Shown here in pieces: positions 1 to 64,000 of a stretch of 64,000 nucleotides of DNA (its first letter is position 1; the number at the start of each line of letters is the position of its first letter). The stretch comes from Calothrix sp. PCC 7716 (lineage in GTDB: Bacteria; Cyanobacteriota; Cyanobacteriia; Cyanobacteriales; Nostocaceae). The stretch lies in assembly GCF_019977735.1 (NCBI RefSeq), contig NZ_AP025018.1:6638580-6702579 (forward strand). The letters run 5' to 3'. Under the pieces are notes generated by a model that saw only the letters and a list, made by a program, of their open reading frames with translations, did no database searches and had not been told where the DNA came from. Both the position numbers and the translations under genes were made by a program.

Positions 1-104
1 ATAATTTATCTACGACAATGTTCATGTCTCGCCCGTGAAATGTTCACCCAGTGTACGCTTATGTAATTTGAGCGGCAGCGAGTGGCGCCAATCATAGTAA
101 TGCT

Positions 105-1061
105 TTAACTATAACCATTTTCAGATGCTATTAATTCTAAAATATCGCGAGGCGTTTGTGGATTTACGGTAAGAGCCATATTTATAAAGTAATCATTTTT
201 AGCGGCTAAAGCTCTAAGAATATGTGACGGTGTTTTTTTATTAGCACCAATTATTGATAAAACTGATTCACATTCATCTTTTGCTAACAGTTCTAAAGTC
301 TTTATGTTAACGTTTGGGTTTCCTGCAATCACTTCTCTAAGATGTCTAGACTTGCTTTTAGCTAGTGAGTTTAATGTTTCTTCTGATGTATTTGTATTGC
401 TAGCAACACCAATGCGAATTTTGGAGTTTTTATCTTGAGCTAATAATGATAAAATATTCTTGGGTGTGTTAATATTTCTAGCAGTTGCTTCACGCACTTT
501 ATTATTTTCATCAAATGCTAATTTTTCTAAAATATGACCAGGTGTATTTTCGTTCGCTGCAACATTAGCTCGCACATCTGGGTTATCATCGTTTAAACAT
601 TGTTCTAATAAAAATGATGATTTTATTCCATAAGCAGCAGATTTACGAATTGATATATCATTATTATTTGCTCCCCATTCTTCAAAGAATAATGGAACAT
701 TATCCATCCCAAAAATTGTATAATTATCTAAACTAGTGTTATAAACTTCCTCAAGAAAGTAAGGATGTTCTAAAAGTATTAAACTCAAACTAACATTGTT
801 TAACACCTCAACAGGAAACAAATTAAATAGCTCTTTTAATATATCTGGTGGTGTATTGGGGTTTTTAGCAATCTTGCAGAGAATACTTTTCGACTTCTTA
901 TACTGCGGCGGCATTTCTTCCGAGCTTAAGTTCGCATCATAAAGCGAGTATATAAATTCTGATTTTTGTTTTAACGCTAACTCTCGCAGAACTTCTGCTG
1001 GTGTGTTCTCGTCTAATAGTAATTCCATATTGTTGCTCTTTTTAGGCGCCGTCACAATCAT
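105..1061 (-). CDS. Leucine-rich repeat variant (LRV) protein
   Basis: Protein of 318 residues made almost wholly of ~24-residue helical repeats with the pattern 'N.NTP..IL..LA.D....VR..VA', clearest from about residue 160 to the C-terminus (for example 'NTPGHILEKLA', 'NTPKNILSLLA', 'TPSHILRALA'). This matches the LRV/HEAT-like solenoid family, whose members serve as protein-interaction scaffolds; no catalytic motif is seen. The ATG at 1061 lacks a clear ribosome site; an internal ATG twelve codons in (1028) directly precedes the first repeat and is an alternative start. It stands alone, facing away from the next gene. The solenoid fold is fairly secure, the partner is unknown. Confidence 0.8.
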   Translation of the reverse strand: MIVTAPKKSNNMELLLDENTPAEVLRELALKQKSEFIYSLYDANLSSEEMPPQYKKSKSILCKIAKNPNTPPDILKELFNLFPVEVLNNVSLSLILLEHPYFLEEVYNTSLDNYTIFGMDNVPLFFEEWGANNNDISIRKSAAYGIKSSFLLEQCLNDDNPDVRANVAANENTPGHILEKLAFDENNKVREATARNINTPKNILSLLAQDKNSKIRIGVASNTNTSEETLNSLAKSKSRHLREVIAGNPNVNIKTLELLAKDECESVLSIIGANKKTPSHILRALAAKNDYFINMALTVNPQTPRDILELIASENGYS

Positions 1062-1419
1062 ACATGAACAACGCGCGTCTTTCTCATTTAAAGACGTTGT
1101 TGAAAGGTTATTTGTGATTTTTTTGAGTTAGCAGTATTTTTCTGATGTGACGCCAATACCTCTTAAAGTTATAAATGTAAATTTATATACTATATTCCAT
1201 CATGAGTATTGAGAAGCATCTGTAAACGCTGTTGGGATTATACGGACTGTTTTTATTTTAAATATAAGCATAAATTTATACTAATTTTGGAAATTAGTAC
1301 CGTATATACGACTAAATTTGTATGTGAGTCCGGCGTATAGTAAGCGTGATTAGTATAGATGCGACTTTACAGGCGCCAGTTCTAAACTAGTAGTTCACAT
1401 AACAAAAACATTAATTATC
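1062..1419. other. Intergenic region, no gene seen
   Basis: AT-rich spacer between divergent genes. It holds a small inverted repeat at about 1279-1297 (ACTAATTT, 3-nt loop, AAATTAGT) and the palindrome CGTATATACG just after it. These could be operator sites for either flanking gene, but this is only inference. Confidence 0.4.
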
Positions 1420-1833
1420 ATGTTACTAACTACTACCAACTCGGCTAAACACAAAGGCGCCTCGTCTCACTCTCTCAATTGGGATAATTTGAAGGATGCT
1501 TTACGTCCAAAAATAACCTATAGTCCAATCTTTGCTGCAATTGGTGGTGATGTACAAGCTGGTGTTTTTCTCTCATATGCTTATTACTGGACATTGAAAA
1601 CTAATGAACCATTAGGTTGGTTTAGTAAAACTAAGGAAGAATGGTTCAACGAAACTCAACTAACAAGGCGCCAGCTTGATACAATTGTTCAGCGTCTCGT
1701 TGGTTTGGAGCTTATATCTATTAAATATGATGGCGTACCTCGTAGAATTTTTTATCAATTAAATAAGGAAGCTATTGTTGATGCTATCTCTCGCTACTTA
1801 GAGTCGAGTGCTGAAGCCGATATCAGAATTTGA
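1420..1833 (+). CDS. Truncated copy of replication-initiator winged-helix domain
   Basis: 137 residues closely matching the N-terminal 130 residues of the larger protein encoded at 26207-27280: both share 'YSPIFAAIGGDVQAGVFLS', 'GWF.KTKEEWFNETQLTRRQ', 'GLISIK' and 'RLFY.LNKEAIV.AISRYL'. This part looks like the DnaD/phage replisome-organiser type winged helix that binds origin DNA. The C-terminal half of the long paralogue is missing; the reading frame ends shortly after 'SRYLES'. It may be a stable short relative that competes for the same DNA sites or simply a partial duplication. A perfect hairpin follows the stop codon. Homology to the paralogue is certain; a function alone is not. Confidence 0.75.
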   Translation: MLLTTTNSAKHKGASSHSLNWDNLKDALRPKITYSPIFAAIGGDVQAGVFLSYAYYWTLKTNEPLGWFSKTKEEWFNETQLTRRQLDTIVQRLVGLELISIKYDGVPRRIFYQLNKEAIVDAISRYLESSAEADIRI

Positions 1834-1876
1834 TTAGAACATTATTACTGGTTAACGATTATAGAATTTAGTTTAA

Positions 1877-1922
1877 TTAGGGTGCGTTTGTGTCCCTAAA
1901 AATGCTTTTAAACGCACCCTAA
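1877..1922. repeat. GTTAGGGTGCG hairpin element, solo copy
   Basis: Perfect 13-bp inverted repeat TTAGGGTGCGTTT / AAACGCACCCTAA around a 20-nt loop containing CTAAAAATGC. It lies 44 bp after the preceding gene and belongs to the hairpin family that also occurs at 2357, 2771, 2887, 3003, 48531, 63576 and 63693. It could end transcription, but there is no T-tract. Confidence 0.8.
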
Positions 1923-1964
1923 TAATTGTGTTGTCGAAGCGCCTTATAAGCATAAAAATCATTT

Positions 1965-2225
1965 TCAAGTATCGAAGTTAACATCAAAATCAATACCGAG
2001 TACTTTTTCAATCTTGCGAAGTGTTTCCTCTGGTAATGCATTTCTAACTTTTTCTGCCTCGATATCGTACCAATGAACACGAGATAACCCAGCAAGCGCG
2101 CAAATCACCTCAAGCGGGCGCCCGTCAGCAATTCTTGCCTCTTTAATACGCTGTCCCAACCCTGAAGTTTCTCTATCTATAGTACGTCTGACCTTCATTT
2201 TTACTTTTAACATAGCCGCTAACAC
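1965..2225 (-). CDS. XRE-family helix-turn-helix regulator
   Basis: 86 residues with an XRE/Cro-type helix-turn-helix: 'LGQRIKEARIADGRPLEVICALAGLSRVHWYDIEAEKV...LPEETLRKIEKVLGIDFDV' spans roughly residues 22-80. Such proteins are small DNA-binding repressors, often of phage or plasmid genes. The start is uncertain: Met1, Met5 or Met10 are all possible and none has a strong ribosome site. It is divergent from the next gene to the right, so the 2226-2460 region with its hairpin at 2357-2404 could be its operator region. Domain call is confident; target is unknown. Confidence 0.75.
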   Translation of the reverse strand: MLAAMLKVKMKVRRTIDRETSGLGQRIKEARIADGRPLEVICALAGLSRVHWYDIEAEKVRNALPEETLRKIEKVLGIDFDVNFDT

Positions 2226-2356
2226 TCCAAAGTTAAACTATTTGCCATGTTGTCATTGTAAGACGTTAGCTTACATCTTACAATAATGTTATCCAGTATT
2301 TACTTATTCGTTTAATGATGCGCTTTTTGTAGCGGCGCCGAACTCTAACACGAGTT

Positions 2357-2404
2357 GTTAGGGTGCGCTTGACATGCCTTAATTGCTGATGACCGCACCC
2401 TAAC
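2357..2404. repeat. GTTAGGGTGCG hairpin element, solo copy
   Basis: Inverted repeat with an 11-bp perfect stem GTTAGGGTGCG / CGCACCCTAAC, same family as 1877-1922. It sits directly upstream of the gene at 2463 and a short open frame starting at 2408. Confidence 0.8.
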
Positions 2405-2462
2405 AATATGAGTAAGTCTTCTGGAGGTGAAATGTACTAAACCGCGCGCGCGTCTATCTTAT

Positions 2463-2759
2463 ATGTCAAAGCGTAAAAAACCAGAGTCAGAACCAACGGT
2501 AGAAGGCATATTACAACAAGCAGGACAGCTGTCTAAGGTCGAGCGACTTGATTTACTTGTAGGACTAAAAGCGTTAATCGAAGCAATTGATAGTGAAGAA
2601 GAGGAAGAGGATATACAGGAATCACGTCCAGAATGCGGTTCTCGTGGTGGCGCCAGAATTGAATGGAAAATTATAAACGGTTATGGACCATATCCATATC
2701 TAAGGTTTCGGCATGATGGTAAGTACCGGAGCTACTATATCAAGGGTTTGAGCAAATAG
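2463..2759 (+). CDS. Small hypothetical protein, basic C-terminal domain
   Basis: 98 residues from the ATG at 2463. The N-terminal half is a helical segment ('VEGILQQAGQLSKVERLDLLVGLKALIEAI') followed by an acidic run (SEEEEEDIQE) and a C-terminal module 'IEWKIINGYGPYPYLRFRHDGKYRSYYIKG', which looks like a small beta-rich nucleic-acid-binding fold. Upstream, GGAGGTG at 2423-2429 is followed by a ten-codon open frame (2408-2440) ending in ATG-TAC-TAA; a GTG at 2427 is in frame with this gene but overlaps that ribosome site. I prefer 2463 because the protein then begins with the usual 'MSK.KK' start. No function is assigned. Confidence 0.6.
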   Translation: MSKRKKPESEPTVEGILQQAGQLSKVERLDLLVGLKALIEAIDSEEEEEDIQESRPECGSRGGARIEWKIINGYGPYPYLRFRHDGKYRSYYIKGLSK

Positions 2760-2770
2760 ATTCAGTTCTA

Positions 2771-3049
2771 TTAGGGTGCGTTGACGTGTTCATAAATGCC
2801 CTTGTATGCACCCTAATAAATTTATGGCTCCTAAAATCATACGAACATCAGTACTTAATAACCTTGGTAATGTGCTGTTTGGGGTTGTTAGGGTGCTATA
2901 CATCTATAAAAATGACCTTGAACGCACCCTAAGTAATTAGTGGGCGCCTAGATAATGCGAACATAAGTACTTAAAAATCTTGGTACTATTGGCTTTATGG
3001 TTGTTAGGGTGCGCTCATGCCTCTATAAATGCTTCTAAATGCACCCTAA
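2771..3049. repeat. Tandem ~116-bp repeat with three hairpins
   Basis: Three hairpins at 2771-2816, 2887-2932 and 3003-3049 start with (G)TTAGGGTGC and end with GCACCCTAA. Their starts are 117 and 116 bp apart. The spacers match: each has a G(G)(C/T)(G/T)CC-TAAAAT-like box, then GCGAACATAAGTACTTAA and a TTGGTA box. Loops share 'ATNTNTAAAAATG'. The same unit is tandem again at 63576-63740. No protein is encoded. Just after the array, the sequence TTACAGGCGCCTGTTT after a G-run occurs twice (3079-3125, 3232-3272). Confidence 0.85.
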
Positions 3050-3295
3050 TAAATTCACAGCGATTGGTACTCGTGTTCTGATTTATTAAGGGGGGTTAGG
3101 GAAGAAAATTACAGGCGCCTGTTTTCTTGTTTCCTACCTATAAGACGATAACCAAGGAGAAACCCGTGAATTTTTTGAGTTATGCCCTGTTTTGTCACTC
3201 CCAAGCGCTTACCAGTAACTAGTACATAAAGCCTGATTCATTAAGGGGGAATTACAGGCGCCTGTTTAACCCTTATACTTACATATAGTTATGTG

Positions 3296-4336
3296 ATGAT
3301 ATATATGCTTGCAGGCGCCGCTCTACGCAAAACATCTACTGGTTATGAGTTCTCCTCAGAATACGCATTGGAAGAGTTTGTATGGAATAATTTAGAACAA
3401 TTGTTTCAACTTAAACCTGTTGCACGCCAACATGCAGCTTCATGGGAATTCTGCGACATCCTCGCTGTACATAACAAACAGTTATCAATACTTGAACTGA
3501 AAAACACCGAAGATAGGTATGTTGTCCAGCAACTAACACGCTACTACGATAATTTACTGGATACTAAACCGTTTGCACAACAAATAGATTACAACTTACC
3601 AGTAAAATTAATAGCCCTGGCGCCTGTTTTTCATCGACATAATTATATTGACCGTAAGCATTGCAAGCTAGATATAGATTTTTTACAAATTACAGTTACC
3701 CAGAAGTTAGAAGATTTTTATTTGCAACTAACGGATGCTGATACTAATGTTCGCAACGAAATTTTAATTCCTTATCAGCAGCTTGATATTAACACCACAT
3801 CCAGTAATGTTCCGGCGCCTCCGCAGTTACTGTTGGATTCGTTGGGCGCCGTTCCTGCTGATGAACAAATCGCAATACTCAAGATGCGTGAGAGGATTTT
3901 GGGTTTTGACGCGCGGGTAAAAGAGGATGTCGAAGCTAAAAAGATTCTTCGTTACAGTGGTAAGGGTAAAATAGTTGCTGAAATATGTTTTGATAAAAAA
4001 GCTAATAAACCTGTTGTGTTTTTATGGTTGCCTATTCCAAGTTCACTATTCGGCAATAATAAAGAGCAAGTTAGTAGAGTTAGATTATGGATTGAAGGCG
4101 CCTGTATAACTCATGTTGCTCATATTCCTAACGGTCTTGGAAAAATGAAACTTCAGTCTGAATGGGATTTAATACCAGCAGATAAACGACCTGTATTAAT
4201 GCAAAGCCTCTCGTACAAATCTTTAATCCCTGTTCCAATTCACTGGTATAGTAGCTTGAGAGAAAGTTGTAACATTTCTAATTCTCTTGAATTTATGGTT
4301 GATTTAGCTTTATCTAGATGGCTTGCTCGAATATGA
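3296..4336 (+). CDS. PD-(D/E)XK nuclease, NucS-like N-terminal domain
   Basis: About 346 residues. The N-terminal 110 residues carry the PD-(D/E)XK nuclease pattern: a first-helix Glu in 'ALEEFVWNNLEQLF' (near 28), Asp in 'EFCDILAV' (near 55), 'ILELKN' giving E-x-K (near 68-70), and a following Q-x3-Y in 'VVQQLTRYYD'. This resembles endonuclease NucS/DUF91 proteins that cut DNA in repair or defence. The C-terminal two thirds (from about residue 170) is not recognised. ATG 3296 follows a GTG at 3293; a further ATG at 3305 is possible; no ribosome site is clear. It is not next to a methyltransferase, so a restriction role is not indicated. Seven GGCGCC sites lie in the gene, suggesting long residence. 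Confidence 0.65.
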   Translation: MIYMLAGAALRKTSTGYEFSSEYALEEFVWNNLEQLFQLKPVARQHAASWEFCDILAVHNKQLSILELKNTEDRYVVQQLTRYYDNLLDTKPFAQQIDYNLPVKLIALAPVFHRHNYIDRKHCKLDIDFLQITVTQKLEDFYLQLTDADTNVRNEILIPYQQLDINTTSSNVPAPPQLLLDSLGAVPADEQIAILKMRERILGFDARVKEDVEAKKILRYSGKGKIVAEICFDKKANKPVVFLWLPIPSSLFGNNKEQVSRVRLWIEGACITHVAHIPNGLGKMKLQSEWDLIPADKRPVLMQSLSYKSLIPVPIHWYSSLRESCNISNSLEFMVDLALSRWLARI

Positions 4337-4411
4337 GATACTTAAATTTATAAGGCGCCGATACCTAGATATCCAAATATTTAAACGTTTTAAGGAGCTT
4401 AACTAAGAAAT

Positions 4412-4708
4412 ATGAGTAACGAATTTGAATCATTAAACGATGAAGAAATTGTATCTATTAATAATCAACAAGTTGGACGTTTTATCGGCATACAATCAAA
4501 TGGTTTTACTGAATCCCAACTAAAAGTAGAACAATTTAGGAAAGTTATTACTAGAAAGTTAGATATTAAGGATGCTCAAAATAATACTTTGTTTGGGAAA
4601 GGTATAAACTGTCAGGTCATGAAATTTGGTAGTTCTGGTTGGCAAGCTGGAAAGCTCAAAGCCACATTAGTTTTAGAATTTTGTCCAGATGAACCACCTT
4701 CAACCTAA
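4412..4708 (+). CDS. KGK domain protein
   Basis: 98 residues matching the cyanobacterial KGK domain family: 'LNDEEIVSINN...' at the start and the diagnostic 'LFGKGINCQVMKFGSSGWQAGKLKA' near residues 60-84, ending with an acidic/proline tail. The family's role is unknown. An AAGGAG box is about 16 nt before the ATG. It follows the nuclease gene by 75 bp on the same strand and could be co-transcribed. Confidence 0.8.
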   Translation: MSNEFESLNDEEIVSINNQQVGRFIGIQSNGFTESQLKVEQFRKVITRKLDIKDAQNNTLFGKGINCQVMKFGSSGWQAGKLKATLVLEFCPDEPPST

Positions 4709-5068
4709 TGTTGAGTATTGATATCAAGCTCAAAGTTTTTTAACAACAGGTGCCCACACTCATAAACATCTAGATACTTATAACAGGCGCCCACAATTAT
4801 AAGTATCTAAGTACTTAATATAGGCGCCGCTACGAAGGAGTGATAAAGTAATTGATGTGGAGCAGTAGTAAAAACAAGCGCGAACAACAAGATTTTAAAA
4901 GCCCAAGTCTTTGTTGTTCGCGTTTGATGATTATATAGCTATTAATACAACGTTGGTTGTTGGCGCCACTAACTTCATAGTGCGGGAAAACAGCGTTTAC
5001 GTTCAAAGAAAGCTACCCTGCGGGATAACTCCGAAGGGCGCGCATGAACATTCAGTTCATAACGCAAT
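4709..5068. other. Intergenic DNA with short repeats, no convincing gene
   Basis: Contains three GGCGCC or GGTGCC sites separated by variants of 'TAAGTATCTAAGTACTTA', and the tail 'GGGAAAACAGCGTTTACGTTC' that recurs around the window. A 60-codon open frame here translates only the repeat DNA and is not called. Confidence 0.5.
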
Positions 5069-5800
5069 TTACTTCAATTTTTCTATTTGCTGAAGTGCAG
5101 AATATCGAGATTGTTTAGTGTAAGGTAAATTAGGATTGATGAAAAGAGCTTTATCGTAGGATGCAACTGCCTCTTCTAATTTTCTTAAATCATATGGCGC
5201 CACACTTCCCATTCCATGCAACAAAACACCTCGCTTGTGCCAAATTTCGTATGATAATGGGTTTATTTCTAGGGCTTTATCATAAGCTGCAATTGCTTCT
5301 TCAAATTTTCTTAATTCAAGTAGCACAATACCGCGCATAAACCAAGATAGGTATGATAACGGTTCTATTTCTACAACTGTATCAAAGGATTTGAACGCTT
5401 CATCAGTTCTTTCTAATTCCAGTAATACAATACCGCGCATAAACCAAGCATCGGATAATAATGGTTTTATATTTATAGCTTTATTAAAGGACGTAACAGA
5501 TTCTCTCAATCTACCACTCCTCAGTAGGATATCACCATGTATATACCAAGATAGGTATGATAATGGTTCTATTTCTAAACTTTTGTTAATAGATATGAGA
5601 GCTTTTTCTAACTTATTTAACTTAGACAGTATAATGCCTTTACCGTACCAAGCCATATAAAAATTAGGCTGAATTTCTATAGCTTTTTCATAATATGTAA
5701 GAGCGTCTTCAAATTTCCCTAACATATATAGCTCATAACCTCGATTGTACCAAGCTTCATATCCTTGAAACTTATTTTTTAAATTCATACTTTGAAACAT
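5069..5800 (-). CDS. Tetratricopeptide repeat (TPR) protein
   Basis: 243 residues built of six to seven consecutive 34-residue TPR units (for example 'AWYNRGYELYMLGKFEDALTYYEKAIEIQP', 'SWFMRGIVLLELRKFEEAIAAYDKALEINP'). Several units are nearly identical at the DNA level, showing recent internal duplication. A six-residue insertion with 'GSVAP' coded by a GGCGCC site interrupts the last complete unit. TPR solenoids mediate protein-protein contacts; no enzyme domain or signal peptide is attached. Start ATG at 5800; no strong ribosome site. It stands alone. Confidence 0.85.
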   Translation of the reverse strand: MFQSMNLKNKFQGYEAWYNRGYELYMLGKFEDALTYYEKAIEIQPNFYMAWYGKGIILSKLNKLEKALISINKSLEIEPLSYLSWYIHGDILLRSGRLRESVTSFNKAINIKPLLSDAWFMRGIVLLELERTDEAFKSFDTVVEIEPLSYLSWFMRGIVLLELRKFEEAIAAYDKALEINPLSYEIWHKRGVLLHGMGSVAPYDLRKLEEAVASYDKALFINPNLPYTKQSRYSALQQIEKLK

Positions 5801-6002
5801 ATAAAGGTCAAATTATATGTTAATTTACGGTGCTTGTAATCGTAAACGCTCAAAATACTTAAATTCAAGTTGCTCGGTGCCCGAAACGTTATGAGTTACA
5901 AAATGAAGCTTTTAGTTATGCTTCAGCATTCCAGGCACCACTCGTTTCACTCAAATTACCTTCGGTAATTTGAACGAAGTGAGTGGCGCCGTTCTCTCAT
6001 GT
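5801..6002. repeat. Dispersed repeat with small palindrome
   Basis: Near 5953-5973 is the inverted repeat CAAATTACC-ttc-GGTAATTTG, followed by 'GAAGTGAGTGGCGCC'. The latter string recurs at about 36245 and 17968, always ending on GGCGCC. No gene is seen. Confidence 0.5.
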
Positions 6003-6350
6003 TTATTTAACTAGTTCAAGCAAACCGGACATGGATAATACTTTGTCAGTCCAAGTTGCACTAGTTTCGGCAACTTTTAATAGTTCAGCTTCAAGTCCTG
6101 TAATGGTTAACCAATTATGGCGCCAAGAAAGTAGTTGTTTATGAAGCTCATTAAATTCTGCATTTTCTTGCTGTAACAACGAAACATAAAGTATACTCTC
6201 GTCGAGGATGACCGAAGCTACCTCATGATTTACGCTACCCAAAAGTAACCACCCTTTAAAGCGTGATAACCCGGAGGCAAGCTCGCCCAGTTGCTTTTGA
6301 CGACTAAGACGTAAAAATGATTTCTCAATTAAATTCCAATCTGGCATCAT
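6003..6350 (-). CDS. Hypothetical protein, all-helical
   Basis: 115 residues, predicted mostly helical, with no signal peptide, cysteine pair or recognisable motif. It reads left from 6350 with an ATG-ATG start. Codon use and a GGCGCC within the gene resemble its neighbours. It lies between the TPR gene and the small paralogue of the ParB-like C-terminal domain, all on the minus strand, but spacers of over 100 bp argue against a tight operon. Not recognised. Confidence 0.5.
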   Translation of the reverse strand: MMPDWNLIEKSFLRLSRQKQLGELASGLSRFKGWLLLGSVNHEVASVILDESILYVSLLQQENAEFNELHKQLLSWRHNWLTITGLEAELLKVAETSATWTDKVLSMSGLLELVK

Positions 6351-6468
6351 AAATATCTAGGTACTTGAATTGCAGGCGCCTGCCCTATAGAAGTTGTCAC
6401 AGAAAGCGACGACCTGAACATATCAACATAAGTATTAATATTGGCGCCGTTCCACCGTTCAACATTTG

Positions 6469-6903
6469 TTAAATTACTTTAAAATGTGAACGTTTTACTT
6501 CACGCAGGCTATCATCAAAGTGTAATTCAATACTATCAACAAAAGCAACTTCTTGCCTGGTTAAGTCAGGAAACTTAAGTGCATGTTCAAACGTAACCAT
6601 AAGCGGGTAAACATCGGAATATTTATCCATTAATGCAAAAATTCTCTTACGGATTTGTGCTTCTGAGTCAGCAATTAATTTTGCGTGTATGTCTCCTGGG
6701 TGTAAATTAACAACGACCAGGCGCCTGTTTGTAATATTTCTAAATCCAAACACTACGTACTCTTCAGTGATATCTATTACACGACCGATTGAACTATAAT
6801 TATTTGGTATGGTTTCCTTTGCAAAGCTGTAAACATCCCACAGCTTGTATTTACTAAAAGGATTACGCTTACTACTATTGGATAAGTCAATTACTTTTCC
6901 CAT
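6469..6903 (-). CDS. Stand-alone copy of ParB-like protein C-terminal domain
   Basis: 144 residues nearly colinear with the last ~140 residues of the ParB-like protein at 7031-8308: shared 'RNPF..YK.WDVY.F..E', 'GRIIDIT.E.VVFGFRN', 'RL.VV.L.P..I.A.L.AD.E.Q.R.RIF..M.KYSDV.P', 'LP.LT.QEV.F.D.IE.H.D'. The true start is taken as ATG 6903, with GAGGTG eight bases before it. The domain is unknown; being found both alone and fused to a ParB/sulfiredoxin-type nuclease fold suggests it binds the ParB-like protein or a common partner. Paralogy is directly visible; role is inference. Confidence 0.7.
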   Translation of the reverse strand: MGKVIDLSNSSKRNPFSKYKLWDVYSFAKETIPNNYSSIGRVIDITEEYVVFGFRNITNRRLVVVNLHPGDIHAKLIADSEAQIRKRIFALMDKYSDVYPLMVTFEHALKFPDLTRQEVAFVDSIELHFDDSLREVKRSHFKVI

Positions 6904-7030
6904 GATTAGCACACCTCATTATCTTTAGATATTAATAGTTTGATTGTAATATTTATTGCATTTATCTGTATCAAGACAGTTTACAAGTAGGGGGAAGGCG
7001 CCACTCGCTGCGCCTTACAATTTAATACTG

Positions 7031-8308
7031 TTAGAGTACTGTAAGCAAAGAGCATTTGGGTTCAGGAGCTTCCTCGTCGTAATGAAATTCAATAGTATCC
7101 AAAAATTTAACTTCTTGGTGGGTCAGTGAAGGAAGCTTGAGCAAGCTAAGAAGCCCAGTTGCAATCGGCTCAACATCAGAATATTTTTCCATCATTGAAA
7201 AAATCCTTTGGCGCCTTTGTGTTTCTGGGTCAGCAACAAGTTCTGCGCGAATATTTTTAGGTCGCAGGTGAACGACTTTGAGGCGCCATGTACTCATGTT
7301 CCTGAATCCAAATACTACGAACTCGTTCGTTATGTCGATGATACGACCACATAAACTACAATCAGGAACGCGCGCTTCTTCTGTAAACATATAAACGTCC
7401 CATTGTTTGTATATACGGAAAGGGTTACGCTCTCCACTGTTGACCCAAGCAATTGCTTCACCCACAGTATTTACGTCTCCTGACTCAAGAATACTGATTG
7501 CTTCTGAGTAGTTGGGATTGCGAACAAATTTATAAGCAGCATCGATGCTCCTGTTAAGTTCCTTCTCCAATGCGGCGGCTGCTACGAGTTTACCTTCCGA
7601 CTGTAATGTCAAAATCTGCTTGTAGACTTGTTTTGAGTTGGAATATGGTCCGGCGCCCATCGAAAGTTTCTTTGCTACAGTGTTCCGAACATCAACTTTC
7701 TGAATGTCTAAATCTGTCGGTTCTATTTCCGTCGAATCCGACGACAATAGAAATTTTCTTGCATAGTCAGCAATCGCGGCTTTATTTTTCTTAGCCAAAG
7801 GTTTAAGGTGACTCTCCCAGTGTTGCGCCTCAACCATCTTCTGGTAGTTGGTCTTACCATCGCGATTAAGGTTGAGTGATAACACCCAAGCTTCTTCCTC
7901 GATATCAGATGCACAATCAACATACTGTACTGGTACACTCGGACAACCGAGTTTGATTGCAATCGCGCGTCGGCATTTACCAGAGACTAGTAAATTATTT
8001 AGGGACGAAACAACAAGGGGAGTTAGAATAACCCCTCGTATGGAGATGTCTTCTTCTAACTCAGGTCGAGTTTCGTTCTCTCCATAGATTTCGATAAGTT
8101 TATGATGCACAACCAAACTGTTTGGATGAACATAAATAATATTGCTTCCTCTTGTGATATCAGACTTGGATGTTTGGAACACTGTAGGAGCTTTTGCGGC
8201 GCCTCTGTTGCACACGGTTAAATCTCCATCTGAGTAACGCCCATCAGTGTGATTGCAGTAGAAGTTTGCGGCGCCCTGGTAGTTTTGTGTTGCCTGAATT
8301 AAAGACAA
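7031..8308 (-). CDS. ParB-like nuclease-domain protein
   Basis: Up to 425 residues. Residues about 55-150 resemble a ParB/Srx N-terminal domain ('VHPNSLVVHHKLIEIYGE', 'SIRGVILTPLVVSS..NLLVSGKCRRAIAIKLGCPSVPVQYVD'), with the G-K-C-R-R-A-I segment at the GxxR position. The middle is helical and the C-terminus is the domain also found alone at 6469-6903. Such proteins act in plasmid partition or gene control; no ParA is nearby. The TTG at 8308 lies inside the csb remnant, so the first ~15 residues may be read from foreign DNA; a start further in is likely. A dispersed palindromic repeat (CGTCGAAT..GACG) is read in frame near 7720-7757, encoding 'LSSDSTEIEP'. Confidence 0.65.
   Translation of the reverse strand: MSLIQATQNYQGAANFYCNHTDGRYSDGDLTVCNRGAAKAPTVFQTSKSDITRGSNIIYVHPNSLVVHHKLIEIYGENETRPELEEDISIRGVILTPLVVSSLNNLLVSGKCRRAIAIKLGCPSVPVQYVDCASDIEEEAWVLSLNLNRDGKTNYQKMVEAQHWESHLKPLAKKNKAAIADYARKFLLSSDSTEIEPTDLDIQKVDVRNTVAKKLSMGAGPYSNSKQVYKQILTLQSEGKLVAAAALEKELNRSIDAAYKFVRNPNYSEAISILESGDVNTVGEAIAWVNSGERNPFRIYKQWDVYMFTEEARVPDCSLCGRIIDITNEFVVFGFRNMSTWRLKVVHLRPKNIRAELVADPETQRRQRIFSMMEKYSDVEPIATGLLSLLKLPSLTHQEVKFLDTIEFHYDEEAPEPKCSLLTVL
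7718..7762. repeat. CTATTTCCGTCGAA palindromic repeat inside a coding region
   Basis: The string CTATTTCCGTCGAAT then CCGACGACAATAG is one of four copies (others about 22204, 47727, 57632), the other three intergenic. Here it lies in the ParB-like gene without breaking the frame. Confidence 0.7.
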
Positions 8309-8409
8309 TTGTGAAAGCTTTACCAGATATGGTTAAGGCTGCTTATGGAGTGTTTGCAGACCCTGCCATAACAGAGGTTAATTATGTAGCAGAGGGTAAA
8401 AAGAAATGA
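8270..8409 (+). pseudogene. 3' remnant of the gene before csb2, probably csb1/cas7
   Basis: From the GGCGCC at 8270-8275 an open frame runs without a start codon to a TGA at 8407-8409 that overlaps the ATG of csb2 (ATGA). It encodes about 45 residues: 'SFVLPELKTIVKALPDMVKAAYG...' to 'GKKK'. The 4-bp overlap is the usual translational coupling inside a cas operon. In type I-G loci the gene before csb2 is csb1 (Cas7), so this is probably its C-terminal end; I infer that from gene order, not from a recognised motif. Everything upstream has been replaced by the opposite-strand ParB-like gene. Confidence 0.6.
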
Positions 8410-10043
8410 GTGTTGGAATTTCAATTCAATTTCTAACGGGTCGTTATCATGCAACTCCTTGGAACAACCAGGTGAACGAGGGAGTTGTAGAATTTCCACC
8501 TTCGCCTTGGCGAATTATGCGCGCGTTGGTTTCTAGCTACTACCGTCTACCACAGGCACCACCAAAAAGTGAGTTATGTAGTTTATTAGAGTCTTTGACA
8601 GAATGTTTACCTTGTTATGTGGCGCCTGAATATACTGAAGCACATACAAGACATTACATGCCTGTCATCAAAGAGGGTAAAACAACAACAACGAAAGTAA
8701 TTGATGCATTCTGCGCTTTAAAAGGAGGTGCATTGTCTTCTGATGGAATAGTACAAGTTGTTTGGCAAGATGCTACATTGAATGGGGAGCAACAATCTTT
8801 ACTAAGTAAGTTATGTAGTCAGGTGAGTTATATAGGGCGTGCAGAGTCATGGGTTGAAATGAAACTCATGGATAATGTAGCTAATTTAGAATTCAACGTT
8901 GTTCCATATAACTTGGAAGAAAACTCAGAGAAGCAGGAAACAACAAGGATTTTAACTCCCCTAACTACTTCTCAACTGGAAGGGTTTAACTTTGCGCTTT
9001 CAACTGTACCTCAATTAAAAAAAGGTAAAAGTAAGTTAAAAATACCTAGTAATATTTTAGAAGCGTTGGAATTGGATGTAGGTGATTTTCATAAGGATGG
9101 TTGGAGTGATGTTCCCGGCGCCCGTTGGGTTACATACGCATTATTAGGGACGAACAAAAAACTGCAACCTGTAACGCACGATTATAAGAATATAGGAAAG
9201 CCTAATTTTGCTCGGTTTGCTTTATCTTCAAAGGTGTTACCGAATATTACACAGGCATTATCTATTGGTGAACGCTTTCGCCAAGCATTAATGGCATTGA
9301 GTAAAGATGCCGATGGAGAAAGTGCAAGTGTGTTTTCTGGAAGGAAAAGTAATTCAGAATCCACAGAATCGAGTTTGCTAGAAGGGCAATCGCACGCTTG
9401 GTATTTGCCAGAAGTTAATCAACAAGGGAAAATTGACCATATAATTGTGTACGCAACGTCTGGTTTTGATTTTGAGCGTGCGGTTCCAACTCTGAAGAAA
9501 CTTGAAAAAATTTGGGGGAGTGAAGGATTTGATATACAGACAATATTAGTGTCTTTGGGAAGGGTTGATGAATATGTAGTTAGGGATGATAAACACTACC
9601 GTGCGATTGGTCTTAGTAAAAAATGGCGGAGCTTAACCCCTGTAGTATTACCTCGACACCCAAAGTGTTACAACAATGGTAGTAAAAAATATATTTCAGG
9701 TACAAGTAAACAGCTTGATGGATCGGAACACCAAGTACTTAAAATGCTGACACAGCTTAGTCATCTTAACTTACAGTACGAAGGTAACAATATTATTGAG
9801 TTATCTGAATGGTTATACTTACAAGACTCTGATCAAAATTGTTTAGTAAAGGTTAGGGTGTGTAACAATGGTGCCACTAATATTGATTGGCGAGCTTTCA
9901 CAAGGCGCCGTAATCATGGTGAAGGAAAAAAATTCTCAGATAGGGGGTATTGGTTTGATATAGAATTTGCTCAAGCGGTAAAGGGACCAATTGCGCTTGG
10001 ATATGCAGCCCATTTTGGATTAGGCGCCTTTGTACCAATCTAA
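8406..10043 (+). CDS. csb2: Type I-G (I-U) CRISPR protein Csb2 (Cas5-Cas6 fusion)
   Basis: 545 residues. The N-terminus 'ISIQFLTGRYHATPWNNQVNEG' and 'VEFPPSPWRIMRALVSS' is the characteristic start of the GSU0054/Csb2 family, in which a Cas5-like domain is fused to a Cas6-like one. The last 50 residues carry the Cas6-type glycine-rich segment 'GPIALGYAAHFGLGAFVP'. In the family, the protein processes precursor crRNA and caps the 5' end of the type I-G Cascade. Length fits the family, and no stop or frameshift is seen. cas3, cas8, cas7, cas1 and cas2 are absent from this window, so it is an orphan with the decayed array starting 160 bp downstream. It may be inactive, or serve arrays elsewhere in the cell. 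Confidence 0.88.
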   Translation: MSVGISIQFLTGRYHATPWNNQVNEGVVEFPPSPWRIMRALVSSYYRLPQAPPKSELCSLLESLTECLPCYVAPEYTEAHTRHYMPVIKEGKTTTTKVIDAFCALKGGALSSDGIVQVVWQDATLNGEQQSLLSKLCSQVSYIGRAESWVEMKLMDNVANLEFNVVPYNLEENSEKQETTRILTPLTTSQLEGFNFALSTVPQLKKGKSKLKIPSNILEALELDVGDFHKDGWSDVPGARWVTYALLGTNKKLQPVTHDYKNIGKPNFARFALSSKVLPNITQALSIGERFRQALMALSKDADGESASVFSGRKSNSESTESSLLEGQSHAWYLPEVNQQGKIDHIIVYATSGFDFERAVPTLKKLEKIWGSEGFDIQTILVSLGRVDEYVVRDDKHYRAIGLSKKWRSLTPVVLPRHPKCYNNGSKKYISGTSKQLDGSEHQVLKMLTQLSHLNLQYEGNNIIELSEWLYLQDSDQNCLVKVRVCNNGATNIDWRAFTRRRNHGEGKKFSDRGYWFDIEFAQAVKGPIALGYAAHFGLGAFVPI

Positions 10044-10205
10044 ATTAAATTTTCCCTTTTCTTATGGTACAGATATTTATTGTAGTGTATAATAATCGTA
10101 GGTGTTTTACATTTTTAAATTTGCACTTATGAAATTCTACATAACTTGTGTGTAGCCATTTTGAAGAGCAGAAAGCTTATGCTGTATACATTAAAAATGT
10201 AAGCC

Positions 10206-10525
10206 TTTTCCACGCTTTTATGTGTGGCTCTTTTGTAGAGCAAGCCAGATGCTCCCCGCAACAAGTACAACTGGGTTTCTCCACGCTTTTATGTGTGGCT
10301 CCTTTGTAGGACTGATGTCTTGTTCAGCTACTTCATTGCAATGTTTTTCCACGCTTTTATGTGTGGCTCCTTTGTAGCACGCGCGTGTTGGGTCGTAGCG
10401 CCATTTTAGACGTTTCTCCACACTTTTATGTGTGGCTCCTTTGTCGCACGAGAATAAGAAGATTAAATATGAACACCCGTTCGATGTGTTTTTCCACGAT
10501 TTTATGTGTGGTGTGGCTCTTTTAA
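10206..10525. CRISPR. Small decayed CRISPR array, five repeats
   Basis: Repeats of 35 bp start near 10206, 10275, 10343, 10412 and 10488; the core is CCACGCTTTTATGTGTGG, an inverted repeat (CCACRC / GTGTGG) able to form the usual crRNA hairpin, followed by CTCCTTTGTAG. Four unique spacers: 10239-10274 (36), 10310-10342 (33), 10378-10411 (34) and 10447-10487 (41). Repeat 1 and repeat 5 are diverged; repeat 5 has a GTGTGG duplication. More worn copies appear on both sides: about 10147-10170 and about 10622-10648 (TTTTTACGCTTTTATGTAGG), with a gap of two unit lengths after repeat 5. The array follows csb2, consistent with type I-G. Orientation cannot be set. Confidence 0.85.
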
Positions 10526-10869
10526 AAGCTTATGTGCCAATACTTATGCTCGGCGTGCATATCCAAAGCTTTTTAATTCATTTGTACATTAAGTAACAGC
10601 AGTAATCCTATTTATAGGCTTGCTGCTTTTTACGCTTTTATGTAGGTGCCGAAGACAGTTAAAGCTTTTAAAATATTCTCTTCTCCTTGAATAAAACAGT
10701 ATTCAAGGTGTCTTATTAAAAAATAAGTGCTACGGATTAAAGAAGGCGCCTGTTATGTTTTGATTCACGGCGCCAAGTATATTTTATAATCTGAGCGTAT
10801 AAAAATATTTGATACTAATTTTAGGAGATAATGCGAGTTGTTGGTGATATGCGAATGGGGAATTTTGAT
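10526..10869. other. Region after the array, decayed repeats and spacer DNA
   Basis: Carries a worn CRISPR repeat at about 10622-10648, then two GGCGCC sites and AT-rich DNA leading to the next gene. No open frame is convincing. Confidence 0.5.
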
Positions 10870-11466
10870 ATGAGAAGTTTTCGTTTCATCCTAGTTATTA
10901 CAAGTTTAGGGGTTTTAAATACTGGTGTACCATTTTTCTCTAATCAACCAGTCTTGGCACACAATAAAAATATTTTAAAGAAGCAAAATTCAATAACAGT
11001 TGTACAGAAGTGTGGAAATACGGAAGCGGTTAAACCCAGTAAAACAAGTAAAACAGTAAGATTCCCCAAATTTGGTATTAAAGTTAAAATTCCTTCTAAC
11101 TATAAAACGTTTCCTCGTAAAGACGGTTCTATAAGCATTCTTGACCCAGGCTCGTATGAAGCAGTCAGATGTCAGGCGCCTCATGGGCTTTATTCATTTA
11201 ACATTAAACTATTACCTAATCCTAAAAACTTATCTCTACAAGCATTTGCCAAATCTAGTTATAAAGGTCAACTTAAAAAGGTATATGACTATAATCAAAA
11301 TAATATACAGGCACTGCTCATAGAATCACAAAGTGGTTATAGTGCTTATGGTATTTTTAAGGTGCCTAGTATTAAAGGTATAATAGAAATGAATGCTGGT
11401 TGTGATTGTGATGTTAACAGAACAGATGTTATTGACTACCTCAAAGTCACAGAGTTTATTAGATAA
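10870..11466 (+). CDS. Secreted hypothetical protein
   Basis: 198 residues from the ATG at 10870, chosen because GGGGA lies eight bases before it and because the same context (GGAGGATTTTGAC-ATG) precedes a related signal peptide at 31170. Residues 1-30 are a Sec signal peptide ('MRSFRFILVITSLGVL...QPVLA'). The mature part holds four cysteines, two of them as 'GCDCD' near the C-terminus, and a central beta-rich region ('FPKFGIKVKIPSNYKTF...GSISILDPGSYEAVRCQ'). Exported to the periplasm or outside; function not recognised. Upstream ATG at 10831 would place basic residues before the signal and is less likely. Confidence 0.65.
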   Translation: MRSFRFILVITSLGVLNTGVPFFSNQPVLAHNKNILKKQNSITVVQKCGNTEAVKPSKTSKTVRFPKFGIKVKIPSNYKTFPRKDGSISILDPGSYEAVRCQAPHGLYSFNIKLLPNPKNLSLQAFAKSSYKGQLKKVYDYNQNNIQALLIESQSGYSAYGIFKVPSIKGIIEMNAGCDCDVNRTDVIDYLKVTEFIR

Positions 11467-11578
11467 AAACTAATTATAAGTAAATTATTGATTTAAACAG
11501 GCGCCAATGCGATAGTTTGTACTTAGCTTAGGCGCCTAAAATTAAAGTAGAGAGCGCCTAAAGTTTGCTAAAATTTTA

Positions 11579-12476
11579 TTATATTGTTATTTGATGCTTT
11601 TGGGTTAAACACATCGCCATGCCTTTTTCGTAGTGTGCCGCTTCATTGATAAAAGTTGGATAAACAATAGATTCTCCTTTATAAGGAATTGTTTCACCAT
11701 TCAACGTCAATAACATTGGGTCATTAGGATGTAAAGCCTGATAATCTTTGAATTCAAGTTGAGGATGAACCATCGCCTGAATTTCTCCGTGTTCATTTCT
11801 TGGAAAATAAACTGCTTCGATATATTTGTAGAGAATAAGTGTATTTTGTTTAGATGGAATTTCTCCAGTGTTATACTTTTCCAAATAATCTAAAATTGCG
11901 TAAACTAGGGCTTCAGTTTTTAGAAAAATGTCAGCATTCAATACACCTTGAGCAACGGCGCCTACTTCAACACAAAGACTCGATTGAGCAAGCGCGCGCA
12001 GTGGAAGAAGATTTGGACTCGGATATAAGTCTCCAAAACTATAAACTTTGATTTCAGAATTTATAGAACTGAGGTAGGCAGCGAGTTGTAAACTGAATAA
12101 ATCATCATTGTCCACAATCAGTGTCAAGCCCATGTTGGTTGTTGTACTATGTATATCAAAAATGAAATCAATTGGGTTTTCACTATTGAGTCCAAACATT
12201 TGGTCAATTTATGAAGGCTCGTAGATTCTCGTAACCAGAAAGTGTTGTATTCTGTAAATCAAGGCGAGAAAAGCAATGATTGAGGTCTCTATCTATGTAT
12301 CGTCTTACTTCTGTAAATGCTCTCTTGTTAGCAAACAATGTTAGTGTTTTAAAACTTTCGCGATGAACTAGCTCAGGATTCTGTTGGAACTTTTTAATCA
12401 AATATGCTCCTGTAAACTCGTTTCCATGAGTTCCACCTACAATCAACACTCGATTCAGCTTGCTGTTACTCTTCAT
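11579..12476 (-). pseudogene. Aspartoacylase-type gene broken by a frameshift
   Basis: Two adjoining frames together make one AspA/AstE-family zinc carboxypeptidase. The upstream part (12476-12204) holds 'VGGTHGNEFTG', the H-x2-E zinc ligands, and 'RDLNHCF'; the downstream part (12199-11579) holds 'FDIHSTTTNMGLTL', the second zinc-ligand His, and 'CVEVGAVAQG', with the catalytic Glu. The first frame stops with '...LRAFIN*' at 12204; restoring a single base would give '...IDQMFG', the usual continuation. The family hydrolyses N-acyl-aspartate. All catalytic residues survive, so this is either a recent inactivation or a sequencing error at about 12204-12212. It stands alone between noncoding stretches. 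Confidence 0.8.
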
Positions 12477-12767
12477 TATTGCTTCTCTAATTGGAAGTAG
12501 GTCTGTTAATAAATATATTTTGTACTAAGGAGAGAGGCGCCGATTTATTTACTATTTTATACGCAATCTATTGGGTCAGCGCTTCTGTGACTTAAATAAA
12601 AGCTCTCTGCACCGTTGCTCTTTAACGACAGTAGACATTGACAAGAGCGCACTTGAGTCAAATCGTTGCTTTTATATGCCCATTTGCTCTACATTTAAGG
12701 ATATACATGGCGCCTGCGATTACATCAATTATTACGGCGCCTGTTTTTATAAATAATAAACAAACTC

Positions 12768-13409
12768 ATGATTAATATAAATCAACCTGGGAAATACGAT
12801 GCGGTCATAGGAAATAAGGAAATTAATACAGGCGCCGCAGTATATGGAGGAATTGAAGGAGTTAAGCGACGTTTAGCGGCGCCACAAGCTGAGTATCGAA
12901 TTGCTGCTTTAACTCAAGCTCTTAAGTATGGGCATGAAGGATTAAGCCTTGTTATGCAAGCTTTAGATGATTCTGATGTATTAATTAGAACTCAAGCTTA
13001 TCAGATTTTGAAGAATATTAAGGCGCCTGTCATCAAAGCAAAATTAGATGAGTTTCATAAAAAATATTATTTAGTCCGTTTCGACGGTGCATATCAGTCT
13101 CTAGAAAAGAGTTATTACCATTATATAAAATTCTACCCTGACTACACTGTTATTGAAGTAAGTACATCTGATACTCCAGAACAATTATCAACTTGGTTTG
13201 AAAAAGATTATGAAGGTTGTTATCATGGTCATTATATAGTAAATAATCAAACTAAAATTATCAATTTTTCGTCACATTCTACTTATGGAACAGTAGACTA
13301 TGTAGGAGAAATTAATGCGGAAAAAGATATTGTTGTTATTGAATCGTATAGTCATATAAACTCTTATTACGCGCTTCAAGAATATCAATTTATAGAGCTA
13401 TCATTATAA
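12768..13409 (+). CDS. HEAT-repeat protein, cyanobacterial type (copy A)
   Basis: 213 residues; 'INQPGKYDAVIGN', 'GAAVYGGIEGVKRRLAAPQAEYRIAALTQALKYGHEGLSLVMQALDD', then helical HEAT units to about residue 100, and an unrecognised beta-rich C-terminal half. The opening block is a common N-terminus in cyanobacterial HEAT proteins. The protein is a paralogue of the one at 17042-17683, and a broken third copy starts at 13457. HEAT units usually bind other proteins or, in phycobilin lyase relatives, pigments; nothing here shows which. GGCGCC sites occur in both copies at the same codons ('TGAAV'), so they predate duplication. Confidence 0.75.
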   Translation: MININQPGKYDAVIGNKEINTGAAVYGGIEGVKRRLAAPQAEYRIAALTQALKYGHEGLSLVMQALDDSDVLIRTQAYQILKNIKAPVIKAKLDEFHKKYYLVRFDGAYQSLEKSYYHYIKFYPDYTVIEVSTSDTPEQLSTWFEKDYEGCYHGHYIVNNQTKIINFSSHSTYGTVDYVGEINAEKDIVVIESYSHINSYYALQEYQFIELSL

Positions 13410-13456
13410 TAGATGCCGCTTGCTAATTGCTGTAAAAAATAATCACTCTTTTTAGG

Positions 13457-13545
13457 ATGTCAGATAATATAAATCAACCTGGAGAACATGATGCTGTTCT
13501 AGGGACATAAAGAAGTTAATACAGGCGCCGCAGTTCGTTTGAGGA
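13457..13545 (+). pseudogene. HEAT-repeat protein fragment (copy B)
   Basis: ATG at 13457 opens 'MSDNINQPGEHDAVLG' then hits a stop; a one-base shift resumes 'KEVNTGAAV' at the same GGCGCC as in copies A and C. Homology is lost after about 13545. It lies 47 bp after copy A, so a tandem pair once existed. Confidence 0.8.
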
Positions 13546-13714
13546 ATCCAGGGAGATAAACCTTTGTAATGAAACTTTCTTCACTGCACAAGGCGCCGGG
13601 TGGGCTGGTGGCGATACAGGTGGTTGGTTTGGAATTTAATTCGTGCATTGCATAAAAGAAGGGCGCGAGTTGTGTGAAGAGCGTAGTGCTAATACTTTGG
13701 TCCTAATTTTAATT

Positions 13715-13850
13715 GCCACTCCAAACCGCAACACATAGTAGTGCAGCAAATTGCTCGGTGCCTTACCAGTATGCTTTTGAAGTCCATCATACAATCATGC
13801 TTGAGTACATTTGTAGGCGCCCGATGATTCTACTTATTTTACTAGGAGCT
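13715..13850. repeat. Duplicated promoter-proximal segment
   Basis: This ~135-bp stretch matches 16855-16990, the region before HEAT copy C: both contain 'CAACACA.AGTAGTGCA', 'TTCAAAAGTCCATC'-like text, 'GAGTRCATTTG.AGGCGCC' and 'ACTTATTT.CTAGGAGC'. It is evidence for block duplication together with the HEAT genes. Confidence 0.7.
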
Positions 13851-13889
13851 AGTCAATTACCCATATTAAAGATAATTTTAGTCATACCC

Positions 13890-14906
13890 TTAATTATATT
13901 TAACTGTTAACCCTGCCCATGAAAAACCAGCAGCGCTACTAGCTAAAACTACGATATAACCTGGTTTTATTCTTTTATTTTCTAGACTTTTTGCTAAACC
14001 AAATAAATTATCTACTGCACCGAGATGACCGTATTCAAATAAAGATATAAATGTTTGCTCGTCTTTTAATCCAAGAGTCTCTAAAATTTGTTTTGATATG
14101 CTTTTTTTAACCTGATTTGTTAATAAAAAATCTATATCATTTATGGAATAACCACTTTTTTGCAAAGACTTTTGAATTACTTTTTCGTAATTTATCAAGT
14201 ACATTTCTGATAAAACTTTATCTAAGTCTTTAGGATTGGAGACTTTTAAATAATTGAGTTCGCTGTCTCGTTCGTTGCAATTTATAGGAAACTTTGTCCC
14301 TGCTAGCGGTACTTTCAGATAATCGGACAGATTTCCATTAGTCATACCATGATAACAGAGGATTTTGTTACTTTTTTCTCCTTTTTTGATAATTGCTGCT
14401 GCTGCACCATCACCCATAATAAATGTTGATAAACAATCTGCATCTGCGTAATTCAATAGCATTGATAATTTATCACTACAGATGACTAAGGCATAAGTTA
14501 ATTCATCGTCAGCTAATAACATATTTCGACAAATATGTATACCTAAATTACCACTATTACAAAAATTTTTAATTTCAAAAGCAAACGCATTTTCGGCGCC
14601 GATATTATCTTGAACTTTGGCGGCAGGAGACCAAAATCTGTAGTCATAGTCTCCAGCAGCACAATAAGCAATTAAATCAATTTGTTTGGGCGTAATTCCT
14701 GCTTGTTCTATTGCTGCTAATGCGGCTTTTGTGCCCATTTCACTCGGATGCTCGTTTGTGTCTGCGATTGGTTTCTTGTTTATACCAATTTTTTCGGTGA
14801 AGACAAATTCTGGTAGATTGGCAAGTTTTGCCATTTCCTTGCTGGTCAATCTTCCTTCAGGAATATAGTAACCAATAGATGTGATACCAATTGTTTCTTC
14901 TAACAT
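13890..14906 (-). CDS. 3-oxoacyl-ACP synthase III-like (FabH-like) condensing enzyme
   Basis: 338 residues with a thiolase fold of the KAS-III type: 'SIGYYIPEGRLTSKEMA' at the start, the nucleophile Cys in 'KNFCNSGNLGIHIC' (near 113) and 'GDGAAAAII'. At the place of the FabH 'HQAN' motif it reads 'NQVK', and where FabH has 'GNTSAAS' it reads 'GHLGAVDN', so the catalytic His and Asn positions appear exchanged, as in some specialised KAS-III relatives. This points to secondary metabolism rather than housekeeping fatty-acid synthesis. No acyl carrier gene is adjacent. The start ATG at 14906 has no clear ribosome site. The next complete gene, a glycosyltransferase, is divergent. Confidence 0.75.
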   Translation of the reverse strand: MLEETIGITSIGYYIPEGRLTSKEMAKLANLPEFVFTEKIGINKKPIADTNEHPSEMGTKAALAAIEQAGITPKQIDLIAYCAAGDYDYRFWSPAAKVQDNIGAENAFAFEIKNFCNSGNLGIHICRNMLLADDELTYALVICSDKLSMLLNYADADCLSTFIMGDGAAAAIIKKGEKSNKILCYHGMTNGNLSDYLKVPLAGTKFPINCNERDSELNYLKVSNPKDLDKVLSEMYLINYEKVIQKSLQKSGYSINDIDFLLTNQVKKSISKQILETLGLKDEQTFISLFEYGHLGAVDNLFGLAKSLENKRIKPGYIVVLASSAAGFSWAGLTVKYN

Positions 14907-14944
14907 AATTACACAAGGGAGTTATTAATTAGGGTTTCTTCCTT

Positions 14945-15085
14945 ATTCCCCACGGTTGGGATAACTTCAAATGACAAAATAGGACTGGAACTGACACCAC
15001 TCACTTTAGTACTGGGGACGCTGTTCTAAGAACGCGCGGATAATCAAAAAGAGCGTAATTGTTCAGGACTTATATATAGTAAACC
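14945..15085 (-). pseudogene. Fragment of a second recQ-type gene with internal deletion
   Basis: DNA here matches two separate parts of the large helicase gene at 37744-42750. About 14950-15012 (including CGGTTGGGATAACTTCAAAT) aligns without gaps to about 41313-41373, and from AGTACTGGGGACGCTGTTCT (15009 onward) it jumps to about 41575-41650. The join lies at AGTAC, present at both ends of the missing ~205 bp. Not translatable as a whole. So the replicon once held another copy of this helicase. Confidence 0.75.
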
Positions 15086-15406
15086 TTTGAAGACCTCTTT
15101 GAACCAGCGCCTTTTTGGAGCAATAAAAAGTGAATATAAAATAAATATGGCGCCACATGAACGACACGCGCATCTTTAAAAAACAGCGGTATTACGCATC
15201 TCCAAGGTAGGTTCATGAACAAACGTCTTTGAACGTAGCGCGGCTGGTCAACTAAATTTAAAGTTTTAAGCTAGAAGCGAGTGTGTCTTTAGACCTGAGT
15301 CGTTGACTAACTGCATAATCTATAGTGGATCACACCCATTACACTTTAAGGCATCAGAACAATAAGTCCGTGTGGAAGAAATACAAGTACAGGAAACAAC
15401 CTTATT

Positions 15407-16699
15407 ATGACTAATTTTGGCATTATTACTCCTGGTGCAGCAACTGGCCCACTCAACACAATGCTTCCTTTGGGGCAAGAGCTAATTCGGCGTGGGCACA
15501 ACGTCACACTCTTTGGAACACTTGATAGTCAATCCAAGGTACTGGCAGCAGGAGTAAAATTCCAAGCAATTGGTGAGAAAGATTTCCCGCTTGGTTCAGG
15601 GGCAGAATTTTTGACTAAGTTAGGGCAATTGCGTGGAATTGCTGCATTAAAATATACCATTGAATTGCTTAAAGAAATCTCGGCTGTTACTTTTCGAGAT
15701 GCTCCAGCATTGCTTAAAGCAGCAGGTGTAGAAGCAATGCTAGTAAACCAAAGTTCAGCGGAAGGAGGGACTATTGCTGATTTTCTCCAAATTCCTTTTG
15801 TAACTGTGTGCAGTGCTGTGGTATTTAATCAAGACCCTAACGTTCCTCCTTTTTGCACCACCTGGAAATATAGCCCAACTTGGTGGGGACGTTTACGTAA
15901 TAACATAGGTTACGCATTACTTTATCCAGTTGCCAAGCCAATTAAAGACTTGATAGATAATTATCGCAAAGAATGGAAGCTACCTTTGTACACTCACCCT
16001 TCGGATAGTTACTCTAAACTGGCTCAAATAAGTCAGGCGCCTTCTGAATTTGAATATCCTAGGCTGGAATTACCCCCTTGGTTTCATTTCACTGGGACTT
16101 TCCATACAAAAGCTAGTCGGGCATCTGTTGGTTTCCCTTATGAAAAGTTGACAGAAAAACCTTTGATTTATGCTTCGATGGGAACGCTGCAAAATCGCTT
16201 AAAGTGGGTTTTTGAAACTATTGCTTCGGCTTGTGAGGGATTGGATGCTCAACTCGTCATCTCTTTAGGAGGCGCCGCAAAACCCGAATCGTTACCTGCT
16301 TTACCGGGAAATCCTTTAGTTGTTGAGTATGCGCCTCAATTAGAACTGTTGGAAAAAGCAGCTTTAATGATTACTCATGCAGGTATGAATACGACAATGG
16401 AATGTATAAAATATGGAGTGCCAATGGTGGCGATTCCCGTTGCTAATGACCAACCAGGGGTAGCAGCACGCATTGCTTGGACGGGAGCAGGTGAGTTTGT
16501 TACCCTTAAAAAATTGAATGTTACTTCATTGCGGGCTGCTGTTACGAAAGTACTTACCCAAGAATCTTATAAGCAAAATGTACTTAAATTACAAGAAGCT
16601 ACCAAGAGTGCTGGGGGTGTTAGTCGCGCGGCTGATATTATTGAACAGGCAATATCCACGGGTAAACCTGTTTTGGCTCAAACACAATATCTGTCATAA
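15407..16699 (+). CDS. UDP-sugar glycosyltransferase, GT1/MGT family
   Basis: 430 residues with the two-domain GT-B layout. The N-terminal acceptor domain opens 'FGIITPGAATGPLNTMLPLGQELIRRGHNVTLFG'; the C-terminal donor domain has 'IYASMGTL' and the sugar-nucleotide motif 'ITHAGMNTTMECIKYGVPMVAIPVANDQPGVAARI' (about 325-360). It resembles macrolide and carotenoid (CrtX-like) glucosyltransferases, which attach glucose from UDP-glucose to small hydrophobic acceptors. Acceptor unknown. AGGAAA lies 11 bases before the ATG. Upstream 500 bp contain the recQ fragment. Divergent from the KAS-III-like gene; the two could modify one metabolite, but that is inference. Confidence 0.82.
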   Translation: MTNFGIITPGAATGPLNTMLPLGQELIRRGHNVTLFGTLDSQSKVLAAGVKFQAIGEKDFPLGSGAEFLTKLGQLRGIAALKYTIELLKEISAVTFRDAPALLKAAGVEAMLVNQSSAEGGTIADFLQIPFVTVCSAVVFNQDPNVPPFCTTWKYSPTWWGRLRNNIGYALLYPVAKPIKDLIDNYRKEWKLPLYTHPSDSYSKLAQISQAPSEFEYPRLELPPWFHFTGTFHTKASRASVGFPYEKLTEKPLIYASMGTLQNRLKWVFETIASACEGLDAQLVISLGGAAKPESLPALPGNPLVVEYAPQLELLEKAALMITHAGMNTTMECIKYGVPMVAIPVANDQPGVAARIAWTGAGEFVTLKKLNVTSLRAAVTKVLTQESYKQNVLKLQEATKSAGGVSRAADIIEQAISTGKPVLAQTQYLS

Positions 16700-16854
16700 G
16701 ATAGATTGTGGAATTGCTGAAATATTTGAGGTTGATTTGTTGATATCTATATATTATTTTCCTTGACGCATGTAACGTATATTTGTATTATACATTTTGT
16801 TGCGCGCTTTTAAGAGTGCTAATTGTTCATATAAATTTTTAATTACCACTTTAA

Positions 16855-16990
16855 GTAGCAACACAAGGTAGTGCAATTAATTATTCGGCGCCTTACTCGA
16901 ATCTACTTCAAAAGTCCATCTTTAATATTGGAGTGCATTTGCAGGCGCCGGATAATTATACTTATTTATTAGGAGCAGCTAGTTGTTAAT
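16855..16990. repeat. Duplicated promoter-proximal segment, second copy
   Basis: Matches 13715-13850 over its length; here it stands directly before HEAT copy C and includes two GGCGCC sites. Confidence 0.7.
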
Positions 16991-17041
16991 TTAATAGTTC
17001 AAGTTTGGCGCCTGTCCCAAATAAAAAATAAAACTTGTGAT

Positions 17042-17683
17042 ATGTCAGATAAAGTAAATCAACCAGGGGAGTACGACGCAGTTCTTGGAAATGGTTTTAA
17101 TTATACAGGCGCCGCAGTTTTAGGAGGAATTGAGGGAGTTAAGCAACGATTATTGGCGCCAGTAGTTGAGCATCGAATCGCAGCCTTAACAGAAGCTCTT
17201 AAATACGGGCGTGAAGGACTAAGCCTTGTGACACAAGCTTTAGATGATTCTGATATATTAGTCAGAACTCAAGCTTATAAAATTTTGAAGAATATGAAGG
17301 CGCGTGACATCAAAGTAAAATTAAAGGAGTTTCATCAAAAATATTATTTGATTCGTTTCGACGGTGCATATCAGTCTGCGAGAGGTAACTATTATAATTA
17401 TATCAAATTCTGCCCTGATTATACTGTTATTCAAGTCAGCACATTTGACACACCAAAACCATTTAAAGCCTTGTTTGAAGAAGATTATGGAGATTCTGAT
17501 AGTGGTCATTATGTAGTAGATAATGAAGCTAATAATGTCAAATTCTCAATACATGATCTTTTTGGAAGAGTAGACTATGTAGCAGAGATTAATGGAGAAA
17601 AACATCTGATAATTGAGTCGTATCATCATATCAACTCTTATCGCTCGCGCGAAGAATATAAATTTATGAAAATATTATTATAA
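17042..17683 (+). CDS. HEAT-repeat protein, cyanobacterial type (copy C)
   Basis: 213 residues, same length and roughly two-thirds identical to copy A at 12768-13409. 'VNQPGEYDAVLGN', 'GAAVLGGIEGVKQRLLAPVVEHRIAALTEALKYGREGLSLVTQALDDSD', and the same beta-rich C-terminal half ending '...HHINSYRSREEYKFMKILL'. Start ATG at 17042. The preceding 190 bp are the duplicated segment. Differences between copies A and C are spread along the protein and many are conservative, suggesting both were under selection after duplication. Function unknown. Confidence 0.75.
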   Translation: MSDKVNQPGEYDAVLGNGFNYTGAAVLGGIEGVKQRLLAPVVEHRIAALTEALKYGREGLSLVTQALDDSDILVRTQAYKILKNMKARDIKVKLKEFHQKYYLIRFDGAYQSARGNYYNYIKFCPDYTVIQVSTFDTPKPFKALFEEDYGDSDSGHYVVDNEANNVKFSIHDLFGRVDYVAEINGEKHLIIESYHHINSYRSREEYKFMKILL

Positions 17684-17712
17684 TAGGTGCCACTCACTGA
17701 GCCTACTCGTAG

Positions 17713-17818
17713 GGCGCCTGTCCCAGTTCCAATTACAAGTTTTCCAATAAAGAACTTTTGAATGAAAAGTTTCTGTGGAAAGCGTGCGGGTGGAGTGATG
17801 AATAATCGGCGCCTAAAA
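17713..17818. repeat. ~105-bp repeat bounded by GGCGCC, copy 1
   Basis: Begins GGCGCCTGTCC and ends GGCGCCTAAAA; inside are 'AATTACAAGTTTTC', 'AAAGAACTTTT' and 'GGGTGGAGTGATGAAT'. A second copy is at 36254-36358. Neither codes for a whole protein. Confidence 0.75.
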
Positions 17819-17883
17819 AGGAGTGGGGATGTTAGTTCTAACATTCCCCCTTTCACCACCTCTCCTTGTCTCCCCTTTCTCAA

Positions 17884-17998
17884 AGGGCGCACGCAGTGTA
17901 CGCTTATGTAATTTGAACGTAAACGTAAACGAAGTTTTGCCGAAGGCTAGTTTTTCCTTCAGGAAGTGAGTGGCGCCTTTAATCAATACATTTACAGG
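17884..17998. repeat. Dispersed repeat 'GAACGTAAACGTAAACG ... GAAGTGAGTGGCGCC'
   Basis: Same text blocks occur at about 36190-36260, 5940-5990 and near the left edge (1-95). They end on GGCGCC. No gene. Confidence 0.55.
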
Positions 17999-18131
17999 CG
18001 CCTAGACCGAAGCGAACATAAGTACTTAATAATCGTGGTACTCTATCGGATGGCAGATGCAATTTACATATTATTACAAGTAACATTCCTTACCAGTAAG
18101 GAAATTCAAGTCAAGATATAGGAGGTGTTGC

Positions 18132-18377
18132 TTGTTAGTTAATAATAGTAAAATTTGCAATTGGTTGTCAGGCTTAAAAATTATATATTGTACTGCAAGC
18201 GTATCGATAACCCAAGTACCTATAAGGTTAACGACTAAGTTTGAAAATTTTGCTTCTTTAAATAGATTTTCTTTATTGTTGACAAGTTGTGCTGCATTCG
18301 GGCTAATAAGTACAAAGCCGAGTATCGCCGCAGTAATGTATTCGGTTACTGACATGGTACGACTGGCAAATACATGA
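18132..18377 (+). pseudogene. Possible remnant of a secreted HAF-repeat-like gene
   Basis: Open frame of 81 codons from a TTG, six bases after AGGAGGT. The last third, 'RFSLLLTSCAAFGLISTKPSIAAVMYSVTDM', looks like a signal peptide followed by the start of a HAF-type repeat ('YSVTD'), then stops. Probably the leftover 5' end of an exported protein gene. Weak evidence. Confidence 0.3.
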
Positions 18378-18379
18378 AC

Positions 18380-18498
18380 AGGCTCGTACTATCTCTAAAA
18401 GTACTTATATACCAAAGCATTTATTAGAAATAGTTTATCAGTTGGAAGAACAAAAAGCTTCAGTGTCAGAAATACTGAAGATACTGGGAGTAATCTAA
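18380..18498 (+). pseudogene. C-terminal gene fragment, copy 1
   Basis: Encodes 'TYIPKHLLEIVYQLEEQKAS' and then 'EILKILGVI' to a stop at 18496-18498, with no start codon in frame. An almost identical fragment is at 23311-23401. The parent protein is not recognised. Confidence 0.45.
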
Positions 18499-18998
18499 AA
18501 AATTGTCAATTACACTGCAACTAGTTTTATTAGGCGCCTGTAAATAATCATTTAATCGTAGAAAATTATGCGTGCATCACATTAACGAAGTTATCCGCAG
18601 AAAATTACATTTTCCTACGGACATGAACATGTCCCTATACCGGGAAATTGCATTCACGTAGTGACATCAATGCTTGTAGCGAAGATGTAACAATTATATC
18701 GGTACTGCTTCGGAAAGTGGACAATCTGTAACCATAGCATACTAATCATCACAAAGTACTACTTTACACTAACCGAAGCGATTAAGAGTCTTTTTGATTA
18801 TTTCACATAAGATTCACATTATTTGAATAATTACGCATTGCTAGCTCAAATTTTCAATGTTAGATTTTATATACTTAAGTGTAAACACGTAAATATATTC
18901 AATAACAAGTATAGAAAAGTCTTGCAAATTGTATAAATCTTTGCTGTTTATATTTATTTAACATTTTAGTAATAATATTTACACGAGGTAATTAAATC
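18499..18998. other. Long upstream region of the RTX gene
   Basis: About 500 bp with one GGCGCC, repeat text ('TTTCCTACGGACATGAACATG', cut here to its core CCTACGGACATGAAC) around 18610-18650, and increasingly AT-rich DNA toward the start codon. Probably holds the RTX gene's promoter; no site could be fixed. Confidence 0.4.
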
Positions 18999-21900
18999 AT
19001 GGTTGAATATGCGGTATCTTCGACAAAAATATTAGATCATCCAAACCTCTCTAGTGATGAAATTAGACTTCTGTCTCAATTTGCAAATGCTGTTTATAAT
19101 GACACAGTAAATGTGTCGGGTTGGGAAGCAATTACTCCCAAACTTACGGACTATGGATTATCAGCAGATTTAATTCGAGGTAATTCTTTCGCCAATGCCG
19201 ATCTTTTAAACATTTTTGACGGTGAGGGAGATGCCAATGCAGTTGTTGCACAACAAGGAAATACTCTGGTACTAGCTTTCAGGGGAACTGATTCATTTCG
19301 AGATGGATTCGATTGGGCAAAAACTTTCGATCACTTCCAACTCTTTTATCCTTTGTTTGAAGCTTTGAACAAATATATTCTAGCAAATCCAATTACTAAG
19401 CTGTCGGTAACTGGGCATAGCTTGGGTGCTGCTGTGGTGGAACACTATTTGGATATAAACAAAGCTGATTTTATTAATGGTGTTGCTTTTGCTTCTCCTC
19501 GGGCTAGCTTAAATGATAGTGACACGAGACTTTTAAATATTGGTCATGAAAACGATATTGTTTACTCAATATCTGGACTAAGAGATGATAACGCAAATTC
19601 TACAACCAACATTTATACCGTTATTGGAGATGAACACGGCTCTGGATTAACTAAAGAGCATAGTATGGTAGAGTACATCTACACAACAGATAGAATCCTC
19701 AAATCAGCATATTATAATCGAATGGGGCGTGATAGCTTAGTTATCATAGATAGAACAGATGTTGCGGACGATATTTACGGCGAAATCCCTACATTTTCTA
19801 ACCCAGATGCTTTTATATTGGGAGAGGACGATGATGATGATGTTATTCAATCAGGTCGAGGGAATGATTTCTTAGAAGGTTTAGGCGGAAATGATACTCT
19901 CATTGGAGACTATTACTCTTGGTTTAGCGGCAATGACACTCTTGATGGGGGGAAAGGAAATGATACTCTTGATGGAGGAAAGGGCGAAGATACTGCAATT
20001 TATTCCGGCAACTATAAAGACTACAAACTAACTCTATCAAAAGACGATTTCAAGACAGTTACTATTGACCATATTGGTGGAACTCAAGAAGACGGCACAG
20101 ATACTTTAATAAATATTGAATTTGCTCAGTTCAAAGATAAAAAAGTTCCTCTCAAAGGATTAGACTTAGCATTTGTAATTGACACAACTGGCAGTATGTT
20201 TGATGACATTGATGCAGTTAAAACGAGTGCTAACGATATCATTAATACAATTTTCGATAACAGCTTTCCTTTTTCTCGTGTTGCTGTAGTTGGTTATAAC
20301 GATCCGGGGACAAACACTTTCCTCTCCTTTACTGATCAAGAGGAGATTGCGGATCGAAAAACCGCAGCAATTAACGCAATAAATAGCATTACAGTTGGTG
20401 GTGGTGGTGATTTTCCCGAAGCCGTGAATGCCGGACTAATCCGCGCATTATCCGGGGGTGCTGGTGAATGGAACAAAGAAGCGGCTTCTCGAACAATTAT
20501 TTTGTTTGGTGACGCACCGCCAAAAGACACTCAACTTCGCGCACAGGTGCTTCAGCTTGCATCTGACGTTGGGGTATCAAGCGTCAGTGGGCTTAGGGCA
20601 TTTTCTATCGTAGGGGACATAGAAACAAGAAATGTTACAGATGGTCTTGCATTAGCAAGTTTTGCTTTATCTGCGGTGGATACTTCTGAAGCTACAGTCA
20701 CAATCCCAGTTCAAATCTTTACTATCATAATTGGTAATGATCCAACCACATCTGCTGACTTTACAAGTTTAGCAACAGCCACTGGCGGAAAAACTTTTAA
20801 TGCTGCAAATTCAAGAGAAATTGTATCCGTAATTCTTGAGGCGATAGACACAGCTACTCAATCTCCCAATGCTTTACTAGACGTTATATCTACATTTTCT
20901 GATGCAGCAGTGACTATTGATGTGCTAAGGAATGATAGTGACCCAAATGGAGACCCTCTAGCTATTACTAAAATTGGCAACCAAGTTATACAGGTAGGTA
21001 ATCAGCAAACTTTGCCCAATGGTGCATTATTAATCTTTAACAGTGATGGAACTTTAACCTATGACCCAAATGGAAAATTTAATTTCCTGGCGCCAGATGA
21101 AACTATCACTGACACATTTACCTATACTATTAGCGACAACACTGGTCGTACTGATACTGCGGATGTAACAGTAAATATTACAGGAAAAACTAGTTTTGGC
21201 ATTGTGGGAACTCCAGGCAATGATTCGCTTTTTGGTAATAACAGTGACGATTTTATCAACGGTCTTGGAGGAGATGATCAGATATTTGGTGGCGAGGGTA
21301 ATAATTTCTTAATTGGCGGCGCCGGGAACGATATCCTATATGGTGGTTCTGGTGATGACCGTTTGGATGGTGGCGAAGGAAATGATGTACTGTACGGTGC
21401 GGAAGGTCGCAACACTTTATTAGGCGGTGCCGGAGATGACACCATTTATGGCGGCGCCAGTGATGATTTAATCGACGGAGGTAATGGTAATAACCAAATA
21501 TACGCCGCAGAAGGTAATAACCTGATTGGTACAGGTTCTGGTAATGATGTCGTTTATGCAGGCGCCGGAAGTGATTGGGTCTTTACAGGTGAGGGCAATG
21601 ATGTTATTTACGCTGCTGAAGGTAACAATTTGATTGCGGCAGGTGCTGGTGACAACATCATTTATAGTGGTAGCGGCAGCGATTTATTTGTTCTTACAAG
21701 CGGTGTTGGCTCAACAATAATTAATCAATTCCAAAGTAATGACCGTCTTGGTCTCATTGGTGGTTTAAGCTACGACCAATTGTCCATCACCCAAAGTCAG
21801 CAGGGCAATGAGTTTTCTACCGATATTAGTATTACAGAGAATGGAGATAAACTTGCTAGCCTCAAGTGGGTAGAAGCAAGTTCAATTACTCGTGACTCGT

Positions 21901-22079
21901 TTGTGGATGCTCCAAGTTTAGGAATGTCACTACCAAACGGCGCCCCAAGTCGTAGCCTTCTTGCTGGGTTAATGACGAATGGTGTTGAAACAGGACTATC
22001 GGTTTCTTCTGTTCTTGATCTCCAGCAGCAAGCTATTGCTTCTGGTAGTCCTTTCAATTTAGCCAAAAGTGTAGTTTAA
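18999..22079 (+). CDS. Lipase/VWA/RTX secreted calcium-binding protein
   Basis: 1026 residues. Residues 1-250: class-3 lipase-like alpha/beta hydrolase with 'LVLAFRGTDS' and the nucleophile elbow 'VTGHSLGAA' (~135). About 285-325: first RTX nonapeptides (GGxGxDxLx). About 385-600: von Willebrand A domain with MIDAS 'DTTGSM'. About 620-720: cadherin-like/VCBS-type domain ('DVLRNDSDPNGDPL', 'DTFTYTISD'). About 735-890: a second, longer RTX block binding calcium. There is no N-terminal signal; RTX proteins leave through type I secretion using the C-terminus. GAGG stands 11 bases before the ATG. No exporter genes are near. The first 2 kb of the gene lacks GGCGCC while the RTX part has five, hinting at a composite origin. 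Confidence 0.88.
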   Translation: MVEYAVSSTKILDHPNLSSDEIRLLSQFANAVYNDTVNVSGWEAITPKLTDYGLSADLIRGNSFANADLLNIFDGEGDANAVVAQQGNTLVLAFRGTDSFRDGFDWAKTFDHFQLFYPLFEALNKYILANPITKLSVTGHSLGAAVVEHYLDINKADFINGVAFASPRASLNDSDTRLLNIGHENDIVYSISGLRDDNANSTTNIYTVIGDEHGSGLTKEHSMVEYIYTTDRILKSAYYNRMGRDSLVIIDRTDVADDIYGEIPTFSNPDAFILGEDDDDDVIQSGRGNDFLEGLGGNDTLIGDYYSWFSGNDTLDGGKGNDTLDGGKGEDTAIYSGNYKDYKLTLSKDDFKTVTIDHIGGTQEDGTDTLINIEFAQFKDKKVPLKGLDLAFVIDTTGSMFDDIDAVKTSANDIINTIFDNSFPFSRVAVVGYNDPGTNTFLSFTDQEEIADRKTAAINAINSITVGGGGDFPEAVNAGLIRALSGGAGEWNKEAASRTIILFGDAPPKDTQLRAQVLQLASDVGVSSVSGLRAFSIVGDIETRNVTDGLALASFALSAVDTSEATVTIPVQIFTIIIGNDPTTSADFTSLATATGGKTFNAANSREIVSVILEAIDTATQSPNALLDVISTFSDAAVTIDVLRNDSDPNGDPLAITKIGNQVIQVGNQQTLPNGALLIFNSDGTLTYDPNGKFNFLAPDETITDTFTYTISDNTGRTDTADVTVNITGKTSFGIVGTPGNDSLFGNNSDDFINGLGGDDQIFGGEGNNFLIGGAGNDILYGGSGDDRLDGGEGNDVLYGAEGRNTLLGGAGDDTIYGGASDDLIDGGNGNNQIYAAEGNNLIGTGSGNDVVYAGAGSDWVFTGEGNDVIYAAEGNNLIAAGAGDNIIYSGSGSDLFVLTSGVGSTIINQFQSNDRLGLIGGLSYDQLSITQSQQGNEFSTDISITENGDKLASLKWVEASSITRDSFVDAPSLGMSLPNGAPSRSLLAGLMTNGVETGLSVSSVLDLQQQAIASGSPFNLAKSVV

Positions 22080-22203
22080 ACTACAACTCGTACCGTATTT
22101 AATTAAATCTGATGAGTTTAGGCGCCTGTGATGTTCGTTTTAACAGGCGCCATTCGTTTATATCTGATGTTGTGCAAGTGGCGCCACGCTGTAATTTGTT
22201 GCC

Positions 22204-22322
22204 TGTCTATTCCCGTCGAATTCGACGACAATAGAAGCTTTGCTCATGAACGAATTATTTATCTGCAAACTAACTTGAACGCTTGTAGTAGGGTCAAAGT
22301 GAATTCATTGCAGGTGCCTGTC
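22204..22322. repeat. ~118-bp dispersed repeat, copy 1
   Basis: Starts TGTCTATTCCCGTCGAATTC and continues through 'TTGAACGCTTGTAGTAGGGTC' to a GGTGCC. A close copy is at 47727-47842. The palindromic head alone occurs at 7718 and 57632. Just after it (22350-22392) the text GCGCTTGGTCGGTTGCGTTC recurs at 47468-47494. Confidence 0.8.
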
Positions 22323-22466
22323 CTCATAATCACTTACCTTTGACTGAGACGCATGTATTAATAACCAGCCCCTGCGCTTGGTCGGTTGCGTTCGATAAAT
22401 AAAGTGTAATTTGTTGGCAAAATTGATTTATCATGTTTAGTCGTTCAACTACGTAAAGTTTAAGTT

Positions 22467-22631
22467 ATGTCTATTCATCATTATGTAAACCAAGCTTATG
22501 AGATAGCTGACTCTTCAATTCGTTCTTTACTAGCAGTTTCTCCTCATGAAGACTTAGTATTTAGTAATAATGAAGGATTGTGTAAAGGTGCTGATATATA
22601 CAGTATAACAACTAGGCAACAAGCAGCTTAA
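22467..22631 (+). CDS. Small hypothetical protein
   Basis: 54 residues from ATG 22467 to TAA 22631 ('MSIHHYVNQAYEIADSSIRS'...'TTRQQAA'). Composition is protein-like but there is no strong ribosome site and no known family. It precedes the next gene by 49 bp on the same strand. Confidence 0.35.
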   Translation: MSIHHYVNQAYEIADSSIRSLLAVSPHEDLVFSNNEGLCKGADIYSITTRQQAA

Positions 22632-22680
22632 GATTGTCAATTGTTGCTTTCATGCTTCTTTAGACTCTAGTGACTTGAAA

Positions 22681-23181
22681 ATGGAAAATCTTAGTTTAAA
22701 TGATTTAAATACCTTAAATGCTCTACAGAGTATTTACTTGAGTAGATTAGAAGCTAGGATAAATGAGCGTTTATTTTTTAAACATGCAAAACAAATACTT
22801 ACTTTTGTAGACTATACCATTGTTAACATTTTATATCCTTTTCAAAATGCTAGCAATTATGAATCTCTACTAGAAGCCTTTAATAAAGATTTTTTATCAA
22901 TATCTGAAGGTCATTTTAAAACGTCAAAAGATATCATTACTTGGTTTTTTGCTCTCCGACCAAATATTAGTTTTCTTGCAAGTGAAAAAAACACAATTAA
23001 TCTTTTTTATTCTGAAGATGAAGCTTACAGCACTAGCCTTAGATTTGCTGCTTATGTAGACGATTATATCGATAAAGATAAGCTTAGACTTTTTATAAAA
23101 AAGCTACATGCTTGGAAATTGCTTCATACTCCAATTGATATAAGCAGCCAATTGGCAACAGCAAACTCTCGGAATAATTAA
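22681..23181 (+). CDS. Hypothetical protein
   Basis: 166 residues from the ATG at 22681 (a TTG two codons earlier is possible). Rich in Leu, Phe, Asn and Lys, predicted mostly helical, without signal peptide or clear transmembrane segment. No motif is recognised. The gene has no GGCGCC and is AT-rich compared with neighbours, so it may have arrived recently. Confidence 0.5.
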   Translation: MENLSLNDLNTLNALQSIYLSRLEARINERLFFKHAKQILTFVDYTIVNILYPFQNASNYESLLEAFNKDFLSISEGHFKTSKDIITWFFALRPNISFLASEKNTINLFYSEDEAYSTSLRFAAYVDDYIDKDKLRLFIKKLHAWKLLHTPIDISSQLATANSRNN

Positions 23182-23771
23182 TATCATATCTCAAGAGTAG
23201 GCGCCACTCACTATCCTACGGGAAAACTGCGTTAACGTTCAAATTCATTCTGTTCACGTTCACGTAGTGTTCCGCAGGAAAGTGTACCGAAGGTAATTTG
23301 TCTGCGACAATATACCCAAGCATTTATTAGAGATAGTTTATCAGTTGGAACAACAAAAAGCTCCTGTTCAGGAGATATTGCAGTTGTTAGGAGTGATCTG
23401 AAACTGCCATCAACACAAGAAGCACTTATATCAGAAAGGCGCCTTAATTAATCCTATAACTGCAATAATTATATCGGTGCCTGCTTACTTTTAAACAGTA
23501 ATTTAGTACCATAGATATTCAGTAAACATGTTTGTTATAACTGCTGCCCAGCTATCGGTGTATAGGTACTTGAATAGTTTCATCCATGAAAGTTTCAACG
23601 ATGTCTATTTTTGGTTGTATGAAGACTGTTTTAATGGTAACAATTTTACTGTAATGATTGTATACTAAGATGCTTGTTTATACTTAAATATTTGTGTATT
23701 TTAAGTTGCACAGCGTATAAAATTGCTGTTTAAATATTATAAATAGTAAAATATTAATTGAGTTAGATAGT
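23182..23771. other. Intergenic region with repeat text and a gene fragment
   Basis: Holds GGCGCC-linked repeats ('CCTACGGGAAAACTGCGTT'), the fragment described at 23311-23401, and the phrase CAGTAAACATGTTTGTTATA that recurs near 47880. The 150 bp before the hydrolase gene are AT-rich. Confidence 0.45.
23311..23401 (+). pseudogene. C-terminal gene fragment, copy 2
   Basis: Encodes 'IPKHLLEIVYQLEQQKAP' then 'EILQLLGVI' and a TGA. Nearly the same as 18409-18498, with only conservative changes, so both descend from one coding gene, now lost. Confidence 0.45.
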
Positions 23772-24800
23772 ATGAAATTTCTACCAATCGTCTTTATTTC
23801 AGCTTTGTGCTTGACTTCAAACGCAGCGCTTGCAAACACACCAATGGTTGAAAAGGTAGTTAGCTACCAAACGACTATTGAAAAAAATCAAGATGCGGCT
23901 GACATTTATTTCCCCTTACTATCAAATAACAGTGATGCAAGTAAATTACCGATTGTTTTAATGTTACAGGGTGCATTTGTTGATAAATCGAACTACTCAA
24001 ATTATGCGTCTCAAGTAGCAAGCTATGGATTTGCAGTAGTTGTGCCCAACCGCATTAGAACTGCACTCGCTCCATCCGGACAGTCGTTCACTGGATTAAT
24101 ATCAGAGCAACAGCAGGTGTACGATGTCCAGGAGCAATTGGTAAAGGAAAACGCAAATCCAGCATCGCCAATTTATAGAAGAGTTGATACTGAAAAAGTG
24201 GGATTGCTCGGACACTCGCTAGGAGGTTTTGCCGGACTAGGTGCAATTCAAGAAGAATTTTGCTTTCCCTCGATTTGTAATTCGGGCTATAAAGTACCTC
24301 CACAACTAAAAGCTGGTATATTTTATGCCGCACCGTTTGGCGACGCGCAATCGCAAACCGTTTTTCCTTTAGATAATAGAGATATACCAGTAGGCTTAAT
24401 AGTTGGTACTCAAGATAGCGTGACTTCATTTAATGTGCTGAAAGAAACATATAACCAAGTCAAAAATCCACCCAAAGTATTTATTGAAGTTGAAGGTGCG
24501 AATCATTATGGTATTACCAACAACGACAACCTGATAAGAGAAAAGAATCGACCAACGCTAAACCAAGCAACTGCAACAGAGACTATCGCGCGTTGGAGTG
24601 GACTTTTTTTAAGGGCTAATATATTAAACGATGCGGATGCGTTTAATTATGTCTTTGTTACTGGTGATGAATTAGATAAAAATGTTAGAGTAACTAGCCA
24701 ATCTAAGCCAATTCCAGAAAATAGCTCTATCGCAAGTTTGTTATTATTTTGCACCTCAGTTTTCTCTTTAAAAAAACGAGTTATTAAAATATTAAAATAA
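23772..24800 (+). CDS. Secreted alpha/beta hydrolase with PEP-CTERM-like tail
   Basis: 342 residues. Signal peptide of about 21 residues ('FLPIVFISALCLTSNAALA'). Alpha/beta-hydrolase fold of the chlorophyllase/dienelactone-hydrolase type: 'LPIVLMLQGAFVDKSNYSNYA', nucleophile elbow 'GLLGHSLGGFAG' (~148), 'AAPFGD', and a late His in 'VEGANHYGIT'. The C-terminus 'PENSSIASLLLFCTSVFSLKKR' has the Pro-Glu, hydrophobic stretch and basic end of a PEP-CTERM sorting signal, which would attach it to the cell surface. Substrate unknown. Start ATG at 23772; the upstream region is AT-rich. Confidence 0.78.
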   Translation: MKFLPIVFISALCLTSNAALANTPMVEKVVSYQTTIEKNQDAADIYFPLLSNNSDASKLPIVLMLQGAFVDKSNYSNYASQVASYGFAVVVPNRIRTALAPSGQSFTGLISEQQQVYDVQEQLVKENANPASPIYRRVDTEKVGLLGHSLGGFAGLGAIQEEFCFPSICNSGYKVPPQLKAGIFYAAPFGDAQSQTVFPLDNRDIPVGLIVGTQDSVTSFNVLKETYNQVKNPPKVFIEVEGANHYGITNNDNLIREKNRPTLNQATATETIARWSGLFLRANILNDADAFNYVFVTGDELDKNVRVTSQSKPIPENSSIASLLLFCTSVFSLKKRVIKILK

Positions 24801-25017
24801 GCACTGTTTGTAACGCTCACCTCCTAACATTGATGTACAGGGGTTTTGTCAAAAATAGTAGTCAACATGTTAACAGGCGCCGATATAAGGAAATCAAGAA
24901 GCGGCGCCTAATGCTTATTTTATTTAAAAACTAAACGTATTGTATTTTTAATATTTTGAAACAGTACAAACATCAGTACTTGATAATCGCGGTACTGTAA
25001 AACAACGTAAAATCAAC
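24801..25017. other. Intergenic DNA before the iterons
   Basis: Contains two GGCGCC sites, the text AAAACTAAACGTATTGTAT (recurring near 56700 and 60620), and 'CATCAGTACTTGATAATCGC', a solo form of the spacer part of the 116-bp repeat. Confidence 0.5.
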
Positions 25018-25126
25018 AGTTGCACAATTACGCTTAACTGGCTGCACGATTTGTAGGGGTTAGTTGCGTAACCTGCCCAACCAGTTGCACACATTTGCCA
25101 AACTAGCTACACAATTAAGCCTATAA
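25018..25126. repeat. Five 22-bp iterons, candidate replication origin
   Basis: Direct repeats start at 25018, 25040, 25062, 25083 and 25105, spaced 22, 22, 21 and 22 bp, i.e. two helical turns, so that an initiator would bind one DNA face. The shared core is AGTTGCACAATT: AGTTGCACAATT, GGCTGCACGATT, AGTTGCGTAACC, AGTTGCACACAT, AGCTACACAATT. An AT-rich tract, a ribbon-helix-helix gene, an initiator-like gene and dnaB follow in order. This arrangement is typical of iteron plasmids. Confidence 0.75.
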
Positions 25127-25388
25127 AAATAGCATTCAAAGCCAGTTACAGCAAGCGTTTCAAGGCACCCCATATATTACTACATAGAATAAATAAAAGA
25201 ATACACACACAAATATCCGCCCGCCTATCGGCGCCCCGGAACCCCACAAAGAGTGTGTGTGTACCTGAACAAAAAAGAAGAAGCCAACAAGGAAAATCTA
25301 AAAACCCAAGAATCTTCTTCTTTGGTCAAAAGGAAAATCTTCAAACTTTACCTAGACCCTCATTAAGGTAAATCTTCCAGTGCGCTTT

Positions 25389-25447
25389 TAGTACAAAATA
25401 CTTTAATAGTACAAAATATTAAATTTTTAATTTTTAATTTTTAATAA
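25389..25447. other. AT-rich tract, candidate DNA unwinding element
   Basis: TAGTACAAAATA occurs twice (about 25389 and 25407), followed by a heptamer run of TTTTTAA units to 25445. Position 260 bp after the iterons fits an origin melting region. Confidence 0.5.
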
Positions 25448-25539
25448 CGCATAATGACACACGGTACACAATCTGTGTTATAAGTAATCTAATTCACAGG
25501 ATGTATCATGGAATAACAACATGTACAAAAGTGAGCAAA

Positions 25540-25710
25540 ATGAGTGGAAGAGTTAACGTTGTTCTAGGCGATGCGATTTATGAAACTGTCAAAAACTTGG
25601 CAGAAGTAGAAAGACGCTCCCAAAGCCAAATGGCTGCGATTCTAATTGAAGAAGCACTTTTGGCACGCGAGATAAAGGCAAAACAAAATAAGCCTTCTTC
25701 AAAAGCGTAA
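25540..25710 (+). CDS. Ribbon-helix-helix DNA-binding protein
   Basis: 56 residues from the ATG at 25540: 'MSGRVNVVLGDAIYETVKNL' and 'RRSQSQMAAILIEEALL', a beta strand followed by two helices as in CopG/Arc repressors. An upstream ATG at 25501 would add 13 residues of unlikely sequence. CopG-type proteins often control copy number of the adjacent rep gene; here it stands between the iterons and the initiator-like gene, which fits that role by position only. Confidence 0.7.
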   Translation: MSGRVNVVLGDAIYETVKNLAEVERRSQSQMAAILIEEALLAREIKAKQNKPSSKA

Positions 25711-26206
25711 AACCTTCATACTCAAGAACCAAGCAGGAAACTTGGACGCAGTTACCACGTGCGGGTTTAAACTACCATTAATACAAAAATCCAAGTGTCC
25801 TACGAGGCTCTGATCACAAATAAAAGGAGGCAAGATAAGTACACAAAAATTAACAGCCAAAAAATACACTCTTGCCTTTTACAAGTGTCATTTCGGCTGT
25901 AAGATTACTAAAGTTCGATATTTAATTGTGTAGGAAGTGCAAATTCTCCTACGATTTACTTGATTCTGCTGGGGAGCGGATTGATAAGTAAACCGAGGAG
26001 TAGTATTCGCAGCATTCTGTACACCATCATCTTACAAGATAACGTTCAACTTTGTGTATTGATCCGCTACTTTTTACTGTCTTACAGCAGTAAATTTGGT
26101 AACACAAACAAATAGATACTCGTAGAATGCTTTCTTCCAGATTAGGTGTACAGGACAAAAACTGCTCAAAAGACCGATTAACTATAAAGCTTCGGAGTTT
26201 ATTCTC
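25711..26206. other. Long leader before the initiator gene, structured
   Basis: About 495 bp without a gene. Several inverted segments pair across it: AAAAGGAGGCAAGA (25822) with TCTTGCCTTTT (25872), AACAGCC (25852) with GGCTGT (25896), and AGCGGAT (25976) with ATCCGCT (26062). Notably it has no GGCGCC. It could encode an antisense or leader RNA controlling the initiator, but no promoter can be named. Confidence 0.4.
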
Positions 26207-27280
26207 ATGTTATTTCGCTCTACCAATTCAGTTGAATTACCTAGTTCCCAACGGCGCCTGGAAGAAACAGGTACTAATAAAACCCAAACTATAGATTGGG
26301 ATAACTTACAATACGTTTTGTATCGAAGAATTGCATATAGTCCAATCTTCGCTGCAATCGGTGGTGATGTGCAAGCTGGAGTTTTTCTGTCACAAGCTTA
26401 CTATTGGACTTCTAGAACCAATAACGCTGAAGGTTGGTTCTACAAAACCAAGGAAGAGTGGTTTAACGAAACTCAACTAACCCGGCGCCAGCAGGATACT
26501 GTTGTCAAACGCCTTGTTGAGTTAGGGCTTATATCCATCAAGCACGCTGGCTTACCTCGTAGATTGTTCTACAAATTGAATAAAGAAGCAATTGTTAGCG
26601 CCATTTCTCGTTACTTGGGTGAAGCTACAACTCTTGATACAAAACAGATTCCTGTTGAGTTGCTCCCCCCTACTCCACAATATCTGGGCGCCAATGAATT
26701 CCTTTCAACTGAGCAAAAAGTAGAAGAAATAACCAAGGAAGTAACCAAGGAAGTAAAGTCAGAAAATTTCATTCCTGTACAACCACCTGTATTGGTTCAA
26801 GAGAATTCCCCTAAAAAAGCGCCTATATCTATCGAAATTAAATCGAACGGCGCCGAGGAAGTTACAAAGAAATTTGATAATACAAACGATGATGTTTGGA
26901 ACTGCCCCCAACCAAATTTGATTGATGAGTTTCTGCGTTGGAAGGGAGAACAAATGTTCAATGATGGCGTGCGTGGTGTCGATAAAATCAATGCCAAATC
27001 AAGAGCGCGCGGGTGGTGTAATCGTCATCAACTAGAAGCTACAGATTTATTTGAGGCTTGGTGTGAAAACAGTAATGGTGGAGAGAAGCCTGTTAATGTA
27101 CCTGATTTTACAGAAATGGATTTAGCGCAACATCAAATGTTTTGGCGCGATTATCAAACAGCGTTGGAAGAAGGAAGAGCTTCATTGCAAGTATTTTTAG
27201 ACAGATGCCCTTGGATGCGTCACTGGATAGATTGGGCTAAACAGAACATTGTAGAAAACGGGTGCCTGAAGTTTGCATAA
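26207..27280 (+). CDS. Winged-helix replication initiator-like protein
   Basis: 357 residues. Residues ~25-140 form a winged-helix domain shared with the short gene at 1420-1833 ('YSPIFAAIGGDVQAGVFLS', 'GWFYKTKEEWFNETQLTRRQQDTVVKRLVELGLISIK'), like DnaD-type and phage replisome-organiser N-termini. A low-complexity linker with two tandem 'ITKEVTKEV' units follows, then a C-terminal domain (~225-357) with 'FLRWKGEQMFNDGVRGVDKINAKSRARGWCNRHQLEATDLFEAWCE' and 'WMRHWIDWAK'. Position between the iterons and dnaB supports a role in origin recognition or helicase loading. The initiator role is inferred; the winged helix is reasonably clear. Confidence 0.7.
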   Translation: MLFRSTNSVELPSSQRRLEETGTNKTQTIDWDNLQYVLYRRIAYSPIFAAIGGDVQAGVFLSQAYYWTSRTNNAEGWFYKTKEEWFNETQLTRRQQDTVVKRLVELGLISIKHAGLPRRLFYKLNKEAIVSAISRYLGEATTLDTKQIPVELLPPTPQYLGANEFLSTEQKVEEITKEVTKEVKSENFIPVQPPVLVQENSPKKAPISIEIKSNGAEEVTKKFDNTNDDVWNCPQPNLIDEFLRWKGEQMFNDGVRGVDKINAKSRARGWCNRHQLEATDLFEAWCENSNGGEKPVNVPDFTEMDLAQHQMFWRDYQTALEEGRASLQVFLDRCPWMRHWIDWAKQNIVENGCLKFA

Positions 27281-27447
27281 CAATTAACTAATTGGATTAC
27301 GTAAACAGCACTATAAGGTAACAGGGATTTAACACTAATACACCCGAAGACAGGATAAACGTAATTACATTACATGGGCACCAAGATAACAGACGGTGCC
27401 GACAGATTGTTTTACCAAATTTTACATTCAAAGCAAAGTTCTGAACC

Positions 27448-28812
27448 ATGACAGAAGAATTATCTTTCAGGGCACCATCGAAGTTGCCACCTATGAGTAT
27501 TGAAGCGGAGATGGAAATACTGGGTGGAATAATGCTTGACCCAGAAGCATTTGGACGCATAGAACACATTCTCAAACCAGAAATGTTTTATATCGGCGCC
27601 CATAGAATTGTTTATCAAGCTGCAGCTAGTCTTTACAGTAAAAGTAAACCGACTGATTTATTGCAAGTTACAGAGTGGTTAATTAATCATGATTTGTTGG
27701 TAACAGTAGGTGGTAGAAACAGACTAGCAGCTTTGTTAGAAAGTACTGTATCTGCTATTAATATTGACGCTATCGCAATGTTAGTGGCAGCAAAGTATCA
27801 GCGCAGACAGATGATAAAAGCAGCTAACGCAATTTATGAATTAGCGCATGATGAAGAAGGAGAAATTACCGAGCAATTAGAAAAAGCTGAGTCCAAATTG
27901 CTAGAAATAAGCAGTGATGCAATTACATCAGAAAGTTACCCTGTTCATATCAAAGATATACTTGCTAATTCCTATGAAGAAATAGAGAAAAAACAACAAG
28001 GCACAGTACTACATGGTCTTAGTACTGGTTTCTATGACCTTGATGCTATGACCAGTGGCGGAATTCAACCAGGTAAATTAATTACGATTGCTGGGCGCCC
28101 ATCAATGGGAAAATCCTCATTTTTAGGTTGTCTTGCTTTAAATGTTGCTACCTTACATGGAAAGCCAGTAATTATATTTAGCTTGGAGATGGGTAAAGGT
28201 GATTGGGGGCAAAGATTTTTATCGCAGTCTTCTTTTATTCAATCGAGCTACTTACAAAGCGGCAGAATAAGTGACAATCAATGGGCTGATTTATCTAAAG
28301 CTATTGTTGACTTATCCGAGGTGCCGATATTTATTGATGACTCCCCAGTACTTACCGTTTCTTCATTGCGCTCTAAAGTGAAAAGACTTGCCGCTGAATA
28401 TGGCGCCGTTGGATTTGTTGGTGTTGACTACCTGCAATTGATGGAAGGTTGTGATGACGATAAAGGTGGAAACATTGCTTTTCTTATCGGTAAGATAACT
28501 CGACAACTCAAACAGTTAGCGCGCGAGTGCAATACAACCGTCATCATTCTTTCTCAGCTAAACCGTAGTGTTGAGTCACGTACCTCTAAACGCCCCTTGC
28601 TGTCTGACTTACGGGAATCTGGACGGATTGAAGAAGACTCTGATCAAGTTTGGTTTTTGTACCGCGATGAATATTATCATTCGGATTCTCAAGCACGAGG
28701 ATTAGCTGAACTCATTGTTGCTAAGTCTCGGAGTGGACCAACGGGGGCTATTAAACTGCTTTTCGACTCGGCGTTTACTCAATTCAAAAATTTGGCGCAT
28801 CAAGAGTACTAG
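27448..28812 (+). CDS. dnaB: Replicative DNA helicase, DnaB family
   Basis: 454 residues with both DnaB domains. The N-terminal helical domain opens 'PPMSIEAEMEILGGIMLDPEAFGRIEHILKPEMFYIGAHRIVY'. The RecA-like C-terminal domain has Walker A 'AGRPSMGKSS' (~216-224), 'IIFSLEMGKG', Walker B region 'VGVDYLQLMEG' and the DnaB signature 'LLSDLRESGRIEEDSDQVWFLYRDEYY'. No intein. The enzyme unwinds DNA at the fork as a hexamer. Being the second copy a cyanobacterium would carry, and next to an initiator-like gene, it is likely replicon-specific. It lies 167 bp after the initiator gene on the same strand; no strong ribosome site. Confidence 0.92.
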   Translation: MTEELSFRAPSKLPPMSIEAEMEILGGIMLDPEAFGRIEHILKPEMFYIGAHRIVYQAAASLYSKSKPTDLLQVTEWLINHDLLVTVGGRNRLAALLESTVSAINIDAIAMLVAAKYQRRQMIKAANAIYELAHDEEGEITEQLEKAESKLLEISSDAITSESYPVHIKDILANSYEEIEKKQQGTVLHGLSTGFYDLDAMTSGGIQPGKLITIAGRPSMGKSSFLGCLALNVATLHGKPVIIFSLEMGKGDWGQRFLSQSSFIQSSYLQSGRISDNQWADLSKAIVDLSEVPIFIDDSPVLTVSSLRSKVKRLAAEYGAVGFVGVDYLQLMEGCDDDKGGNIAFLIGKITRQLKQLARECNTTVIILSQLNRSVESRTSKRPLLSDLRESGRIEEDSDQVWFLYRDEYYHSDSQARGLAELIVAKSRSGPTGAIKLLFDSAFTQFKNLAHQEY

Positions 28813-28991
28813 TATTCATCCGGCATAATGGCGCCTTAATTCTTTGGATATTCCTCCTGCTCAAATACAGGCGTTCATCCCACTGCATAGTCGGTAGTAG
28901 TTTGGGCGCCGCCTAGAGAGCAACACCGAGGGCTTCTTGTATTTCTTCGCACTCTTTTACGGTTCATACAACCCTAGTTGAGAAGAACGTT

Positions 28992-30689
28992 GTGAAAAAT
29001 CAAACCATTAATAAGTCATCAGATAACTGGTACACTCCACCTCACATTGTTGATTTGGTTGTGCAGGTACTAGGGGATATTGACCTAGACCCATGCGCGG
29101 AAGTTGGTAAGAAAATTCCCGCGCGCGAACATTACACAGTCAACGAAGATGGTTTATCGCAGAAGTGGCATGGGCACCTGTTCCTTAATCCCCCTTACTC
29201 ATGTCCAGGTAAGTGGATTGCCAAACTTACTGAAGAAATTGCGATTGGTCGAGTTACCGAAGCGATTGCATTAGTACCCGGCGCCACTGACACCAATTGG
29301 CTATCACCAGTTTTAAAAACTCAACCAGTTTGTTTTTGGAAAGGACGGATTAAATTCCTTGATACTAACTACGAGCCGAAACTTCCTGCACGGCAGTCAC
29401 ACGTATTGATTTATTGGGGAAGTAATAGCGCGCGCTTCTTTGAAGTCTTCTCTAAATTTGGTGTAACTTATATTCCTTCGACACTTGCAGCTTCGGAAGG
29501 CGCCGTTCAGATTCTAGAGGATGAACCATTATTTTCTCTAGAAAAAAAATCACTACCAACAGAAGATCGAACACATGAGGCGCCTCTCTTAAATGATTGC
29601 CTTCCCCAACCCACACAACAACCAGAAAAAGCTCTAGAGGATAATTCCCCATTTTCTCTAGAAAAAAATCAACCCGACACAGGGGATGGAACACACAAGG
29701 CGCCTCTCTTAAATGATTGCCTTCCTCAACCCACACAGCAACCAGAAAAAGTTCTAGAGGATAATTCCCCATTTTCTCTAGAAAAAAATCAACCCGACAC
29801 AGGGGATAAGAGTCAGGAGTTACTTATAGATGATTGCGTTTCTGCAAACAGAGAAAGTCAGTCAACAGAACATCAGTACTTAGAAAAAGTTCTAGAAGAA
29901 AAACCGCTATTTTCTCTAGAAAAAAATCAACCCGACACAGGGGATAGAACACATGAGGTGCCTCTCTTAAATGATTGCCTTCCTCAACCTACGCAGCAAC
30001 CAGAAAAAGTTCTAGAGGATAATTCCCCATTTTCTCTAGAAAAAAATGATTCGGTTGGCGCCTGCGAACAAATCACCAGATATATAGATGTTTCAAGTAC
30101 GGCTAGTGGCAGTTTATACCGCTACATCAAAAACATAAAGCTAAAATCCGGTATTCGAGCCAATTACCCTCGCATTGATAGAGAACGTAGCTCAACTGAA
30201 CTAACACATTGGTACTGGGGTTACAGCTATAAAGTTCTATTGGATGGTGACTGGAAATCTAAAACCCTCAGTGTAGCCAGGAATAAAGTCCACGGGGTGC
30301 AGTTACTAATTAAGAACGATGCCCCTGTTGCCAAGATTTGTGAGTTTATTAATGGAAGCATTAATGAAGTACGTGTTTACAAAGAAATAGTTCTAGAGGA
30401 AAAAGCACTATTTTCTCTAGAAAAAAAATCGGCAAGCGGCGCCCTTTACCGTTATTTAAAGAATAAAAAACTCAAATCTGGTATTGTTGCCTCATACCCG
30501 CGCGTGGAGGGTGAACGCGATGCAAATGCTTTAAATCATTGGTATTGGGGATATTCGTATGAAGTTTTAGAGAATGGAGAATGGAAAAGTAAAACGCTCT
30601 CAGTTCCACAGTCTAAAGTTGCAGCAGTACAGTCGATGATTGATAGCCATCAGTGTGTTGCTACTATTAAAGCCTTTATATGTTCTTAG
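28992..30689 (+). CDS. Phage-type adenine methyltransferase with repeated linker and tandem tail domains
   Basis: 565 residues from GTG 28992. Residues ~8-170: phage N-6-adenine methyltransferase (Dam/PF05869-like): 'DNWYTPPHIVDLVVQVLGDIDLDPCAE', catalytic 'LNPPY' (~64-68), 'WKGRIKFL'. Residues ~175-350: about five units of a ~40-residue linker ('LEDNSPFSLEKNQPDTGD', 'PLLNDCLPQPTQQPEKV'). Residues ~370-455 and ~485-565: two copies of a domain with 'LYRY.KN.KLKSGI.A.YPR', 'HWYWGYSY.VL..G.WKSKTLSV', separated by another linker unit; these look like DNA-binding modules. Such enzymes methylate adenine, often in phage and plasmid DNA. No cognate nuclease is adjacent, so it is probably an orphan. 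Recognition site cannot be read off. Confidence 0.85.
   Translation: MKNQTINKSSDNWYTPPHIVDLVVQVLGDIDLDPCAEVGKKIPAREHYTVNEDGLSQKWHGHLFLNPPYSCPGKWIAKLTEEIAIGRVTEAIALVPGATDTNWLSPVLKTQPVCFWKGRIKFLDTNYEPKLPARQSHVLIYWGSNSARFFEVFSKFGVTYIPSTLAASEGAVQILEDEPLFSLEKKSLPTEDRTHEAPLLNDCLPQPTQQPEKALEDNSPFSLEKNQPDTGDGTHKAPLLNDCLPQPTQQPEKVLEDNSPFSLEKNQPDTGDKSQELLIDDCVSANRESQSTEHQYLEKVLEEKPLFSLEKNQPDTGDRTHEVPLLNDCLPQPTQQPEKVLEDNSPFSLEKNDSVGACEQITRYIDVSSTASGSLYRYIKNIKLKSGIRANYPRIDRERSSTELTHWYWGYSYKVLLDGDWKSKTLSVARNKVHGVQLLIKNDAPVAKICEFINGSINEVRVYKEIVLEEKALFSLEKKSASGALYRYLKNKKLKSGIVASYPRVEGERDANALNHWYWGYSYEVLENGEWKSKTLSVPQSKVAAVQSMIDSHQCVATIKAFICS
29508..30060. repeat. In-frame coding tandem repeats in methyltransferase linker
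   Basis: The block TTTTCTCTAGAAAAAAA recurs near 29530, 29650, 29770, 29908, 30028 and 30410, mostly 120 bp apart with 138 for one unit. Units are nearly identical in DNA, so expansion is recent. The period is a multiple of three, so the frame is kept. Confidence 0.85.
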
Positions 30690-30743
30690 TACCCTAATTA
30701 ATTGACGGCGCGCATCCCATAACTTTTTAATTAAAATTTAGTA

Positions 30744-30932
30744 ATGGGTATGCTGGGAGGTATTGTAGCTGGGTCTTTATTACACGTGCGCTTTGTAGGA
30801 GTAACGCAAGCGATTCTGTTTACTTGTAAGAATAATATAGCCGCCCAATCTGCCTATAAAGCTATTGGATTTGTGCCAACCGGGGAAGAATACGGGTTGT
30901 TGCTATTACACAATGCTGTTGCAGGACGATAA
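30744..30932 (+). pseudogene. C-terminal remnant of a GNAT acetyltransferase
   Basis: 62 codons encoding 'AGSLLHVRFVGVTQAILFT', 'NNIAAQSAYKAIGFVPTGEEYGLLL', the typical motif-B end of GNAT N-acetyltransferases. The acetyl-CoA binding motif A (R/Q-x-x-G-x-G/A) is missing, so it cannot be a working enzyme. ATG 30744 is likely an internal methionine of the lost gene. Confidence 0.65.
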
Positions 30933-31169
30933 TTTCAACATTTGAGCTTTGAACGTTATTTTTGATGTTTTCATAAGTCTATATAACTCAAATAATACGC
31001 GCTGAAACTAAATCCTTACGGCGCCAACGTCATAAATAACCGAATACTTAAATATCTAGACATACAGAAAATAGGCGCCTTTCTACAATTATCTGGTTGT
31101 AGAAAATTATGCACGCATCAATTCAAGGGATAATAGTTCCGGTGTGATGTATAAATGGAGGATTTTGAC

Positions 31170-31265
31170 ATGAACAGTTTTCGTTTTGTGCTAGCTGCTG
31201 CAAGTTTAACACTACTGAATGCAGGTGCCGCTTTAAATTATCCACTATTTCTAGCACAGACTTGA
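31170..31265 (+). pseudogene. Signal-peptide fragment related to the gene at 10870
   Basis: 31-residue frame 'MNSFRFVLAAASLTLLNAGA' to 'LFLAQT', stop TGA. It shares the start context and signal-peptide pattern ('M.SFRF.L...SL..LN.G') of the secreted protein at 10870-11466, but nothing of the mature protein remains. GGAGG is eight bases before the ATG. Confidence 0.5.
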
Positions 31266-31301
31266 AATTACTCAATCTACATATTTATACTTAATACTAC
31301 T

Positions 31302-31386
31302 TACTTGATTATTGTTCCGGAAAATTTGTAATATTATGCAGGAATCTATAAAATTAGCCTTCTGTGTAGAATTTAGAGGTGCCTGA
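31302..31386. repeat. Direct repeat flanking the island, left copy
   Basis: TGATTATTGTTCCGGAAAAT, then TATGCAGGAATCTATAAAAT and a GGTGCCTG end. The right copy at 42851-43000 has the same two blocks in the same orientation with ~65 bp inserted between them. Confidence 0.75.
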
Positions 31387-31794
31387 AATCATAACTGATA
31401 TATACCGATAGTATTACGTTGTTTAAGCCCATCAGAATAAAAGTCTTTACTGCGATTTCATAAATAATTTACATTACTTGAGTACATCAATTAAAATACA
31501 CAGTATAATTTCTAAAAGAGAGACTTGGTAATTGTATAAATACGAACTTTTGATATTACTGAGTTGAAGGCGTGCAAATTCTATCATTATCATAAAACTT
31601 ATATTATAAGCCTCATAAATACAATTTTTTGAGCTAAGTGGGAATGTATAATTATCAAATTTTTTTGTAAATTATATGATTTGATAATCTTAGGATATCA
31701 AATTTTATAACTAATTCCCAAGTTTTTAGATATATAAAAATTTAATCAGAGTAATTGATAAAAATGTTAATTAAATTACAAAATTATATGAAAG

Positions 31795-33183
31795 ATGAAG
31801 TTATCTAGTCAACAACGAAAAAAACTACAAGAAGCTTTAATTGATGCTTTTCCTAATGTTTCATCTTTAAAGCAAATGTTGTCACATGAATTAGATGAAA
31901 ATCTAGAAGTCATTACTGGTGAAGGAAAAAATTTACAAGATATTATCTTTACATTAATTCAAACAGCAAATTCTCAGGGATGGGTAGAGGGTTTAGTTTG
32001 TGCTGCACGCAAATATAATCCTGGCAACGTATTGTTAGAAACGACTGTTGAAGAATTATTAACATATCCAAAGAAAACACATGTATGTTTTAAAGAAAAA
32101 AAGCAAACAAAGCTGTTTCCAATATCTTCTCAAACGCTATCAAACCCATTTGTAGCAGCAGGAATGATTCAAGAGTCTTGGCTATTCGTGGCTCGTAGTT
32201 CGGAATTACAAGCTTTGGTTTCGCGCATGACTGGCGCCCAGCCAACAAGTGTGAACGTTGTTGGTGCAAAGCGAATAGGTAAATCATCATTGCTATATCA
32301 TTTCTATCTTACCTGGGAGCAGCGAGTTTTAGACCCAAGTAGATACACTGTAATTTATTTATCATTACAAAGTGTACAATGCCAGTGTGAGAATAATTTT
32401 TATAAAACTATTGCTCAAGAATTATTAACTCGTCCAAGCATACTAGCAAAACAATCTATCTGCGATATATTGACCAAAGAAACAATTGACAGAATGTTAT
32501 TTACACTAATAATGACAGAGTGTAAGAAGCAGAATATTTTACCAGTAATTTGCTTAGACGATTTCAAACAATTGTTTAACCATAAGAATGAATTTGATGA
32601 TAGATTTTATGACAATTTACGTTCTTTAATGGACAACAACGTTTTAATGCTTATAGTAGCTACAGATAAAGAATTAGATTTATACCGTAACAAACATGGT
32701 TTAACTTCTTCTTTTTTTAATTTAGGTCATATACTTAGGCTAAAACTATTTAATGAAGAAGAAGTTAAAGATTTATTATCCTTACCAGCTTCTACTATAC
32801 CTAATTATTCGCCTACTTTAGGTATACGTGACCAAGAATTAGTTAAAGAATTAGGTGGAAATCATCCCTTTTTGCTTCAGCTAGCAGCAAATTTAGTTTG
32901 TGAAGCACGTCAGCATAAATATGATGAGATTTGGATAAGAAAACAGTTTAAATTTCAACGTAATAGACTACCTTATTCTACAAATATTAAACAAGATTAT
33001 AAACATCCATTGCGTTCTATTAGATACTTTTTCTCAACAGTCGGTGCCTCTAGTTTCTGGTTAGTTGAATTATGGAATAACAGGAAAGATGTTGTATTTG
33101 GAGCAATATTTGTTACTCTCATAATTTATTGTCTACGCAATCCTAGTAAAATACAAAAATTTTTAGAGAATCTTTTAAATTGA
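31795..33183 (+). CDS. EAD1-AAA ATPase with C-terminal membrane anchor
   Basis: 462 residues. Residues 1-80 are Effector-associated domain 1: 'LSSQQRKKLQEALIDAFPNV.SLKQMLS.ELDENLEVITG' and 'QGWVEGLVCAARKYNPGN', nearly the same as the N-termini of the caspase and CHAT proteins at 43268 and 45176. Residues ~120-390 are an AAA/STAND-like ATPase: Walker A 'GAKRIGKSSLLYHF', Walker B 'VICLDDF'. A hydrophobic segment near the end ('VVFGAIFVTLIIYCL') should anchor it in the membrane. EAD1 acts as a homotypic adaptor that recruits EAD1 effectors. The next gene begins 3 bp after the stop, so the two are co-translated. ATG at 31795. Confidence 0.82.
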   Translation: MKLSSQQRKKLQEALIDAFPNVSSLKQMLSHELDENLEVITGEGKNLQDIIFTLIQTANSQGWVEGLVCAARKYNPGNVLLETTVEELLTYPKKTHVCFKEKKQTKLFPISSQTLSNPFVAAGMIQESWLFVARSSELQALVSRMTGAQPTSVNVVGAKRIGKSSLLYHFYLTWEQRVLDPSRYTVIYLSLQSVQCQCENNFYKTIAQELLTRPSILAKQSICDILTKETIDRMLFTLIMTECKKQNILPVICLDDFKQLFNHKNEFDDRFYDNLRSLMDNNVLMLIVATDKELDLYRNKHGLTSSFFNLGHILRLKLFNEEEVKDLLSLPASTIPNYSPTLGIRDQELVKELGGNHPFLLQLAANLVCEARQHKYDEIWIRKQFKFQRNRLPYSTNIKQDYKHPLRSIRYFFSTVGASSFWLVELWNNRKDVVFGAIFVTLIIYCLRNPSKIQKFLENLLN

Positions 33184-33186
33184 TTT

Positions 33187-35976
33187 GTGGGAATAATGTT
33201 TAAACGTTCAAAACTTATTGGCTTGCAAATTGCTACTATCACCAGCTTTGCAATTACATCGTTGATACTGGGAGTTCGGCATTTAGGTTTGCTACAATCA
33301 TTTGAATTAGGCGCCTATGATCACATGTTAATAAGTCGTCCAATAAAGCCCCTTGATGAGCGCTTGTTATTAGTAACGATAACGAAGGAAGATAGACAAA
33401 CCTTTGGCGACCCATTATCAGTGACAACAGTTAATAAGTTAATAACAAAATTAGAGTCTTATCAACCGCGTGTTATTGGTCTATACATTAACGATGTTTC
33501 TTCGGAGAAAGGTTTAGGCACTTTAAGTGTGGATAAAAGTAAGCTATTAGCTTCCTGCACGTTCAGTAGTTACAAACGCTCTGAAACTCCTCCACCATCA
33601 GATTTACCCTTAGAAAATATCGGTTTTAGTGATATCATACCTGATTATAGTGACCTTACTATTCGCCGCGCTTTGTTATTTGCGAGTTCAGATGATGATA
33701 AAGAATGTGTTACTCGTTATTCTTTTGCCGCATTAGCCTCATTAGTTTACTTAGAAAAACAAGGTTTTAAGTCTACTTTTAATAAAAATAAGAGTTGGGT
33801 TTTAGGTGACAAGGTTATACCTAAATTAAAAGCTAAACCTGGTAGTTACCAAGATATAGACACACGTGGGCATCAAATCTTGATCAATTACCGTCACCCT
33901 AACTCTTTAGCTCGTAAAGTTACGTTAAAACAGGTTTTAAACGATAAAATTAATTTTAACTGGGTAAAGGACAAGTTAGTTATTATCGGTGACATAGATT
34001 TTAATAATAAGCTTTTTACTCCTTATAAAGCCTTACTACCAAATCAATTAAGTGGAACGCCAGGGGTATTAATCCAAGGACAAGTAGCAAGTCAAATTCT
34101 CAGCACTGTTTTAGACGGACAACAACAAATTTGGTATTTATCTGATTGGGCTGAAATTGTTTTAATTTTTACCTTTTCAATAGTAGGAGCTTTTATTGCT
34201 TGGAATTTACGGCCCTCCTTTTTAAATATAAGTTTAATCGTTGGAAGCAGTATTGCTAGTTTATATTTTGTTTGTCTTGTTGCCTTTATACAGCAAAGTT
34301 TTTGGCTACCTCTCGTTCCGTTTATTTTTGCTTTAATTTTAACTCAAATAACGGTAATAATATGTTGTAAATTATACTTGTATCCTCTTTTTTCTCGACG
34401 ATTTTTTGAAGATTATCTAAAAAATGCAGAGACTGCTCAAGATGAAATAGAAGCCCTTATACACTCAAGTAATCATAATCTTCAAACAGTAGCAGCTATT
34501 GCATTAAATAAAATTGCTGTAAATATTCTTATACGCTGTCAGACTATGAGTGATATTGCTGGCATTCGCTTTCAGTTATCTTGGATTCCTTCACCAACAC
34601 CAAAACAAATTGGTACTACATTACCTCAACTACTAAGTATTAGTGAAGATGTATGGGCATCAACACAAACTACTGGACTTTCCCAACGTAATGAGTTACT
34701 CAAGCGTCCAATTAAAGCATTACAAAATTTATTAAAAAGTCTGGCTTTTGAAAAAAGTTCACAAACAGCAGGTGCCCTTCATGAGGTATGTAGTAAGTGG
34801 TTGAAAATTTTAGAAACAGCACAACGTACTTTACAAGAGCAAACTTTACATTCACAGGAAATACAGCAAGTTTACGTAGCGGGTAATGCGTTAGACCCAG
34901 AGACGGCAGAGTATCGCTTCAAAGGACGGGTTGATATTTTCCGTGAAATCGAAACTTTGACACTTATGGAACAACCACCTGTGTTACTAATGTATGGTGG
35001 AAGACGCACAGGTAAAACTTCGACACTCAAGTATTTACCTTACCGAGTTGGCTCTACGATTCTACCGCTGCTTGTAGATTTACAAGGCGCCGCATCTGCG
35101 ACTACGCTCGAAGGATTGGCAAAAAACTTGGTGACACAAATTATTGAAGCTGGGCGCCGTCTACCTCGACGTTTAGACTTGCCTTATCCAAGTTTCCTTC
35201 AAAATAACAAACTGCATCTAATGGGTAAGTCCCGCTTTACTGTTCAACAAGATGTGTTTATAGATTTGCAAGACTGGTTTGCAGAAATTGAACGCGCGCA
35301 TCCTGAAAAACGCTTTCTTCTTTGTCTTGACGAATTTGAACGTTTAAGCGAAGTTATAAGCGCAACAAATAGTCGCGTCCCCCTTAACTTTCTCCGTAAT
35401 ATTCTGCAACATCGTAGACAGTGGATTTTACTTTTTAGTGGTTCGCATACATTTGATGAGCTTCCCAACTATTGGAGCGATTATTTAATAAATACTCGTA
35501 CTATACGTGTTAGTTTTTTGGATGAAGAATCTGCTCGTAGTTTGATTACAGAGCCAGTAAAAGACTTTCCAAACATCTACCAACAAGGCGCCGTGGATAA
35601 GATTATTGAACTTACTCACTGTCAACCTTATCTTATCCAATTAGTATGTTATGAAGTCGTAGAATTGCTTAATCGTGAAATCCGAGCTAAAAAACGGCAG
35701 GCAAGTAACATCACAGCGTCTATTAATGATATTGACTCGGTTATACCTATTGTTTTAGAAAGGGGTAATCAATACTTCCGCGAGTTATGGTATAGCTTCA
35801 AAGAGCCGGAAAGAGATTACCTTCATGGTTTAACTAATGGCAAAAATCCAATAGAAACTGATAAAATGATTATGCGAAGGTTAATACGAAAGGAAGTATT
35901 GAATCAGGAAGGAAACAAGTTTCAAGTACCTCTGGTACAAAAATTCATTGAACAAATAATTTCCGAGGGAGACTAA
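33187..35976 (+). CDS. CHASE2 sensor-AAA ATPase membrane protein
   Basis: 929 residues from GTG 33187 (or ATG 33196). An N-terminal membrane segment leads into a CHASE2 domain (~35-310, 'FELGAYDHMLISRP...DERLLLVTIT', 'INYRHPNSLARKVTLKQVL', 'VIIGDIDFNNKLFTPYKAL'), an extracytoplasmic sensory module, followed by three membrane segments (~320-400). The cytoplasmic part ends in an AAA ATPase: Walker A 'YGGRRTGKTS' (~605), Walker B 'RFLLCLDEFERL' (~710). The usual CHASE2 output is a kinase or cyclase; here it is an ATPase of the same kind as its partner upstream. The pair looks like a signal-sensing two-ATPase complex feeding EAD1 effectors. Domain calls secure; pathway inferred. Confidence 0.82.
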   Translation: MGIMFKRSKLIGLQIATITSFAITSLILGVRHLGLLQSFELGAYDHMLISRPIKPLDERLLLVTITKEDRQTFGDPLSVTTVNKLITKLESYQPRVIGLYINDVSSEKGLGTLSVDKSKLLASCTFSSYKRSETPPPSDLPLENIGFSDIIPDYSDLTIRRALLFASSDDDKECVTRYSFAALASLVYLEKQGFKSTFNKNKSWVLGDKVIPKLKAKPGSYQDIDTRGHQILINYRHPNSLARKVTLKQVLNDKINFNWVKDKLVIIGDIDFNNKLFTPYKALLPNQLSGTPGVLIQGQVASQILSTVLDGQQQIWYLSDWAEIVLIFTFSIVGAFIAWNLRPSFLNISLIVGSSIASLYFVCLVAFIQQSFWLPLVPFIFALILTQITVIICCKLYLYPLFSRRFFEDYLKNAETAQDEIEALIHSSNHNLQTVAAIALNKIAVNILIRCQTMSDIAGIRFQLSWIPSPTPKQIGTTLPQLLSISEDVWASTQTTGLSQRNELLKRPIKALQNLLKSLAFEKSSQTAGALHEVCSKWLKILETAQRTLQEQTLHSQEIQQVYVAGNALDPETAEYRFKGRVDIFREIETLTLMEQPPVLLMYGGRRTGKTSTLKYLPYRVGSTILPLLVDLQGAASATTLEGLAKNLVTQIIEAGRRLPRRLDLPYPSFLQNNKLHLMGKSRFTVQQDVFIDLQDWFAEIERAHPEKRFLLCLDEFERLSEVISATNSRVPLNFLRNILQHRRQWILLFSGSHTFDELPNYWSDYLINTRTIRVSFLDEESARSLITEPVKDFPNIYQQGAVDKIIELTHCQPYLIQLVCYEVVELLNREIRAKKRQASNITASINDIDSVIPIVLERGNQYFRELWYSFKEPERDYLHGLTNGKNPIETDKMIMRRLIRKEVLNQEGNKFQVPLVQKFIEQIISEGD

Positions 35977-36502
35977 TAATGAATTTCGGATCAGGAAAGG
36001 TCGCGCTAGTAGAATAGTTGATTTTGCTCTTCAACTCCAATTACTCATAACTACACGCATTATTATTATGTTTGAATACTCTCTTGTCATTTTGAATTTG
36101 TCTTCGACAATGAATGAATTTTGAATTTTCCCGGTATAGGGACATGAATGTTCATGTGCGTAAACGTAGTTTTCCCTATTTGGTAGCAAATTTGAACGTA
36201 AACGTAAACGCAGTTTTCCCTATTTGGTAGTTTTCCCGCACTATGAAGTGAGTGGCGCCTGTCCGAATTGCAATTACAAGTTTTCAAGAAAAGAACTTTT
36301 ACGAACTGAGTTCATATGTCCAACTTGCGGCTGGAGTGATGAATGATTGGTAGGCGCCTAAAATTAGGTAGTGAGTAGTGCCTAGAATATCAATGCTTGT
36401 TACAGGCACCTATTAAGGTGTTGTAATCCTTTTTAGTAAATATACTGACATGCAAAGTAATGATTATACTTAAAATAAGATTTTTACGAATAAACAAAAA
36501 CT
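35977..36502. other. Intergenic stretch filled with dispersed repeats
   Basis: Two copies of CGTAGTTTTCCCTATTTGGTAG-like text (core GTTTTCCCTATTTGGTAG) at about 36170 and 36213, the 'GAAGTGAGTGGCGCC' end at 36245-36259, and the 105-bp repeat copy at 36254-36358. No gene is seen. Confidence 0.55.
36254..36358. repeat. ~105-bp repeat bounded by GGCGCC, copy 2
   Basis: Same block as 17713-17818. One frame reads 'ICPTCGWSDE', a zinc-knuckle-like string, suggesting the repeat may derive from a gene, but both copies are otherwise untranslatable. Confidence 0.7.
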
Positions 36503-36796
36503 ATGCCCAAAAGTGAACCTCCAATCATGAGGTCTTCTTCTGCAAGACAGTCGCGGTGGCATTACTGGGTGTTTGTCCCGCTTTGCTCGCTTGTGTACAC
36601 TGCGTTATGCTTTATTTTTATTATGGCTGCTTGGGGGCTGCGCGGTGAATCAAAACCGTGGTGGTATGTGGTAATCCAGGTGCTAACAATACCTGGTGTG
36701 TGGTTGCCCCCTTACATCGGCGCCCCGTTGTGGGGTGGAGTTATGGGTTTCGTCCTCGTCCGACTGAACCGGAAAATTCAAAGGCGCCGTTTATAA
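36503..36796 (+). CDS. Small membrane protein, two transmembrane segments
   Basis: 97 residues with two hydrophobic spans ('YWVFVPLCSLVYTALCFIFIMAA' and 'VVIQVLTIPGVWLPPYIGAPLWGGVMGFVLV') and a basic C-terminal end 'RLNRKIQRRR' read through a GGCGCC. No family is recognised. It faces the next gene tail to tail, 29 bp apart. Confidence 0.5.
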   Translation: MPKSEPPIMRSSSARQSRWHYWVFVPLCSLVYTALCFIFIMAAWGLRGESKPWWYVVIQVLTIPGVWLPPYIGAPLWGGVMGFVLVRLNRKIQRRRL

Positions 36797-36825
36797 AATA
36801 ATGAGAAACACTACAAGCGGATATA

Positions 36826-37629
36826 TCAAAGTTTATTATTTGTTGAAGAGGCGCCTTGTTTATTAAAGGTTTGAATTTTTGTTCTAAGCCATTTCCATTT
36901 AGCAACAACAAAAATTGATATTCCAGCTAAGATTGCTCCAATACCTGTAGAGTTTTCAATAACCCATTTCCAGTTTTGATTTAACCAGCTAGTTGGACTA
37001 ACCGATACATTAATCGCGCGTTGGAAAGTTTTCAAATCAACATTTTCAGTCGAACCGTTTTTTCGCACGCGCGCATAAATAGACATATATAGCTTTTGGT
37101 CACCTGCCTCTGTTGGGGTAACGCTCCAACGCCATGCTGCGACACCATTTTGAATTAAAAATCTATTTTCTTCATTCAGAGATTTTGTGTTAAAGTTGGC
37201 GCCTTCTAGTCGCGCTCTCAAGAATGAGCTAACCTGTAATTGGTCTGTCTCCGTTTTCCCAGATTGGTTTCCAAGTTCTTTTTTTAAATCACGTCGTAAA
37301 TCATCGCTAATTACTACTTCCACTACTTCAGCATCGTTAACCTTCATTTTATCTGGAACGTTAAAAGCTATTTGTCCAGGTCTGGTTTCGACAACTTTCT
37401 TCAAAGCTTCATCGGCGCCGTCTGGTATTGAAGTTTTATCTACAGATTGCGCTGGTGGAGTTGTTGCGGCGCCTGCATCTGTTGGTTCTGCTCTTGGTAC
37501 TGAGGAAGAGCCTGCGTCACCTCCTGCTCCTCCTAATTCTCCTCTATCTAAAATAGGTTTAGTAATTATAATTACATATATAACACTTATAAAAAGTAGT
37601 ACTAAAATCCAGAGACGCTTGTTTATCAT
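36826..37629 (-). CDS. Bitopic membrane protein with extracytoplasmic domain, unknown
   Basis: 267 residues. An N-terminal membrane segment ('LWILVLLFISVIYVIIIT'), a Gly/Ala/Pro-rich linker, an ordered domain (~75-215: 'PGQIAFNVPDKMKVNDAEVVEVVIS', 'VSSFLRARLEGANFN', 'AAWRWSVTPTEAGDQKLYMSIYARV') and a C-terminal membrane segment ('IGAILAGISIFVVAKW'). The middle resembles a beta-sandwich of the kind that carries ligand or stress signals across membranes, but I do not recognise a named family. It lies 115 bp after the stop of the divergent-strand helicase's downstream side, within the conflict island. Confidence 0.5.
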   Translation of the reverse strand: MINKRLWILVLLFISVIYVIIITKPILDRGELGGAGGDAGSSSVPRAEPTDAGAATTPPAQSVDKTSIPDGADEALKKVVETRPGQIAFNVPDKMKVNDAEVVEVVISDDLRRDLKKELGNQSGKTETDQLQVSSFLRARLEGANFNTKSLNEENRFLIQNGVAAWRWSVTPTEAGDQKLYMSIYARVRKNGSTENVDLKTFQRAINVSVSPTSWLNQNWKWVIENSTGIGAILAGISIFVVAKWKWLRTKIQTFNKQGASSTNNKL

Positions 37630-37743
37630 TGCTTTTAAATATACTTACAGAATTTCAGTAAATATCTACAAGTTGCTTATTACACATTTCGGTTGACTCA
37701 GGCGCCTGAAAGCACTAATTATTAATTTATACAGGCGCCAATT

Positions 37744-40700
37744 TTAACGACACACTCGAATTTGAGGAATAACAACAAACCAATCTTCCTTAATTTCTCC
37801 AGATATATCATCTATAGTCAAATGGCGATATATACTTTTAACAGTTACCTCACCTGAAAGGAATTCAAACTGCCCTGGTACACACCCTTTCTTAAATAAC
37901 TCTTTGTTTGCTCTTTGAGATAAGGCGCCAACACATTGACCATCTGTACTATAAATATTCCAACCATTATTGTTTGGATTTACTTTCATTGACAATTCGG
38001 CGCCTTCTGTTAAATTAACAATGACTTGCTGATTTTTCTTCGTGTTGTAATTGCTTAGAAAAATATCCCCAGGAGTTAAATCAAAATAGAACCACTTCTC
38101 TGGTAAAGAGTCAGTCCTTACGGTAAGTCTTTCTGGAACGGCGCCTGTTTCATGCACAAACTGTGATTGCTTAGTAGTACATATAGTGAGTTCTTCCTTT
38201 GCGCGTGTCATTGCTACATAAAACAATCTCCGCTCAGACTCAATCTCCGTAGCATTCGTACTAAAACCGTCACCGAGTAATATAACGTTTCGGAATTCAA
38301 GACCTTTGGCGCCGTGACAAGTTGTTACGAGTACAGCGTTTTCATCTCTAGCAGCTTCAAAAGTTTCATTGAATTCAAATACTGTGGTGAGAATATCAGC
38401 GGCACTGATAGGTAGTGCTTCGTCCTCAATACCGTATCCTCGCTCAATATCAATATCACGCGCGATTTTGAGGAGTACTTGTACTGTTGGTTCGGTTAGT
38501 TGGCGCCCCCATTTGGTAAAACAGGTTTCAAACCAACTCAAAATTGACTTGTCTGGTGTAAGGACTTGATGTTTCTTAACTTTCAATTGGTCGATAAGTC
38601 TACATGTGATGTAATTTCTAACCAGTTTGATACCATCTTTCCTTAAAGTACAAGTTGGAACACCTGCTCTCTCTAACAATAATCGAATCGCATCTAAATT
38701 ATCCCAGCGTCTCGCTAGTACTGCTATATCCTTCATAGAGGCGCCTTGTTCTATCCGAGATAAAATGCGCTGTTGTATCCATGTGGCTTGACTTTCAATA
38801 CTTCCAAATGTATAAGCCTCAACTGGAAATCCTTTATAACCTCGGCGCCCACTATCTATACGTACTTGTTCTTCTTCTTTTTGCTTACAACGTTGTTTAT
38901 TATTGGAAATTAATTTATTTGCAGCTGCAATAATTGATTCAGTAGAACGATAATTTTCATTAAGTAATAATTGCTTTGCTTTATACTCTTCGGTAAATTG
39001 AATTATATATTTAGTGTCAGTACGTCTAAACTCATAGATATTTTGGTCATCATCACCAATAACACAAAGATTTATTTGTACTGAACGTTCGGTATCGTCA
39101 GAGTCATTTAACCCAGCAATTAACTTAATTAAGCGGTATTCAGATTCGCTAACATCTTGATATTCATCGACAAATATATGTTCCAACTTACCAAGTAGTT
39201 GAATTCGTCGCTGCTGCGTATCGTCTGACTCTTCCTCTGATTCCTCTCCTTTCTCTAGGAGCGAACATGCTTCTGTTATTAAATTATCAAAATTAAACTC
39301 TTGAGACTTAATACTTTCCCCAAGAGTACGACCTAAAAGCGCTAATGATAAACCGTGGAAGGTAAACACACGAACGCGCGCTGCTAAATTTCCAATTAAT
39401 TTCTGTAACCTAATTCGTATTTCTGTAATCGCATTACGGTTATAAGCTAAGACTAATATACTTTGTGGCTCAACTCGTTTTACTTTTACTAGATAAGCGA
39501 TACGATGGACAATTGTTCGAGTTTTTCCTGACCCTGGACCAGCAATTGCAGCTAGTGCAGCATCGTTAGATAAAACAATTTCTTTTTGAGACTCGTTGAG
39601 TGTATCTATAATATTACTATAATCATTTGGAATTATAGGACGTATCGTTTCCTCACCTGTGGGTAGTTGATGAGTTTGGATAAATTCTTCTTGAGCTTTA
39701 CCAAAATAATCATCTATATATTGCAGGCGCCGTTCTGGTGGAACTTCCCCGTACTTCAACATGTAATGAGTGCGTCTCGTTTGCTCATCGTAACGAGATT
39801 TTACTTGAGGAAAACCTTTGCTAACTTTGTTAACACTGGCGCCTTTAATAACGCGCACTTTTAGAGAATGCTGTAATAAATTAAGACCTTCACTCAATCT
39901 AATAATTTGTCTTTGGTGTAACCATAGCAGCATGTCTTCTAACTCTTTGCTGCTCCAAACTAACTGCGTACTTTCTGTAACTTCGGTTGCTAATCGTTCC
40001 AAATCATATGATAAAGGTAAACGGGCGCCTTTTTTATCTCCCAATGCAGCATAAAATCTATCGAGTATATCTGATGATAATATTTGATGGCGGTCTAAAT
40101 TATCACCAATATTTATTTTGCTGAGTTTAACAACATCGCGCGCGACGTGGTGTAATTTAATCCATTTCTGACTAGTCCAACCTTCTAAAATATCCATCAG
40201 TACTGATGCTCTAAGTTTCTTAGAGTTATCAGGGTCAAGAAGGAAAGCCAAACCACGTAAGTTAACTTGAATATCAGGCGCCTCACCCAACATCTCAGTA
40301 AGTACTTCTAATAGCTGTTTTTCTAACTCACGTTTCCTGTCGTGTAGAATGCGTGCGTCTCCTGTAACACCCTTGGTTATCATCACCGCAATAGGTATTT
40401 CAAGCGAACAAATACCTGCTGTCTTCAACTCTCTAATTCTTGAACTAAGTTCTTTAGTACTAATACCAGATTCATCACTAAGTCTATCAATAGGAAAATG
40501 TTCGTTCGTTTGGGTAAAATATATTTTAGCGTTATGCATTGCTAAAATCAAACTCTCGAACAATTCTATTTCTGATTGAGGAAAGTTTTGAGCTTTGCTG
40601 TGTTTTACAAAATGTTCGCGAGATTCGTCGTAAGTGTTATGTAGTAATTCAAACTTGATGACGGTAGATAAATTCTCCGCGCGCTCTAATAAACCGAATT

Positions 40701-42750
40701 TTTCTAAGTGATGTAAAGCAACTTTTATTTTAGTGTCGAGTTGTTCTGGCGCCACATCAAACTCCTCATCAAAATCACCTTCGCGTAATATTTCGTTGGC
40801 TGTCACCCAAAACCAGTCTTCGGAGGCGCCTTTAAGAATGCGGTTACGTAAATATCTTGTTGAGATAAAAGTATTCTTTAAATCTTGTTCGCTGAGTTGG
40901 TTTAAACTTTGGAGGAAAAATATTGTGTCAGCGTCTTTGGGATCGTAGAGCAAAGTACAGTAAGAAGGTTGACCATCACGACCCGCGCGTCCAGCTTCTT
41001 GAACATAACCTTCCAAGTTGGAACTTAGCGTGTGGTGGATAACCGCGCGCACATCTTTACGATTAATGCCCATTCCAAAAGCACAAGTCGCAACGACTAC
41101 GTTTAATTCACCTGATTTAAAGGCTTGTAGGACTTCATATTTTTCGTGCGTTGATAATTTACCGTGGTAGTACCTTGCATCAATATCACTTTGATTCAAT
41201 AGTTTAGCTAGCTTTTCAGCGTTCTTGCGAGTTGTTGTATATACAAGAGTACTGCCACCATAAGTTAATGCTTCTTTAACTTTATCAATTAGAGTTTTTT
41301 CTTTGTTACCAACCGTTGGGATAACTTCAAATGTCAGATTCGGACGGGTTGTTTCCCCATCAATTGTAGTACTGATGTTTAAATCTTGTTCAGCGAATAG
41401 CTTTTTAATATCTTCTACGACGCTTTGAGTTGCTGTTGCAGTTAGTAGAGCTAACATTGGTTTTGGTAACTGGCGCCGTTCATATAGTTCTTTGATAAAT
41501 TTAGGAACATAACAATAATCTGGTCTGAAGTCATGTCCCCACTGACTTATACAGTGCGCTTCGTCGAGTATCCATAGTACAGGTGGACGCTGTTCTAGTA
41601 GCGCACGGATACTCATTGAACGTAGTTGTTCGGGACTAATATATAGCAGGCTCTTGTTACCAGAGCGTAATTCTTCTAAACGCAGGCGCCGTTCCTGTGC
41701 AGTTAAATTACCATTTATGTAGGTAGAGAAAAACAAACCAGTTTCTTCTAAGTCAGCTACCTGGTCAGCCATTAATGCTTGTAATGGAGATATGACGACA
41801 GTTAAAGCTTTTTGTCTATGATGGAACATCAAAGCTGGTAGTTGGTAACACAACGATTTGCCACCACCAGTAGGCATCATTATTAAAGGATTTTCTCTAT
41901 TAATTATTGACCTAACAGCTTTTTCCTGTAATGGTCGGAAACCAGGAATACCAAAATGCTCTAAGTGGGTAGAAATAGCAAACTTATTATTTATCAGCGG
42001 GAATAGATTGTTAAGTACATCTTGGAATGGCGCCAAGTTAGAAAGCCAGTTAGAAAAAGCTTCGCGCTCGTTATTTAAGTTGGTTTCATAATTCCAAGCC
42101 AATAAGGCAGCTGCACATAGTCTGGTATCAAAATCATAGGTTTGTGGACTTAATAATAATTGATGCAGGTAAGATTGATTAACACCCAGCAACATCTCTG
42201 TTGGTAGTTTTTCAATTCTTACTGGCGCCAGTTTCCAACCTAAGATGTCACAAAATAGTTGCTTATACGCGCGCGAAGCTTCTTCATATCCACAACCAAG
42301 TAACCAAATAATAAGATGTCGTAACGACTCCGGTTTATTTTGTAACGATTCTATTTGCACGTGCAGCAATAACCGAGTTGCACGCGCGTCTTGCAGAGGG
42401 CTATTTGAACTATATTCGCTCTGCTTATATTCTTTATTCAACCTATGTGAGGGGAGTAGAGGAAATGCCAGAATTGATAGTTCTAATGTATCTATAATGT
42501 TCCAGTTGGATAAGAGAGGCGCCTGTTTTACTAGGTGTGGATGGTCAAAACGTCGGAAATTATGACCGCAAACACTCAAACCGCTATTTTTTAGATGAGT
42601 CAGTTTATCGTAGGTTTCTGCTACCTTATCGCCCTCTAAGTCTTGTGCTATCTCAGGGGACACGAAACCTAGACGGAATATATTATCTTGGGCGCCGACT
42701 TCTAAATCTAGATATACATAGGTTGAATCAATTACTGGCAATGCTTCCAT
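37744..42750 (-). CDS. Exonuclease-RecQ-UvrD helicase fusion
   Basis: 1668 residues, three machines in one chain. Residues ~8-130: DEDD 3'-5' exonuclease-like domain with 'YLDLEV' (D15, E17), 'GHNFRRFDHP' (D69) and 'PLQDA' (D121); the DEDDh histidine position holds Asn116. Residues ~265-640: RecQ helicase, Walker A 'MPTGGGKS' (292-299), 'LDEAHCISQWGHDFRPDY' (~397) and 'VQEAGRAGRDGQ'. Middle ~640-1050: RecQ C-terminal-like helical parts. Residues ~1055-1560: UvrD/Rep helicase, 'GPGSGKT' (~1075), 'VDEYQDVS' (~1195), 'GDDDQNIYEFR', 'TCHGAKGLEF', 'VAMTRAKEEL'. Both motors look intact. Role: DNA repair or anti-invader unwinding and degradation; the location among EAD1 genes favours defence. About 20 GGCGCC sites show long residence here. 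Confidence 0.9.
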   Translation of the reverse strand: MEALPVIDSTYVYLDLEVGAQDNIFRLGFVSPEIAQDLEGDKVAETYDKLTHLKNSGLSVCGHNFRRFDHPHLVKQAPLLSNWNIIDTLELSILAFPLLPSHRLNKEYKQSEYSSNSPLQDARATRLLLHVQIESLQNKPESLRHLIIWLLGCGYEEASRAYKQLFCDILGWKLAPVRIEKLPTEMLLGVNQSYLHQLLLSPQTYDFDTRLCAAALLAWNYETNLNNEREAFSNWLSNLAPFQDVLNNLFPLINNKFAISTHLEHFGIPGFRPLQEKAVRSIINRENPLIMMPTGGGKSLCYQLPALMFHHRQKALTVVISPLQALMADQVADLEETGLFFSTYINGNLTAQERRLRLEELRSGNKSLLYISPEQLRSMSIRALLEQRPPVLWILDEAHCISQWGHDFRPDYCYVPKFIKELYERRQLPKPMLALLTATATQSVVEDIKKLFAEQDLNISTTIDGETTRPNLTFEVIPTVGNKEKTLIDKVKEALTYGGSTLVYTTTRKNAEKLAKLLNQSDIDARYYHGKLSTHEKYEVLQAFKSGELNVVVATCAFGMGINRKDVRAVIHHTLSSNLEGYVQEAGRAGRDGQPSYCTLLYDPKDADTIFFLQSLNQLSEQDLKNTFISTRYLRNRILKGASEDWFWVTANEILREGDFDEEFDVAPEQLDTKIKVALHHLEKFGLLERAENLSTVIKFELLHNTYDESREHFVKHSKAQNFPQSEIELFESLILAMHNAKIYFTQTNEHFPIDRLSDESGISTKELSSRIRELKTAGICSLEIPIAVMITKGVTGDARILHDRKRELEKQLLEVLTEMLGEAPDIQVNLRGLAFLLDPDNSKKLRASVLMDILEGWTSQKWIKLHHVARDVVKLSKINIGDNLDRHQILSSDILDRFYAALGDKKGARLPLSYDLERLATEVTESTQLVWSSKELEDMLLWLHQRQIIRLSEGLNLLQHSLKVRVIKGASVNKVSKGFPQVKSRYDEQTRRTHYMLKYGEVPPERRLQYIDDYFGKAQEEFIQTHQLPTGEETIRPIIPNDYSNIIDTLNESQKEIVLSNDAALAAIAGPGSGKTRTIVHRIAYLVKVKRVEPQSILVLAYNRNAITEIRIRLQKLIGNLAARVRVFTFHGLSLALLGRTLGESIKSQEFNFDNLITEACSLLEKGEESEEESDDTQQRRIQLLGKLEHIFVDEYQDVSESEYRLIKLIAGLNDSDDTERSVQINLCVIGDDDQNIYEFRRTDTKYIIQFTEEYKAKQLLLNENYRSTESIIAAANKLISNNKQRCKQKEEEQVRIDSGRRGYKGFPVEAYTFGSIESQATWIQQRILSRIEQGASMKDIAVLARRWDNLDAIRLLLERAGVPTCTLRKDGIKLVRNYITCRLIDQLKVKKHQVLTPDKSILSWFETCFTKWGRQLTEPTVQVLLKIARDIDIERGYGIEDEALPISAADILTTVFEFNETFEAARDENAVLVTTCHGAKGLEFRNVILLGDGFSTNATEIESERRLFYVAMTRAKEELTICTTKQSQFVHETGAVPERLTVRTDSLPEKWFYFDLTPGDIFLSNYNTKKNQQVIVNLTEGAELSMKVNPNNNGWNIYSTDGQCVGALSQRANKELFKKGCVPGQFEFLSGEVTVKSIYRHLTIDDISGEIKEDWFVVIPQIRVCR

Positions 42751-43267
42751 AACTCTTTACTTGTATACGATTTTCGTAATGAACGGTGCCTAGAAATAAC
42801 AATATCTGTATTATAAAGACACTTAGTTTACGTATATATACATGATGCTAGTTGCTTGATTATTGTTCCAGAAGATTTGTAATATTGATTATTGTTACAG
42901 TTTGTAAGGTCGATGCAGTGACTAATTTATATACTGTGGGTTTTATAGACATTATGCAGGAATCTATGAAATCAGCCTTCTATGTAAGAAGAGGTGCCTG
43001 GAAAAGAACACAAGTACCAAACGATTAGCTGCTTTGAGCTTTCGCACGCGTTGTAGGGATGGGGAAAGTTTCCGGAAATAGCAAGTTACTTGCTGTATGA
43101 ATACAAGTCAGTTAATTCACGCAAGTTGAGGCGCTTAAATTTTGTAGGTAGGCACAAAATCTATTTAAATAACAGAATTTTCTCTGATTTTTTTCAAAAT
43201 GAGAATTGCTGGGTACAGTTTTTCTTCCTGGTGATCAATTCCTTAACGTAACTTTCTGCACCACTGC
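42751..43267. other. Intergenic stretch with flanking repeat
   Basis: Contains the right flanking repeat (42851-43000). From 43000 to 43267 I see no gene or strong structure. Confidence 0.5.
42851..43000. repeat. Direct repeat flanking the island, right copy
   Basis: Matches 31302-31386 at both ends (TTGCTTGATTATTGTTCC; TATGCAGGAATCTATGAAAT) with ~65 bp inserted, which itself begins with a second TGATTATTGTTaCAG, i.e. a partial tandem copy. Confidence 0.75.
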
Positions 43268-45085
43268 TTATTTCACCCCTTCGTCTAATGGCGCCAGTGG
43301 TAAATTTAACTCGTGACTAGGAGAGAGGAATATATACTCGCCTTTATCATGCTTATTCAAACACCAAATACCAGGAGTTTGACGTAGACAATATTTTTCT
43401 GTGGGGATTTCGATTCTATCGCGTAAATATAAATATAATTCGGTGGCTGTAATTACACCATCTCCACTCTGTTGACCATTTTTGGCGGGAGGATAAGTAT
43501 CTGCAGCGCCTTCTAGTGCTTCTAACAGTGCAGCAGCAAAAGGAGAATGATTACCAACTTGCCCACGTTCTGTGCCTAAATTAAAGTTATCTAAGGCTTT
43601 CTGGTCGGAAGCTGAGGAAGTTATTATTTGCCATGCTGCATCTCGGATAAAACGGTCGTAGTGTTCTTGGTAGATAACTTCAGGTGATGTGATTAAATCG
43701 CGTGTACTCGACCAACGGAAGGCGCCTGCAAAGCAACAATCTAAAATACCTAAAAAATGCCGACAAGGTAATTTACTCAAAGCATCGTGCAACTTCGTCA
43801 TTGGTAAATAACTATTGGTATCACCCAGTTTCGCATCTTGGGGTATTAAGTAACCAGCAGGATCATCATCACTATTCAATGCGACTCCATGACCAGCAAA
43901 ATAAAATAATAAACGGTCTTGTTCGGTAACTTGTGCGGGTAATGTTTCCTCTAAAAGTTTATTTAAGTTACTTAGAGTTGCAACTGAATCTAAACATACC
44001 CAAGCTTGATATTTATGCTTCGACCGCAGAACTTCTACAAGTTTTTTAGCATCATTGACGGCAGTATTCAGGTGGGAAATTCCATTTTTGTAGTTATTTA
44101 TACCAATAACAAATGCTAAATTGCGCCCAAATTCTGAGCAGGCGCTAGTATCTTGGTTATTAGTAAGTTGTTGTGGTTTTAGCCTTTCGGTCTCAAGTTG
44201 TCTTCGATACCCAGATTCTTTTGGTGCAATAACTGACTGTTCAACTAATGCAACATCCTCATCTAATAGTCCTAAAAACTGTTGAAAGCTTTTTAAGCCG
44301 TTGCGGGCATATTCATTTAGGGGATAGGCAACGTTTATTGCCTTGGATAGCTCTTGCTTATAACGTTGCAGTTTTGCCTGATATTCTGCTTTTTCCTGCT
44401 CTTGGCGTAATCTTTCTGCTGCTTCCTGTTGTCGTTGGAGTTTTTCAGCTTCTTGTTGTTCAGCTTCCTTAAAGAGAAGAGCTATATCTTCATCTTTAAG
44501 CTGATAATGTTCTTGTAGTTTTTTCAAATCAGCTTTAGCCTTTTCTTTAAATGGATATCCTTGTTCATCTACCCATTTAGTAAAAACTTGCCTGTATTTA
44601 TCTAAATTTTCTCTATATCTTCCAAAAGGTTCTAATACTTCATCTCGGATTGTACGAACTTCTTCTTCTGTTAATTTTAGTTTTTTTTGTAAATCCTTTA
44701 ATATTTCCGATTCTCCATAAGTAATTTCTACATCCTCTGCAAATTCCTTAACCTTCAGACGGTACTCTGCTATAGCATCTTCCTTACTGCTGTTATACGG
44801 TGTTGGGGTTAGATTATTTGCGCGTAATTCAGTGGCGATTGCTTGTAGGAGTTGGTTTCCAGAATTATATTGAGAAGCTTTACAAACTAAATCTTTTATC
44901 CATCCCTCAGCATTTGCCACTTTTATTAAATTAAAAACCACGGTAGCTAAATCACTACCTCCAGCAACTTGGTTAAGATTTTTATCGAGCTTATACAATA
45001 ACATTCTTTCTAAGGATGCTTTATCAAGAAAAGCATCAATCAAAGCATTTTCTAAGTTTTCAAGCTGTTTACCAGATAATTTCAT
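43268..45085 (-). CDS. EAD1-caspase-like protease
   Basis: 605 residues. Residues 1-80: EAD1 ('LSGKQLENLENALIDAFLDKASLERMLLYKLDKNLNQVAG', 'GWIKDLVCKASQYNSGN'). Residues ~100-310: helical, charged repeats of the kind found beside cyanobacterial signalling enzymes ('YRENLDKYRQVFTKWV', 'YPLNEYARNGLKSFQQFLGLLDEDVALVEQ'). Residues ~325-600: peptidase C14 caspase-like domain, 'LAFVIGINNYKNGI', catalytic His in 'LLFYFAGHGVAL' and Cys in 'FLGILDCCFAGAF'. Both catalytic residues are present. Such proteases are execution enzymes released by EAD1-linked sensors, as the gene at 31795 would be. Start ATG at 45085. The CHAT gene lies 90 bp upstream on the same strand. Confidence 0.9.
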   Translation of the reverse strand: MKLSGKQLENLENALIDAFLDKASLERMLLYKLDKNLNQVAGGSDLATVVFNLIKVANAEGWIKDLVCKASQYNSGNQLLQAIATELRANNLTPTPYNSSKEDAIAEYRLKVKEFAEDVEITYGESEILKDLQKKLKLTEEEVRTIRDEVLEPFGRYRENLDKYRQVFTKWVDEQGYPFKEKAKADLKKLQEHYQLKDEDIALLFKEAEQQEAEKLQRQQEAAERLRQEQEKAEYQAKLQRYKQELSKAINVAYPLNEYARNGLKSFQQFLGLLDEDVALVEQSVIAPKESGYRRQLETERLKPQQLTNNQDTSACSEFGRNLAFVIGINNYKNGISHLNTAVNDAKKLVEVLRSKHKYQAWVCLDSVATLSNLNKLLEETLPAQVTEQDRLLFYFAGHGVALNSDDDPAGYLIPQDAKLGDTNSYLPMTKLHDALSKLPCRHFLGILDCCFAGAFRWSSTRDLITSPEVIYQEHYDRFIRDAAWQIITSSASDQKALDNFNLGTERGQVGNHSPFAAALLEALEGAADTYPPAKNGQQSGDGVITATELYLYLRDRIEIPTEKYCLRQTPGIWCLNKHDKGEYIFLSPSHELNLPLAPLDEGVK

Positions 45086-45175
45086 ATGTTAAATGTAAGC
45101 TGCTCATATATTGAATTTGGAGTTTTTTAAAAATATTTACTTTTGAAGATAATTATAAAATTAATTCTTTCATTG

Positions 45176-46081
45176 TTAGGGTTTACCTGTCTCATCTTTT
45201 TTTAACACTGGTATAGAACCTTGTGAAACGTTTTCCAATGCAATGGCTACCATACCTTCGTCAAAGGCTCGTTGAAATACATCTTGATTTCCTGAAGTTT
45301 TGTAACCCAATCCATCATAAAATCCTTTAGCAAACTCAATCGCGGCTCTGTCTTCTATCGATTGATTCATGCCAATTGCATAATTAATAGATTTGCTAAT
45401 TGCGATAGCAGTTTTTTCTGAATGGCAAGCATTGAGCAGCACACACTTCACATAACCAGCATGTAACTTAAATAGTGATGCCAGCCCTTCTGGAGAGACA
45501 GGTTTATTGTTTCCGCCATCATCCTCTAATAGCAAGCTGCCATCTTCCAAACCATGTCCACAAAAATGAACAATTTGAGGTTGTTCTTCTGCAATAGCAC
45601 GACGGATATCTTGAGGACGTACAGCAGTTCTAATACGAATTTCAAATAAATCTCGATTTGCTGCTCGTCGTATAGCGTCTTCAATTTCTCTAATCTCTTT
45701 GTCCAAACGCAGACCGTGAGGAATTGCTGTTAAAACTAATATTTTTTGTAGCTGATTAGTTTCTTTTGGGGAATTGTTAGGTAAGGGAACAGGAAATTTT
45801 TCTGGATTAGGATTTAATAATAGTTCTTGGGCAATAGCTTTTAGTTTTAGGTTTCCAGGGTTGGAATTACACGCAACACGAACTAAATCTTCAACCCAGC
45901 CCTGAGAATTTGCTGCTTGTATTAATTTAAACACAATATCTTCTAAACTCCCTTCGCCTGCAATTGCTCTTAGATTTTTATCTAATTCATATGCCAACAT
46001 TCGCTCTAGGGACGCTATATCAGGAAAAGCGTCAATTAAAGCCAATTGTAGTTCTTTACGTTGCTGACCGGATAAACCCAT
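45176..46081 (-). CDS. EAD1-CHAT protease
   Basis: 301 residues. EAD1 at residues 1-80 ('LSGQQRKELQLALIDAFPDIASLERMLAYELDKNLRAIAGEGSLED', 'QGWVEDLVRVACNSNPGN'); CHAT-family (separase/caspase-like) protease at ~110-300 with 'ILVLTAIPHG', catalytic His in 'QIVHFCGHGLEDG' and Cys in 'VKCVLLNACHSEKTA'. AAGGA is nine bases before the ATG at 46081. It is the first gene of a two-gene unit with the caspase-like gene. The EAD1 domain is closer to that of the EAD1-AAA ATPase than to the caspase's, so it may be that ATPase's main client. Cleavage target unknown. Confidence 0.9.
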   Translation of the reverse strand: MGLSGQQRKELQLALIDAFPDIASLERMLAYELDKNLRAIAGEGSLEDIVFKLIQAANSQGWVEDLVRVACNSNPGNLKLKAIAQELLLNPNPEKFPVPLPNNSPKETNQLQKILVLTAIPHGLRLDKEIREIEDAIRRAANRDLFEIRIRTAVRPQDIRRAIAEEQPQIVHFCGHGLEDGSLLLEDDGGNNKPVSPEGLASLFKLHAGYVKCVLLNACHSEKTAIAISKSINYAIGMNQSIEDRAAIEFAKGFYDGLGYKTSGNQDVFQRAFDEGMVAIALENVSQGSIPVLKKDETGKP

Positions 46082-46151
46082 ATTTATTAATCCTTATATT
46101 TTCACTACAAGTTGGAAATTATTGTGGCTAGTTCAAATGAACGCGCTCATA

Positions 46152-46328
46152 CTACTTGGTTACTTTGGCTCTTGTCACAGATTCGTCAAACACAACCCCA
46201 GATGTAGAACCATCATTAGCCCTCAACCATTGCTCTATCAACTTAGCCACAACTTGACTCATCTTCAGCCCCCGTAAAGCACAGACAGAATGGAATCGTT
46301 TCTTGAGGTCATCCGCGATACTAATATG
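46152..46328 (-). CDS. Ribbon-helix-helix protein
   Basis: 58 residues from the ATG at 46328: 'MHISIADDLKKRFHSVCALRGLKMSQVVAKLIEQWL', a beta strand and two helices of the Arc/ParG type, then a polar tail. Upstream codons would add a hydrophobic run and are judged noncoding. It precedes the EAD1-CHAT gene by 70 bp on the same strand and could repress it; an antitoxin or partition role is equally possible. Confidence 0.6.
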   Translation of the reverse strand, partial: HISIADDLKKRFHSVCALRGLKMSQVVAKLIEQWLRANDGSTSGVVFDESVTRAKVTK

Positions 46329-46555
46329 CATAAGCAATAAGATGATAACGAATATAAGTATTATTACCACAAAGCAACAAATGTACAAACCTGTATTTAT
46401 ATAGGGGATGAACGGAACAACTTATGCACTGCTCTATAGCTCCTTCCACCTCTAATCTCAAAACACAGTACCGCAACTTGTATTTTATGGCAGTACTAAA
46501 TACTTAGCTAGTGTGCATGTATTGAAAATAAGGGCAGCATTTTATCTCAGCAGAA

Positions 46556-46926
46556 AAGTTTACACTTCCATTCAAAGGTAAGCTAGAAGAAGATAATCGT
46601 TGGTGATTATGGCTTCTTCAATACTTTGGTCAGAATTAGAACAAGAGTGCAATTCTAATTTTTCTGTAGATGTAGAGGCGCCGATTGAATCGTTTAGGAT
46701 GGCGTTGGGTACATTATTTATCCAATAAAAACTAGGTATGAGTGATAAGGAAACAGTAGAACTAATTAAGGAAAACCCTTATCTACAGTATTTTGTTGGT
46801 TTGCCGTCTTATAGCAATGAAGTTCTCTTAAATGTATCAATGTTAGCTAATTTTCGTTCAAAAATTAGTGACGAATTAATCAATAAAGCAAAACGACAGG
46901 TAATGAATAAAATTCGCTCTTCCTGA
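46556..46926 (+). pseudogene. 5' fragment of an IS1182-type transposase
   Basis: Three in-order pieces of the N-terminus of an IS1182-family DDE transposase: 'KFTLPFKGKLEEDNRW', then after a one-base shift 'SSILWSELEQE...FRMALGTLFIQ', a TAA stop, and 'KLGMSDKETVELIKENPYLQYFVGL' to 'INKAKRQ'. The catalytic domain is absent. A GGCGCC lies inside ('VEAPIE'). Confidence 0.75.
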
Positions 46927-47172
46927 AATCTTCTTATTCCATTATAAAATTTAAACTGCTTTACTGGCGCCCACAACAGAGCAATTTCTCTCCAATAGTT
47001 GAGGTAGGTGTCCTGCTCGGAATTATAGTTAATAGTTGTGGTGCCAATCTCAAACTACTCCATTGGCATTCAAAAACGGGAGCAATCTGTTGGGATGCTA
47101 ATGTAAAAGCTTCCTGCAATTCTTGACTGTTCGCCCCCCAGAATATAGCTTGTTTTCCTCTTACATCATTAC
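46927..47172. other. Intergenic DNA, origin unclear
   Basis: One minus-strand frame contains 'FWGANSQELQEAFTLASQQIAP', which looks coding-like but has no supporting start or family. I call no gene. Confidence 0.4.
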
Positions 47173-47204
47173 AATTCGCAATTCGCAATTCGCAAGTCGC
47201 AATT
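47173..47204. repeat. Heptamer short tandem repeat, left arm
   Basis: Four to five units of AATTCGC (one variant AAGTCGC). It is the inverted partner of 47421-47452; the two enclose about 216 bp. Heptameric STRRs are typical of filamentous cyanobacteria. Confidence 0.85.
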
Positions 47205-47420
47205 AAAAACCAAGAGTGTAAACGGTATTTAGAAAGCGTACTTAAATACTTAATATTTACAGTATAGTAAGTGATTGTTAATTAAGTACCTGGATAGAAA
47301 TATTTACAGACGGTTTTTAGGCTAGATAAAGGTTTCAGGTTTGATTTTGTGTAATTAATCCTGTCTTACTACTTATTCTTATCTTGTATCCTGCGAGAAT
47401 CAACTTCTACTTTTTTTTAT

Positions 47421-47452
47421 AATTGCGAACTGCGAATTGCGAATTGCGAATT
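47421..47452. repeat. Heptamer short tandem repeat, right arm
   Basis: Units of AATTGCG (with one AACTGCG), the reverse complement of the left arm, unit for unit including the place of the variant near one end. Confidence 0.85.
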
Positions 47453-47585
47453 GGAAAAATACCCAGCCCCTACGCTTGGTCGGTTGCGTTCGATACTCCT
47501 CTGTTTTCAAGCCAAGACAGATTGCATAGGCGAATGGCGCGTGGATACTGATAGCTTTTAAATTAGTTGGGTAGTTGGTTTGCAT
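47453..47585 (-). pseudogene. 5' fragment of an ASCH-domain gene
   Basis: 'NLKAISIHAPFAYAICLGLKTEEYRTQPTKRRGWVFFQ' is the start of an ASCH domain, an RNA-binding fold related to PUA. Coding homology ends where the heptamer repeats begin (47452), after which the frame only translates repeats. So the gene was cut at the STRR. Confidence 0.65.
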
Positions 47586-47983
47586 TCATAAACAATAGCT
47601 GATAAAACAGTATTTTGTTACTGGCGCCTGTAAAGTGTTGGTTATAAATATAGGCGCCTAAAAAGTGAAAGATTGTTAGGGTCAAGGCGCCACATCAATA
47701 TAAAACTGTGTTAAAGAAATAACTGTGTCTATTTCCGTCAAATTTGACGACAATAGAAATTTTGTTCATAAACAAATTATTTTCCTGCAAATTAACTTGA
47801 ACGATTGTAGTAGAGTCAAAGTCAATTCGTTACAAGCGCCAGCTACTTTTGGACAGTACGCTAATACTATAGGCATCCAGTAAACATGTCCGTTATAACT
47901 ATAGGCGCCTTATATCGTAACGTTGCATAAATGACTCAAGCAGAACTTATAAGAGAAGTAGCATACATATTAAGGTTTTAGTC
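47586..47983. other. Repeat-rich region before the GNAT gene
   Basis: Four GGCGCC sites in 110 bp, the ~118-bp dispersed repeat at 47727-47842, and a 16-codon frame at 47931-47981 ('MTQAELIREVAYILRF') that resembles the first residues of a small antitoxin-type gene, stopping 2 bp before the GNAT start. Confidence 0.5.
47727..47842. repeat. ~118-bp dispersed repeat, copy 2
   Basis: TCTATTTCCGTCAAATTTGA to AGTCAATTCGTTACAAGCGCC, same order of blocks as 22204-22322. Confidence 0.8.
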
Positions 47984-48436
47984 ATGGTTGTTATTTTAAA
48001 GAACTTAACTCAGGACAACTGGAAAGACTGTATTAAATTAAAAGTGAATCCCTCTCAAGAGAATTTTGTTGCTTCAAACTTATACTCAATCGCGGAGGCA
48101 CAGTTTAAACCTGGTTGTACCCCACTTGCTGTGTACGATGACGAAACCCTTGTGGGCTTTATTATGTACGAGTTGGATGTGATGAATCAAATACAAAAAG
48201 CATATTTTATCTGTCGCTTAATGATTGACAGCACTTATCAAGGTAGGGGATACGGACGTACAGCCATGCAACAGGTCATCTCTCGGCTAAAGGAGTATCC
48301 TGATTGTCAGATAATTGAAACAAGCTATGTACCAGAAAACACAGTAGCTGCAAAACTCTATCACAGCTTGGGATTTGTGCCAACGGGCAAGTTAGAAGAG
48401 GGTGAAATCGTTGTTCAATTGGTAATCAAAAATTAA
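47984..48436 (+). CDS. GNAT N-acetyltransferase, polyamine/diamine type
   Basis: 150 residues covering a complete GNAT fold: 'LVGFIMYELD', motif A 'CRLMIDSTYQGRGYGRTAMQQVI' with the acetyl-CoA loop Q-G-R-G-Y-G, and motif B 'VPENTVAAKLYHSLGFVPTGK'. It resembles spermidine/diamine acetyltransferases (SpeG/BltD-like), which move an acetyl group from acetyl-CoA to a primary amine. Start ATG at 47984. A 17-codon frame (48445-48498) with a good AAGGAG box follows at once and looks like the stump of a second gene. Confidence 0.8.
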   Translation: MVVILKNLTQDNWKDCIKLKVNPSQENFVASNLYSIAEAQFKPGCTPLAVYDDETLVGFIMYELDVMNQIQKAYFICRLMIDSTYQGRGYGRTAMQQVISRLKEYPDCQIIETSYVPENTVAAKLYHSLGFVPTGKLEEGEIVVQLVIKN

Positions 48437-48444
48437 GGAGCTTC

Positions 48445-48498
48445 ATGGCTGAAGAAATTGTTTGGATACCCCGGCACCTTTTCGCATGTTGGTTGTGA
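48445..48498 (+). pseudogene. Stump of a small gene after GNAT
   Basis: ATG with AAGGAG five bases before; 'MAEEIVWIPRHLFACWL' then stop. Probably the 5' end of a truncated co-transcribed gene. Confidence 0.3.
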
Positions 48499-48530
48499 AT
48501 ACAGGTGCCTCTAATTTCTATGGTTTTTTC

Positions 48531-48575
48531 GGGTGCCGCTCATACGTTAATAAATGCTTAATCATTGCACCCTAA
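48531..48575. repeat. GTTAGGGTGCG hairpin element, diverged solo copy
   Basis: GGGTGCCG ... TTGCACCCTAA with the family's 'TAATAAATGC' loop. The left arm has lost its TTA. Confidence 0.6.
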
Positions 48576-48669
48576 TCAATTTGAGGCGCCTGAATCCTTA
48601 CTCAAAAAGAATATTTACAGGCGCCGAAATTTATCAAATTTACTTTATGTTGTAAGGATTTGAGTATAT

Positions 48670-48786
48670 TTATGACAATTGTTCTAACTGTTGTAGCACG
48701 ATATCTCGCATTTCCCTAGCTTCGTTGTAATATCTATCTGTATAAAATTGAAGCGGCGTCGAAGATTTATTATTTGTTGCGGCGCC
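48670..48786 (-). pseudogene. C-terminal fragment of an unknown gene
   Basis: Reading left from the GGCGCC at 48781-48786 a start-less frame encodes 'LQFYTDRYYNEAREMRDIVL' and 'QQLEQLS' before TAA. It looks coding; upstream it is cut exactly at GGCGCC. Confidence 0.4.
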
Positions 48787-48807
48787 TGATAAAAGTAATT
48801 TTCTTTC

Positions 48808-49281
48808 TTAAGAATTTTGCAAACTAGCATAACCAAAGGTAACGTTAAATTTTTCGCACCAAATAGCTACAGATTTAAAGTCTTTTAAATCTAGATTAGC
48901 TGGTATTTCGTAACGTTGAGCGCCATCAAACTTCTTGAGGGGAGCAATTGTCACATAATTTTGTGCTTTGAGGTTTACAGGTACAGTATTATTGCGATAC
49001 AAAACAACTCTAACTTTCGGTCCGCGTGCTGTGGTAAAAGCTTTGTCAAATTCAACATAGCGCTTACCACCAACTTTAACAACTTTAGCTATACCGCTGG
49101 TGGGATGGTCTTGTTCGGTCGTAACAAAGCTACCGGATGCAATCAACGATTGGGATTTAACCGCAACTGTGGTGGTTTGTGTGACTTTAGCAGCACTTGC
49201 AGTTTGAGTATTGATAGCTAATTGTCCAATAGTACCGAATAATAATACAAATGTTCCGGCTGCTAATTTGTTAAGTTTCAT
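48808..49281 (-). CDS. DM13-domain secreted protein
   Basis: 157 residues from the ATG at 49281 (GAGGAA ten bases before); an in-frame codon at 49329 is less likely. Signal peptide 'MKLNKLAAGTFVLLFGTIGQLAINTQTASA', then a DM13 domain from ~45 with 'SLIASGSFVTTEQDHPTSGIAKVV', 'GPKVRVVLYRNN', 'YVTIAPLKKFDGAQRYEIP' and the conserved C-terminal 'FKSVAIWCEKFNVTFGYA' containing the family Cys. DM13 proteins are thought to work in redox or electron transfer outside the cytoplasm. Single gene. Confidence 0.85.
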   Translation of the reverse strand: MKLNKLAAGTFVLLFGTIGQLAINTQTASAAKVTQTTTVAVKSQSLIASGSFVTTEQDHPTSGIAKVVKVGGKRYVEFDKAFTTARGPKVRVVLYRNNTVPVNLKAQNYVTIAPLKKFDGAQRYEIPANLDLKDFKSVAIWCEKFNVTFGYASLQNS

Positions 49282-49439
49282 GATTTGTAATTCCTCGGTG
49301 TTTTTTGTTTCCTTTTCCTTAATTACCAATATCGAGGGTGATGCTGAGAAGCTCGTGATGATTAACTAAGATGCGAGTAAGAGTTACCTTAAAAAAACCT
49401 GAGAAAGTCAGGTAGTGCTTTCACGAGCTAAATTTATTT

Positions 49440-49690
49440 GCACACCTGTAATTTGATTAAAGGCGCCTGTACTATAAAAATTGGCTTACGACCTGAGTAT
49501 TGCAGTCTTTCCGAAACAATACCAAACTTTTGTACTAAAATATCAGTTTAAACTAGGGTCGCTCTTGGCGTCTGTTCTTTTGGATATGGCGCCGAATCAG
49601 ATTGAGCGCGCGATTGAGAACGTTCGTGGCGCCTGTTTTATTCTTTCTTATAAGAAATATGCTGAAGAGCGAAGTTTAGCGCAGCTAAAA
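49440..49690. repeat. Mosaic of dispersed repeats
   Basis: 'TTTGTACTAAAATATCAGTT', 'TAGGGTCGCTCTTGGC', 'GGATATGGCGCC' and 'GTTCGTGGCGCCTG' recur near 57925-57965 and 58535-58615 in the same order. A 109-codon frame here just reads this repeat DNA. Confidence 0.65.
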
Positions 49691-49711
49691 CCCCGTCCAT
49701 TTATGGCGGGG
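49691..49711 (+). other. Hairpin, possible left end or relic of a TnpB element
   Basis: CCCCGTCCAT-TT-ATGGCGGGG followed by ATGAAAG, a form common at the ends of cyanobacterial IS200/IS605-type TnpB elements. With the right-end hairpin at 55444 it may bound the element. Inference. Confidence 0.4.
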
Positions 49712-49732
49712 ATGAAAGCTTTGAGGATGGCT

Positions 49733-49924
49733 TTAGCCATCAATCAGATTATAACTTCTAATCATTTGTTCAAGATATTCACTTGCACTCATACTGTTTC
49801 GCGCTGCTAACTCTTGTATTTTATGCCATGCAGTATCCGTGAGCATTACACCACGCTTTTTCTTTGGCTCGTCATACAAAACTGGTTGTTCCCTAATTCT
49901 TTTTTTCCCTTTTCCTGTTGACAT
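49733..49924 (-). CDS. Ribbon-helix-helix protein beside tnpB
   Basis: 63 residues from the ATG at 49924: a basic N-terminus, then 'KKRGVMLTDTAWHKIQELAARNSMSASEYLEQMIRSYN', matching a CopG/Arc-like ribbon-helix-helix. It is divergent from tnpB with only 59 bp between start codons, so it may repress both genes. It appears to be carried with the TnpB element. Confidence 0.65.
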   Translation of the reverse strand: MSTGKGKKRIREQPVLYDEPKKKRGVMLTDTAWHKIQELAARNSMSASEYLEQMIRSYNLIDG

Positions 49925-49983
49925 ATTTAGAATATACACCTATACTAATATTAGTTTGTATCGATAAAGGAGGCGAGTATAGC

Positions 49984-51246
49984 TTGCTAACAAACTATGT
50001 ATATAAACTTCAACCTAATGTCAGTCAAAGTACTGAAATGGGTCGTTGGATAGATATGCTTAGAAGTCATTACAATTGGTGTTTAAACGATAGAATATCT
50101 CAGTATAACCAGCAATTTATACAAGGTGAATACTGTGATATTAGAACCAAGGCAACTGCAAGTCCCATAACTTGTTGTGTTAGCAAGAGTGGAGCTAGTG
50201 GAGAGCCTTGGAAAGAAGATAAGACATTTGAAGAAACATTGCAATCAGTTCAAGGTGAATATTGTCTTCTCCCTGTAGACTTGAAAAATCCCCGTCGCAG
50301 TTCTGGAGATGTTCAAATTACTGCATTACCACAGCTTAAAAAGGCAAGACCTTGGTATGCTGATGTTGATTCAACTGTATTACAACAAAATGTTAAGCGA
50401 CTAGATACGGCATACGAAAACTTCTTTAATGGTCAAGGTTTCCCCAAGTTCAAGAATCGTAGTAACTTTACATCTTTTACTTATCAAATGGGTGTGAAAG
50501 TAGATGGCAACAAAATCTACTTACCAAAGTTAGGATGGATGAGTTTTCATAATTCTAGACCAATACCACCAGGCTTTGTAATTAAAGCTGCAACGGTACG
50601 TAAACGCTCCTGTGGTTGGTACATTTCTGTCAGAATTGAAGATAAAACCGTTCCTGACTACATCCCCAAACCATTATCAGAAGTAAACAAAGTAATCGGT
50701 TGTGATTTGGGTATTGTCAAATTGGTTCATCTATCAGATGGGCATCAAATTGATAATCCGCGCATTTCAACGAACAAAAAGACTCGAAGAATGCTGAAAG
50801 TTCGGCAGCGTCGAGTTAGCCGTAAAAAGAAAAATAGCAATAATCAAAAAAAGGTAAGCTCTTCCATAGGGAGATTGCACAAAAAGATTGCTGATAAACG
50901 TCAAGCCTATCAATGGAAAATTGCTAACATTATTGTATCTCGTAACGTTGATGCAATTGGTGTAGAAGATTTAAATATTGCTGGAATGCTAAGACGTTGT
51001 AAAGTTAAGATAGATGAAAATACAGGGAGGTTCTTACCTAACGGACAATCAAGAAAGAAAAGTTTAAATCGTTCTATTTCAGATGCGAGTTGGAATGAGT
51101 TAATTTTAAAAATTGAGTATCTCGCTGCAAAGCAAGGAAAAGTTGTAGTTAAAATTAACCCGAAAAACTCTAGCATTGAGTGTAGAAATTGCGGTCATAC
51201 TGATAAGTCAAATCGAGACAAAGAAAAATTTCTGTGTTTTATGTGA
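49984..51246 (+). pseudogene. tnpB: TnpB (IS605 OrfB), N-terminal part, interrupted
   Basis: 420 residues from TTG 49984, chosen because AAAGGAGG ends ten bases before it and 'NYVYKLQPN' is the usual start. TnpB features: 'YADVDSTVLQQNVKRLD', 'FPKFKNRSNFTSFTYQM', RuvC-I 'VIGCDLGIVKLVHLSDG', RuvC-II 'IGVEDLNIAGM', and the first zinc-ribbon pair 'CRNCG'. After 'DKEKFLC' the chain stops within two codons because a Tn554-like transposon enters at 51233-51238. The second Cys pair and RuvC-III Asp lie at 55180 onward. TnpB is the RNA-guided nuclease of IS200/IS605 elements; without the third catalytic residue it should be dead as a nuclease. Confidence 0.85.
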
Positions 51247-51320
51247 TATACAACGTCTACAAAGCCTACTACACAACACTTTCATCCAGAAATATTTTTC
51301 CACAAAGTAAACAACACAAA

Positions 51321-52268
51321 CTATTTTTTCTGTTTAAGCGTCTCGATGGGGTACTCAGCTAGCATCTGCTTAAACGGTACTGGTCTACCTTGGATTGTAT
51401 AGACAATTAGTTGACCATCATCACCTTTGGTACTTGCTATTACCAACCCTTGTTTTCTAGCTAAATTAAACCACTCATTAAAAATATCTCGTTCTCCTTT
51501 TAATAAAGAAAGATTTTTTTCGTCAGGCATCCAGCCATCTTGTATTGCCTTGTTTAGCCAACCTCCTGGATTTTTAATTTGTTGACCATGCTCAATTGTT
51601 TCTTCAAGAGACTTTATGGCAGCCAAAACAATTTCTGAAGATTTAGATTGAATTGTTTTAGTTAGAGTTGTATTTAAAGTAATCCCTAGTTCAGCTAACT
51701 TAGATTTAATCTGTTCATTAATCGTTGGCGCCTGAGAACCTGTTTTTTTATCAAACGGTGTAACTTTAGTATCTGTTATGGTTAACGCTTTGATTTGGCA
51801 TCGACAATCTTCTAACTCTTGGTTAATTAATTCTAAGCTTTTTTTCAGGCGAATATTATCTGATTCAACTGAAGCTAATTCGTAGTTCCTGCCTTGCACA
51901 ACTTCAATATGCCGTCTTAATCCTTCAATCTCAGCTCTAAGTTTTTTGTTCTCTTCTTTTATACTATAAATCAGTACTCCTTTTGATTTATCAGAAGCTG
52001 GTTGGTATCGTTTTTCTTGGGTTGGTATTACAACTGTTTGTTTTTGCTGTTCTCTAAGATATTTAATTCTATCTTTTAATTCTTCGTACTTGTACAAGTA
52101 GCTAACTGAGACACCAGCCTGTTGTGCAATACTTCTGAAAGTAATTTCTTCACCACGTGAACTTAATTTAGCTATTGCTTTTTCTGTTTTTTCAATAGCT
52201 TCCTTTTTTTTCAACTCAGCGGCAGCCACTAATAATTCCGGATTTCCTCCTTGATTACCTTTAGCCAT
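51321..52268 (-). CDS. tnpC: Tn554-type TnpC-like accessory protein
   Basis: 315 residues from ATG 52268, which overlaps the stop of the preceding tnpB (ATGGCTAA) with GGAG eight bases before. N-terminal helix-turn-helix: 'RGEEITFRSIAQQAGVSVSYLYKYEELKDRIKYLREQQ', as in DUF6262/TnpC proteins; then a coiled coil (~95-160), and a C-terminal region with 'GGWLNKAIQDGWMPDE', longer than the ~125 residues of Tn554 TnpC. In Tn554, TnpC helps orient insertion. Part of the three-gene unit. Confidence 0.75.
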   Translation of the reverse strand: MAKGNQGGNPELLVAAAELKKKEAIEKTEKAIAKLSSRGEEITFRSIAQQAGVSVSYLYKYEELKDRIKYLREQQKQTVVIPTQEKRYQPASDKSKGVLIYSIKEENKKLRAEIEGLRRHIEVVQGRNYELASVESDNIRLKKSLELINQELEDCRCQIKALTITDTKVTPFDKKTGSQAPTINEQIKSKLAELGITLNTTLTKTIQSKSSEIVLAAIKSLEETIEHGQQIKNPGGWLNKAIQDGWMPDEKNLSLLKGERDIFNEWFNLARKQGLVIASTKGDDGQLIVYTIQGRPVPFKQMLAEYPIETLKQKK

Positions 52269-53973
52269 TAGTTTCATCTCCTAATTTTGGATAACTCTCG
52301 TGACCGTAAACTACATCTTTTTGTGAGAGACCACGGATTATATTGTTTAGGTTTTCAACAATGGGAAGATTATTTTCTACTTGTCGTTCCCACTGTTTGT
52401 CTCTAGCATTTTCAATTAGCTTGACAGTTGACTCTAAATGTTTTTTGTGAGTTTCTAAATGTTCTCTTGTTGTACGAAAGTGTTGACAAGCTAAACATGG
52501 ACTTCCTTGGACTGGACAATTTTGGGTAATAGGTAAAGCACAAAAACCGTCTGCCAAAGTTTGAGCTTTCATGTTTTTCTTAATCCATTGCATCTCAGTT
52601 GTATCTAAATCTGGATTTTCAGATATAATTATTTCACCTTTAATATTGACTACTCTACCATCCCAAAATTTATTCATCTCATGCTTCATTGTTTCGTCAT
52701 GAATATGGGCATAGCACATTGTCATTTCTGGTGACTCGTGACCAAGACGCTTCTGCACTATATGTTGAGGAACTCCAGCATTAATTAACTCAGTTCCATG
52801 TGTATGTCGAAAACTGTGACATCTATGAATAGGATAAATCTCTCCTGAAGAACCTCTAATTTCTTTTTCATTAGCTAATTGACTTAAATAACCTCTGAGA
52901 ACTTTTTGCCTCATTCGTTTAGGTATAGGAATAAAGTGTTGAAGTTCTCTATAAGGAATTTTTCTAGTTGTTGCTGAAGTTCTTTTATAAGTATAATCTT
53001 CAAACCACGAATAACTTTTGGTTAAACAAAATAAATAATCAAAGTCTTTTCCTAGCTCTTTTCTGATATACTCTTGCTGTTTTTGAATATCCGAAGCTAA
53101 TTCTCTGGCTACTGGAATAGCAAGTTGCTTCTTCATCTTAAATTGGTAAATATTTAGCCACCATGTTCCTGTGCTATCTTGACGAATACAGTCAAAATTA
53201 AGATAACATAGTTCTGATAACCTTATTCCCGTTTGTCGCAAAACTTTTACCATTAGAGCAACAGGTTCTGGAAGTGCCATTATGTTATCGTCAATTTGTT
53301 TGATCACGTCAGGCGGAATAAATTTTGGTAGTGACTTGATTCGTTTAGCAAAATCTTCAGGATATACTAAAGGCTCTTTATAAATATTAGCCCAATCAAA
53401 TCTAGCGCAATTCTCTAGAAATAGTTTTAAACAACCGAGTCGTCCATTCCTTGTGCTAGGACTTTTTATTTTTTCCCTTAAATATACTAAATAGTTGACA
53501 ACTAAATCACGATTAATTTCCGACTCTTGTAATGAACCATATTTTAGTTTCAGGAATCTGTAAAAATATTTGAGGTCATATAATCTGTTAAAAATAGTAG
53601 AAGTTGCATCACCAACACCAATTCTATATTGAATCCAATATTTAACAGCTATCTTCAGCCAGTATAGTTCAATATCTGAAAAATTTAGCAAGCGCTTGGA
53701 GCAAGCAATGTCAGGTTCTAGACCAAAAACTGTGACATTCCAAATATCTAAATTAAACATTTCTGACACAGAAAGACCATCGAATGAGATATAACTGTTT
53801 GATATTCTTTTGGGATTTTTATTAAAATTTGTTTGGCAGCTTTTACACTTGTACATCTGCTCTCCTGTATCTCGACTCTTTCCTGCTTTTTTAAGATGAC
53901 TGCTTCCACATTTGGGGCACTTTAACTCTTGCTCGTTATTGTAATTTTTATTGTTCTTGTTTTGTTGCAACAT
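52261..53973 (-). CDS. Tn554-type TnpB tyrosine recombinase
   Basis: 570 residues. A zinc finger opens the protein ('CPKCGSSHLKKAGKSRDTGE...CKSCQ'), then a SAM-like core-binding domain, then the tyrosine recombinase catalytic domain: Arg in 'LRQTGIRLSELCYLNFDCI', 'HSFRHTHGTELINAGVPQHIVQKRLGHESPEMTMCYAHI' with H-x-x-R, the second His and the Tyr. A Cys-rich stretch follows ('CPVQGSPCLACQHF'), as in Tn554 TnpB. Its ATG directly follows the TAG of tnpA with no gap. Works with TnpA to move the element through a circular intermediate. Confidence 0.88.
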   Translation of the reverse strand: MLQQNKNNKNYNNEQELKCPKCGSSHLKKAGKSRDTGEQMYKCKSCQTNFNKNPKRISNSYISFDGLSVSEMFNLDIWNVTVFGLEPDIACSKRLLNFSDIELYWLKIAVKYWIQYRIGVGDATSTIFNRLYDLKYFYRFLKLKYGSLQESEINRDLVVNYLVYLREKIKSPSTRNGRLGCLKLFLENCARFDWANIYKEPLVYPEDFAKRIKSLPKFIPPDVIKQIDDNIMALPEPVALMVKVLRQTGIRLSELCYLNFDCIRQDSTGTWWLNIYQFKMKKQLAIPVARELASDIQKQQEYIRKELGKDFDYLFCLTKSYSWFEDYTYKRTSATTRKIPYRELQHFIPIPKRMRQKVLRGYLSQLANEKEIRGSSGEIYPIHRCHSFRHTHGTELINAGVPQHIVQKRLGHESPEMTMCYAHIHDETMKHEMNKFWDGRVVNIKGEIIISENPDLDTTEMQWIKKNMKAQTLADGFCALPITQNCPVQGSPCLACQHFRTTREHLETHKKHLESTVKLIENARDKQWERQVENNLPIVENLNNIIRGLSQKDVVYGHESYPKLGDETNG

Positions 53974-55062
53974 CTATTTATCCTTGGATACTAAATATTT
54001 TTCGTAAGCTTCTCTCATGTCATCATCATTAAGATGAACATAAGTATTAATTGTTGTTTGGATACTACTATGACCTAAACGTTTCTGTACATAAGCCATA
54101 TCTATTCCTGATTTGATTAACTCAGATGCATGAGTATGACGAAAAAGGTGAGCATTTATTTTTATTCCTGTTTGTTTTTTTAGTTTTTTAAATAAACCAG
54201 TTACAGTCGAATATTGCATTGGGCTTCCGGCTTCACTTTTCCAAATATTGACAAATACATAATCTGAGTCAACATCAGGATATTCGTTAATTATGTAGCT
54301 GCTATAAAGCTTCATTAAAGAGCCAGGTACTTGTAAAATTCTTTCATTTCTTGACTTACCTCTGGCATTGTTAAAGTTATTATTTCTCGTGACAATACGA
54401 ATTTCATTTTTACCCGCGACTGAATTAATATCTTCGTGTCGTAGTCCTAACGCTTCTCCTATTCTCATGCCTGTTTCATAAAGAAGCATAACTAAAAACT
54501 TATCTCTTTGAGAGTGACAACAATCGACAAGTTGTTTAATCTGTTCTAAATTTAAAATTCCTGGGAAAACTTTTGGCTCTTTTAGTTTCAGCAGTTTTGT
54601 TCTAACTGCTTTGTTTTTAGACATTTCATACAGCAAAGGTTTGTACTTGCGATTTGCAGGATTAATGTACCGATAAGCATCTACTGAATTTACTGTCCCA
54701 TTACGTTTATGAAACTCGTAAAAATTGTACACAGCTGATAGGATTGTGTTGATAGTCCTTTCTGTCCTTTTCGCTTCTTGCTGCTGTATAGAAATAATTC
54801 TAGGATTAGGACTACGTAGCCAAAGTATAAAATTGGCTAGATACGATTGATTGATTTCCCTCCAATCAAACTTAGAATCTTGTATAAATTCCCATAACAG
54901 CTTGAGATGGTAAGCGTAGTTTGAGACTGTATTTGGCGATTTTTCAATGCTTTCTAGGTGGCGCAAATAGTTATTAACTGGGTTGATAGGTAAATAGTTA
55001 TCATCTATCAAAATCCAGGTATTCTTCCCGTTGCTAGGGAGTTTTATTCTTTGTACTTTCAT
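53974..55062 (-). CDS. Tn554-type TnpA tyrosine recombinase
   Basis: 362 residues, the length of Tn554 TnpA. N-terminal SAM-like domain ('NPVNNYLRHLESIEKSPNTVSNYAYHLKLLWEFI'), catalytic domain with Arg in 'YETGMRIGEALGLRHEDI', 'AHLFRHTHASELIKSGIDMAYVQKRLGHSSIQTTINTYVHL' containing the H-x-x-R, H and Tyr. First gene of the transposon; its start lies about 115 bp from the right end. All catalytic residues are present, so the element may still be mobile. Confidence 0.9.
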   Translation of the reverse strand: MKVQRIKLPSNGKNTWILIDDNYLPINPVNNYLRHLESIEKSPNTVSNYAYHLKLLWEFIQDSKFDWREINQSYLANFILWLRSPNPRIISIQQQEAKRTERTINTILSAVYNFYEFHKRNGTVNSVDAYRYINPANRKYKPLLYEMSKNKAVRTKLLKLKEPKVFPGILNLEQIKQLVDCCHSQRDKFLVMLLYETGMRIGEALGLRHEDINSVAGKNEIRIVTRNNNFNNARGKSRNERILQVPGSLMKLYSSYIINEYPDVDSDYVFVNIWKSEAGSPMQYSTVTGLFKKLKKQTGIKINAHLFRHTHASELIKSGIDMAYVQKRLGHSSIQTTINTYVHLNDDDMREAYEKYLVSKDK

Positions 55063-55176
55063 GAGCTTTGTAGGCTCTGTAGACTTATACTACATAACAT
55101 ACTACACAAGGATACAAATCCTGTCAATAGTTTTTGTTGTTGTTGTTATATAATAAGATTTGTCTATCTCACATAA

Positions 55177-55430
55177 TGTGTTCTCAATGTGGCTATTACG
55201 AACATGCCGACATTGGTGCCGCAAAAACAATTCGAGATAGAGTAATTAAACTAATAGAATATCAAAAGGTACACGGGGACTCCGTGAAACCTGAGCCTGA
55301 AAACTCTAAACGCCCGAAACAACGTAAGGAGAAATCAGCACGCTCTACCAAGAGCAAACGTGTTGAGCCTGGGAACCCAACATCTAAGGGTGAAAATCCT
55401 GAAACTGGGATACAAGAGGATATAGCCTAA
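55177..55430 (+). pseudogene. TnpB C-terminal part, beyond the transposon
   Basis: In frame with the restored tnpB: 'CSQCGYYEHADIGAAKTIRDRVIKL' supplies the second Cys pair and the RuvC-III Asp (in 'HADIGAAK'), followed by a basic, low-complexity tail ending '...GIQEDIA'. It cannot be made as part of TnpB unless the transposon leaves. Confidence 0.85.
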
Positions 55431-55780
55431 AACCTCTTGTGAATCTCCTAGCTTTCAAGCAGGAGAGAGTCAACTATAAGACGATACCAAAGAACTATTT
55501 CTTATTTTTTAGTGGCGCCTGATATTCATCATGGTATGTATTGACTATCGCGGAATTCTAAGAAACTTTCAAATTCTTGCAACATTAATTCGGCCTGCAC
55601 TAGCAGTTAACCAATTCATTGCAGGATTCCAGTCCGGCCCATCGACCAGCTGACCATTCTGCGCGCGCGTCTTTTTTTCCTCTCTTCTAAAAGCCAAATT
55701 GCTGCATCTCCCCAAGAACTAATGACTCTAATTCATCAGTAGTGAACTGGGAGACTGCAACAGGTCGTGATATTTGAAGG
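55431..55780. other. TnpB element right end and intergenic DNA
   Basis: After the hairpin at 55444-55466 (see next entry) nothing codes until the SLH fragment; one GGCGCC at 55515. Confidence 0.5.
55444..55466 (+). ncRNA. Right-end hairpin, probable 3' end of TnpB guide RNA scaffold
   Basis: TCTCCT-A-GCTT-TCA-AGC-AGGAGA just after the tnpB stop, followed by GAGTCAAC. In IS200/IS605 elements the omega-RNA covers the 3' end of tnpB and this hairpin, and the guide is the DNA just beyond. This copy is not touched by the Tn554-like insertion. Inferred from position and form. Confidence 0.5.
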
Positions 55781-56008
55781 CTACTTTGCCTCTGAAGTTG
55801 AAACTGCGATCAATTCTACGACTCGCTCTAATCCTTGATTCAGAAGCGAAACGGCTTCAGCTCTCGACAGAGGTTCATTCGCGTTAAACATTCCGTCTGG
55901 ACAGCACACACTGATACCAAACTTTTCGATTAGAGATTGCAAATGCTTGAAGTACCAGTCGGTAGTTTGGACATCTTTCAGTTGGCTAACTGAGGTAATA
56001 TCAGTCAT
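55781..56008 (-). pseudogene. Short S-layer-homology (SLH) domain fragment
   Basis: 75 codons: 'SVSQLKDVQTTDWYFKHLQSLIEKFGISVCCPDGMFNANEPLSRAEAVSLLNQGLERVVEL' is one complete cyanobacterial SLH motif, usually found near the N-terminus of outer-membrane porins or linked proteins. Here it has no signal peptide and nothing follows. It may be a small independent protein, but a remnant is more likely. Confidence 0.55.
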
Positions 56009-56251
56009 GTTTTTTCTCCTTATTGTTTCAGGTTTAATTCATGGCGCGCGAGTTGAGCCAAACCCATCCTGCAGATTCATAGAAAGACGGGAAGTAAAAT
56101 TAAAGGTAGGTTGCGATTGCACTTTTTACACTTCTGTCAGGCAGTCATCTCGCACCCTTGGTTTTAGTGGCAATTACACTTGGTTTCCTAATGCCACAGT
56201 AAATCGTACCAGTGAATGAGGCAAATTTTACAATTAGCCGTGTGAACAACT

Positions 56252-56279
56252 AAAAAAATCCTACTAAGGATAGATTTTT
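56252..56279. terminator. Possible intrinsic terminator
   Basis: AAAAAAATCCT-ACTA-AGGATAGATTTTT: short stem flanked by A and T runs, able to work in either direction. Nearest gene is on the minus strand to the left, for which it would lie upstream, so its use is uncertain. Confidence 0.35.
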
Positions 56280-56382
56280 GTAAAACATTTTACTAAAAAC
56301 TACACACCCCTTGAGAAAGATGCTTCTTAGGGGGTATGTTGCTTAAAGACGATTTGGGCATTGCAACGAGATGTGTGTATTA

Positions 56383-56512
56383 ACAATTTCCTACGGACAT
56401 GAACGCAATTTCCTGCGGACATGAACGCAATTTCCCGGTATAGGGACATGAAACGCAATTTGCTTTCCTGCGGAACACTGCGTGAACGCACATGAAACGC
56501 AATTATGTTTTG
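56383..56512. repeat. Imperfect ~22-bp tandem repeat
   Basis: Successive units begin CAATTT and end GACATGAACG: CAATTTCCTACGGACATGAA, CAATTTCCTGCGGACATGAA, then longer variants with CCCGGTATAGGGACATG. The same words occur scattered at 18610, 36130 and 23240. Confidence 0.7.
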
Positions 56513-56537
56513 CAATGGGGATTTGTCTGCGACAATG

Positions 56538-56583
56538 AAAAACCCCAACGCAAAACACGCAACCCTAATTATGATGGGGTTTT
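56538..56583. terminator. Hairpin with A/T flanks
   Basis: AAAACCCCA ... TGGGGTTTT with a 28-nt loop. May be bidirectional; no adjacent gene end supports it. Confidence 0.3.
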
Positions 56584-57107
56584 AAACCCCTTTTATCAGG
56601 ATAAAATTACTCTACAGTATCAAAGTTAACTTTACTCATCAACAGTTTGCACCGACATCAGAAAACTCATAATTTTAACGTTTGCTTCTTGGCGCCGAAT
56701 TTTATTATTTTAAAACTAAACGTTTTGTATCTGTAAGATGTTAAAGGCGCCGAATAACATGTTTATATATACTGTGCGTGCATTGCAAAGCTATAGGCTT
56801 GCTTGGAAGAAGCACTATAAAACATATATATTAGTTACTCTTTTCTTCTTCCAGGTACTACACTCAAGAATCTACTACTCAATTATACAGAGCATTTTGT
56901 ACTATATGTTACTAAAAATTAATATGTTTTTTCCGTGTCTCAGTATTAATTGTCCTGTTAGGCAATTTTTCTTGATGTAAAGATTACCAAGAAGCTCCAT
57001 GTCACATTTGTTTTGGTAAACCTGCAATTTACCGTTAATGTGTCATAGAGCTTCTACGTAATAGGGTATCTGCCGCTCTACAAACTTTATCGAAAAGGAA
57101 GATTACT

Positions 57108-57296
57108 TTGAATAATCCCCTTCAGCAAGTTCCTGCATCAGCGCCAACTGTTGTGGAACCTCAGTTTGGATGTGGCTGCGAAAATCCTACTTTAATAGGT
57201 TCTATTATTTTAGGATTGTTTTCCCGTGTTTTAACTGCACTTTTGATTCGTGCATTTACGAGTTACTACTCACAACTGCCGAAACCAAAAAAATAA
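57108..57296 (+). CDS. Small single-span membrane protein
   Basis: 62 residues from TTG 57108, with GGAAG eight bases before. 'CGCENPTLIGSIILGLFSRVLTALLIRAFTSYY' holds a Cys-Gly-Cys and one hydrophobic span. Unknown family. A good terminator 33 bp after the stop supports a real transcription unit. Confidence 0.55.
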   Translation: MNNPLQQVPASAPTVVEPQFGCGCENPTLIGSIILGLFSRVLTALLIRAFTSYYSQLPKPKK

Positions 57297-57328
57297 GCTG
57301 AAAAACGGTGCTAACAATAACTTATCTA

Positions 57329-57354
57329 GCCGGGAGTTCCCGGCTTTTTATTTT
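57329..57354 (+). terminator. Intrinsic terminator
   Basis: GCCGGGA-GT-TCCCGGC followed by TTTTTATTTT: a GC-rich stem with a T-tract, ending the small gene at 57108. Confidence 0.9.
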
Positions 57355-57936
57355 CACCATTCCTACTTCCCTAATACTTAGTTTGATTTACTGCATCCGC
57401 TTGCTTTGCAATCAACTCACATTCAAGCGCCCTTTTATGAAGTTAGCATGAAGATTGTGTAAAGTAAGTAAATTGTGACGGCGATATCTTGACAATACCG
57501 TTTAAATTTGCATATGGCATCACAATTGGGCTAGTTATCACAGGAGCATATTTAATGGCGCCGTTAAAAGCACCCGCTCACTATTCATGGTGCCTGTTTG
57601 AGTACCAAAAATAATATTTATAGGCGCCTTCAACTATTTCCGTCGAATCTGACGACAATAAACAATACTTGGGGCGCACTCCTTTGAGTTCCAAGTTGTA
57701 GTACTGGAGAAAGGGTGCCTGAGACTCAAGCGAACATGGGTACTAAAAATTAGGCATTATTTAGATTAATACTAGGTGCCATGTTTACGAAGAGGTGCCA
57801 ATATCTCAAGGCACCGTCGCTGAACTTGGGTTTACTTGTTAGGATGCGCTTACACTTTTAAAATCTCCAAGGAACACACCTGCTAGCAACTCTAATTATG
57901 GCGCCTGAAACAAAACAAAACACAAGTACTAAAATA
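57355..57936. other. Intergenic DNA with repeat pieces
   Basis: Contains the palindromic head at 57632-57660 (TTTCCGTCGAATCTGACGAC), a half hairpin at 57838 (GTTAGGATGCGCTTACA) whose right arm is lost, several GGTGCC/GGCACC variants, and a spacer-type 'GCGAACATGGGTACTAAAAA'. No gene. Confidence 0.5.
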
Positions 57937-58458
57937 TTAGTTCAAATTAGGGTCGCTCTTGGCACGCGGGAGGACGCATCCATTTTTAACAAGCCACTCA
58001 TCAATCATTTTATAAATATAGTTAATATGTTCTTGGGTATAGCCGTTAGCTAACATCCAATTTTCAAACGGTTTGGCATCGGAGGTAATTTGTTCTAACA
58101 TTTTTTCAAAATCTGATTCACTAGTGCTGCAAGTTGCTAAAAAATCAGATTTATCCCAAGGAATAATGCGGTCAGCCATTAGTTGTAATAGAGGACGCTG
58201 ATTTTCTTGTATCAGTTGACCCAAAAAATCACGAATTCCTTTTTGGTGTTCTTCATCTAAACGACGGTATTCCATTTGTCGGTCGAGTTGAAGTTTTACA
58301 CGACTAACGCCACCCGAAGTTAACCAACTTTTAACATCATCGACGGCACTAGAACACCTGCCATATCGGTCTGTTTGTAATAAACGAATTGCTCCCTCAA
58401 AGCTTCTTCGGAGAGCCGTGCGCCAATCACCGTCTTCTAAAAGTTCGATTAGTGACAT
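57937..58458 (-). CDS. Hypothetical protein, helical
   Basis: 173 residues, charged and mostly helical ('MSLIELLEDGDWRTALRRSFEGAIRLLQTDRYGRCSSAVDDVKSWL', 'ENWMLANGYTQEHINYIYKMIDEWLVKNG'). No family named. The final residues 'PRAKSDPNLN' and the stop are read from the dispersed repeat 'TTAGGGTCGCTCTTGGC' also present at 49545, so the 3' end has been remodelled by repeat DNA. Start ATG at 58458. Confidence 0.5.
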   Translation of the reverse strand: MSLIELLEDGDWRTALRRSFEGAIRLLQTDRYGRCSSAVDDVKSWLTSGGVSRVKLQLDRQMEYRRLDEEHQKGIRDFLGQLIQENQRPLLQLMADRIIPWDKSDFLATCSTSESDFEKMLEQITSDAKPFENWMLANGYTQEHINYIYKMIDEWLVKNGCVLPRAKSDPNLN

Positions 58459-58678
58459 TGCTTTGGTACTCGATAACTACGGGTTTCTGCCTTCTACAAT
58501 TTTACTAGATGGTTGGGTTAGGGCGCCTGTTTGGATATGGCGCACGGTCATATAGCGTTCGTGGCGCCTGAAATCGCTCACAAACACCAGTACTGAAATA
58601 TTAGTACAAAGTAGGGGTGTTTTACATTTGGATTCAAGGCGCCTGTTTCATACCTAATTTTTTTTGTTAACGTTCCAC

Positions 58679-58936
58679 TCAGTGATTGAGCGCGATGGCG
58701 TAATCATTCAAAGTGATGAAAAATCTTTGATATCCAAGAAAAAACATATACTCTTCAATACCGCAGCATTTGAAGATTGTAATAATAAAATCCATCTCAG
58801 TTTTAAAACCTAAACTACGGATGTTAATCGCATCCTTCCAGCAGTTTTTTCTTTCCTCTAATTCAAATCGAGATGGAATATACGCCATGTTCTGACAAAT
58901 TAATTGAACATCTCGGTCGAATAATTCAATAATCAT
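58679..58936 (-). CDS. Hypothetical protein
   Basis: 85 residues ('MIIELFDRDVQLICQNMAYIPSRFELEERKNCWKDAINIRSLGF', 'TIFKCCGIEEYMFFLGYQRFF'). Protein-like composition with aromatic residues and four Cys but no motif I know. Bounded on both sides by GGCGCC repeats. Start ATG 58936. Confidence 0.45.
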   Translation of the reverse strand: MIIELFDRDVQLICQNMAYIPSRFELEERKNCWKDAINIRSLGFKTEMDFIITIFKCCGIEEYMFFLGYQRFFITLNDYAIALNH

Positions 58937-59053
58937 GATTTGGTACTCGTGTATTGTAAAGTTTGGTAGAGGCGCCCGTAATCAGGCACCTAATTGTTTA
59001 AGCGTGATTAATCGTTGTTTTTAAGGCGCCTCAGTTCCCAAGGTAAAGAGCGT

Positions 59054-59737
59054 CTACTTTGTCTGAGGATGGATTGATAAGATCGACGGTGACAACCAAG
59101 AACCGTCTTCCAGTTGTACATAATCATCTGGAACTTCACTGTCAGGAGTAGAAGCACTTAAAGTCCAAGGGCGTTTAGGTTTTGCAGGAGGTAGAACTTT
59201 GAGCCGCTGTTCGATTGCGTCGAGACGTTGAGTAATTGGCGCCAATGCTTGTTCAATAGCAGCAGTAATAACAGCAGAGACTTCCTCTTTACTCAACACA
59301 GATTGAGAGGTTAATTTTGCTGGAACATAACCTGTTTGCGACCAAATGAAAACTCTCAATCCTCCTTTAGCAACCATTCGGTAATTGTTAATTGCTATTT
59401 GCTTTCCTTTGTATTTGCGTGCTTCTAAAGCGTAATACTCAAGTACTGCATGACATACATCATCAATAATAAAAACCGAACCGTCGGGGTTACTCGTTGT
59501 TAGCCTCCAATCATTGCCAGCAAAGGGTTTTAGACACGCTGCGAGTTCGTTCGTGATGGGGTCAGAATCTCTAAGACGGTTAAGTAATTGGCTGATTGTT
59601 TGCTGTTCTGTTCCACAAAAATCAGCTAGAGCAGTTACCGTCATTCCACTGACTCCATCATCTTGACGGGTACAGTAGCTTTGGTTCTCTTCAGCATCGG
59701 ATGCCGAAATCAAAGAGCTTTTATCACTCATAATCAA
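59054..59737 (-). CDS. Hypothetical phage/plasmid-type regulator
   Basis: 227 residues. An N-terminal 'SGMTVTALADFCGTEQQTISQLLNRLRD' looks like a helix-turn-helix (~30-58). The middle has 'YYALEARKYKGKQIAINNYRMVAKGGLRVFIWSQTGY', and the end has a coiled-coil-like 'EQALAPITQRLDAIEQRLKVL' and 'YVQLEDGSWLSPSIL'. The layout recalls phage antirepressor/BRO-like regulators common in cyanobacterial mobile DNA. Start ATG 59737 or two codons later. Confidence 0.5.
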   Translation of the reverse strand: MIMSDKSSLISASDAEENQSYCTRQDDGVSGMTVTALADFCGTEQQTISQLLNRLRDSDPITNELAACLKPFAGNDWRLTTSNPDGSVFIIDDVCHAVLEYYALEARKYKGKQIAINNYRMVAKGGLRVFIWSQTGYVPAKLTSQSVLSKEEVSAVITAAIEQALAPITQRLDAIEQRLKVLPPAKPKRPWTLSASTPDSEVPDDYVQLEDGSWLSPSILSIHPQTK

Positions 59738-59810
59738 AACTTTATATATTTTCTGAAGTGGCAGGTAACAGGCGCCCGTATTTAGGCGCCCAGTTCAGTG
59801 ATGGGAAACT

Positions 59811-60098
59811 TTATTCGGCGCCTTCAACAAGAAGACCACTAACCGTAACAATCAGCAGTTGCGCTTGCTCGGCATTATCACAACGAGACCATCGTTCTGA
59901 ACAACTTGGTTGTGTAACCCACTTACCATCCGTGGAGTCACAATAAAAAATACCAAGCAAGTTGCACCCTTGCCAGAGACGATAAACTGTTCCAAGTCCG
60001 GGATAATGCTCCGTGTCGATTTCAAATACTGGTGCCTCTTGGGTAATAGCAATTCTCACCTGTTGGACAGGCGCCGTGTTTAAATTTGTATGTGTCAT
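59811..60098 (-). CDS. Hypothetical protein
   Basis: 95 residues from the ATG at 60098 ('MTHTNLNTAPVQQVRIAITQEAPVFEIDTEHYPGLGTVYRLWQGCNLLGIFYC'). A longer frame would start inside a strong hairpin (60128-60170), so the shorter form is preferred. Small beta-rich protein of unknown role, in line with other minus-strand genes. Confidence 0.5.
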   Translation of the reverse strand: MTHTNLNTAPVQQVRIAITQEAPVFEIDTEHYPGLGTVYRLWQGCNLLGIFYCDSTDGKWVTQPSCSERWSRCDNAEQAQLLIVTVSGLLVEGAE

Positions 60099-60127
60099 GA
60101 TGATAATGAACCTTGTAACTGGTTTAG

Positions 60128-60170
60128 ACAAGGACGATGCGTCAGATTGCAGTCGGGGCATCGTCCTTGT
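60128..60170. promoter_or_regulatory. Strong 13-bp stem-loop between two genes
   Basis: ACAAGGACGATGC / GCATCGTCCTTGT perfect stem, 17-nt loop. It follows the XRE gene (ends 60206) and precedes the gene at 60098 on the minus strand. No T-tract, so an operator, processing site or attenuator is possible. Confidence 0.55.
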
Positions 60171-60205
60171 TGTATTTATAGTTTACTAGTAACAATCTCT
60201 TTTTT

Positions 60206-60523
60206 TCAAGCATTTCTAGTAATTATTTCTGGAGAGTTAAACAATTCATAGACATCGCTTCCGAGTGCTTCTGTTAAATATCTCAACAACTTGAAGGATA
60301 CTGTAGCAGGCGCCTTTTCGTTACCTTCGGGATGCTCAATAAGCTGTATGTATTGCTGAGACACCTTATAATCGTATTCATCAAGGATTTTTTCAGCTAG
60401 CGCGCGTCTTGATACTTTACCTCGTATCTCTTTTAACCTCGTACCTAACTGCTGGCTCCATTCTATCGAACCAATCACATCAAGTTCGAGCATTATTAAC
60501 TTTTTATTAGTAACACTTGACAT
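60206..60523 (-). CDS. XRE-family regulator
   Basis: 105 residues: 'WSQQLGTRLKEIRGKVSRRALAEKILDEYDYKVSQQYIQLIEHPEGNEKAPATVSFKLLRYLTEALGSDVYELF' is a Cro/C1-type helix-turn-helix with an enlarged turn region. Likely a repressor of the nearby minus-strand genes. Start ATG 60523, or the Met at codon 11. Confidence 0.7.
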   Translation of the reverse strand: MSSVTNKKLIMLELDVIGSIEWSQQLGTRLKEIRGKVSRRALAEKILDEYDYKVSQQYIQLIEHPEGNEKAPATVSFKLLRYLTEALGSDVYELFNSPEIITRNA

Positions 60524-60683
60524 AAAATCACATATATATTTATAGCCTTACTAGTAAAGCATAAAATATTGCCGCGATGTGATGGGAGTATTCGTGGCGC
60601 CGAATATTGTTTATATTACGAAACTCGACGCATTGTATTTATATTTATTACAGGCGCCTTTCTGAGAGTGCGCGTTGCATTTG

Positions 60684-61178
60684 TTAGTTGCAGAGGAATG
60701 GAGAAAGTGCGGTCTCAACGTTAAATACTCTTTGAAGTGTGTCTCTCAGGTTCTCGATGGTTTTCCACTGAGACATCAAGCCTGGACTTGTTAGCAATTT
60801 AGCTTTTGTGTCATACCATCCCCATTTAACTTGCATTACATCCTTATCAAGAGGTATATTATCGGGACAATTAAAATCAGCAACCCAATGAACCTTAACC
60901 CACCGGAAAATACCCCAAGTACCTTCCTCTTGTTGGGGTTCATCTTCACTTCCTTCGTTAACCAGTTCAACTACGTGGGTCAGGTATCGCTCTCCGTGGT
61001 AACTTTGGGAAAGAATGATAAGAGACCCCTTGGGTAGGCTCAATGCATGAGCCAAAACATCTTGAGTATCACTTCTTTTAAAGTTTAATCGAAAGTAAGA
61101 TGCAACAAGGTAGTTGCTATATGCCCAGCCGTTATCATCATTTACGTTCTTAATATATTCCAGACGGTCAAAATCCAC
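60684..61178 (-). CDS. Hypothetical protein
   Basis: 164 residues ('VNDDNGWAYSNYLVASYFRLNFKRSDTQDVLAHALSLPKGSLIILSQSYHGERYLTHVVELV', 'WGIFRWVKVHWVADFNCPDNIPLDKDVMQVKWGWYDTK'). It reads like an EVE/PUA-type beta-barrel ('GSLIILSQ', 'THVVELV', 'FRWVKVHWV'), which binds modified bases, but I am not sure. No GGCGCC inside. Start ATG 61178. Confidence 0.5.
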   Translation of the reverse strand: MDFDRLEYIKNVNDDNGWAYSNYLVASYFRLNFKRSDTQDVLAHALSLPKGSLIILSQSYHGERYLTHVVELVNEGSEDEPQQEEGTWGIFRWVKVHWVADFNCPDNIPLDKDVMQVKWGWYDTKAKLLTSPGLMSQWKTIENLRDTLQRVFNVETALSPFLCN

Positions 61179-62232
61179 TAATTCTCTCCTACAGACTTTT
61201 TGAGTAACCTATATATAAGATTCCCTGGCAGTCAAGCAACATTTACTTTTGAATGAATATAATGACTTGGCGCCTGTAAAGAGTTGGTAGAAAAGAGTGT
61301 TTTTTCGCTCAGTATCGGCACTGCTTACAAAAAACTGACCGTCGAGACAACACCACAACAGCCTCCCCCGGTGCTTTTACTTGGATTTTATCAAGTAATG
61401 TATATCATTACGAACCTTAGTACTATAAGCGGAAGTATTTACTTATGATTAAATTAAATAATTTGGTACTACACTGTAATTTATATCACAGCAATGCTCA
61501 AAATTTACTGCGGTTCTTGGGAACATATGGTTTCACACCTCATTCTACATATATAGCAAGCAGATAAAACTCGATTATTTATCTACAGATATCGACTTTT
61601 ACGGTTTGTTCAACGAAACAATTAATAAAATCATTCATACTTCCACAGGGTGTAATATTTGGAGTTAGTAGGAAATTAAATAAACACATTTATATAATTT
61701 TGTCCTGATAGCCAAGTACTTTCCTGAATTCTATAATGTTTAGCGTGAGAATGTAACTTACTACGTCCGTTGCGTATAAGTTTGACAAAATAAATATTTT
61801 CTGTGTTGTCCTTATTAATAAATGTCTAGCGGATTTAATTAAATTCAATAAAATTGAGAATAGTGTAGTTATTTAAATAGCTCATAAAGTTATTTATAAT
61901 ACTTTCCGATTCATTAACTAATATTATTAACCAAAGTTGTAGGTTATCCTCCGTATGCTTTGCATACAGAGTCAGTATTAGCTGCCTATACAAAAAAATT
62001 TGTAACTGTAAATCGTACAACTTAAACTGACTCAAATCTATTTAGTTTAAATTTGTTATTGATTAAGCTTGGTAATTATTATTTAGCTATATTCTGACTT
62101 GTTTAAAGCATTCCAACTCATAGATATTTTACCTATGTAGAGGTTTACCCTTATTGTTTGTGATGCGCTTTATTTAGAAATTGCGCTGTGGATAATAATG
62201 TATTTTTATTTAATTCAATAAAGGGAGTTGAA
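61179..62232. other. 1-kb AT-rich region, no gene
   Basis: One GGCGCC near the left edge (61270) and then none until 62440. A 66-codon minus-strand frame at 61835 has no supporting feature. The region before 62233 probably contains the promoter of the DUF488 operon. Confidence 0.5.
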
Positions 62233-62679
62233 ATGAATCATCCAATAAATCTATATACTATAGGTTTTACTCAAAAAAATGCTCAAAAATTCTTTGAAAC
62301 TTTAATTAATGCTGGAGTTACAAGAGTTATTGACACTAGGTTAAATAACATTTCTCAATTAGCTGGTTTTACAAAACGAAATGATTTAGAGTATTTTTTG
62401 CAAAAAATAGGTGGTATTGAATACGTTCACGTATTGGACATGGCGCCGACAAAAAATATTTTAGATGCTTACAAGAAAAATAATGGCGATTGGGAAATCT
62501 ATGAAAAAGAATTTTTGCATTTAATTAGTGAACGAAAGATTGAAAGTAAAGTTTCACAAGAGTTATTAGCAAATAGCTGCTTATTATGTAGCGAAACAAA
62601 ACCTCATCATTGCCACCGTCGTTTAGTGGCTGAATACTTACGTGACAAATTTGGAAAGATAAACATACATCACCTCTAA
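62233..62679 (+). CDS. DUF488 domain protein
   Basis: 148 residues from the ATG at 62233 (GGAG six bases before), in preference to the frame start at 62188. Conserved pieces: 'LYTIGFTQKNAQKFFETLINAGVTRVIDTRL', 'DLEYFL', 'CLLCSETKPHHCHRRLVAEYL' with C-x2-C and C-H-R. DUF488 proteins are predicted nucleic-acid-linked enzymes and often sit in conflict or repair loci. The partner gene follows after 9 bp. Confidence 0.8.
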   Translation: MNHPINLYTIGFTQKNAQKFFETLINAGVTRVIDTRLNNISQLAGFTKRNDLEYFLQKIGGIEYVHVLDMAPTKNILDAYKKNNGDWEIYEKEFLHLISERKIESKVSQELLANSCLLCSETKPHHCHRRLVAEYLRDKFGKINIHHL

Positions 62680-62688
62680 TTTAAATAT

Positions 62689-63477
62689 ATGACTAAAATT
62701 ATTTGTCTTGCTAATTCTTATAAACTTCGTGAACGCTGCGTTGCTGGTATTGATATTTCTACAGGCAAATGGATTCGCCCTGTTTACGGACAATATGCTG
62801 ATGGTCGAATTCCTAAACAATTATCTACAATAAATGGTAGAGAACCTAATGTATTAGATATATTAGAAGTTCCTCTATTGAATACTAGTCATGGGTATGA
62901 ATGCGAAAATAGCTTAATATCATCAGGGCAATGGAAGTTTATAAAAAAAGCTTCTATAGATGATTTAGTTCCGTACTGTGAAAATCAAATTCTTTATAGT
63001 CAGTGGCAAAAAAGTGTTCCTTTTTCTTTTATACAGACACTACAACTTCAAAATCGAAGAACATTACAACTTATTAAGCCATCTAGAATCACTTTATACA
63101 AGTATGAAGATACTAAAAAATGGGAAGCTTCCTTTTTTATAACTAACAACCAACAATTTAAGTGTAAAATTACAGATATATCTTTAATTAATAAACTTAA
63201 CTCCGGTGCAAAGTTGAGTGAGGAGTGTTTATTTACTATGAGTTTTTCACAGCCTTATCAAAGACACTTATCTGAAGAGGAAACTTGTTGGAGGTTAATA
63301 GCGTCTGTGATTGAATTATCTGATATAGATTCTATTTTATTTGAAATGAAGCGAATAGGCTGGACTAAAGAGCATGGACGCTCATATTTACAAACTACTT
63401 ACAATAAGCTAACGCGCAGAGAATTAACTAACGTTCAAACTAAAGAATTTTTAAATTATTTAAAATCTTTACGTTAG
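62689..63477 (+). CDS. Dual OB-domain protein
   Basis: 262 residues starting 'MTKIICLANSYKLRERCVAGIDISTGKWIRPVYG', the typical opening of dual OB-fold proteins paired with DUF488; a second barrel-like part is at ~135-200 and the end is basic ('GRSYLQTTYNKLTRRELT'). OB folds bind single-stranded nucleic acid, so the pair may recognise and process modified or damaged DNA or RNA. Start ATG 62689, 9 bp after the DUF488 stop: one operon. No GGCGCC inside. Confidence 0.75.
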   Translation: MTKIICLANSYKLRERCVAGIDISTGKWIRPVYGQYADGRIPKQLSTINGREPNVLDILEVPLLNTSHGYECENSLISSGQWKFIKKASIDDLVPYCENQILYSQWQKSVPFSFIQTLQLQNRRTLQLIKPSRITLYKYEDTKKWEASFFITNNQQFKCKITDISLINKLNSGAKLSEECLFTMSFSQPYQRHLSEEETCWRLIASVIELSDIDSILFEMKRIGWTKEHGRSYLQTTYNKLTRRELTNVQTKEFLNYLKSLR

Positions 63478-64000
63478 TTGCTTTTACTTTATCTCAAATA
63501 CTTGTAGCAGGCGCCTTTTGGCATGAATGCGAACTCTAGTACTAAATAATTGTAGTATTTGGCGATTTCATGTACTTAAGGTGCGCTCATGCGTCTAAAA
63601 ATGCATAGTCGCGCACCCGTGAGCTAATCATGGTGCCTAAAATCAGTGCAAAAAAAGTACTTAAAAGTCTTGATATTACGTTATTTGAAGTTGTTAGGGT
63701 GCGTTTACATCGCTAAAAGTGGTGTTGAACGCACCCTAACTAATTGTGGTGCCTAAAATTAGTACGAACATAAAAATTTAGAACTTGTGATATTTAGCTC
63801 CAGTGTACCATAGTTTCAACTCCTTAATATTGAAAAAATAAAACGATACGCATTGTTTCTATGAATATCTTTAAGCGTAGAAGCATTCCAGGTGCCGACT
63901 CGTAACTATTTTCTTGTGCAACTAAAAATCGACCATTTTATTATATATGTTACAGATACAGGGGTTTATATAGGCTGTCCCTTTACTGTAAAATCAAGGT
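63478..64000. repeat. Second tandem array of the 116-bp hairpin repeat
   Basis: Hairpins at 63576-63619 and 63693-63740 start 117 bp apart; spacers repeat 'GGTGCCTAAAATCAGT' then 'AAAGTACTTAAAAGTC' and 'TGGTGCCTAAAATTAGTACG', then 'CGAACATAAAAATTTAG'. Before them lie GGCGCC (63511) and 'GCGAACTCTAGTACTAAATA'. The same unit as at 2771-3049. After 63780 only AT-rich DNA with 'AAACGATACGCATTGT' and a GGTGCC is seen. Confidence 0.8.

Follow-up and report, generated by a model that had tools for sequence, protein, structure and literature searches.

The locus described here, from the large filamentous cyanobacterium Calothrix sp. PCC 7716 (genome 12.37 Mb, with nine EAD1 matches), is composite and does not form an island conserved as a whole. 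It is made up of three adjacent modules: a pair of ATPase genes, A and B; a gene for an EAD1-CHAT protease followed by one for an EAD1-caspase; and a putative nuclease-helicase, H, with a small membrane protein, S (Table 1). A–B is a conserved tandem pair of apparently related AAA+/STAND-like ATPases that is spread through cyanobacteria. In this genome A has acquired an N-terminal EAD1 domain, likely from a gene of the EAD1-CHAT type, and this graft may connect a sensor in the membrane with a response resembling cell death.

A preliminary description of this DNA had the open reading frames and most of the domains right, but it overlooked S, as well as the strand layout, in which A and B run opposite to, and converge on, the other four genes. 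TnpB-type and tyrosine-recombinase genes are found further along, at 49.9–55.1 kb of the window.

Table 1. Features of the composite locus. Positions are those of the window, the whole stretch of 64,000 nucleotides that was analysed.
Feature	Position	Strand	Description
A	31795..33183	+	462 aa; EAD1 aa 1-88, linker, AAA_35/STAND-like ATPase core aa 112-394, C-terminal hydrophobic segment
Grafted segment (EAD1 + linker of A)	31795..32127	+	Not in A homologues of 59 + 20 loci
B	33187..35976	+	At most 929 aa; CHASE2 aa 25-335, helical linker, ATPase, winged-helix-like C-terminal end
S	36826..37629	-	267 aa; hydrophobic segment close to either end
H	37744..42750	-	1668 aa; exonuclease-like motifs, RecQ-type SF2 helicase 264-610, UvrD-type SF1 helicase 1048-1533
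EAD1-caspase	43268..45085	-	605 aa; EAD1 1-87, charged helical-looking middle, C14 peptidase 321-575
EAD1-CHAT	45176..46081	-	301 aa; EAD1 1-87, CHAT 125-258; 90 nt upstream of caspase gene

The A–B ATPase pair

A matches the Pfam AAA_35 profile above cut-off (41 bits), with a Walker A motif at residues 157–165 and a Walker B motif at 252–256. It had been called a membrane-anchored AAA ATPase; the ATPase stands, but the anchor is weak, a single hydrophobic segment (433–451) that scores 1.62 against a threshold of 1.6. CHASE2 was correctly assigned to B (PF05226, 141 bits, above cut-off) and is flanked there by hydrophobic segments. The ATPase of B is a weak Pfam match (ATPase_2, 8e-4, below cut-off), and its Walker A and Walker B motifs are retained both in B and in 30 aligned relatives. 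As had been noted, the two genes adjoin, 3 nt apart if B begins at its GTG; the likelier start is the ATG at 33196, three codons on, where B begins in Calothrix NIES-4105.

Both proteins fit a Cdc6/Orc-like AAA+ core with Walker A and Walker B, as STAND NTPases do, the fold match being modest. Orc/Cdc6 and archaeal ATPases match the model of A first, with the plant NLR Sr35 at rank 2, CED-4 at rank 38 and the Apaf-1 apoptosome at rank 46; TM-scores are modest, 0.3–0.5. The C-terminal end of the B model looks winged-helix-like by eye. The A model has neither a winged helix nor repeats, and Pfam detects no C-terminal repeats in either protein. The model of B is poor across most of residues 1–395, and its reading is confined to what lies beyond the CHASE2/transmembrane part; in the model of A, the EAD1 region has low confidence (block pLDDT 49–72). 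Judged by profile comparison, the two cores look related: the A profile matches the B open reading frame at 4e-9 to 4e-6 in 9 of 59 loci, the window's own B not being among them at that threshold.

The proposal that the two ATPases work as a pair is strongly supported by their neighbourhoods, which mark A–B as one unit. A lies upstream of B, on the same strand and within 1.5 kb, in 46 of the 59 loci (L125 and L127 being identical, both from a single organism). The genes overlap or are at most 100 nt apart in 36 of these, and 264–1447 nt apart in 10; at 11 of the 13 remaining loci, fewer than 200 bases are present upstream of B. B carries a swappable membrane input module, which is multi-TM in the other aligned loci and CHASE2 here and in NIES-4105, the only two cases of CHASE2 on B among the loci examined.

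Flanks of up to 10 kb were surveyed, reaching at least 6 kb on either side of B in 30 of the 59 loci. Besides A and B, no cluster of neighbours occurs in more than 17 of them. A tie to peptide exporters was considered and dropped, the ABC-exporter cluster (17 loci) having arisen from single-linkage of a broad family. Three of the four genes upstream of A in NIES-4105 have no counterpart in the other loci, and the fourth has a single 28% match. The literature searched yielded no role for the cassette. Perhaps A–B is a physiological sensor of stress or of the envelope, and no conflict system at all, its EAD1 fusion recruiting proteases for regulated proteolysis instead of death. The scarcity of common neighbours is in keeping with this, as is the lack of any recognised defence gene among the 30 largest neighbour clusters (judged by sequence starts) and the mention of CHASE2 in transmembrane receptors such as kinases in the text of PMC2853523. 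We think it quite improbable, nonetheless: the presence of A is patchy (62 of 217 genomes) and several copies are interrupted by stops, which suggests an accessory gene.

A grafted EAD1 domain

Nucleotide homology (blastn) between A and its counterpart in NIES-4105 begins at 32128, exactly where the AAA core starts. The EAD1 DNA in front of it shares 83% identity with an EAD1-CHAT gene over 216 nt; with the window's own EAD1-CHAT it shares 74%. The break at the core, together with these best matches, points to a recent graft. A's EAD1 also groups with CHAT-type EAD1s in a weakly resolved tree (49 rows, 87 columns); most forks lack resolution, and so the tree was used for broad placement only.

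Among the loci examined, A carries EAD1 in PCC 7716 only. No EAD1 open reading frame occurs in any of the 59 A–B loci (named genomes, flanks up to 10 kb), or around close A homologues at 20 loci, 8 of which coincide with loci of that set. Nor is the A core associated with EAD1 over 217 family genomes (21 have both, against 20.6 expected); A was scored as present in 62 of 79 matched genomes, broken copies being kept and 17 that matched through EAD1 alone being dropped. In three congeners the modules lie apart, except that CHAT and H are ~15 kb from each other in one of them (G206). The co-occurrence of the five genes in other genomes, by which the preliminary description was to be checked, thus fails, and with it the five-gene island as a conserved unit; the link between A–B and EAD1 is a graft, seen in no genome but this one.

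NIES-4105 offers a natural control. The core of its A is 75% identical, it has the same CHASE2-B, and it lacks EAD1, so that the pair is available for comparison in two forms, one bearing the adaptor and one lacking it. This makes the idea that an adaptor rewires a pre-existing sensor directly testable.

EAD1 domains and the protease operon

EAD1 (PF19955; curated cut-off 24.2 bits) scores 89 bits in A, 83 in the caspase protein and 102 in the CHAT protein. The domain is therefore present on neighbouring proteins, and on both an NTPase (A) and effectors (CHAT and caspase), as in EAD1-coupled systems. The three copies had been described as almost identical; all three are genuine, but they are 48, 57 and 62% identical to one another, which is the background level (median 59, interquartile range 53–63, for 604 CHAT-X pairs whose members come from separate loci). 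EAD1 pairs of nine other tandem operons are 63–95% identical. Likeness of neighbouring EADs is described as a tendency, not a rule, in the texts of Kaur 2020 (PMC7159879) and Kaur 2021 (PMC8195603); in the window, neighbouring EAD1s are no more alike than those of unrelated loci, and so they give no sign of being co-evolved partners.

The three EAD1 genes lie inside ~14 kb, unlike a random scatter. The chance of A's EAD1 falling within 15 kb of another EAD1 locus is ~1%, a post hoc figure that assumes five other loci and random placement. Elsewhere, the genome encodes an LRR-ROC-COR-EAD1 protein, an LRR-like EAD1 protein, a CHAT-EAD1 protein, and a 198-aa EAD1 protein whose gene adjoins an nSTAND1-WD40 gene; these could control the proteases equally well. 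It might even be that there is no dedicated circuit, that defence-type genes have simply gathered in a stretch rich in mobile elements, and that their EAD1 proteins have no specific partners, sharing one pool of adaptors across the whole genome. We consider this unlikely. The background-level identities, the dispersal of the modules in congeners and the TnpB-type and recombinase genes speak for it, as does the finding that parts of the 12.7–17.8 kb stretch lie together with H–S, rearranged, in NIES-4105 (C3). The open, in-frame fusion of EAD1 to A beside two EAD1 proteases speaks against it, having only that ~1% chance by position alone, and so does the lack of any exact 16-bp repeat common to the flanks at 29501–31795 and 46082–49900, which also led us to discard flanking repeats as a feature of the locus.

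The caspase-like and CHAT proteins were both correctly recognised (PF00656, 66 bits, and PF12770, 41 bits; both above cut-off). Catalytic His and Cys are present in each, and in nine aligned relatives of each. The two genes make up an operon of protease effectors, an instance of a recurring unit in which EAD1-CHAT is combined with a variable EAD1 protein. In a sample of 20 loci, of which L238–L243 were chosen after an adjacent EAD1 had already been seen, second EAD1 genes recur 79–190 nt downstream, the partners, those at L242 and L248 aside, carrying NACHT, VMAP-C, GUN4 or TPR domains. L241 has no EAD1-CHAT gene, and the CHAT match of L242 is weak (8e-9). Among the 14 other loci, drawn from the upper part of the EAD1-CHAT match list, four (L247, L248, L249 and L253) have a second EAD1 gene on the same strand at most 190 nt downstream. 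These recurrent tandems support CHAT and caspase, the executors of the earlier suggestion, as an EAD1 effector operon. EAD1-CHAT is also joined to NTPases, either in tandem with EAD1-NACHT (L238, L239, L253) or by fusion to NB-ARC (L250) or NACHT (L251), and this is the position that A would fill. At L245, a CHASE2 gene lies 56 nt downstream of EAD1-CHAT.

The nuclease-helicase H

H matches DEAD/Helicase_C (RecQ-type by NCBIfam) and UvrD above cut-off. Pfam finds no exonuclease in it at E 0.01, but three N-terminal motifs, LDLE, GHNFRRFD and DA(R/Q)(A/V)TR, are kept in all 10 aligned full-length H proteins, the window's included, and these we take to be those of a DEDD-type exonuclease. Both helicases of the proposed 'exonuclease-RecQ-UvrD' enzyme are thus confirmed, while its exonuclease is read from motifs. 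NIES-4105 has a split S homologue (73% and 95%) downstream of H.

There is better independent evidence for H than for A–B of belonging with EAD1, caspase and CHAT. Of 16 H loci other than the window, 3 have an EAD1 gene in the flank, where 0.155 would be expected (Poisson 5e-4; a post hoc test that assumes random placement, with one H-positive genome, G264, outside the count). At L218 the EAD1 gene is divergent from H, and S lies downstream; at L231 a caspase-EAD1-CHAT gene follows H by 30 nt; and at L223/L224 an EAD1 gene lies ~13 kb away. H itself, instead of A–B, might then sense for the EAD1 proteases: CHAT, caspase, H and S, separated by gaps of 90, 517 and 114 nt, would act as one same-strand unit in which H recognises DNA that is foreign or damaged and sets off the proteases, and A–B would be a neighbour that has EAD1 for other reasons. 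The fusion of a metacaspase with two helicase domains, DEXDc and HELICc, mentioned for Acaryochloris marina in the text of PMC2853523, lends this some weight. We regard it as doubtful, however, because all three linked loci belong to the window's own genus and to EAD1-rich genomes (11 and at least 22 matches), and the other 13 H loci show no EAD1 in their flanks. Presence of H and of EAD1 is also unassociated over the 217 genomes (7 shared, 5.6 expected, p 0.59), H being scored in 17 of 20 matched genomes and three with the UvrD part or a short piece alone being dropped. What follows H varies, moreover: at L220, L221 and L222 it is a ~950-aa helicase-like open reading frame, read from sequence and cut by the contig end at L222, and at L226, L228 and L229 another gene run in common. 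Since downstream genes differ among loci, the pairing of H with a constant effector gene was rejected.

A proposed mechanism

We favor the reading in which B is the sensor at the membrane and A relays the signal, with CHAT and caspase recruited through EAD1. We give it about even credence; every functional coupling in it is inferred. It builds on what is observed: the gene content, the catalytic motifs, the conservation of A–B, the graft and the kind of gene that likely donated it, the recurrence of CHAT-X and, within the genus, the linkage of H to EAD1. A ligand or envelope signal would be sensed by B, to judge from its CHASE2 domain; ATP-dependent assembly of A with B, suggested by their fold and pairing, would cluster the EAD1 of A; and contact between EAD1s, on the published EAD principle, would recruit and activate CHAT and caspase, whose proteolysis would stall or kill the cell. 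H may supply a DNA-damage or foreign-DNA signal to the same EAD1 proteases. Counting against this model, A–B is transcribed against the effectors, and presence of A–B is unassociated with that of EAD1.

A bolder version is possible, but we offer it tentatively. Unless it corresponds to the Npun2340/2341 pair, A–B might be an undescribed modular core for signalling, comprising two related, membrane-linked ATPases with an exchangeable input, from multi-TM to CHASE2, and an output that EAD1 can rewire. An older, EAD1-free pair would here have just been plugged into the caspase/CHAT network, beside an H separately tied to the same proteases, and the result would be a death circuit with two inputs, membrane and DNA.

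Relation to known systems

In the texts of PMC7159879 and PMC8195603, EADs are proposed to work like the death domains of animals, with unrelated sensors recruiting the same killers, a proposal that rests on comparative genomics. The locus is a variant of these EAD-coupled conflict systems, not described before: the gene combination claimed for it is real, and we found no description of it in the literature searched, which for both key papers means passages of their text. As in the systems of these two texts, a single neighbourhood of a filamentous cyanobacterium combines an NTPase that bears EAD1 with caspase-fold effectors that bear it too; unlike there, the EAD1s of the window are not closely related. 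The cores named in the same texts are vWA-MoxR with VMAP, iSTAND, iSTAND2 or TERNS3, FtsH ternary, GAP1-GTPase, NucA-trypsin, EACC1 and TRADD-N; a tandem AAA pair with CHASE2 or multi-TM input is not among them. A vWA-MoxR ternary system would need a MoxR ATPase, vWA and a third component; the six island proteins have no vWA, MoxR or VMAP match at E 0.01.

The nearest published precedent for EAD1-A with EAD1 effectors is the STAND NTPase-FGS/NPCBM systems. According to the text of PMC8195603, one EAD copy sits N-terminally on the STAND NTPase, which is NACHT, nSTAND1 or of the 'MNS clade (Npun2340/2341 family)', and other copies are on effectors, caspases included, the FGS type being preponderant in cyanobacteria. 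Unlike these NTPases, A has no FGS or NPCBM lectin domain that we could find, and its partner is another ATPase, B, in which the membrane input resides. The EAD1-CHAT/EAD1-NACHT tandems and the EAD1-CHAT-NB-ARC and -NACHT fusions resemble the window in that EAD1 joins an NTPase and a CHAT protease; the window's NTPase differs in being of the AAA_35 type, paired with a CHASE2-ATPase, and on the opposite strand.

Some of the same modules occur in cyanobacterial metacaspases, which are known with CHASE2, NACHT, GUN4 or helicase domains (text of PMC2853523). There CHASE2, NACHT and helicase modules are fused directly to the caspase-fold protease, with no EAD1; one CHASE2 case is from Trichodesmium and one helicase case from Acaryochloris. 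In type III CRISPR, SAVED-CHAT (text of PMC11417357) and the TPR-CHAT Craspase (text of PMC9729208) likewise use CHAT as a triggered immune effector, but the trigger is a cyclic nucleotide or a guide RNA instead of an EAD1-linked ATPase. A known anti-phage system of PADLOC-DB was excluded, there being no full-system match; single proteins do match, DpdF/GajB-type and other helicases on H, and caspase, chat and SAVED_CHAT on the island.

The block and its genes

The open reading frames and domains named in the preliminary description lie where it put them (Table). Tandem ATPase genes, A and B, lie on one strand, and the other carries, in order of transcription, two protease genes, H—an exonuclease-RecQ-UvrD nuclease-helicase—and S, a membrane protein; as calculated from coordinates, the successive gaps between these last four are 90, 517 and 114 nt. 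In alignments, both proteases possess the catalytic His and Cys, and both ATPases the Walker motifs, all conserved among aligned relatives. A genome scan finds nine EAD1 matches in the 12.37-Mb genome, three of them inside the block. These three had been called almost identical, and are in fact only 48–62% identical in pairwise comparison.

Table. Features of the block and of the surrounding window
Feature	Position	Strand	Basis
A: EAD1, then AAA_35-type ATPase core, one hydrophobic segment	31795–33183	+	ORF and domain search
B: CHASE2, then helical linker, second ATPase	33187–35976	+	ORF and domain search
EAD1-CHAT (first in transcription order)		−	
EAD1-caspase (second)		−	
H, 1668 aa (third)		−	
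S, 267 aa (fourth)		−	
Small interspersed repeat, 68 bp, at 3′ end of caspase gene; 92–100% identical to three places in a Calothrix congener (G206)	43212–43279		
Genes for a DnaB-type helicase and a Dam methyltransferase (PF05869), immediately 5′ of A	27448–30689		
Match just under the cut-off of 21 bits (score 20.6) to GSU0054, a CRISPR protein family	8406–10043		
TnpB-like IS605 OrfB	49918–51246		
Row of two tyrosine-recombinase genes and a DUF6262 gene	51321–55062		

The A–B cassette

A and B form a conserved cassette that is normally without EAD1. Among 148 sampled genomes of the order, several carry homologues of the two side by side on one contig, with N-termini unlike those in the window. 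Scanning named genomes with the B core yielded 59 loci (including L125 and L127, copies from one organism; fetched loci are numbered with an L), nearly all cyanobacterial; Thermoflexus, Parabeggiatoa, Anaerolineales, Magnetococcales and Desulfobulbaceae contribute one each. The co-occurrence check proposed for the five genes succeeds for A with B, A being upstream on the same strand at 46 of the 59 loci, and fails for EAD1 with A–B, no EAD1 ORF being found at any of the 59. The 46 pairs overlap or are at most 100 nt apart in 36 cases, and are separated by 264–1447 nt in 10. At eleven of the other 13 loci the sequence ahead of B is shorter than 200 bases; two have upstream sequence yet no A. 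EAD1 and CHASE2 are both absent from 20 loci around close A homologues, 8 of which coincide with places among the 59 and 12 of which are new. At L258 (6695–8884), a single 729-aa ORF with two A cores lies directly upstream of B.

Aligned B proteins usually begin with a Gly/Val/Ala-rich, multi-transmembrane region; CHASE2 occurs on B at only one of the 59 loci, that of Calothrix sp. NIES-4105. Because the multi-transmembrane N-terminus is the usual one, and CHASE2 is confined, among the loci examined, to the window and NIES-4105, the input module of B was probably swapped for CHASE2 in the line leading to these two.

The EAD1 of A and the protease operon

DNA comparisons show the EAD1 of A to be a graft. 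Homology between the window and NIES-4105 starts at base 32128, the first codon of the AAA core, and continues through B; the 333 bases 5′ of this point encode EAD1 and linker. Of the loci fetched, it is an EAD1-CHAT gene (L245) whose 5′ end matches this EAD1 segment best at the DNA level (83% over 216 nt); the window's own EAD1-CHAT reaches 74%. A poorly resolved tree places A's EAD1 among mostly CHAT-type EAD1s. Across 217 genomes of the family, the A core occurs in 62, EAD1 in 72, and both in 21, with 20.6 expected.

The protease operon belongs to a recurring kind. A second EAD1 gene lies 79–190 nt downstream of EAD1-CHAT at 8 of 20 loci fetched, six of which were picked for adjacency; among the other 14 the count is 4. 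At L239 the partner lies 37 nt upstream instead. Scanned partners are EAD1-NACHT (L238, L239, L253), EAD1-GUN4 (L240), EAD1-TPR (L243, L249) and EAD1-VMAP-C (L247). At L245 an EAD1-TRADD-N-pentapeptide gene lies divergently 1.1 kb off, and a stand-alone CHASE2 gene begins 56 nt downstream of EAD1-CHAT (the two together at 6664–8897), a second link between CHASE2 and EAD1. CHAT is fused to NACHT at L251, and EAD1-CHAT to NB-ARC, with an APAF-1/Dark-like winged helix, at L250 (5099–7186). An EAD1-NTPase or a CHASE2 receptor near EAD1-CHAT therefore has precedents in these loci, from which the window's version differs in using the A–B pair and a caspase. The L250 fusion unites protease, death-type adaptor and apoptosome-type NTPase within one bacterial protein.

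Elsewhere in the PCC 7716 genome, 38 nt separate a 198-aa EAD1 gene from the nSTAND1-WD40 gene (1228 aa) behind it, the pair spanning L091:6410–10731. The genome also encodes an LRR-ROC-COR GTPase that carries EAD1 at its C-terminus (L090:7542–10457), a further candidate for control of the EAD1 proteases.

H and S

H belongs elsewhere first. It has matches (E <1e-150) in 20 of the 217 genomes, and shows no genome-wide association with the presence of EAD1. EAD1 is nearby at 3 of 16 H loci, against 0.155 expected (window excluded), and all three are from the window's own genus; the flanks fetched for the remaining 13 contain none. In NIES-4105, the closest copy (86%; L218) has a split S homologue downstream and a divergent EAD1 gene beside it. 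Thirty nucleotides beyond a second copy there (60%; L231) is a single caspase-EAD1-CHAT gene (649 aa), the two (6698–13702) making a possible nuclease-helicase/protease system. In G206, EAD1 genes are ~13 kb from H. Other neighbours include a ~950-aa helicase-like ORF (L220, L221 and, cut, L222) and a common run of other genes (L226, L228, L229). Stretches of window 12741–17810 are 79–91% identical, in changed order, to counterparts adjoining H–S on NIES-4105 contig C3, and these and H–S may have originated together in one plasmid-borne block.

A possible mechanism

In Foldseek, the A model groups with Orc1/Cdc6 and archaeal walker-type ATPases; further matches, with modest TM-scores, include Sr35 at rank 2 (rmsd 21), and CED-4 and the Apaf-1 apoptosome at ranks 38 and 46. 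For the B ATPase, the top matches are an archaeal walker-type ATPase and Orc/Cdc6, ahead of many other AAA+ proteins. The A profile matches the B ORF at 9 of the 59 loci, which makes a relationship between A and B probable.

A–B is most simply read as a heteromeric, membrane-tethered ATPase switch, in which we infer each coupling step. B would receive a signal; A would assemble with B in an ATP-dependent manner; A's EAD1 would gather the EAD1-CHAT and EAD1-caspase proteins, a step modelled on the published EAD principle (PMC7159879, PMC8195603); and proximity would activate both. The main counterpoint is that the block's EAD1s are no more alike than those of unrelated loci (median 59), whereas nine tandem EAD1 pairs elsewhere are 63–95% identical, mostly above this background.

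Relation to known systems

In the portions available, Kaur et al. describe EAD cores of vWA-MoxR, FtsH, GTPase, NucA-trypsin, EACC1 and TRADD-N (PMC7159879, PMC8195603), with CHASE2 appearing once, as a variable C-terminus of an EACC2-caspase protein. 'CHAT' is absent as a whole word from the text of the 2021 paper (PMC8195603), and at word start from that of 2020 (PMC7159879). The nearest precedent there for the block is the STAND NTPase-FGS/NPCBM type, which places one EAD on the NTPase and further copies on effectors (PMC8195603). The STAND 'MNS clade (Npun2340/2341 family)' of the same source might include A and B, a lead only. In cyanobacteria, one metacaspase with CHASE2 and one with a helicase are on record (PMC2853523). 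The combination of genes, which the preliminary description had not seen reported, is not described in the literature searched (subscription papers, figures and source-data tables outside its scope). We file the block among EAD-coupled conflict systems as a new version, with caveats of membership attached.

Elsewhere in the window, the recombinase/DUF6262 row resembles a Tn554-type trio, and the GSU0054 family goes by the name Csb2.
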